Positions 1-32,864 of a DNA stretch of 32,864 nucleotides are shown one piece after another; the first letter of the stretch is position 1, and each line of letters starts with the position of its first letter. The position numbers and the translations under genes were made by a program. The notes below the pieces were generated by a model, which saw nothing but the letters and a program-made list of their open reading frames with translations, did no database searches and had not been told where the DNA came from. Source of the stretch: Prevotella sp. (GTDB lineage: Bacteria > Bacteroidota > Bacteroidia > Bacteroidales > Bacteroidaceae); the NCBI GenBank assembly GCA_016284895.1, contig JAEEPT010000011.1, positions 1 through 32,864 on the forward strand. Direction: 5' to 3'.

Positions 1-1080
1 ACCGACAAGTATAAGATTCAGCTCTACATACCCTATCAGGCCGAGTGGCGAGCCGATGCCTCTGGCACCGACGGACAGGAAGCCAACGGCACGTGGAGCC
101 GGACTGGACTGGGGCACTTCAATCCCTGGGCAGCCACCGCACGCGGCGGCCACACCATCGCTCACGAGGTGGGACACACGTTCCAATACCTTGTGTCTGC
201 CGACTTAGGCACCGATGGCGCCGGACACATGGATCGTGGATGGCGCTGGGGCTGGGGCGGCGGCAATGACAATGGCTGGTGGGAGAGCTGTGCCGACTGG
301 CAGGCTTATCAGATATTCCCCGACCGGCAGTTCACCGACGGAGAGTATTTCGAACAGCATCTGGACAACCACCACCTGAACATGCTGCACGAGGACTGGC
401 GCTATGCCTGCTGCTACATTCACGACTGGTGGGCCATGAAGCACGGACGCAGTTTCATAGGCCGCATGTGGCGCGAGACACAGCGCTATGAGGATCCCAT
501 ACAGACTTATATGCGCATGAACGAACTGACACAGCAGCAGTTCAATGACGAGCTCATGGAAGGCTACATGCGCATGGCTACATGGGACATCGACGGCGTG
601 CGCGAGCGTGCTCAGCACCGCATCGGACAGCATAAGAACCGCCTGAAGCTCATCGACAATGTAGCAATGACCTATCAGGCTGATGCCAACTACTGCATTC
701 AGAACTACGGTTATCACATCACCAACATGAAGCGGGTGGCAGCCGGAACAGTAGTCAAGGCCACGTTCAAGGGGCTGACCGATGCCGAGGGCTACCATTA
801 CGTCTATCCTGCTCGTGCCGGATGGCGCTATGCCTTCGTAGCACTGATGAGCGACGACACGCGCATCTATGGCGAGGTGAAGGCCGACAAGGAAGGCACG
901 GCTGAACTCACCATCCCTTCGGATCACGGTACCTGCAAGAACCTCTTCTTCGTGGTGATGGGAGCCCCCACCCAGCACTGGTGTCACCCCTGGACCAGCG
1001 GAAAGGCTTCTTCAGAATGGTCGCAGAACAACGAGCAGTGGCCCTATCAGGTGACGTTTGAGAATACAAATCCCATCTAA
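1..1080 (+). CDS. DUF6055-like secreted protein with HEVGH zincin-like motif, 5'-truncated by window edge
   Basis: Frame +1 is open from base 1 (TDKYKIQLYIPYQAEWRADASG...ARGGHTIAHEVGHTFQYLVSADLGTDGAGHMDRGW...WWESCADWQAYQ), stop at 1078-1080. The ORF track starts only at internal Met 169. Confidence 0.75.
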   Translation, partial: TDKYKIQLYIPYQAEWRADASGTDGQEANGTWSRTGLGHFNPWAATARGGHTIAHEVGHTFQYLVSADLGTDGAGHMDRGWRWGWGGGNDNGWWESCADWQAYQIFPDRQFTDGEYFEQHLDNHHLNMLHEDWRYACCYIHDWWAMKHGRSFIGRMWRETQRYEDPIQTYMRMNELTQQQFNDELMEGYMRMATWDIDGVRERAQHRIGQHKNRLKLIDNVAMTYQADANYCIQNYGYHITNMKRVAAGTVVKATFKGLTDAEGYHYVYPARAGWRYAFVALMSDDTRIYGEVKADKEGTAELTIPSDHGTCKNLFFVVMGAPTQHWCHPWTSGKASSEWSQNNEQWPYQVTFENTNPI

Positions 1081-1115
1081 TACCCCCTACCCTTCCTGTT
1101 TAAGGAACAACCTAC

Positions 1116-1152
1116 AAAAAGAGGTGTATCGATTTTTGATACACCTCTTTTT
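1116..1152. terminator. Bidirectional Rho-independent terminator between convergent genes
   Basis: Perfect 15-bp stem AAAAAGAGGTGTATC / GATACACCTCTTTTT with a 7-nt loop, A/T tracts on both sides, lying between convergent stops at 1080 and 1172. Confidence 0.9.
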
Positions 1153-1171
1153 TGAAGTTATTCGTTTCGTG

Positions 1172-4100
1172 TTATTTCACCACAATCTTCTTTCCACTTC
1201 TGATGTAGACACCTTTCGACAGGTGCTTAACATTCTCAACCTTCAGGCCAGAGAGCGTGTAGATGCTCTTAGTCACAGGACGCTCGGCATGCAATGTGCT
1301 GATACCATCCTCGCCTGTGTCGAGACGGAACACCATTTGGGCGATGTCACTATCAGCATAGCCCTTGGCCTTGGCGAATGCCTTGATAGTGAGGTCAGTG
1401 GTGAGCATGATGGGTGCGGTGTACTTCTTTACGCTCGCTGAGGACTCTGCACAGGGGCAGGTACCGTCGAGCGTGTAGTAGATTTCGGCCTCGGGCAGTT
1501 CGCAGGTCAGCTCAATCATCGTGCCGTATGCGTATGCCTGTTCCGGCATGTAGTTCGATTCGGGCATTGGGCAGATGAAGTCATTTTCGTCCTTCACGTT
1601 AACCACCACCACCTTCTTCATGTCGCTGTCATCCTGCATCTGGATGATGGCAGCGGTGGTGCCATGAGCCTCACCTGTGAGGTTCAGTGTGGCAAAGCCC
1701 TGCTCGTTGAAGGTCAACTCGTCACTTTCAGCTGTTACTATCATGTCAGAGAGAATCTTCACGCTGGCCTTCTTGCCGGCAGCTGCATCGGCAGGCATAG
1801 CTTGGATGGTGACAGGCGTAGTCTTGTCGTAAACGACGTGAACAACTGAGTCGGCCAACAGTGCATTGATAGTTTGCGTGATGTCGAAATCCTGCGTATA
1901 GGCATCACCCATCGTCACACCTGCATAGCTCTCCACGTTGCCGCTCACGGTGAGCAGCAGCTTTTGGCCTACTGGCAGACTGGTCTCGGGGATGAAGTCG
2001 GCGCGTTGGGCGTAAAGCGTATCGGCACCGTTGAATACCGGTTCCACGCTTCCGCTAATGGCCTCACCGCTCATAGTGACGCTGATATTCTCAGCACTCA
2101 GTGAGGCGGGCAGCATGTACTTGTCGAACGTGACTTGCACACCGTTCTGCGTAGCCTTGACCTGACTGACCACAGGCTGCGAGAACTGCGTCATGCTCTG
2201 GTTCACATCGAGTTGTGGTGGTGGCACGGGCAGCCATTCCGAGTATTCGGTCTGATAGCCCTGCTTCTCATATTTCACCTGCCACAGTCCGGTAGGCACC
2301 ATCCATCCGTATTCGCCATTCGCGTCGGTCACCTGCGGGTTCACCTGTCCGTAATTCTCGGCATCCCATACGATGACCTTCTCCACATCGTCGCCAAACT
2401 CGTTCTTCGTCACCTTCTTATAGAACACGGTTGTCGTAGCACCCTCCAAGCGGTTGCTCTCCACACCCTCATAGACGAAGCCAGAAGGGTCGAGCGTCGG
2501 TGGGCTGTCCGGGCAGCAAGGGCCGCAGTTGCTGGTGCACTCCTTCGGGTCTTTCTTTTTAGATTTCTTTTTCTCTGTGCACTCCAATTCGTTTCTCTCA
2601 ATGATGAGATCACAGAATTCCTGATCGATGCGCATGCCGAAGTATTCATCACAAATCTTGGTCAGTGCCATACTGCCGACCGACAGTCCTAAGCCCATGA
2701 GACCTTCAGGTGCAGCCACAACTGTGGTGCAGCCCACCAGACTGGCAATAGCTCCTGTGATGCCTATTATGTCGGCAGTAATCTTCTTCATGCTGTAGCC
2801 AGCGGCCCACCATGCCAGGTTGAAGGCATCTTCCCTCAGTTGAGTGGCCTTGAACTGATCGTTTGGACACGGATTAGGAATGCCAAAGTAGAAATCAACT
2901 ATCGTCTGACAGTTCTGTACCATCTCTCTCAGGTTGTTCACCAACGAGATGAAGCCGCCTACACAGCCTATTGCGTCGCCGAATTTCAGGTAGCTGAGCG
3001 CATTGCGTGTCTTGCAGGCCAGCGACGATTTCTTGGCCAGTGCGTTCAGTCGATCATAGCGCACCTTGTTGAACTCGGCTGACTCCCGCGGAGTGAGCGT
3101 ACCCATACCCTTGGTCTTATTAATCAGCTTGATGATATTGCTCTGTTTCTTGGCAATGTCGTCGATGTAGTTGCTCATCACATCGATGGCCACGCTCAGG
3201 TATTCCTGATATTCCGATATCTTTTCGCTGATACCGCTCAGTTTTTCCCACATCGCCTCGATAGTTTCCTTTAGAGCTTGGACGTCTTCTGTACTGACGC
3301 GGCGGCTGGTGGCCGGAATATCATTTTTGAACGTGACTACGAGATTGTCTTTCAGGCTCACTAATGTGAGTGTATTGTCCTCATCGTTCGAGCGGATGTA
3401 GAGAGCACTTCCGTCGTCCATCATAAAGCATTGGTAGCCCTCCGACTGTAGCGACAATTCTGTCATGCCTGTGGCAGGAGCTGTGATGATGCCATTGAAC
3501 ATTTCGCCCAAGCTGTTCATGTCCTTCAGGTCTTTGGTAATGGCCTGTTCGAAATAAGTCTTCTGTGCAATGATATTGTCGATGTCGATGTTCAGTGCCG
3601 ACTCGTCGTCTTCGCTGATGTCTTCACCGTCAATCTGCATGCCATAGTAGCCCAAAACCTGAACATAGATGTTGTACAGCTGATCGTCAAGGGCCTTGCA
3701 TCGTTCTTGGTCGTTATTGTCGATAGCAGTCTGTAGCTGCTCCAGCAGGGGTGTAGCCTGGTCGATGAGCTGCTGTGGAATCAAGTCGGGTGTCAGCAGA
3801 TTCTTATAGAAGTTGACGGCATTCTGCACTTTCACTCGCGAACCAATGATGTCACTGTGGTAATAGGGCGTCACGTTCACGTTGCAGGGCATTGATCGGG
3901 TGTTGAACTTCTCGTAGGCAATCCAGCGGTTCTTGCGTGCGTTGTAGTGGGCAGGAATTATGAAATGCTCAGCATCGGGTCCGTCGGTGAAGATGGACAG
4001 ATCTACGGCATAGACCTTCGTGGTGTCGTTGTTCGACAGATTGATCTCGAAGGTGAAGTCGGTGTTATAGCCCTCTTCGTTAGAGTAACCGTAGGAGTGA

Positions 4101-7100
4101 GGATTGGTCTCGCGTTCCATCAGGTCGAACGTTACCACCTGCTCCTGCAAGTGCACCGGGTGGTGGTTGAAGAACGACATCTTCACCGACAAAGGCACCA
4201 CAGCGTTGGGGTCGAACCTCACCTTCTTGCTCTCCGTCTGATAGCTCACACCATTCTTGTAGGTAATCTTCGCATAAACGTCATAGACATCCATGGCCAG
4301 GGCGTTGGGCAGTGTGCACGTGGCTTTCCACTCACCTTTGCTGTTGATCTGTGCCTTACCGATGGGCTGGTTGCCCGCCATCACCGTCACCTCGTAGTAT
4401 TCTTGTACCCAAGGTTTACTTTGAGCAAGTCCATAAGATATGCGACGCGGTGCTCCCTGTCTGGCAGTGGCGGTAGAGTCTTCAGTCTCGTCCTCTTCCG
4501 GTTCAAAGTACATGGCTGTGCCCTTCACGTTGAAGGTAGGTTTGACAATCATGTCGGGAGCCTGAATGCCCGAACGACTGACGGCGATGCTCGTGGTCTC
4601 CAGAATCTCGCGCTCCTCCTTGCCGTTGAGGGTGTACACTAAGTAGATCTCGGGCGTGTAGTTTCCAGCCTTCAGTGGTATCATGCTCAGCTGCATCCTG
4701 CCGCCTTCGTCGTAGTGAGGCCATTCGATGGTGAGCTTACGCTCGACCTCGTCCCAAGTCGTGGTGGCAGCGGTGAGCTGTATCTCGCTCTTGCTTACAT
4801 GCGCTCCCGATGCGATAACATCCTCAACAGTACCAATGAGAGAATACACTGATCCACCACCACTGCCATTAGATGAGGAATGGACAAATAGTGTTTGGTA
4901 ATACTTGCGACAGCTGCGGTAGGCCGAAGGCATGCTGATTCCTTCGGGTACGTACATCTCCAGTCGGCAATCGGTGGGATAGAGCGACTCATCATAGGTG
5001 CTGCCATAGACGCGCTCTTTCAGACCTTTAAAGGCCACTCTCGCCGTAATGCCTATGCTCTGGCCCACAACGCCCGTGCCATTACCAAACCTGGCGCGGC
5101 GCTCCACCAAGTGACTTTCAAGCTGGGTCATGGTGAGAGGCACACGGGTAAAGCGTGTCTTGGCCGAATGGCCATTGCTGATGCTTACTTGCTCGGTAAC
5201 ATAGTCGGTGTCTTCAACGTACTGCTCTAACTGGCTCTTGCTATTGATGGAGGCATACTGCGGTCCTTGCGACATGGCAGCCAACAAGTAGTCGCCTGCC
5301 TGCAGTCCTTCGAAGCGCAGCAAGCTCTCATTACCAAAAGCCTGTTTCTTCACCAGTTCGCCCGTCTCGGCCTTGAACAACAGCACAGCGGGGTGGCTGC
5401 TGCTTGACATGTAGTAGGAGGCCTCGATATAACCGCGCTGAACGATGGGCAGCGTCACGCCCACTTCTTTCTGCTGACCTACCACGGTGCTTGCCTCCAC
5501 GGGGTCGATGTCGTTCTTGGCACTGCTGGCCGCAACCGTCAGCCGTGTGCCTTCGGGCAACTGGGTGTAGAAGGTATAGCGCGGATAGCTAGACAGATAA
5601 TGCGTGATGACCGAGTCCTTGCCATTGGGCAGATGGGCGGTGAACTCATAGTTCAGGCTGCGCCCGTCGGTATAGCCCTGCATCACCGTTGGAGTCACGT
5701 CCTCTGCCACAGCAGCCTGATAGGTGTGACTCAGCGTTAGCTGTGTGCCGTCGGCCTGTGTAAAGGCGGTGGTAAACTCTGTGCTGTCGGCCAGGTTGAC
5801 ATTGAACGACTTCGAGCCGTGTATGGGTGATGTCACGGTAATGTGGCTCCAGGTGGCCAGAGCCTCTCCTACAGCCCGTCCGTCACCGCCAGTGGTCAGC
5901 GATGTGGAATTTCCTGTGACTCCCGATGGCAGTATCTGCGACACCTGCACCGTGGCATTTTCAATGCCCGCATGGGTTGCTTCGTCAATGACGCTGAATG
6001 TCACCGTTGTGTTCTTCAGCGGCTCTAATGGCAGCACGATGTTGTCGGGCTGTCCGCTCTGTCCCACAATGATGACTGTCGTGTCGGGCTGCTCATACTG
6101 GCTGGCCAGTTGGCGTTCCAGCGAGACCACATACTTCACGGTCTGTCCGTCGAGCATATCGACAAGCTTGGTGCCGCGAGCCAGGTAGCTGTTGTCGGCA
6201 GCGAGCCACATGTTGCTGAACTTATCCTCAGGCATGGTCTGACCGTCGGCCTTGATGGTGAGCGACAGTGCGTGCACGTTCTTCAGTTGCGGGAAGGTGA
6301 CGTTGAGGTGCTCGCTCTGCACGAAGATGTTGTCTATCTGGGCCACTGCTGCACCACGGCTGTTGACCAGTGCCAGCGAGTAGTTGGTGTTCTCAGGCAG
6401 GTAGGTGAAGGCATACTCGTTTCGTCCGTTCATCAGCAGGCGGCGCACTTGTCCGCTGCTCAGCGAGGTCAGCTCTAACGACATGTTCTTATACTGTGCC
6501 AACTGGGCGGCGGTGGCGTTGTCCATCAGTTTCACCGTCAGGTTCACGTAGTTCTGGTCCATGGCCAGAATGGTAAAGTCCTTCCAGCCTTTGGCTTGCT
6601 TATAGAGCTCTACCGACTCAGCCGGTACGCGCACCACCATGTCCGGGCAGTCGGGGAAGGCCCACTTTCCGCTCTCCACGAGTTCCCACTTTTCGGTCAC
6701 CTCGTTGTATTCTGTAACGAATTCCAGCTCTGGAGGGGTCATAGCAAAACAGATGAAGGTCTCTAGTTTCGTACCCATGAAAGCATTGCGCTCAATCTTC
6801 TTCAGCGTTGAGGGCAACAGCACTTCTTTAATGCTCAATTCGCTCATGGGCCCTCCATAGTTTCCGCCATTGATGGTCTCTATGGTTGAGCGGCTGAGGT
6901 CGTAGACCAGGCAGTTCTTGAAGTCATAGATATTGCCGAAACTCTGTGAGATGAAACGTATCACCTTGTCGTAGTCGTCTTCGGTGAAGCCTGCCGGGTA
7001 ACTGTATCCGTAATCCAAGATGAGTGTGCCTGTTTCAGGATCCCACGAGTTGGCTCCGGGCTGGTAGCCAGGGGCTTCTGGGTCGTACTCAAATAATCCT

Positions 7101-7471
7101 CTCAGTTTCACATCCTCATCGGGCATGGTGAAACTTAAATATGAAGCCTTCGGTGTCTGGTTTTCAAATGTGTATGGCAGACCGTTGAGAGTCCACTCTT
7201 TCAGAGCAAAGTCATAGCTCCTATAACTAATACGAAATTCTACCGGAGCACCTACGGGAACCTGCACATTATTGAGTGTGTCGGTACAATAGTAAAACTG
7301 TGTTGAGCTTGTCACACCGCCGTCGTCAACAATATCTGCAAAGAAAGAGACGGTGACCGACACTACACCTTCTGGCAGTGTCTCCACGCTCAGACGGTGT
7401 GTTTTCGGACTCTGTGCGGTGGCCGTGAGGGTCAGTAGGCACAGTAGGAATATATTGAATAGCTTTTTCAT
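1172..7471 (-). CDS. Very large secreted multidomain surface protein: LRR_5-like segment, beta-sandwich repeats, internal hydrophobic helical segment, Cys cluster, chitobiase-C/Fn3-like domain, C-terminal sorting-like tail
   Basis: 2099-aa ORF with signal peptide MKKLFNIFLLCLLTLTATAQ; LRR-like 'VLLPSTLKKIERNAFMGTKLETFIC'; 'TLDPSGFVYEGVESNRLEGATTTVFYKK'; 'EAEIYYTLDGTCPC'; C-terminus 'SIYTLSGLKVENVKHLSKGVYIRSGKKIVVK'. Confidence 0.85.
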   Translation of the reverse strand: MKKLFNIFLLCLLTLTATAQSPKTHRLSVETLPEGVVSVTVSFFADIVDDGGVTSSTQFYYCTDTLNNVQVPVGAPVEFRISYRSYDFALKEWTLNGLPYTFENQTPKASYLSFTMPDEDVKLRGLFEYDPEAPGYQPGANSWDPETGTLILDYGYSYPAGFTEDDYDKVIRFISQSFGNIYDFKNCLVYDLSRSTIETINGGNYGGPMSELSIKEVLLPSTLKKIERNAFMGTKLETFICFAMTPPELEFVTEYNEVTEKWELVESGKWAFPDCPDMVVRVPAESVELYKQAKGWKDFTILAMDQNYVNLTVKLMDNATAAQLAQYKNMSLELTSLSSGQVRRLLMNGRNEYAFTYLPENTNYSLALVNSRGAAVAQIDNIFVQSEHLNVTFPQLKNVHALSLTIKADGQTMPEDKFSNMWLAADNSYLARGTKLVDMLDGQTVKYVVSLERQLASQYEQPDTTVIIVGQSGQPDNIVLPLEPLKNTTVTFSVIDEATHAGIENATVQVSQILPSGVTGNSTSLTTGGDGRAVGEALATWSHITVTSPIHGSKSFNVNLADSTEFTTAFTQADGTQLTLSHTYQAAVAEDVTPTVMQGYTDGRSLNYEFTAHLPNGKDSVITHYLSSYPRYTFYTQLPEGTRLTVAASSAKNDIDPVEASTVVGQQKEVGVTLPIVQRGYIEASYYMSSSSHPAVLLFKAETGELVKKQAFGNESLLRFEGLQAGDYLLAAMSQGPQYASINSKSQLEQYVEDTDYVTEQVSISNGHSAKTRFTRVPLTMTQLESHLVERRARFGNGTGVVGQSIGITARVAFKGLKERVYGSTYDESLYPTDCRLEMYVPEGISMPSAYRSCRKYYQTLFVHSSSNGSGGGSVYSLIGTVEDVIASGAHVSKSEIQLTAATTTWDEVERKLTIEWPHYDEGGRMQLSMIPLKAGNYTPEIYLVYTLNGKEEREILETTSIAVSRSGIQAPDMIVKPTFNVKGTAMYFEPEEDETEDSTATARQGAPRRISYGLAQSKPWVQEYYEVTVMAGNQPIGKAQINSKGEWKATCTLPNALAMDVYDVYAKITYKNGVSYQTESKKVRFDPNAVVPLSVKMSFFNHHPVHLQEQVVTFDLMERETNPHSYGYSNEEGYNTDFTFEINLSNNDTTKVYAVDLSIFTDGPDAEHFIIPAHYNARKNRWIAYEKFNTRSMPCNVNVTPYYHSDIIGSRVKVQNAVNFYKNLLTPDLIPQQLIDQATPLLEQLQTAIDNNDQERCKALDDQLYNIYVQVLGYYGMQIDGEDISEDDESALNIDIDNIIAQKTYFEQAITKDLKDMNSLGEMFNGIITAPATGMTELSLQSEGYQCFMMDDGSALYIRSNDEDNTLTLVSLKDNLVVTFKNDIPATSRRVSTEDVQALKETIEAMWEKLSGISEKISEYQEYLSVAIDVMSNYIDDIAKKQSNIIKLINKTKGMGTLTPRESAEFNKVRYDRLNALAKKSSLACKTRNALSYLKFGDAIGCVGGFISLVNNLREMVQNCQTIVDFYFGIPNPCPNDQFKATQLREDAFNLAWWAAGYSMKKITADIIGITGAIASLVGCTTVVAAPEGLMGLGLSVGSMALTKICDEYFGMRIDQEFCDLIIERNELECTEKKKSKKKDPKECTSNCGPCCPDSPPTLDPSGFVYEGVESNRLEGATTTVFYKKVTKNEFGDDVEKVIVWDAENYGQVNPQVTDANGEYGWMVPTGLWQVKYEKQGYQTEYSEWLPVPPPQLDVNQSMTQFSQPVVSQVKATQNGVQVTFDKYMLPASLSAENISVTMSGEAISGSVEPVFNGADTLYAQRADFIPETSLPVGQKLLLTVSGNVESYAGVTMGDAYTQDFDITQTINALLADSVVHVVYDKTTPVTIQAMPADAAAGKKASVKILSDMIVTAESDELTFNEQGFATLNLTGEAHGTTAAIIQMQDDSDMKKVVVVNVKDENDFICPMPESNYMPEQAYAYGTMIELTCELPEAEIYYTLDGTCPCAESSASVKKYTAPIMLTTDLTIKAFAKAKGYADSDIAQMVFRLDTGEDGISTLHAERPVTKSIYTLSGLKVENVKHLSKGVYIRSGKKIVVK

Positions 7472-7501
7472 AATCGTTCGGTTTTTAGCGTTGATGATGT
7501 T

Positions 7502-10500
7502 TTACTTCAATACTTTCTTACCATTATTAATATAGATGCCACGCTGAGGAGCGCTGATGCGCTGACCGGCCAGATTGAAAAGACCGTCCATACGTTGCGG
7601 CTGGGCTTCGTCAATATCGGTAATAGCAGTTGGATCGGCATTGCCAATAGCAATCAGGAAGCGAGAAGAGAGCGTGGTTGCCTCAGCAACCTCAAAGGTA
7701 TAAGGCTCAGCTGGTGTGCCATCGGCATGGAGCAGTAGCCTGCGGGTATTGGTTTCGTTGTCAACGAGCCAAACATCCTCAGCAATACTACTATAGAGGG
7801 TTCCTGTCTTCAGGGCAAGACTCATCTTATAGGAACCTGCTTTGGGCAACTGCATGCCGAGGCGTATGATACCATCGTCCAGTGGTCGCTCGTTGATTGC
7901 ATAGGCCACGCCGCCAGCCATAGTGTAAAGCAAGGTAGCGTTGTCAGCAGCCATTGCAGGCGCATCACGACCAATGTCGTAGCGAGTGGTGGCTTCGGGG
8001 TTGATGACGAAGCGGGTGGTGGCTGTCACAGGAGCCTCCGCCTGTTCGGTGGCCTCCGCGTTACGCGACAGTATCGCGTTAAACACAACACGGTGGGCAT
8101 TCTTGTCGGCACGTTGCAGGGCGCGGCGACTGTTGCTTTCGTCGCCCTTGGCTAACTGGTTGCCAAACTGACGGCGGTCGGCATCGAAAGTGAGCGAGTT
8201 GAGGCCGTCGGGAGCCTGAATGAAGATTGCCGACATGGGGTGGATGACATAGTCGTCGTCGAGTGCCGTCACTATGTCCCAGTCGCTATAGATGGGATTC
8301 CACACAATTACGGGGCCATCGAAATCGAGTCCGCGGATGTAGAAGAAGGCAGCATACGGCATTCCAATGAAGTTCCAGTTACGGTTGTGGGAGAACTCGC
8401 CCTGATAGTGGTTGAGCGGCAGGGTGATGTCGCCAGCGGTGGTCAGATAGTCGGTGCCACCCTGATGCGAGCGGAAGTGTAGGGTGCTCCATTCCTTCTT
8501 CCACTCCCCTTTGTCGTCTTTCGTAATAGTCTTATCCCCTTTATAGGCATAGCCCTGTCCGGCACGCAGCATCTCGTCGTTGCTCACCCTCACCCACGTG
8601 TTGCTGAAATTTCCGGCAGCACGCGCAGCACCGTCGTATCGGTAGATGACATAGGGTGTGTTGGGCAGTTCGGGAACGATGTCGTACATGTGTACATCGA
8701 ACGACGGTGTGAAGTAGGTTTCATAATCTATCTTACATCCCAGGTCTAACTGGTCGCAGGCAATGGTTCCGCGGTTGAACAGTACATCGAACTTAAATGG
8801 TGGATCCTCCTCCCACCAGTAAGCCATAGGAATGTCCACAAGGTCGAAGTTCATGGAGAGTGTACCGATGTTGAGCTGTGCGCCCTCCTCTACTGAGAGG
8901 CGCGGTCGCTCCTTGGCGCTCACGCTGAGACCGCTGCCATAGAGCGAGCGATACTCCACATCAACCTTATCGGTGCCCAGGCTATTGTTGGGTGTGATGG
9001 CAGTGTATCCGGTAATCGTCAGTTTGTCCACGGCTACATCGATGGGCTGGATACTTGCCATCCGGTTGTAGTTGCTTTTGTTCTGATAGAACGACAGCGT
9101 CTTGGCAGGCACATAGAGTGTGCCATTAGTGATGTTACCTTCAATGTATCCCCCATAGGGAGGTATCATGGCACGGATGATGAGGCTGTCCAAGGCTTTC
9201 TCTCCCGACACGAAATTTGTGCCCAGTGCGATGATTGTCGTGGGCAGATCGAACACCTTCAGCCTGTCGCTGCTGAAGCAACCGTCTCCGATGGTGAGCA
9301 CACCCTCTGGCACTGCCACATGGGTGTACCTACCGCCTGTGAAAGCTTCATAGCCCAAGGTCTTCAGGGCCTTAGGCAACGTGAGGCTTTGCAGGGGAAC
9401 ATCGCAGAAAGCCTTATCGCCGATGGAGGTCACCCCGTCTGGCAGGTCAATATGCTTCAACTGATTGCAGTAACTGAAAGCTTGTACGCCGATGGTTTTC
9501 AGCTGAGCAGACAGCGTAACATCCTCCAGTTTTGAGCAATTCAAGAAGGCATCCGAAGCGATTGTGGTGACAGCTTCGGGCAGACGGATGCTGCGTAGTG
9601 AGGAGCAATACGAGAAGGCATTGGCGCCGATAGCGCTGACGGTCTGTGGAATATCAATCTTGCGCAGATTCTCGCATCCCGTGAACATCCCATCGCTGAT
9701 GGTAGTGACCGTCTCGGGCCATACCATCTCCTCGCCATCCCAGCCCATGAAGGCATTCCCTTCAATCATGGTGACGCTATTTGGCAGTACCACTCTCTTT
9801 AATCCGTGAAGTTCATGGAAAGCGCCCTCGCCTATTTTGCGAACCGATGCCGGCAGGGCAATAGTGTCGAGCGATGTGCCGCCAAAGAACCAACTGGGTA
9901 TCTCGGTAAGTGTCTCGGGCAGACGTACATAGTGAAGCGAGTCGCAGCCACGGAAGGTCTCATAGCCTACGTCATACTTGTCGATGAGTCCGTCGGGGAA
10001 GTAGAACGTGCGCAGCGAGTCGCAGTTGGAAAACGCACCGCCACCATCTATTTTCACACCTTCAGGCAAAGTGAACGTCCTGAAGGCTGTACTCGCAAAA
10101 GCACTACTATTAATCACCTCCAGACTGGCCGGCAGTTTCACCTCGCTCAGTCTCGAGCATTCCTCGAAGAAGCCATCGGGAATCGCCTTGATTCCTTCAG
10201 GCAGCACAATGCTGGTCAGTCCGCTGCATTGTCTGAAGGATGAGTTTCCCAGATTTGTTAAGCCTTGTGGCAGCTCGATGCTGGTCAGTCCACTACACCC
10301 CCAGAAGGAATCGCTTCCCAGATCTGTCAAGCCTTGGGGCAGCTCGATACTCTTGAGCGACACACAGTTATTAAAGGCACCGTCATAAATCATGGTCACC
10401 ATGGCAGGTATGTCGATGCTCTCCAAATTCACACAGCCACCGAAGGCATAGTCACCAATGCTGGTCACTGTAGCCGGTATGTCGATGCTCTCCAAATGGG

Positions 10501-10969
10501 CACACTCCCTGAAGCAGCTGCCTGGGATGGCCGTCAGTGCTTCGGGCAGCACCACGCTGCGCAACTCGCTGCACGAATCAAAGCACTGCCAGCGCAGCGT
10601 GGTAGCCGTTCGTGGCAGCAAACAGCGGCGCAGCTTGGAGTCCCAATTGCCCAGCCAGATGTCCTCGCCGTTCTCTACGGTTGTGGCCGAAAGGTCGAGC
10701 AGTGTCATGTTGGTCATCTGGTTGCGCAGCACATTGAAGTCATCGCCGTTCAGTTGGCCGGTGACGGTAAGCTCGCCCACATCGCTCAGCTCGCCTATTT
10801 CCTCAATCTGTTCCATAATCTTCACGAACAGGGTACCAGCCTCCTCTACGTTGACCGTTACCTTGAGGTTCAGTGGTGCAGGCTCTTCTTCTGATTGGGC
10901 CATTGCCACGCCCGTGGTCATCATCATGATCACCAGCAGGGTTAATAGTCTGTTCAGTCGTTTTTTCAT
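7502..10969 (-). CDS. BspA-family leucine-rich repeat (LRR_5 / TpLRR) surface protein
   Basis: Many ~23-aa repeats (LPxxLTxIGxxAFxxCxxLxSIxLP). Signal peptide MKKRLNRLLTLLVIMMMTTGVAMA places the start at 10969 rather than ORF start 11053. C-terminal 'GIYINNGKKVLK'. Confidence 0.9.
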   Translation of the reverse strand: MKKRLNRLLTLLVIMMMTTGVAMAQSEEEPAPLNLKVTVNVEEAGTLFVKIMEQIEEIGELSDVGELTVTGQLNGDDFNVLRNQMTNMTLLDLSATTVENGEDIWLGNWDSKLRRCLLPRTATTLRWQCFDSCSELRSVVLPEALTAIPGSCFRECAHLESIDIPATVTSIGDYAFGGCVNLESIDIPAMVTMIYDGAFNNCVSLKSIELPQGLTDLGSDSFWGCSGLTSIELPQGLTNLGNSSFRQCSGLTSIVLPEGIKAIPDGFFEECSRLSEVKLPASLEVINSSAFASTAFRTFTLPEGVKIDGGGAFSNCDSLRTFYFPDGLIDKYDVGYETFRGCDSLHYVRLPETLTEIPSWFFGGTSLDTIALPASVRKIGEGAFHELHGLKRVVLPNSVTMIEGNAFMGWDGEEMVWPETVTTISDGMFTGCENLRKIDIPQTVSAIGANAFSYCSSLRSIRLPEAVTTIASDAFLNCSKLEDVTLSAQLKTIGVQAFSYCNQLKHIDLPDGVTSIGDKAFCDVPLQSLTLPKALKTLGYEAFTGGRYTHVAVPEGVLTIGDGCFSSDRLKVFDLPTTIIALGTNFVSGEKALDSLIIRAMIPPYGGYIEGNITNGTLYVPAKTLSFYQNKSNYNRMASIQPIDVAVDKLTITGYTAITPNNSLGTDKVDVEYRSLYGSGLSVSAKERPRLSVEEGAQLNIGTLSMNFDLVDIPMAYWWEEDPPFKFDVLFNRGTIACDQLDLGCKIDYETYFTPSFDVHMYDIVPELPNTPYVIYRYDGAARAAGNFSNTWVRVSNDEMLRAGQGYAYKGDKTITKDDKGEWKKEWSTLHFRSHQGGTDYLTTAGDITLPLNHYQGEFSHNRNWNFIGMPYAAFFYIRGLDFDGPVIVWNPIYSDWDIVTALDDDYVIHPMSAIFIQAPDGLNSLTFDADRRQFGNQLAKGDESNSRRALQRADKNAHRVVFNAILSRNAEATEQAEAPVTATTRFVINPEATTRYDIGRDAPAMAADNATLLYTMAGGVAYAINERPLDDGIIRLGMQLPKAGSYKMSLALKTGTLYSSIAEDVWLVDNETNTRRLLLHADGTPAEPYTFEVAEATTLSSRFLIAIGNADPTAITDIDEAQPQRMDGLFNLAGQRISAPQRGIYINNGKKVLK
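10185..10520 (-). repeat. Near-identical 69-bp (23-aa) coding repeats within the LRR gene
   Basis: 'gctggtcagtcc' at 10211 and again at 10280 (69 bp apart) inside longer similar blocks; 'ggtatgtcgatgctctccaaa' also recurs near 10409 and 10477. Confidence 0.8.
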
Positions 10970-11018
10970 TGTTAATAGGTTTTTAGTTAGTATTTCTTTA
11001 GGATAGTTTTTATTCGTC

Positions 11019-11384
11019 TCAATCCGATTTACTGGCTTTTGCCAACCATTCACGAGGTGTTATACCTGTGAAGTTCTTGAAGGTACGGTAGAACGATATC
11101 TCGTTGTCAAAGCCCGATTCCAAAGCGATAGCTGCTATCTTCTTGTTGGGAAACTGTTGCAACTGTTGCTTCACATAATTAATACGGTAGTCATTGATAA
11201 ACTGCGTGAAAGTATATCCGCTGTTATTCTTGATACACTCGGATATATAACGGCTGTTGACACCCAATTGGGCGGCAATATCCGACAATCGCAGTCTGCT
11301 TCTATGGAATAGCTGTTGCTCTTCCATCAGTTTGCAGATACTGTCAAAAAGAGGGTCGATGGTGTCGTTAGGCACTTTTTTCAT
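11019..11384 (-). CDS. Stand-alone AraC-type HTH transcriptional regulator (121 aa, no sensory domain)
   Basis: Typical AraC/XylS HTH: 'RLSDIAAQLGVNSRYISECIKNNSGYTFTQFINDYRINYVKQQL...IAAIALESGFDNEISFYRTFKNFTGITPREWL'. Confidence 0.9.
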   Translation of the reverse strand: MKKVPNDTIDPLFDSICKLMEEQQLFHRSRLRLSDIAAQLGVNSRYISECIKNNSGYTFTQFINDYRINYVKQQLQQFPNKKIAAIALESGFDNEISFYRTFKNFTGITPREWLAKASKSD

Positions 11385-11387
11385 AAG

Positions 11388-11433
11388 TGTACGTGCAATT
11401 TAAGATGTTGCAAAGATACGAAAAACACGTACA
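11388..11433 (-). promoter_or_regulatory. Promoter of the mini-AraC gene with a symmetric inverted repeat flanking the -7 box
   Basis: Minus-strand TATCTTTG (11411-11418) fits TAnnTTTG. Perfect 8-bp inverted repeat TGTACGTG (11388-11395) / CACGTACA (11426-11433) is centred on it. Confidence 0.55.
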
Positions 11434-11479
11434 GATGAACTGACAAAACAAGAGAACCGACTAACAAATTCCGTTTTTG

Positions 11480-13204
11480 TTAGTTGGTTTTAGCAAGCCA
11501 CTCTCTTGGTGTCATTCCAGTAAGGACTTTAAAGGCACGAAAGAATGAAGTCTCATTGGCAAAACCTGACTCCAAAGAAAGAGCGCTCAACTTGATATCG
11601 GGATGCTGGCGCAGTTGTTGTTTGGCATAGTCAATACGATAGCCATTTACGAACTGAGAAAAAGAACGGCCCTCCAGCTGGTTGATGCAGTCTGACACGT
11701 AGCGTACATTGGTACCCAGGAGGACAGCCACATCGGCCACTTTCAGTTCGCTCTGCTTGAAAAGCTGTTGTTCGGTCATCAGCTCGCGGATGCGCTGCAT
11801 GAGTGTCTCGTAAGGGGCGACAGCTACTATCGTCTCTTCACTATCGATAGGATCTGTGGTCGTTGTTGTGATGGTAGAAGAACGACCCTTCTTCCTAATC
11901 AAGATAACGACGATGATGGCTGTCAGTAGGACAAGTGCTGCCGCCATCCAAAGCCAGAAAGAACCCCAGATTGAGGTCTCGGTGCCTATTGTGGCTTCGT
12001 CAGGCGCAAAACGGAAAAGCCACACAGTGGAGAGTGGGGCGTAGTTGTCGTGCATGACATCCCCATGACCATAGTTCAGTCCTCCACAGACAATGAGGTT
12101 GCCTTCTGGTGTGATGACAAACGGGCTGAGTCCGCATTCGGGCAATGGGTCGGTATAATAGACCGTCATGGGTGCTGGCTGTTGTGAATAGTCTATGACT
12201 GCGAAATAATGCCTCTCCTTTATATCAACGCCCTGAAGATAGGCACGGTGAGTATTCCTGTCGGCCATGACTCGGGTCTCATAGCTTATCGTATCGCCTT
12301 CAATCCCATAGAAAGGCAGCGGAGAAACGGTTGGGAAAAGGGTGAAGACAGTGTCGCGCAACTCCATGATCGCTGTCTGGAGACTATCGTTATAGACCGG
12401 AAAAAGATGAATATAGCTTCCAGATTGCTCATCGCCGATGAAGCCGTCATCGTTGTTGGTGCAGAAAACCAGTATCTGCGGATGCCATTCCTGAAGTAGT
12501 GGTACTTGGAAAGCGTCGCCTTTCACTCGGTCAACGAAGTCGCTTTTGCCACGCTGAAATCTCGTATTCTCAGTGCTGATGATAACTGCGTTGTCAGGAG
12601 CAATACGAAGTATGTATGGTACGATGCGCTCCGTCGACACATCTTTTATCTTATAAAAAAGCTTTTTTCCATCGAACATCTCTATGGCATCGCGATTGTA
12701 ATGGTTGCCAGAAATAACCACTTTACCGCTGTCAAGTTCAAGTGCCGAAGCAGCAGCACGTTTAGTGTCGAGACAGCCAAAGCCTTCAAATCTGTGCGAT
12801 GCCTGATCATACCACTCCACCATGAACGACTGACCAATGCCCAGTGGTTCGGCATGACCGCCAGCCAGCAGCACTTTGCCCGATCGCAGGGCTACGGATA
12901 TTCCGTCATCGTGGGTATAGACCATCGGCAATTGATGCCACTGACCGTTACTGAAGTATTCGGCCGTTGGCGTAGGCACAAAGCCCAATGTATGACCTCC
13001 GAATACTGTCAGCTCGCCATTCAGCATAAACAAGGAATGTCCGCCACGGGGAATATTCATGTCGGGCAGACGTTCGGGTGTAATATGCACCATAGGACAT
13101 GTTGCTTCACCAAATGCCCCCCTATTTCCAGACGTTCCAAATATTCCCAAAGAAACGATTGCAAGGGCAAAAAACAGCATGATTCTACGGCAATAATGAT
13201 GCAT
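11480..13204 (-). CDS. Membrane-spanning one-component regulator: periplasmic kelch-like propeller, TM helix, cytoplasmic AraC HTH
   Basis: Signal-anchor MHHYCRRIMLFFALAIVSLGIFG; kelch-like 'GHSLFMLNGELTVFGGHT', 'GISVALRSGKVLLAGGHA'; TM 'FWLWMAAALVLLTAIIVVILIRKKGR'; C-terminal AraC HTH. The 13237 ORF start is a TTG inside the -7 box, so ATG 13204 is preferred. Confidence 0.85.
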   Translation of the reverse strand: MHHYCRRIMLFFALAIVSLGIFGTSGNRGAFGEATCPMVHITPERLPDMNIPRGGHSLFMLNGELTVFGGHTLGFVPTPTAEYFSNGQWHQLPMVYTHDDGISVALRSGKVLLAGGHAEPLGIGQSFMVEWYDQASHRFEGFGCLDTKRAAASALELDSGKVVISGNHYNRDAIEMFDGKKLFYKIKDVSTERIVPYILRIAPDNAVIISTENTRFQRGKSDFVDRVKGDAFQVPLLQEWHPQILVFCTNNDDGFIGDEQSGSYIHLFPVYNDSLQTAIMELRDTVFTLFPTVSPLPFYGIEGDTISYETRVMADRNTHRAYLQGVDIKERHYFAVIDYSQQPAPMTVYYTDPLPECGLSPFVITPEGNLIVCGGLNYGHGDVMHDNYAPLSTVWLFRFAPDEATIGTETSIWGSFWLWMAAALVLLTAIIVVILIRKKGRSSTITTTTTDPIDSEETIVAVAPYETLMQRIRELMTEQQLFKQSELKVADVAVLLGTNVRYVSDCINQLEGRSFSQFVNGYRIDYAKQQLRQHPDIKLSALSLESGFANETSFFRAFKVLTGMTPREWLAKTN

Positions 13205-13234
13205 AAATGAGGAGATGCGTGTTCGTTTTTCCTG

Positions 13235-13242
13235 CAAAAGTA
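13235..13242 (-). promoter_or_regulatory. -7 box of the kelch-AraC gene
   Basis: Minus-strand TACTTTTG matches Bacteroidetes TAnnTTTG. Confidence 0.6.
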
Positions 13243-13316
13243 AGAATTATCCGACAGATAAAAAGCGAAAAGAGGAAAAAACAACTAACAAATTAGGCAT
13301 GATTACATTTTTTTCG

Positions 13317-13324
13317 TACTTTTG
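13317..13324 (+). promoter_or_regulatory. -7 box of tyrS
   Basis: TACTTTTG, 31 bp before ATG 13355. Confidence 0.65.
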
Positions 13325-13354
13325 CAGCCAAAATTCAAACAAGAAGTAAATACG

Positions 13355-14725
13355 ATGAGAAAGAATTTTGTTGAAGAACTGCGCTGGCGCGGTATGCTGG
13401 CTCAGATTATGCCAGGCACGGAAGAACTGCTGCAGAAAGAGATGGTGACAGCCTATCTGGGTACTGATCCTACAGCCGACTCACTACACATCGGTCATCT
13501 GTGCGGCATCATGATGCTGCGCCACTTGCAGCGTTGCGGACATAAGCCTATCATCCTCGTCGGCGGTGCCACGGGCATGATTGGCGACCCTTCAGGAAAG
13601 AGTCAGGAGCGCAATCTGCTCAACGACGAGACACTGCGCCACAATCAGGAGTGCATCAAGGCTCAGGTGGCCAAGTTCCTGGACTTTGGGCCCCAGGCCC
13701 CCCTTTCGTCCCCCGAGGGGGACACGAATGTCCAAAGTAACGAAGCCCCCTCGGGGGCCGTAGAGGGGGCCACTCCCTACGCTGAAATGGTGAACAACTA
13801 CGACTGGATGAAGAACTTCACCTTCCTTGACTTCGCACGCGAGGTGGGCAAGCACATCACCGTGAACTACATGATGGCGAAGGAGAGCGTGCAGCAGCGA
13901 CTGAACGGAACGGCTCGCGACGGACTGTCGTTCACCGAGTTTACTTACCAGCTGCTGCAGGGCTACGATTTCCTCTACCTCTACCAGCACAAGGGCGTGA
14001 AGCTTCAGTTGGGCGGCAACGACCAGTGGGGCAACATGACCACCGGTACGGAGCTCATCCGTCGCACCTTAGGCAACGATGTGGAGACCTTCGCACTCAC
14101 CTGTCCGCTCATCACCAAGAGCGACGGCAAGAAGTTCGGCAAGACCGAGAGCGGTAACATCTGGCTCGACCCCAAGCGCACTACTCCCTACCGTTTCTAT
14201 CAGTTCTGGCTGAACGTAAGCGACGACGATGCTGAGCGCTACATCAAGATATTCACCTCACTGGACAAGCCCACCATCGATGCTCTCATCGAGGAGCACA
14301 AGCAGGATCCCGGTCGCCGCGTGCTGCAGAAGCGCCTGGCTGAGGAAGTGACGGTGATGGTACACTCGCGCGAAGCCCTCGACATGGCCATTGAAGCCTC
14401 GAACATCCTCTTCGGCAAGGCTACCAAGGAAGCCCTTGAGAAGCTCGACGAGCAGACGTTCCTCGATGTGTTCGACGGTGTGGAGAAGTTTGAGATTTCG
14501 AAAGACCAGCTGGGTCAGCCTGCCATAGAGCTCTTTACCACCGTTGCCCCCGTGTTCCCCTCGAAGGGTGAGATGCGCAAGATGGTGCAAGGCGGCGGCG
14601 TGAGCCTGAACAAGGAGAAACTGACCGACCAGAACCGAGCAGTTACTGCCGACGACCTCATCGATGGTAAGTATCTGCTGGCTCAGAAGGGCAAGAAGAA
14701 CTACTACCTCATCACGGTGAAGTAA
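13355..14725 (+). CDS. tyrS: Tyrosyl-tRNA synthetase
   Basis: HIGH-like '[12 protein letters not shown]', '[14 protein letters not shown]', '[11 protein letters not shown]', KMSKS-like 'KFGKTESGN'. Start set at ATG 13355 because the ORF's TTG at 13322 lies in the promoter. Confidence 0.97.
13696..13771. repeat. GC-rich inverted-repeat element inside tyrS, in frame
   Basis: Arms GGCCCCCCTTTCGTCCCCCGAGGGGG (13696-) and reverse complement of GCCCCCTCGGGGGCCGTAGAGGGGGCC (13745-13771); each arm contains CCCCCGAGGGGG. A smaller IR ACTTTGG / CCAAAGT (13683-13689 / 13732-13738) is also present. Confidence 0.8.
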
Positions 14726-14752
14726 TCAGTATAACAGATCAACTTGATTATT

Positions 14753-14795
14753 GAAATCGGCCAAAATCCCCCTGATTTTGGCCGATTTCTTTTGT
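14753..14795 (+). terminator. Rho-independent terminator of tyrS
   Basis: Perfect 15-bp stem GAAATCGGCCAAAAT / ATTTTGGCCGATTTC, 7-nt loop, T-rich tail. Confidence 0.9.
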
Positions 14796-14834
14796 TTCAA
14801 GTAATGATTAAACTTGAGACGATTGAAAGTGATA

Positions 14835-14959
14835 GTCACAGACCCCACCCCTGCCCCTCCCCTTGATGGTAGGGGAGTGCCATGCGGAATCCTCAGTACC
14901 AACAAGGCGATAGCCATTCCCCTCCCATCAAGGGGAGGGGTAGGGGTGGGGTCTGTGAC
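14835..14959. repeat. 125-bp long-inverted-repeat element (REP/MITE-like)
   Basis: 47-bp arms GTCACAGACCCCACCCCTGCCCCTCCCCTTGATGG... (14835-14881) and its reverse complement (14913-14959), about 43/47 matching, with a 31-nt loop. Confidence 0.9.
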
Positions 14960-15043
14960 TTAAAATGTAAGGATTTTTGCAAGATTTTTAGCCCCAAAGC
15001 AAAAATTTTCAATATTCAATCTTCAATATTCAATTTTTTGTAT

Positions 15044-15051
15044 TACCTTTG
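15044..15051 (+). promoter_or_regulatory. -7 box of the tRNA-Gln gene
   Basis: TACCTTTG 20 bp upstream of the mature tRNA; no convincing -33 element seen. Confidence 0.5.
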
Positions 15052-15070
15052 CAGCCGCTAAGACAGCGAT

Positions 15071-15144
15071 TGGACGATGGTGTAATGGTAACACTACAGG
15101 TTTTGGTTCTGTCATTCCCGGTTCGAATCCGAGTCGTCCAACCA
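15071..15144 (+). tRNA. tRNA-Gln(TTG), CCA encoded
   Basis: Acceptor TGGACGA/TCGTCCA, D-arm TGGTGTAATGGTAACA, anticodon loop TTTTGGT (anticodon TTG), T-arm GGTTCGAATCC, then A-CCA. Confidence 0.95.
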
Positions 15145-15146
15145 AA

Positions 15147-15193
15147 AGAAACGCAACTGATGACATGTTTCATTCAGTTGCGTTTCTCTTTTT
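15147..15193 (+). terminator. Rho-independent terminator after tRNA-Gln
   Basis: Perfect 14-bp stem AGAAACGCAACTGA / TCAGTTGCGTTTCT followed by CTTTTTG. Confidence 0.9.
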
Positions 15194-15253
15194 GCTCAAC
15201 CCGAAAAGCCTGTCGTTTTGTTTTAGCAACGGACTACAGGACTTAAGGACTCT

Positions 15254-15883
15254 TTATTCCTCGAACTGCAGTGACAATTGACCGTCACCCAACAGATTAT
15301 AAGATTTCCTATGATAGGGCGTGATGCCGCACTCCTTGATGGCGGCACGATGTTTCTTGGTGGGATAGCCCTTGTTCGAGCGCCAGTCGTATTGCGGATA
15401 TTCTTCGGCCAGACGATTCATGTAGTCGTCGCGGTAGGTCTTGGCCAGAATAGAGGCTGCGGCGATGGAGAGGTACTTTCCGTCGCCCTTCACAATGCAG
15501 GTGTGAGGAAGCAGCTTATCACCGTCTTGAGCGTTCTTGTACGGCTTGAAGCGGTTGCCATCCACGATGATGGCCTGTGGACGCACCGAAAGCTGGTCGA
15601 GTGCACGGTGCATGGCCAGAATAGAGGCATTCAGAATATTGATCTCATCAATCTCCTCAGGACCGACAATACCTACTGCCCAACTCACGGCATCGCGTTC
15701 TATCTGTTCACGTAGCTGATAGCGACGGCGCTCACTGAGCTGTTTAGAGTCGTTGAGCAGCTCATTCTGGTAGTCAGGTGGGAGAATCACAGCGGCAGCA
15801 TAGACCGCACCTGCCAGACATCCGCGTCCGGCTTCGTCGCATCCGGCTTCAATCAGGCCGTCGTAGTAGTGGGGAAGGAGCAT
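15254..15883 (-). CDS. rnhB: Ribonuclease HII
   Basis: '[24 protein letters not shown]', '[12 protein letters not shown]', '[23 protein letters not shown]'. Confidence 0.96.
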
Positions 15884-15955
15884 AGGCGCTTTGCTAAATG
15901 ATAAATGAAAAATGATAAATGAAAAATGAATAGGTGGAAATCACCATTTTGCAAA

Positions 15956-16816
15956 TCATCGGTCGATGATGACTTTCTCTACTTCAATGTGTTCGTGGAG
16001 AAAAATCTGCGCGTGTTCACTGAATGTATCGGGATTCTCTGTAGTCAGATAGTGTACGGAGCCTCCCTTTGAACAGAGTTGCTCCAGCGAGGTGTGGCGC
16101 TGTAGGTAGTTGCTAAGGGCTTCGGCCACATACTCGCCTTGTGGAACGATGCGCACGCCGGGATGAATGTATTTCAGAATCTTCGGCATGAGCAGCGGAT
16201 AGTGCGTACAGCCCAGGATGATGGCATCGATCTCAGGGTCGAGCCGCATAAGCTGGTCGATGCGCTTCTTTACAAAGTAGTCGGCACCAGGTGAGTCGGC
16301 CTCGTTGTATTCTACCAATGGCACCCAAAAAGGACAAGCTACACCCGTCACCTTAATGTCGGGGTGCAGCTTGTTGATTTCCATATTGTAGCTTTGACTC
16401 TTGATGGTTCCCTCGGTAGCCAGCACGCCAACGTGACGCGATGTGGTGAGCTGTCCGATGACCTCGGCTGTTGGGCGAATCACGCCCAGCACACGCCGTT
16501 CGGGATCCCACTTCGGAAGATCGTTCTGCTGAATGGAACGTAAGGCCTTGGCCGAGGCGGTGTTGCAGCCCAGAATAACGAGCTGACAACCGCGTTCGAA
16601 GAGGAAATGTACGGCCTGACGGGTGAACTCATAGACCACGTCAAAAGAACGTGGACCGTAAGGCGCACGGGCATTGTCGCCCAGATAGAGGTAGTCATAC
16701 TGAGGTAGCAGCTGTCGAATGCCGTGCAAGATGGTCAGTCCGCCGTAGCCGCTGTCGAACACTCCGATGGGTCCGGCCTCTTTGCTCAACATTGTCTTCA
16801 ACTCTTTCATATCCAT
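15956..16816 (-). CDS. murI: Glutamate racemase
   Basis: 'GPIGVFDSGYGGLTILHGIRQLLP', 'LGDNARAPYG', 'LVILGCNTASAKAL', 'DAIILGCTHYPLL'. Confidence 0.96.
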   Translation of the reverse strand: MDMKELKTMLSKEAGPIGVFDSGYGGLTILHGIRQLLPQYDYLYLGDNARAPYGPRSFDVVYEFTRQAVHFLFERGCQLVILGCNTASAKALRSIQQNDLPKWDPERRVLGVIRPTAEVIGQLTTSRHVGVLATEGTIKSQSYNMEINKLHPDIKVTGVACPFWVPLVEYNEADSPGADYFVKKRIDQLMRLDPEIDAIILGCTHYPLLMPKILKYIHPGVRIVPQGEYVAEALSNYLQRHTSLEQLCSKGGSVHYLTTENPDTFSEHAQIFLHEHIEVEKVIIDR

Positions 16817-16844
16817 ACAGTTGTCACTTCACACCTCTCAGTTC

Positions 16845-17402
16845 TCACCTCTTCTTCAGATACTCAGCCACCATTTCCTGAATGTCCTTGCCCATCACAG
16901 GGTCAATGTAAGGACAGGCATTGGAATCGATGTTGATAATCAGTGCAAATCCAAATTCGCGTGCAATAGAAGCCAGCGTCTCGTTGAGCTTGGCCCTGAT
17001 AGGCTTGAGAGCCTCTTCTTCAGCCGTCTGCAAATCACGGCGTGCCTGTGCATTAAACTCCATGTTGCGCTGCATGAGTTCCTTCAGCTCGTTCTGGCGT
17101 TTCAGCAGGATGGTTCGTGGGAACTCGTTCTGACCTTCAAGAAATGATTCATACTTCTGGTTGAATTCCTCCTCCACACGTTTCGCTTCAGCTTCGTATG
17201 CTGCCCGTTGTTCCTGCAACTTTTCCTGAGCCGCAGCGTATGCCTTCATGCCCTTTAGTGCCTGATCGTAGCTGAGGTATCCGAAACTGATGGCCTTCGA
17301 AGGTGATTCCGTGGTAGCAGGAACTCCCAATGTTTGTGCAAACATCGTAAAGGAAAACATCAGGGAGAAAAGTGTAATAAAGATTTTTCGATTCAAGTTC
17401 AT
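16845..17402 (-). CDS. OmpH/Skp-family periplasmic chaperone (third paralogue)
   Basis: Signal peptide, 'FGYLSYDQALKGMKAYAAAQEKLQEQRAAYEAEAKRVEEEFNQKYESFL', coiled-coil then 'FALIINIDSNACPYIDPVMGKDIQEMVAEYLKK'. Confidence 0.85.
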   Translation of the reverse strand: MNLNRKIFITLFSLMFSFTMFAQTLGVPATTESPSKAISFGYLSYDQALKGMKAYAAAQEKLQEQRAAYEAEAKRVEEEFNQKYESFLEGQNEFPRTILLKRQNELKELMQRNMEFNAQARRDLQTAEEEALKPIRAKLNETLASIAREFGFALIINIDSNACPYIDPVMGKDIQEMVAEYLKKR

Positions 17403-17438
17403 ATTATCGTATCATTAAATATAGAATTATCAAATTAT

Positions 17439-17834
17439 TCAGCTTACGTATAGTTCTATTTCCTCAATAAGTTGTCGGGCTGGTTCAATTCTCTTAGTCA
17501 ATTCATCGGGTTCAACGTCGTAAGCACAATTATAGTCACTTTCTTCACGCATGGTTTGAAGCTGATTGTACAATTTTCCATATTCACCATCAAAGATACC
17601 TGTCTTTATATAGTGAAGGTGGAATAAAGCATGTGCGCCCTTATGGGTATTAACTAAAAGACCATCGTTCACGAACAAGGCATTGACAGCATGAAACACC
17701 GCGTAGTACAGGCGATTGGCTGCACCGTTCCAGCGGTTAGCAGCTATGAGGATTCCTATTTCTTCGAAGGTTTCGGTTGCCTTCTTTAGTTCTAACTTTA
17801 CTAACGTTGAACGTTCTTCATTGCTTAGACTCAT
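17439..17834 (-). CDS. HEPN-domain protein (probable toxin/RNase partner of MNT)
   Basis: 'NRLYYAVFHAVNALFVNDGLLVNTHKGAHALFHLHYIKTG' with R-x6-H motif; start overlaps the MNT stop by 4 nt. Confidence 0.88.
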   Translation of the reverse strand: MSLSNEERSTLVKLELKKATETFEEIGILIAANRWNGAANRLYYAVFHAVNALFVNDGLLVNTHKGAHALFHLHYIKTGIFDGEYGKLYNQLQTMREESDYNCAYDVEPDELTKRIEPARQLIEEIELYVS

Positions 17835-18145
17835 ATCAAATTGATTTTGTCGCGTTCAACATTTTTGTAAAATGGCAGAAAGGACCATTTTTCCCATTGA
17901 GTATTAGTATAGATATGTGGGCTGATCTCTTCGCCAATATCCCAGCCAAATTGTCTAAAAGGATATATTATGTCGTAGTCATCAGCTTCAAGTTTGGCCT
18001 TGTCCAACAAGATTAGCAGGTCCCAGTCGGAGCCACTGTGCGCATCACCCCGAGCCCTCGAACCGTAAAGCAGCAATTTGCTGTTTGGTGGAAGTGACTC
18101 GCGGCCAATCTTTTTTATCTGGCTTATAATCTGTGAACTATCCAT
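17831..18145 (-). CDS. MNT minimal nucleotidyltransferase (probable antitoxin partner of HEPN)
   Basis: 'LLLYGSRARGDAHSGSDWDLLILLD' (GSxxRG...SDxDLL). Start at MDSSQ 18145 because the ORF start 18181 falls in a -7-like box. Confidence 0.88.
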   Translation of the reverse strand: MDSSQIISQIKKIGRESLPPNSKLLLYGSRARGDAHSGSDWDLLILLDKAKLEADDYDIIYPFRQFGWDIGEEISPHIYTNTQWEKWSFLPFYKNVERDKINLI

Positions 18146-18178
18146 AAAAATGGTTTGCGTAACTTTTCTGTTCGCTTG

Positions 18179-18186
18179 CAAAAATA
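18179..18186 (-). promoter_or_regulatory. -7-like box upstream of MNT/HEPN
   Basis: Minus-strand TATTTTTG fits TAnnTTTG; 33 bp upstream of ATG 18145. Confidence 0.5.
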
Positions 18187-18285
18187 CAAAAAAAATGCTA
18201 AACAGGCTATTTTTTTCAGAGAAATAATAGAAATCTGCGTTTGTCTTGCCCTTGATGGTGGGACGACTGCGGAGGGACGAAAAAG

Positions 18286-18344
18286 AATTATGGCCATAAT
18301 TCCGAAAATTATGGCCATAATTCTTTAAATTTTGGCTATTATTT
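18286..18344. repeat. Three palindromic sites at exact 21-bp period
   Basis: AATTATGGCCATAATT at 18287 (within 18-bp perfect palindrome GAATTATGGCCATAATTC) and at 18308; degenerate AATTTTGGCTATTATT at 18329. Confidence 0.9.
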
Positions 18345-18357
18345 TTTGCCGTCTGTT

Positions 18358-18858
18358 TTACTTCAGACCCAGCTTTGCCTTTACCTGTGCGGTGACATCG
18401 GTTGAAAGGGTGGTGTTGATGAAGGGAATGCCAGAACCCATCTCCATGATGTAGATGAAGCCGCCCTCAGTACCTACTGTCTTGATGGCATCGAGCATCT
18501 TGGTGGTGATGGCCTGCATCTTCTCGCTCTGAGCCTGCTGCAGTGCCTGCTGGTTGTCCTGATAGCTCTGCTGAATCTTCTGATACATGTCCTGCAGCTC
18601 CTGCTGACGACGCTGCTTGATGTTGTCGGGCAGTGTGGCCTGTTCCTTCTCGAATGCCTCGCCCTTCTTCTGCAGTTCGTCCTGCATCAATTTAAGGTCG
18701 GCCTCATACTGCTTTGTGAGTGCCTCAATCTCGTTGCGAGCAGTGGTGAACTCAGGCATAAGCTGAATGATCTCCTGTGTGTTTACGTGGCCGAACTTTG
18801 CCTGTGCCATAGCTGCCATAGGGAGCAGCATCATCAGTGCTAAAAAAAGTTTCTTCAT
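18358..18858 (-). CDS. OmpH/Skp-family periplasmic chaperone
   Basis: 'AQAKFGHVNTQEIIQLMPEFTTARNEIEALTKQYEADLKLMQDELQKKGEAFEKEQ', signal peptide. Confidence 0.93.
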   Translation of the reverse strand: MKKLFLALMMLLPMAAMAQAKFGHVNTQEIIQLMPEFTTARNEIEALTKQYEADLKLMQDELQKKGEAFEKEQATLPDNIKQRRQQELQDMYQKIQQSYQDNQQALQQAQSEKMQAITTKMLDAIKTVGTEGGFIYIMEMGSGIPFINTTLSTDVTAQVKAKLGLK

Positions 18859-18961
18859 TTTTGTTTTCGTTTTTTTTATTTGTGATTACTTGTTTTCCTA
18901 TTTCTTGATAGGTGATGTTCTTTTTTATATAGACTATGCAAATGGGATAAGGTTTATTTCT

Positions 18962-19477
18962 TTAGTTGGAATATCCCAGTTTACGGAGTACCTCATTGCT
19001 GATGTCGATCTTTGGTGAACCGAAGATGATACCAGTGTCGCTGGCACGGTCGAGCACGAGCTGATAGCCACGCAGGTCGGCAATATCCTTCACGGCATTA
19101 TAGACCTCTTCCTGGATGGGCGACATGAGCGATGTGCGCTTCTTGAACAGTTCGCCTTCGGGTCCGAAGTATTTGCGCTTCAGCTCGGCAGCCTGCTTCT
19201 CCTTCTCCATGATGGCATCCTGACGAGCCTTCTTCTGCTCGGCTGAGAGGAACACCACCTCGTTCTGATAGTTCTTGTACATGGTCTGAGCCTCGGTGCT
19301 CAGTGCATCGACCTCAGCCTGCCACTTGCGCGATACCTGAGACAGTTGCTCGTTGGCACGCTCATAGGCCGGTATGTTCTTAAAGATGTAGTCCATGTCG
19401 ACCAAGGCGAACTTCTGGGCATTCATCGTCATTGTTGCCATGAACATGATGGCAGTTAAAATAGCTTTTCTAATCAT
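18962..19477 (-). CDS. OmpH/Skp-family periplasmic chaperone
   Basis: 'MIRKAILTAIMFMATMTMNAQKFALVDMDYIFKNIPAYERANEQLSQVSRKWQAEVD'; start at MIRKA (19477) preferred over ORF start 19519. Confidence 0.93.
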   Translation of the reverse strand: MIRKAILTAIMFMATMTMNAQKFALVDMDYIFKNIPAYERANEQLSQVSRKWQAEVDALSTEAQTMYKNYQNEVVFLSAEQKKARQDAIMEKEKQAAELKRKYFGPEGELFKKRTSLMSPIQEEVYNAVKDIADLRGYQLVLDRASDTGIIFGSPKIDISNEVLRKLGYSN

Positions 19478-19526
19478 AACTCTCAATCCTTTATTCATCG
19501 CGGGTGAGCCGCGATACACATGAAAT

Positions 19527-19585
19527 CTTCAATTTTTCAATTTTCAATCTTCAATTTTCAATCTTCAATTTTCAATCTTCAATTT
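19527..19585. repeat. Low-complexity tandem repeat (unit CTTCAATTTTCAAT) between bamA and skp
   Basis: cttcaatttttcaattttcaatcttcaattttcaatcttcaattttcaatcttcaattt. Confidence 0.85.
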
Positions 19586-19586
19586 A

Positions 19587-22247
19587 TTAGAATTCCTGTC
19601 CGAGCACGAAGTGGAAGTTGCTGCCACCTCTCTTCTCCTGGGCAGTGCCTTGATACACTTTGTCGAAGCCGTAGGCCCAGTCGATACCCATCAATCCCAC
19701 CATTGGCAGGAAGATACGTACACCTACACCAGCCGATTTCTTCATCTCGAAGGGGTTGAACTCCTTCACGTCGTGCCATGCATTACCTGCTTCTGCAAAG
19801 GCCAGACCGTAGATGGTGGTGTTGCCCAACATGAAGGGATAGCGCAACTCCAGCGACATACGGTCGTAGGCGTAACCCTCCTGTCCGTAGGGGGTCAGCG
19901 AACCGTTCTCGTAGCCTCGCAGCCCAATGGTCTCTTCAGCATAGCTTGTTGAGTAGCCGCTCATACCGTCGCCACCCATATAGAAGGTTTCGAAGGGAGA
20001 CTTCTTATCCTTGTTGTAGCTGCCCAGAATACCGAGTTCTATGCGTGTCATGAGCACTAAGCATTTCTGTCCGTTGGTGAGTGCCGTAAAGGTACGTGCC
20101 TTGAACTTCCATTTGTGATATTCAATCCAGCGGAACTTCTGCTGTTGCTCCAGATTATACTGTTCACGGTTCTTGTTGTAGGTGGCAGTGGTAGCCAAGT
20201 TAGCATAGTCTTTGCCATCGAAGAGCGACCAGGGTGGAGTGAGCGTCACGGAGAGTGTGAACTCAGAGCCATGACGTGGGAAGAGCGGGTTGTCGGTTGA
20301 AGTACGTGTAAGTGCCAGTCCCAGGTTCAGGTTGTTACAATTACCGTTCGAGATGATAAAGTAGCGCCAGTCCTTCAGCATGTAGCGCTGATAAGAGAGC
20401 GTGGCCGACAGTTGGAAGTAGTCGTCGGGCCAGCGCAGACGCTTACCCCAGCCTATAGATGCGCCAAACAAGCGTATCGACTTGTTATCGTCGTAGTAGT
20501 TCTCGTAGTTGTTATAGTACGAGTTGTTGTAAGTGCCGTAGCCACCGTAGTAGCCATAGAGCGAGTTCATCCACGAGTTATTGTAATAAGTGCTTGACAC
20601 GTCGCTCTGCTTAGAGTAATAGACACCTACGTTGAAGGCATTGGGTCGCTTGCCACCGAACCATCCTGTAGAGTAGTTGGCACTGATAGAGCTATAGTAA
20701 CGTCCGTTGGTCTGGAAGTTCAGTCCGATTTGCTCACCGTCGCCAGCGGGCAGGATTCCACGATGAAGCTTGTTCTTACCCAGCAGGTTGCGCATGGAGA
20801 AGTTGGTGAACTTCACGCCAACGCGTCCGATGATACCCGTCTGTCCCCAACCGAGTGAGAGCTCCAGCTGGTCGTTTGACTTCTGCTGAAGGTTCCAGTT
20901 GATGTCAACCGTTCCGTCCTCATAATTAGGCTGCACATCGGGTTCCACCTTCTCAGGATCGAAGTAACCCATTGAAGCAATTTCACGAGCCGAACGCATC
21001 AGAGCATCCTTCGAGAACAAGTCGCCAGGCTTGGTACGCAGTTCGCGTCGCACCACCTCTTCATAGAGTCGGTCGTTGCCGAATATGCGCACATGGCTCA
21101 AGTGAGCCTGCGGGCCCTCTGTGATACGCATCTCAAGGTCGATAGAGTCGCCCACGATGTTGACCTCAGTAGGGTCGATGCTGGAGAACACATAGCCCGT
21201 GTTATAGTAATAGTTGCCCACGGCATCTTCGTCCTCGCGCAATCGTTTGTTCAGCAGTTTCTGGTTGTACACATCACCTTTCTTCATACCGAGCACTGCG
21301 TTCAGGTAGTCGGTGTTCACCACCGTGTTGCCCACCCAGTTCACGTTGCGCAGATAATATTTCTCTCCTTCATCGATTTTTACATAGACGTTCAAGTGCT
21401 TCGGATCGACCGTCCACACCGAGTCGTCGATGATGGTGGCATCGCGGAAGCCCAGCTCATTGTATCGTTCCAAGAGCTTCTGCTTGGCCTCGTTATAGCG
21501 TTCTGCCGTAAACTTCTTCGACTTGAAGAGGCTGTAGAACTTGCCTGTTTCATGAATTTTGCCGAAGTAGCCCTTGTTCCATATCTTTCCCTTGATTTTC
21601 TTGTCGGTGAGCTGATGGTTGCCTTCGAAGATGATTTGTTTCACTTTCATCTTCGCCTGTTTGTCCACCTTCACATCGAGCACCACCAAGTTTTTTCCCG
21701 TCACGTCATCACGCTGTACAATGTCGATGATAGCGTTTTTGTAGCCTTTCCCGTCAAAGTACTTCTTAGCCAAAATCTTCGCGCGGTCAATGAGGTTCTT
21801 GGTGAGGCTCATACCCTTAGCCATGCCTATTCGCGACTCCAGGTCCTCGCGCTCGCTCTTCTTCACACCATAATAGTTAATAGAGCTAATCTTCGGTCGC
21901 ATGGCAAGGTGTATGGTCATGTACACCTTGTGATCGATGATGCTGTCGGCTGTGATACTCACATGCGAAAACAGTCCGTGCTTCCAGTAGCGTTTCACTG
22001 CCTCGGTGACTTCAGCACCAGGGATATCGATTTCCTGCCCCACCGACAGTCCCGACAGTCCGATGACCACATAGTCCTCATAACCTTCAATGCCCTCAAC
22101 GGCCAGTCCTCCTATCTCAACGTGTCGTGGCGCGCTGCTATAGGAGACTTCCACCTGGGCTGAGGCTCCAGGAATGAAGAATGATGAATGGAGAATGAAG
22201 AATGCTGTGCAGAGCAGCAGGAACTTCGTTCTCATCCCTAACTTCAT
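19587..22247 (-). CDS. bamA: Outer membrane protein assembly factor BamA
   Basis: POTRA repeats ('INYYGVKKSEREDLESRIGMAKGMSLT', 'IIFEGNHQLTDKKIKGKI') and C-terminal barrel 'GSNFHFVLGQEF'. Start probably MKLGM (22247) or MRTKF rather than 22274. Confidence 0.94.
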   Translation of the reverse strand: MKLGMRTKFLLLCTAFFILHSSFFIPGASAQVEVSYSSAPRHVEIGGLAVEGIEGYEDYVVIGLSGLSVGQEIDIPGAEVTEAVKRYWKHGLFSHVSITADSIIDHKVYMTIHLAMRPKISSINYYGVKKSEREDLESRIGMAKGMSLTKNLIDRAKILAKKYFDGKGYKNAIIDIVQRDDVTGKNLVVLDVKVDKQAKMKVKQIIFEGNHQLTDKKIKGKIWNKGYFGKIHETGKFYSLFKSKKFTAERYNEAKQKLLERYNELGFRDATIIDDSVWTVDPKHLNVYVKIDEGEKYYLRNVNWVGNTVVNTDYLNAVLGMKKGDVYNQKLLNKRLREDEDAVGNYYYNTGYVFSSIDPTEVNIVGDSIDLEMRITEGPQAHLSHVRIFGNDRLYEEVVRRELRTKPGDLFSKDALMRSAREIASMGYFDPEKVEPDVQPNYEDGTVDINWNLQQKSNDQLELSLGWGQTGIIGRVGVKFTNFSMRNLLGKNKLHRGILPAGDGEQIGLNFQTNGRYYSSISANYSTGWFGGKRPNAFNVGVYYSKQSDVSSTYYNNSWMNSLYGYYGGYGTYNNSYYNNYENYYDDNKSIRLFGASIGWGKRLRWPDDYFQLSATLSYQRYMLKDWRYFIISNGNCNNLNLGLALTRTSTDNPLFPRHGSEFTLSVTLTPPWSLFDGKDYANLATTATYNKNREQYNLEQQQKFRWIEYHKWKFKARTFTALTNGQKCLVLMTRIELGILGSYNKDKKSPFETFYMGGDGMSGYSTSYAEETIGLRGYENGSLTPYGQEGYAYDRMSLELRYPFMLGNTTIYGLAFAEAGNAWHDVKEFNPFEMKKSAGVGVRIFLPMVGLMGIDWAYGFDKVYQGTAQEKRGGSNFHFVLGQEF

Positions 22248-22306
22248 TTTATGATATATTGATATATACTTCATCCATTAATAATTGATTAGCATCATGT
22301 ACATCT

Positions 22307-23035
22307 TCATTCTTTCATCCCTTCCACCTGAGCCTCTGTCTTTCCGAAACGTCGCTGTCGTTTCTGGTAGCTCGCAATGGCTTCATGCAGGTCTTCCTCG
22401 CTGTAGTCGGGCCAGTAAGTGTCGCAGAAGTACAGTTCTGAGTAAGCTATCTGCCACAGCAAGTAGTTAGATATGCGCAACTCACCGCCAGTTCTGATGA
22501 GCAGATCGGGGTCGGGCATAAAATTGGTGGTGAGATGTTTCGATATGCTCTCCTCGTTGATGTCCTCTGGCTTAATGCCCTCTTCAGCCATCAATCTCAC
22601 GGCATTTGTGATTTCCCAACGGCTGGAATAGCTCAGGGCCACCACCATCGTCATAGTTGTGTTGGCTGCGGTGCGCATCTCGGTCTGGCGCAACTTCTGC
22701 TGTACGTTTTCAGGCAGTCGCTTCATGTCGCCAATGACGCGGAAGCGCACGTTGTGCTTCATTAAGAGCTCGTCCTCAAGCGATGTGAGCACCAGTCCCA
22801 TAAGTGCCGATATCTCGTCGGCAGGACGATTCCAGTTCTCAGTGGAGAAGGTGTAGAGCGTGAGGTATTTCACTCCCATTCGCGTACACTCTGCCGTGAT
22901 TCTTCTCACGGCCTCAACACCAGCCTGATGGCCGTAGCTGCGCTCCTTACCACGTTCCATGGCCCAGCGACCGTTACCATCCATGATGATGGCAATGTGC
23001 TGAGGGATGCGGTCCATATCTAATTCATGCTTCAT
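22307..23035 (-). CDS. uppS: Isoprenyl (undecaprenyl diphosphate) synthase
   Basis: '[36 protein letters not shown]', '[36 protein letters not shown]'. Confidence 0.96.
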
Positions 23036-23063
23036 AATTCACAATTCTTTGTTTCACTTCTCT

Positions 23064-23765
23064 TCACTCCTTGTGGCAAGTGGGGCACTTAGCCCAAAGG
23101 TCGTAGGTGAGGGTGACGTATAAGGTGGAGTAACAATCAGTGTTCTTAAACAGACCGCTGCTCTCTATTCCATAGGGATCGCCCATGCCGTCGAGTTTGT
23201 CTCCGCCGGTGAAGTGCATCATCCACTCCACTGCCAGGTTCAGGCGAGTCGCCAGTTTATATTTTAGTCCGATACCGATAGGCAGTTGTCCTACCATAGT
23301 ACTTTTTTTGGTGGTTTCACCGTTCTGTGTCAGTTTACTGTTGGCAAAAGCCAGTCCCAGCCCGAAGGCTACGTAAGGTGTCAGCCTTTTTGCTCCGAAG
23401 TATTCGCGTCCTGTGCCGTAGGGCCAGAAGTTATATTCGTATTTCATAGCCAAATCGACAAGCGTCGTGTTGAAATCGGCTGCATGCTCGGCTAAGCCCG
23501 GATACCATGTGCCTGCTCTGGTCGATGAGCCCGTCAGAGAGCCCAAGCCCAAGTTCAAGTTCCATGCCATGTGTGGGTTCGGCTTGAATTTCGCAATAAG
23601 CGTTCCCGTGGGCCGCAGTCCCTTCAGGGGGTTGCCGTTGAAGTCGCCCACATAGGCCATAAGCCCTACTCCGCCTCCCAGTTCAAGCCTGTATTCGGGC
23701 TCGTTCTGTGCCAAGGCTGTCCCAGCCAGGAGACACAGGCTGATGAGTGCGGCGAGCTTTTTCAT
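23064..23765 (-). CDS. PorG-like / DUF6089 outer membrane beta-barrel protein
   Basis: 'YRLELGGGVGLMAYVGDFNGNPLKGLRPTGTLIAKFKPNPHMAWNLNLGLG'; position next to uppS-bamA is typical. Confidence 0.8.
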   Translation of the reverse strand: MKKLAALISLCLLAGTALAQNEPEYRLELGGGVGLMAYVGDFNGNPLKGLRPTGTLIAKFKPNPHMAWNLNLGLGSLTGSSTRAGTWYPGLAEHAADFNTTLVDLAMKYEYNFWPYGTGREYFGAKRLTPYVAFGLGLAFANSKLTQNGETTKKSTMVGQLPIGIGLKYKLATRLNLAVEWMMHFTGGDKLDGMGDPYGIESSGLFKNTDCYSTLYVTLTYDLWAKCPTCHKE

Positions 23766-23813
23766 GTTTCCACCTTAATTTATCTGTATGCGCGCGTACG
23801 CGGAACAATTTCT

Positions 23814-25115
23814 TTAAAAGTAACTCCCTAAATAGACCATGCCGTTGGTGCCGATGGCCCAGATGCGGTTGGCGGCATCTGCACTCACGCTGTAGGCATT
23901 GGCGGGCAAGAGGAAAGTATTGTTCTCAGCCCATGTGATGCCTTGGTCTCGGGTCTGATATACGGTTGTGCCGGTTCCGAATGCCAGCAGGTTGTCCAGA
24001 TGGTTCACCATTGAGAGGTTGGCGAACAGGGGCAGAAGACTCTTGTTGGTCGTATCATAGGCAATGCACACCCATTGTCCGCCCTTACTGCTGCCATCGT
24101 AGGTACTGATCTTACGCCATACGACGCTCTTCTTACCATCGTTGCCCACGAGGAGCACGTAGTCGGTTGAAGCCATCTGTGAATACCCAATATAGGTCGA
24201 TGAGATAGCGGCTGTGGGCAGGGCTGCCTTTGACCCAATCTTCTCCACAGTCCAGTTCACGCCTTCGTCGTCGGATGCCATGATGCCCCCATCGTTGCTC
24301 AGTGCAAACATTTCCTTGGTGCCTACGCCAAACAGTTGTTTCAGTCCGGGTGTGCCAGTCATGACAATCTTCTGCCAGTGTTCTCCGTCAGACGACTTGA
24401 ACAGCTCGCCGTTGCTCAGCATGAACATGAATCCATTCTTGGTTACGATGTTCTCACAAACGGATGGTGCTATGGGCAAGGGCAGGTCGGGAGTGATGGC
24501 ATTCCACGTGGTTCCCTGATCGGTTGATTTGCCGAAGACGACGGTACCGCCTTTCACACCGAAGGTGTAGAGGTCTTGTCCGAGCGTCACCAGTCGCAGT
24601 TTGGTGTTGTCTTTCAGCATGTCCACTTCAGCCTTCTGTCGCCAGGCAAATGCTTTGTCGGCAGTTTTCTTTACGTTGAGGGTCACGGTGTAGTCGCGTG
24701 AAGCGGTGCCGTCGGAAGAGTTGATACGGAAGATGCGCGGCTTGGAAAAGTCGATGCCAGTGGCAGAAGAGTAGGCCGTCATCACGTCGCTGTCGATGTT
24801 CTTGACTTGTATGACACCGTTGTTGAGCGACTTCACTATGCAGACCACGTTGTTGATGGCTGTGCCGATGGGGAGTGAGTCACGGTTGCATATCGTTGAG
24901 TTCACCTGGTCAATCACCATTTTGTAGTTCGTTCCAGCCAGCGTAGCAACAACGTTGCTTGTTCCCGGTGTATATTGCGTCAGATCACCCAGAGTGAACT
25001 CTGTGATAGCAGTGTCATTGTAAAGAATTGTCTCTTTCTCATCCTTCTTTTTGCACGAAGTCAGCACTGCGATAGCGCATATCATGCAGAAGAGCACGTT
25101 GAATAATTTTCTCAT
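23814..25115 (-). CDS. DUF6242-like lipoprotein with BNR/YCF48-like propeller repeats
   Basis: Lipobox 'CAIAVLTSCKKKDE'; 'STDQGTTWNAIT', 'SSDGEHWQKIV', 'SDDEGVNWTVEK', 'TRDQGITWAENN'. Confidence 0.8.
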   Translation of the reverse strand: MRKLFNVLFCMICAIAVLTSCKKKDEKETILYNDTAITEFTLGDLTQYTPGTSNVVATLAGTNYKMVIDQVNSTICNRDSLPIGTAINNVVCIVKSLNNGVIQVKNIDSDVMTAYSSATGIDFSKPRIFRINSSDGTASRDYTVTLNVKKTADKAFAWRQKAEVDMLKDNTKLRLVTLGQDLYTFGVKGGTVVFGKSTDQGTTWNAITPDLPLPIAPSVCENIVTKNGFMFMLSNGELFKSSDGEHWQKIVMTGTPGLKQLFGVGTKEMFALSNDGGIMASDDEGVNWTVEKIGSKAALPTAAISSTYIGYSQMASTDYVLLVGNDGKKSVVWRKISTYDGSSKGGQWVCIAYDTTNKSLLPLFANLSMVNHLDNLLAFGTGTTVYQTRDQGITWAENNTFLLPANAYSVSADAANRIWAIGTNGMVYLGSYF

Positions 25116-25144
25116 TCTGAATGCACAAAATTATAATTCGGCTG

Positions 25145-25152
25145 CAAATTTA
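25145..25152 (-). promoter_or_regulatory. -7 box of the DUF6242-like gene
   Basis: Minus-strand TAAATTTG, about 30 nt before ATG 25115. Confidence 0.55.
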
Positions 25153-25233
25153 AGCACAAATCCTCAAAAAGCATTCATTTCCACCTCTTTATTAAACAAA
25201 ATATATGATACAAGGGCCGATTTTAAGTTGTTT

Positions 25234-28200
25234 TTAGTTTTCCAGTGTCCTTGTCCGGCGATGTAACAGGTTATTGATGCACGCTTCCAGATACTTCACC
25301 GCAAAGGGTTTCTCTATGTATGCATCGATGCCGGCTTGCATGGCCTGCACTTTAGACTGGCTGTCGGTCTTGGCAGTGAGCAGAATGAATGGTATGTGGC
25401 AGGTAGCGGCATTCTGGCGCAGTCGGCTGCACAGTTCTGGTCCGTCCATATTGGCCATCATCCAGTCGCTGATAATGATATCGACAGTCGATGTGGGTGT
25501 CTTTCCGTCCTTCACCACCAAGGTTTCCTCCAGCATCTTCAGGGCCTCGGCACCATCGGCGGCATGCATCACCTCATAGCGGTCCATGAAACTGGTGACG
25601 AGGAATGTGAGCATATCCTCGTTGTCATCGACGATGAGCATCACGGGCTTCGAGAGCTCGGAGTTCTCGGAGAGCTCTGAGTGCTCTGAGTTCTCAGAGA
25701 TCTCAGAGTGCTCTCCGCTGAAGGCCTGTGCAATGGGCAGCGTGATGCTGAACTTGGTGCCTTTTCCTATCTCCGAATCCACGCTGACCTTTCCGTGGTG
25801 TTGTTCCACGATTTTCTTGACAATGCTCAGTCCGATGCCTGTGCCAGGCTTATTGTTGCGTGCCTGGAAGAAGGGATCAAACAGGTGGGCAATGTCGTCT
25901 TGAGCAACACCTTGTCCGTCGTCGGCTACGCTGATGCGGAAGCATTTTTCCTCAGCGAGCACCTCACAACTGAGTTCAATTCTGGAGCGCGTGTATTTAT
26001 CTGCGTTTGATAGCAAGTTGGTCAACACTTTCACAATGCCCTCTCGATCAACGACAGCAGTGAATTGGGCATCGGGGTAATTCACGTTGAACGTATGGCC
26101 GTGCTGTCTGAACGTGGGTTCGAAGTTGGCAGCTATGCCTCGCAGCATCTCCCTGATGTTCTGTGGGGCGAAGTTCATGTCCTGCTGGCTCTGCTGCTCC
26201 ACCTTGCGGAAGTCGAGCAGCTGGTTGACCAACTCCAGCAGGCGCTGGGCATTACGGTCGATGGTGTTGAGCAGGGCTTTGGAAGACTGGGAGGAAAGGA
26301 GGAGGCTCTCTGAGCTCTCTGAGTTCTCCGAGTTCTCTGAGCTCTCTGAGCTCTCTGCTATTTTCTTCTTCAATTGCTCCATAGGTCCTATGATGAGCGA
26401 TACAGGGGTGCGTATCTCGTGAGCGATGGTGGTAAAGAACTCCACGCGGGCATTGCGCATTTCCTCTTTCTTGGCAGCGTTGAGTGCTTCAATCTCCTTG
26501 CGGTGGCGACGTTCGTTCATGTACAGACGGAAACGAATGAAGAGGGTGATCATTGCAATGATGAGCAACACATAGAACACCTTGGCATAGATGTTCCACC
26601 AGAAAGGCGGGTGCACCTCAATCTTCAGTGTAGCCACCTGGTCTGACCACACGCCATCGTTGTTGGTGGCCTTCACGCGGAAGGTGTAGTTGCCTGGCGA
26701 CAGGTTGGTATAGGTCACCTTGTGCTCGTTGCCCACGTAGGTCCAGTCTTTGTCGAAGCCTTCGAGCATATAGGCGTAAATGTTCTTCTCAGGCGAGCAA
26801 TAGCTGAGCGAGGCAAACGACAGGCTGAATGCCTTGTCGTTGTACCACAGGTCGAGCTGTTCGGTCTTGGAGAGTGCTTGTGGCAGATGCCAGTTGCCCA
26901 CGGCGATGGGGCTGTTGTTGATTTCAAGCTCAGTGATGAAGACGGGAGCCGACTGTTGGTTGACCTTTATTTTATGAGGATAGAACGTGTTGAAGCCATT
27001 GATGGTGCCGAAGTAGATGCGCCCGTTGCTGGCTCTCAGCACAGCATTGGGCTGAAACTGCTCGCTGTCAAGTCCGTCTTGTCGGGTGAAGCGTTGCATG
27101 CCCTCGCCTGCCGTATAGTGCAAGATGCCGCGGTCGGTCGAAATCCACAGTGTGCCCTGGTCTTCGGTGATGGCGGTGATGGCGAGTCGGGGCAGGTCGA
27201 GCGCCACACGACTGAACCGGTCGCCCTCTGCCTCATAGCGGCACAGTCCGCCTTGCGTGCCGGCCCAGATAGTGCCTTTTCCGTCGATGAAAAGGCTGTT
27301 TACGAGGTTGGCACTGAGTGATTGCTGGTTGTCACTGTCGTGATGATAGGTCTTCACCTCACCGCCTTCCTTGGGATTGTAGCTCCACACGCCACTGCCC
27401 TGTGTGGCCACCCATAGTCTGCCGCCGGCATCTCTTTTCATGTCGATAGGCACCGATTGCACTTTTACCACGCGCTCGAAGTAGTCCTTCTGCCTGTTAT
27501 ACCGGCACAGTCCTTCCATTGTGGCTATCCAGATGGTGCCTTGGCGGTCGCGCAGCAGGGTGCACGAGTTGGGGTCGTAGAGTGAGTGGGCTTCTTCAGT
27601 CGGAACAATATGGCGCAATTTTCCGCTAACGGTCGAAAAAACATAGATTCCATCGCTAAAAGTGCCCATCCAGATGTCATCGCCATCAATGCAGAGCGAA
27701 TGTGCCTTGATGCCTTTAAGCTGGGTGCGGCCAGGGTAGTCGGTAATGGGTGTAGAGCCGTTTTTATAGCAGTTCAGTCCGCCCTCTTCGCGAGTGGTCC
27801 ACACACGGCCTTGACGGTCCTCCACAAAGTGGCTGGTGAGACCCGCAGCCGTGCTCTCGAAACGGTGAGCCACAGGCGACAGATAGGTCACGCCGCCATA
27901 GGCAGCGCCTATCCACAGTCCATTCTCATTGTCGCGAATCACGCTGGTGACGAAACGCAGCGGCAGGTAGAGACTGTATTCGGAAGTACGCATGTCGTAA
28001 ATCCACACACCGTCGTCACAACCCAACAGAAACTGATTGGGCGACAGCTCGTTGAGCGTGCGTATGCGCTGGTGATGCGCCGCATCGGTCGTGGGCAGTG
28101 AGTGAAGCACGCCCCCCTCGTCAATCCACAACAGGCCATCGTTGTCGGTGCCTAACCACAGTCGTCCGTCGCTTGACTGCAACATGCACAAGGCTGAGCG

Positions 28201-28824
28201 CAGCACCACACCTGGCTGTCTGGATGCCGCTTCGAACATGTTTTTCGACTTGTTCAGTTGCCACAGGGCAGGCATGCCCGTGTGCGAGATGGCCCACTGC
28301 CGTTGGTTGGCATCAGTATATACCTGTGCCACCTTGCCGTCAATGGCATTCAGGCTGTAGGTGCTGACGGGTTTCTCCGCATCGGTAAGTGAAAGACAGA
28401 GAACGCCCTGTCCGTTGGTTGCAATCCACAGATTACCGCTCTGGTCGATTGACAGATGCGTCACGGGTGCCGACAGTTCCTCGATAGGCAGAGGGGTGAA
28501 CTGCTCGTTGGCAAAGGTGAAGCGGAGCACCCCGTCGGCAGTGCCCAGCAACAGGTTGTCGTCAGGGTCGCACACCAGTGCGACAACAGCTTGCGACGTG
28601 GCCGTTTCTGGGAGCGGATAGCTCACCACACGCGTGCCGTCGTAGCGACACAGTCCGTTGTCGGTTCCCATCCAGATGAACCCACGGCGGTCCTGGACAA
28701 TAGTTCTTACGGCATTCGACAACAGTCCGTTGTCCATGGTCAGCTGCCGCTGACGATAGTTGGTTTGTGCGTTCGTGACAAGACCGAGTGTCAGCAACGC
28801 AAACAGGAGGTAAATGCGTTTCAT
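25234..28824 (-). CDS. HTCS-like hybrid sensor kinase/response regulator lacking the usual C-terminal AraC HTH
   Basis: Reg_prop repeats ('[19 protein letters not shown]', '[14 protein letters not shown]'), Y_Y_Y-like region, TM, HisKA '[19 protein letters not shown]', HATPase '[20 protein letters not shown]', REC '[11 protein letters not shown]...[14 protein letters not shown]'; ends at '[13 protein letters not shown]'. Confidence 0.95.
25652..25716 (-). repeat. In-frame 9-bp minisatellite encoding (SEx)n between the HATPase and REC domains
   Basis: GAGAGCTCG GAGTTCTCG GAGAGCTCT GAGTGCTCT GAGTTCTCA GAGATCTCA GAGTGCTCT; protein [22 protein letters not shown]. Confidence 0.9.
26305..26358 (-). 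repeat. In-frame 9-bp minisatellite encoding (SES/SEN)n inside the HisKA (DHp) region
   Basis: CTCTCT GAGCTCTCT GAGTTCTCC GAGTTCTCT GAGCTCTCT GAGCTCTCT; protein [18 protein letters not shown]. Confidence 0.9.
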
Positions 28825-28828
28825 ACGA

Positions 28829-28836
28829 CAAACTTA
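28829..28836 (-). promoter_or_regulatory. -7 box of the HTCS-like gene
   Basis: Minus-strand TAAGTTTG immediately upstream of ATG 28824. Confidence 0.5.
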
Positions 28837-28900
28837 CGAAAAAAACGCTGAAACGCGGCTACTATTAAAGAAGATTAACTCAATCAGACGATTTAATATG

Positions 28901-29032
28901 AATCATCACATGACCGAGTATTGGTCATCACATGACCAAGCATCGGTCACCGTATGACCGCACATGGGTCATGCAGTGACCGCACATGGGTCGCTCTCAG
29001 ACCACTGAGAGGTCGCTCTCTTACTGTGTCTG
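28901..29032. repeat. 22-bp tandem array (about 5.5 units) of GGTC-N7-GACC-N7
   Basis: Units at 28901, 28923, 28945, 28967, 28989 and 29011: aaTCATCACATGACCGAGTATT, GGTCATCACATGACCAAGCATC, GGTCACCGTATGACCGCACATG, GGTCATGCAGTGACCGCACATG, GGTCGCTCTCAGACCACTGAGA, GGTCGCTCTC... Confidence 0.92.
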
Positions 29033-29083
29033 CATCATTTTTCCGCCAAGAAGTCCATTGCTTACTAAATTGTGAGCGAGAAA

Positions 29084-29115
29084 TTTGGAATTCTGCATAT
29101 TTTACCGTACTTTTG
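29084..29115 (+). promoter_or_regulatory. Promoter of the acyl-CoA ligase gene
   Basis: TTTG (29084-29087), 20 bp, TACTTTTG (29108-29115): good fit to Bacteroidetes TTTG-N19-21-TAnnTTTG. Confidence 0.75.
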
Positions 29116-29146
29116 CACCAATATATTATATAATTGAAGGTAACCT

Positions 29147-30958
29147 ATGGAGCAAATCAATTCGCACATGTCCCGCCTCGTACACGACGTGGCAGCCCAA
29201 CTGGGCGACCGTGAAGCACTCATCTATAAGGACTTTGGCGGAACGGAGTGGAAATCCTATTCCTGGAATCAGTTCTCAGCGATGGTCAAGAAAATGTCGA
29301 ACGCCATGCTCAATCTGGGCATTACGGTACAGGAGAATGTAGGCGTGTTCTCGCAGAACAGCGTGCAGTATCTCTTCACCGACTTCGGTGCCTGGGGCAT
29401 TCGCGCAGTCACCATACCCTTCTATGCCACATCGTCGGAACAGCAGATTCAGTACATGATAAGCGATGCCAAGGTGCGCTTCCTCTTCGTGGGCGAACAG
29501 GAGCAGTACGAGAAGGCGCGCCGCGTGTTCTCCATGTGCAAGACACTGGAGAAAATCATCGTGTACGACCCTGCCGTGCATATCGATGAAAACGACAATA
29601 CGGCCATTCACTTCGATGACCTTCTGAAGGCTGCCGAAGGACTGCCCCGACAGAGCGAAGTGGAGAACCGCCAGAAGAGCGCCACCTTCGACGACATTGC
29701 CAACATCCTGTACACCAGTGGCACCACGGGCGACTCGAAAGGTGTCATCCTCACTCACGGACAGTATCATGCAGCAATGGAGGCCAACCACAAGTGCGTG
29801 CCAGTCACGGAGAACGACCGCGTGATGAACTTCCTGCCCTTCACTCACATCTTTGAGAAAGGATGGAAGATACTGTGCATCACTGTGGGCGCACGCCTCA
29901 TCGTGAACACAAAGCCCATGGAGGTGCAGCAGAGCATGCGCGAGACCCATCCCACCTGCATGTCGAGCGTGCCACGATTCTGGGAAAAAGTGTACATGGG
30001 AGTGCAGGAAAAGATAGAAAACAGCGGACTCATGCAGCGCAAGCTGTTCAAACACGCACTGAAGGTGGGCCGCAAGCACAACATAGAATACCTGGCCTGC
30101 GGCAAGCAGCCGCCACTCGGCCTGCACCTGGAATATGAAATGCTGAACCGCACCGTGTTCTCACTCGTGCGCAAGGAGCTGGGACTGGAGAATGCACACT
30201 TCTTCCCCACAGCAGGTGCCGCCGTGTCACCATACGTAGAGGAGTTTGTTCACAGCATAGGCATCATGATGGATGTAGGCTACGGCCTCACCGAGAGTCT
30301 GGCCACCGTCAGCTGCGACCGCGTGGGCGGGCCGTTCACAGTGGGATCGGTAGGAAGACCTATCGAAGGACTCGATGTGAAGATCAGCGAAGAGGGCGAG
30401 GTGCTTCTGAAAGGCCCCACCATCACCCGAGGCTACTACAACCGCGACGATATCACGCGCGAGTCATTCACCGAAGACGGCTACTTCAAAACGGGCGACT
30501 CAGGCTTCTTCCAGAACGGCGAACTGTTTCTCAAAGACCGCATCAAGGACCTGTTCAAGACATCCAACGGCAAGTACATCGCTCCGCAGATGATTGAGTC
30601 GAAACTGCTCGTCGATAAGTACATAGACCAGTTGGCCATCATCGCCGACCAGCGCAAGTTCGTCTCGGCTCTCATCATACCCGTCTATTCCCTCCTGGAA
30701 GAATATGCACGCGAGCACGACATACCCTTCTCGTCGCGCGAGGACCTCTGCCAGAACGAGCAGATTCACCAGATGATGATGGAACGCATCGACACCCTGC
30801 AGCAGCAGTTGGCCCACTATGAGCAGGTGAAGCGCTTCACCCTGCTGCCCCACCACTTCTCACTGGAGCGGGGCGAGCTCACCAACACGCTCAAGATCAA
30901 GCGCCGCGTGCTCAACGAGAACTATAAGGCCGAGATTGACAAGATGTACGAGGAGTAA
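29147..30958 (+). CDS. AMP-dependent long-chain fatty acid--CoA ligase
   Basis: 'NILYTSGTTGDSKGVILTHGQ', 'DVGYGLTESLATVS', 'FKTGDSGFFQNGELFLKDRIKDLFKTSNGKYIAPQMIE'. Confidence 0.94.
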   Translation: MEQINSHMSRLVHDVAAQLGDREALIYKDFGGTEWKSYSWNQFSAMVKKMSNAMLNLGITVQENVGVFSQNSVQYLFTDFGAWGIRAVTIPFYATSSEQQIQYMISDAKVRFLFVGEQEQYEKARRVFSMCKTLEKIIVYDPAVHIDENDNTAIHFDDLLKAAEGLPRQSEVENRQKSATFDDIANILYTSGTTGDSKGVILTHGQYHAAMEANHKCVPVTENDRVMNFLPFTHIFEKGWKILCITVGARLIVNTKPMEVQQSMRETHPTCMSSVPRFWEKVYMGVQEKIENSGLMQRKLFKHALKVGRKHNIEYLACGKQPPLGLHLEYEMLNRTVFSLVRKELGLENAHFFPTAGAAVSPYVEEFVHSIGIMMDVGYGLTESLATVSCDRVGGPFTVGSVGRPIEGLDVKISEEGEVLLKGPTITRGYYNRDDITRESFTEDGYFKTGDSGFFQNGELFLKDRIKDLFKTSNGKYIAPQMIESKLLVDKYIDQLAIIADQRKFVSALIIPVYSLLEEYAREHDIPFSSREDLCQNEQIHQMMMERIDTLQQQLAHYEQVKRFTLLPHHFSLERGELTNTLKIKRRVLNENYKAEIDKMYEE

Positions 30959-30979
30959 AAAGAGAAGTTTATTAATAAT

Positions 30980-32098
30980 ATGATAACCCAAGACCAATTA
31001 AAAGACGTATTAGATAGAGCCGAGAAACTGTACCGCTATCTGCGCATCGACGAGAAGCAGATGGAGTATGAGGAAGAAGAACTGCGCACACAAGCACCTG
31101 ATTTCTGGGAAGACCCCAAGCGAGCCGAGGAACAGATGAAGAAGGTGAAAGGCATCAAGAAATGGATTGATGGCTATCACGACGTGAAAATGAAAGCCGA
31201 TGAGTTGCAGCTGGCATTCGACTTCTACAAAGAGGAAATGGTGACCGAGGCTGAGGTGGACCACGACTACGAGCTGGCCATCCAAGCCATAGAGCAGCTG
31301 GAACTCATGAACATGCTGAGACAAAAGGAAGACCCCATGGACTGCGTACTGAAAATAAACAGCGGAGCAGGCGGCACCGAGGCACAAGACTGGGCACAAA
31401 TGCTCATGCGTATGTATATGCGCTGGGCTGAGGCTCACGGCTATAAAGTGACCATATCCAGCATACTCGACGGTGAAGACGCTGGCATCAAGAGCGTCAC
31501 AATGCAAATAGAGGGCGGAGAATATGCATACGGCTTCCTAAAATCAGAAAACGGCGTTCACCGCTTGGTGCGCGTCAGTCCATACAATGCCCAGGGCAAG
31601 CGCATGACCTCGTTCGCATCGGTCTTCGTATCGCCCTTGGTCGATGATACTATTGAGGTGTATGTGGATCCCGCCAAACTGTCGTGGGATACGTTCCGAA
31701 GCAGCGGAGCTGGCGGTCAGAACGTGAACAAGGTGGAGTCGGGAGTGCGTCTGCGCTACTGGTACACCGATCCTGATACGGGCGAAGAGGAGGAAATCCT
31801 CATCGAGAACACCGAGACGCGCGACCAGCCGAAGAACAAGGAACGTGCTATGGCACTGCTCCGCTCACAGCTCTACGACCGTGCCATGAAGAAGCGACTG
31901 GAGGCACAGGCCAAGATTGAGGCAGGCAAGAAGAAGATAGAATGGGGCAGTCAGATCAGAAGCTACGTGTTCGACGATAAGCGCGTAAAGGATCACCGCA
32001 CCAACTATCAGACCAGTGATGTAGATGGCGTGATGAACGGAAAAATAGACGAGTTCATCAAAGCCTACCTCATGGAATTCCCTGTGAACGAGGAGTAA
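30980..32098 (+). CDS. prfB: Peptide chain release factor 2
   Basis: 'RSSGAGGQNVNKVESGVRL' (GGQ) and 'NSGAGGTEAQDWAQMLMRMY'; 'RVSPYNAQGKRMTSFASVFVSP'. Confidence 0.96.
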   Translation: MITQDQLKDVLDRAEKLYRYLRIDEKQMEYEEEELRTQAPDFWEDPKRAEEQMKKVKGIKKWIDGYHDVKMKADELQLAFDFYKEEMVTEAEVDHDYELAIQAIEQLELMNMLRQKEDPMDCVLKINSGAGGTEAQDWAQMLMRMYMRWAEAHGYKVTISSILDGEDAGIKSVTMQIEGGEYAYGFLKSENGVHRLVRVSPYNAQGKRMTSFASVFVSPLVDDTIEVYVDPAKLSWDTFRSSGAGGQNVNKVESGVRLRYWYTDPDTGEEEEILIENTETRDQPKNKERAMALLRSQLYDRAMKKRLEAQAKIEAGKKKIEWGSQIRSYVFDDKRVKDHRTNYQTSDVDGVMNGKIDEFIKAYLMEFPVNEE

Positions 32099-32175
32099 AA
32101 GCACTGCTCTAACTCTCCCAAAGGGGGTAAAAAGTGCTGACAAGGCGATGCCGGGTAATTCTCTCTTACTGAAAG

Positions 32176-32264
32176 AGAGGGTTCAACACTGAGAAACAGA
32201 GGCTTCAACACAGAGAATGAGAGGGTTCAACACAGAGAAAGAGAGGCTTCCAACATAGAGTAAC
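32176..32264. repeat. Four-unit 22-bp tandem repeat
   Basis: AGAGGGTTCAACACTGAGAAAC | AGAGGCTTCAACACAGAGAATG | AGAGGGTTCAACACAGAGAAAG | AGAGGCTTCCAACATAGAGTAAC. Confidence 0.92.
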
Positions 32265-32286
32265 CAAAGAACAATCAACAATAACC

Positions 32287-32333
32287 GCCTGCAACTCCCC
32301 ACTAAATGCAGGCCAACCCTTAGCATAAAGGGT
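32287..32333 (+). promoter_or_regulatory. Two consecutive short hairpins upstream of the 46-aa ORF
   Basis: GCCTGCA(13 nt)TGCAGGC (32287-32313) and ACCCTT(AGCATA)AAGGGT (32316-32333). Confidence 0.5.
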
Positions 32334-32352
32334 CGGGGGAGATTACTATCCT

Positions 32353-32493
32353 ATGAGCAAAAAGAACAATGCCAAGCGTCAGGCCTATCAGAAGAAGCAA
32401 GCAGAGCAGGGACGCAACGTCGTTATGTGGATCATTGGAGCACTCATTGTACTCGCTGTCGTATTCCTATTCTGGACAACTTACAACTCCTGA
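32353..32493 (+). CDS. 46-aa single-pass membrane protein
   Basis: Own translation: MSKKNNAKRQAYQKKQAEQGRNVVMWIIGALIVLAVVFLFWTTYNS*. Basic N-terminus plus one TM helix; stop overlaps the next start (TGATG). Below the ORF-track size cutoff. Confidence 0.75.
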   Translation: MSKKNNAKRQAYQKKQAEQGRNVVMWIIGALIVLAVVFLFWTTYNS

Positions 32494-32864
32494 TGAGCGG
32501 ATTCGAAATCGAAAGGAAATTCCTTGTCAGGAAAGGCGGCAACTATCGCAGTGCCGCCTTTTCGTGTAGCCACATCCAACAGGGGTACATACCTGCCGAA
32601 GGAGCCACTGTTCGCATCCGTCTACGCGACGACGAGGCATTCCTAACCATCAAGGGAAAGTCGGCAGATGGCGGCCTTTCGCGCTATGAGTTCGAGAAAT
32701 CCATCTCCGTGGACGAGGCCCAGCACCTGCTTCAGCTGTGTCGGGGCGGTTTAATCGACAAACATCGCTATCTGGTGAAGAGCCCCGACGGGCGCCACAC
32801 GTTCGAAGTCGATGAGTTTCACGGGCAGAACGATGGTCTGGTCATGGCCGAAGTCGAGCTTTCC
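32493..32864 (+). CDS. CYTH-domain protein, 3'-truncated by window edge
   Basis: Own translation from ATG 32493: MSGFEIERKFLVRKGGNYRSAAFSCSHIQQGYIPAEGATVRIRLRDDEAFLTIKGKSADGGLSRYEFEKSISVDEAQHLLQLCRGGLIDKHRYLVK...; EIERKFL opening motif. Absent from the ORF track. Confidence 0.92.
   Translation, partial: MSGFEIERKFLVRKGGNYRSAAFSCSHIQQGYIPAEGATVRIRLRDDEAFLTIKGKSADGGLSRYEFEKSISVDEAQHLLQLCRGGLIDKHRYLVKSPDGRHTFEVDEFHGQNDGLVMAEVELS

Follow-up and report, generated by a model that had tools for sequence, protein, structure and literature searches.

Palindromic sites that are repeated at a pitch of about two helical turns and bound cooperatively by protein are known from iteron, parS, matS and operator arrays. 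Other short palindromes are dispersed between genes in species-specific families, such as the REP, BIME and REPIN sequences, which are 20-40 bp long, carry an unpaired GTAG or CGTC tag, lie mostly downstream of genes and, in the GTAG types, are associated with RAYTs (PMC3733652, PMC3116915). Within the Bacteroidales, Porphyromonas gingivalis carries BrickBuilt, a MITE with an internal 23-nt minisatellite that is intergenic, is present in about 19 copies per genome and repeats a partly conserved, partly variable unit of about two helical turns (PMC4596501). Its unit shows indels, is repeated from 1 to 22.8 times, and lies between a long leader and a long tail that bear terminal inverted repeats. 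The intergenic tandem arrays of Prevotella that we describe here are similar to BrickBuilt in location, copy number and general kind of unit, however their unit is 22 or 21 bp and never the 23 nt of that element, is free of indels in the GGTC family (see below), forms palindromic arrays of 3 or 5-7 units with a species-dependent core, and mostly stands without leader or tail; in the GGTC and TTCCCA families no leader or tail with terminal inverted repeats was found. An earlier reading of this DNA, made from sequence only, had mentioned a 22-bp repeat class in P. gingivalis, where the published element that we found is BrickBuilt, which has 23 and not 22 nt and lies within a MITE (PMC4596501). 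Similar to REP-type sequences, the arrays are short palindromes dispersed between genes in species-specific families, although they differ in forming rigid 22-bp tandem arrays, in lacking the tag and any preference for gene ends, and in showing no covariation of the kind expected of a palindrome kept by pairing. The likeness to iteron, parS, matS and operator arrays is one of working only; the Prevotella arrays lie at many chromosomal loci, a plasmid, origin or partition gene context was not seen around them, and their core differs between congeners. In its working the class resembles an iteron or operator array and in its spread a small dispersed repeat, and it has neither the tag and the pairing covariation of REP nor the 23-nt unit of BrickBuilt. 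Among openly licensed papers we found no description of this repeat class in Prevotella or Bacteroides, and it is apparently undescribed.

The stretch of DNA that was analysed (the window, 32,864 nt) belongs to a metagenome-assembled genome of 3.4 Mb that is 87% complete, was sampled as stretches, and has rumen Prevotella as its nearest named relatives by comparison of release factor 2. The sequence-only reading had noted three arrays of unrelated units with a period of 21-22 bp in the window, and both Tandem Repeats Finder (TRF) and direct reading of the sequence confirm this: all three arrays are recovered, all are intergenic, and their units have no sequence in common. Array 1 (18286..18348) consists of three 21-bp units, each made of the 16-bp palindrome AATTATGGCCATAATT and a 5-bp spacer (TRF limits 18286-18347, period 21, 3.0 copies; dyad p=0.02). 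Array 2 (28901..29014, plus strand) is built of about five GGTC-N7-GACC-N7 units and a half unit (TRF limits 28903-28972 and 28956-29003, period 22; dyad p=0.0005); its existence stands as first read, with its end moved slightly inward from 29032. Array 3 (32171..32260, plus strand) consists of four non-palindromic 22-bp direct repeats of AGAGGSTTCAACACAGAGAAWS, the last with a 1-bp insertion (period 22, 4.0 copies in the same TRF limits). When the window was block-shuffled five times as a control for chance, TRF returned one array at a score of at least 50 and none with a period of 21-22. The three arrays are not one kind of thing, as the comparisons below make clear. Elsewhere in the window a 69-bp repeat (10200-10348) lies within a minus-strand gene of 1183 aa (7502-11053).

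A histogram of unit lengths in intergenic and coding DNA, of the kind that the sequence-only reading had proposed for this genome and its relatives, was made on the sampled stretches and gives a sharp intergenic peak at 22 bp, which in the own genome and in related species spans many unrelated unit sequences, as had been predicted. Among the intergenic arrays that TRF returns from 466 kb of the own genome, 25 of 58 have period 22, as compared with 2 of 31 among the coding ones. Because 12 contigs of this sample had been picked for their GGTC arrays we repeated the count without them, and period 22 is again the top intergenic class (11/36 arrays; 31.6 per 100 kb intergenic). Around release factor 2 in 80 Prevotellaceae loci (1.49 Mb), 37 of 193 intergenic arrays have this period (28.6 per 100 kb), where each neighbouring period holds about 1.7 arrays (Poisson P ~3e-36), and in a complete congener (G045, 400 kb) the count is 11/61 (18.3 per 100 kb). 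The corresponding coding arrays number 5/105 and 1/30, respectively. Moreover, a lag spectrum of the own intergenic DNA, which is independent of TRF, has its maximum at lag 22 with 44 and 66 also high and 11 and 33 not; periods 11 and 33 are likewise rare by TRF in the 80 relatives. Combined, the TRF counts across samples and the lag spectrum lead us to conclude that period 22 is real, intergenic and concentrated in Prevotella. The suggestion that the period might be a wider Bacteroidales trait finds no support in our sample, since 40 stretches from other families of the order (62 kb intergenic) hold 2 period-22 arrays where 17.8 are expected at the genus rate (3.2 versus 28.6 per 100 kb, about ninefold rarer; P ~3e-6), and a sample of the phylum holds none. 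Periods 7, 14 and part of 21 form a separate class of A+T-rich heptad repeats, with strong intergenic peaks of their own in the 80 relatives (39 arrays at period 7 and 26 at period 14) and with mostly intergenic examples in the window at 19524-19585, 15004-15034, 15896-15930, 22172-22204 and 23021-23047.

Array 2 belongs to a dispersed family. The pattern GGTC-N7-GACC-N7-GGTC-N7-GACC, whose half-sites in array 2 alternate in orientation every 11 bp, has 34 exact matches in the own genome and 0 for the reversed control, and among 59 congeners it is found only in G027 (2) and G045 (1). The 34 matches are spread over 13 contigs, two of which (C275 and C286) seem to hold opposite sides of a single locus, so that we count 12 distinct loci. 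Stacked in register, the arrays are indel-free and have 5-7 units each, and 6/12 open in identical register with a terminal half-unit GATTTARTAT, seen at the AT-rich end of array 2 as GATTTAATATG (28890..28900, plus strand). Across 69 units the GGTC/GACC cores carry 1.2-1.9 bits per position, a conservation that, like that of the TTCCCA arrays below, is in part ascertainment because the loci were found by exact or near-exact core patterns, and both dyad centres carry about 0.0-0.1 bit. Spacer identity between loci is 0.67 at unit index 1 and drops to 0.27, the level of chance, at index 5, with the cores intact. In place of the local homogenisation that had been suggested as one possibility, we observe for array 2 a family at 12 loci in which cores are held and spacers drift. 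A degenerate scan returns 13 arrays at a threshold of either 17 or 22 of 24 and 0 in shuffled DNA, and since the count stays at 13 at every threshold there are no half-decayed arrays. The arrays lie in divergent as well as tandem intergenic regions and have no neighbour genes in common. Array 2 itself has the gene of a hybrid two-component regulator on one side and that of an AMP-binding enzyme on the other, and it lies upstream of a sequence (29084..29115, plus strand; TTTG-N20-TACTTTTG) that precedes the enzyme gene and that we take to be a Bacteroidota-type promoter-like match; at another locus (L026) the array comes after a promoter-like sequence of similar kind. The regulator gene, on the minus strand, contains 9-bp repeats of its own (GAGTGCTCA and GCTCTCTGA, at 25652-25713 and 26305-26357). 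One further GGTC array (L018 162-515, contig C52) sits within a long inverted repeat (AACAGATATTTGTTGAG...CTCAACAAATATCTGTT) that has TAAGACATAATAACAG-type repeats on its flanks.

Array 1, which had been grouped with the 22-bp arrays, is instead a copy of a separate 21-bp dispersed element. Arrays of AATTATGGCCATAATT occur at six loci in the own genome, that is at five further loci besides the window, with exactly three 21-bp units at 6/6. Most of the copies also agree over about 70 bp to the left and 50 bp to the right of the array, where no clear terminal inverted repeats or target duplication was defined, and the window copy keeps the array alone. Arrays 1 and 2 represent two dispersed families, which we place in one Prevotella-wide class of intergenic arrays with a fixed geometry. 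Array 1 lies directly after an OmpH-like gene and 105 bp upstream of the start of an MNT nucleotidyltransferase gene, which together with an overlapping HEPN gene forms a pair of toxin-antitoxin type downstream of the array (17439-18181). Among the unannotated neighbours at the other loci we noticed no pair of this kind, and we therefore do not favour array 1 as its operator here. For array 3 we found no further array in the own genome at up to 2 mismatches, no significant dyad symmetry (p=0.22), and, in relatives, nothing that corresponds to it behind release factor 2; it has its period in common with the class and nothing else that can be demonstrated, and its place among the palindromic arrays, as a non-palindromic single locus, is not upheld.

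Additional evidence for a wider class comes from other Prevotella. A column-based dyad test on ungapped arrays, which replaced a blunter test on TRF consensus units, finds dyad symmetry (p<=0.05) in 16 of 28 testable 22-bp arrays, the other 12 being not significantly palindromic, as compared with 0/21 arrays of 14 bp and 2/9 of 21 bp. When the 16 are aligned on the dyad, offsets 2-7 are paired and conserved (0.91-0.98) and offsets 8-10 are unpaired, which defines a 15-bp palindrome and a 7-bp spacer; the pairing at offsets 3-7 follows from the way that the arrays were selected, whereas the drop at 8 and the difference in conservation do not. The cores are unrelated between arrays (TTCTAG-CTAGAA, TGTAGC-GCTACA, GAAACA-TGTTTC, TTCCCA-TGGGAA and others). 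The pattern TTCCCA-N3-TGGGAA-N7 occurs in 18 of 90 congeners, a single genome having up to 31 matches; it is absent from 60 genomes of other families (reversed controls 0), and comprises exactly three units at 15/22 loci. In G045 we observe AAGTATC-N4-GATACTT-N4 arrays that alternate every 11 bp. The outer spacer found most often within the GGTC arrays is likewise AAGTATC, so that the two families may be linked by descent. At five loci (L030, L070, L086, L164 and L170) arrays with different units adjoin in an unbroken 22-bp register. At the first of these (953-1190) the two arrays are AACGTCATTCGCTTTGAGTGAA and TAGCCTAAATCGTGATGTGATA, the second of which resembles the AT-rich end of the GGTC arrays, and at the last (12106-12660, in G045) at least four different 22-bp repeat stretches follow each other over about 550 bp of mostly intergenic DNA, the first changing gradually between successive units. 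Set against the intergenic background, the 22-bp arrays show no preference for promoters, terminators, or convergent, divergent or tandem gene pairs.

Comparison of orthologous sites reveals that arrays come and go, that some are kept, and that every unit at one site has had its core replaced. A lack of orthologous arrays in relatives, which was to count against the sequence-only reading, is seen for arrays 2 and 3, for which we found no array at the orthologous place in 80 relatives, and does not extend to the class. An ortholog map of intergenic sites gave a single gene pair for which both species have 22-bp arrays. The site with the replaced core, shared by P. ruminicola KHT3 (L097) and Prevotella sp. 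MA2016 (L091), has flanking DNA that is about 89% identical and lies 23-25 bp after the same stop codon and, by reading, before a putative TPP-riboswitch-like leader. Each species has three 22-bp units there, with TTCCCA-N3-TGGGAA in one and GAAACT-N3-AGTTTC in the other. A change of unit sequence under a constant spacing, as had been envisaged, is therefore observed at this one orthologous site, with position and period kept. In the same two species a second orthologous array (L256/L263), of TTCCCA type, is 90% identical within poorly alignable intergenic DNA, its adjoining downstream region being 81% identical. Elsewhere the sequences that flank an array are 96-115 bp apart (L114) versus only 9-30 bp in four relatives.

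The class as observed thus combines a fixed geometry, dispersal, a near-fixed number of units, lineage-specific cores and the absence of pairing covariation, and it has the features of a cooperative protein-binding array, namely dyad-symmetric units, a constant helically phased pitch, and arms that are more conserved than spacers. We propose, at a strength that we would call an even balance, that these arrays are docking places for dimeric DNA-binding proteins that act cooperatively and differ in specificity by lineage, and whose binding, cooperativity and cellular role we infer from the sequence. The arrays offer a palindromic site every two helical turns (22 bp, sometimes 21). Each unit most likely serves one dimeric protein, with a half-site in each of two consecutive major grooves of one face. 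The exact pitch of 22 bp would bring successive dimers to a common face, where 3 or 5-6 of them could bind side by side and form one nucleoprotein complex. The recognition letters vary by lineage (GGTC/GACC here; in other lineages TTCCC/GGGAA, GAAAC/GTTTC and AAGTATC/GATACTT), which probably reflects a changing specificity of the proteins that the arrays then follow. Candidate roles of such a complex are chromosome architecture, insulation or silencing, and control of mobile elements; since the arrays prefer neither promoters nor gene ends, an ordinary operator or terminator is disfavoured, and the roles that remain are architectural, insulating or linked to an element. The sequence-only reading had supposed that one process, or one class of DNA-binding or architectural factor, favours this spacing, and the common geometry of about 15 bp of palindrome and 7 bp of spacer indeed fits a class of dimeric DNA-binding factors, although membership is not upheld for array 3 and array 1 is a 21-bp dispersed element of its own. 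More tentatively, the conservation of geometry (3 or 5-6 sites) while sequence is replaced in concert by lineage could point to fast-evolving cooperative binders that co-evolve with their arrays at many loci.

The main rival to the docking arrays is that these are miniature mobile repeats, similar to REP/BIME sequences or MITEs, in which the palindromes would be sites of a transposase and the 22-bp pitch would come from that transposase and not from a function in the host. We regard this as possible, if on the unlikely side. It is favoured by the dispersal of similar arrays largely within one species, by the near-fixed unit number of each family, by the flanks that most of the six array-1 copies have in common, by the L114 flanks that lie closer together in four relatives, and by the precedent of BrickBuilt with its 23-nt minisatellite in 19 copies (PMC4596501). 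Genes for Y1_Tnp (RAYT-type) are also found in 16/18 TTCCCA-positive as compared with 40/72 other congeners, a weak association that is uncorrected for kinship (Fisher p=0.013). However, neither the GGTC nor the TTCCCA arrays have a common flank, inverted ends, or a GTAG/CGTC tag outside the array, and the two genomes richest in TTCCCA (G035 and G020, with 31 and 16 matches) have no Y1_Tnp. The own genome has a Y1_Tnp fragment that is flanked by other palindromes (GGCGGATTTGCAATCCGCC), with no GGTC array in the 1.85 kb read, and one transposase is not expected to give unrelated cores at one constant pitch. This short RAYT-like fragment (L241 1-700, own contig C291) has the REP-like GGCGGATTTGCAATCCGCC palindromes on its 5' side and a duplicated GCCTGCAAAATGAGCTATTG stretch on its 3' side.

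We consider it quite improbable that replication slippage duplicates any sequence and that only periods near two helical turns survive, for reasons of topology or curvature, with the palindromes incidental or an aid to slippage. The merging of arrays of different units in one register would fit this, as would the non-palindromic 22-bp units, array 3 included, and the greater likeness of neighbouring than of distant units in the GGTC arrays (0.49 falling to 0.35). Nevertheless, periods 11 and 33 are helical multiples as well and are rare, dyad symmetry is found at period 22 and not at 14, near-fixed unit numbers and one core at many loci are not products of local slippage, and other families, which have the same helix, show the peak weakly or not at all. 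Less probable still is that the arrays act as RNA, forming tandem hairpins that terminate or stabilise transcripts, a reading suggested by the palindromic units and by some arrays that directly follow stop codons (L097, L091 and L247). We found no compensatory covariation across the dyad of the GGTC arrays (p=0.44, 0.93 and 1.0) or in the inner arm pair of the TTCCCA arrays (p=0.39), which argues against hairpins and, for GGTC, in favour of half-sites that are read independently as DNA, and in the 16 other dyad-symmetric arrays 11 changes are one-sided and 1 is double and unpaired. The arrays are also not enriched at convergent gene ends, array 2 lies upstream of its neighbour's promoter-like sequence, and Rfam matches none of the arrays, its only match in the window being a tRNA; for the lack of covariation the hairpin reading was rejected. 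That the shared 21-22 bp of the three window arrays is a chance meeting of unrelated curiosities, as the single and non-palindromic array 3 and the separate families of arrays 1 and 2 might suggest, is the remotest reading and is already contradicted for arrays 1 and 2 by the genome-wide and genus-wide 22-bp peak, standing for array 3 only.

Should the arrays indeed be docking sites for cooperative dimers, a large and ecologically important genus would organise part of its intergenic DNA by arrays in which spacing and not sequence is conserved. They would offer a direct system in which to study the joint replacement of a DNA-binding specificity and its target sites at many loci, and would point to a DNA-binding protein, as yet a putative one, in rumen Prevotella. 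Even as mobile repeats, they would make up a defined class that could serve to compare and type genomes of a genus that is known largely from metagenome assemblies.
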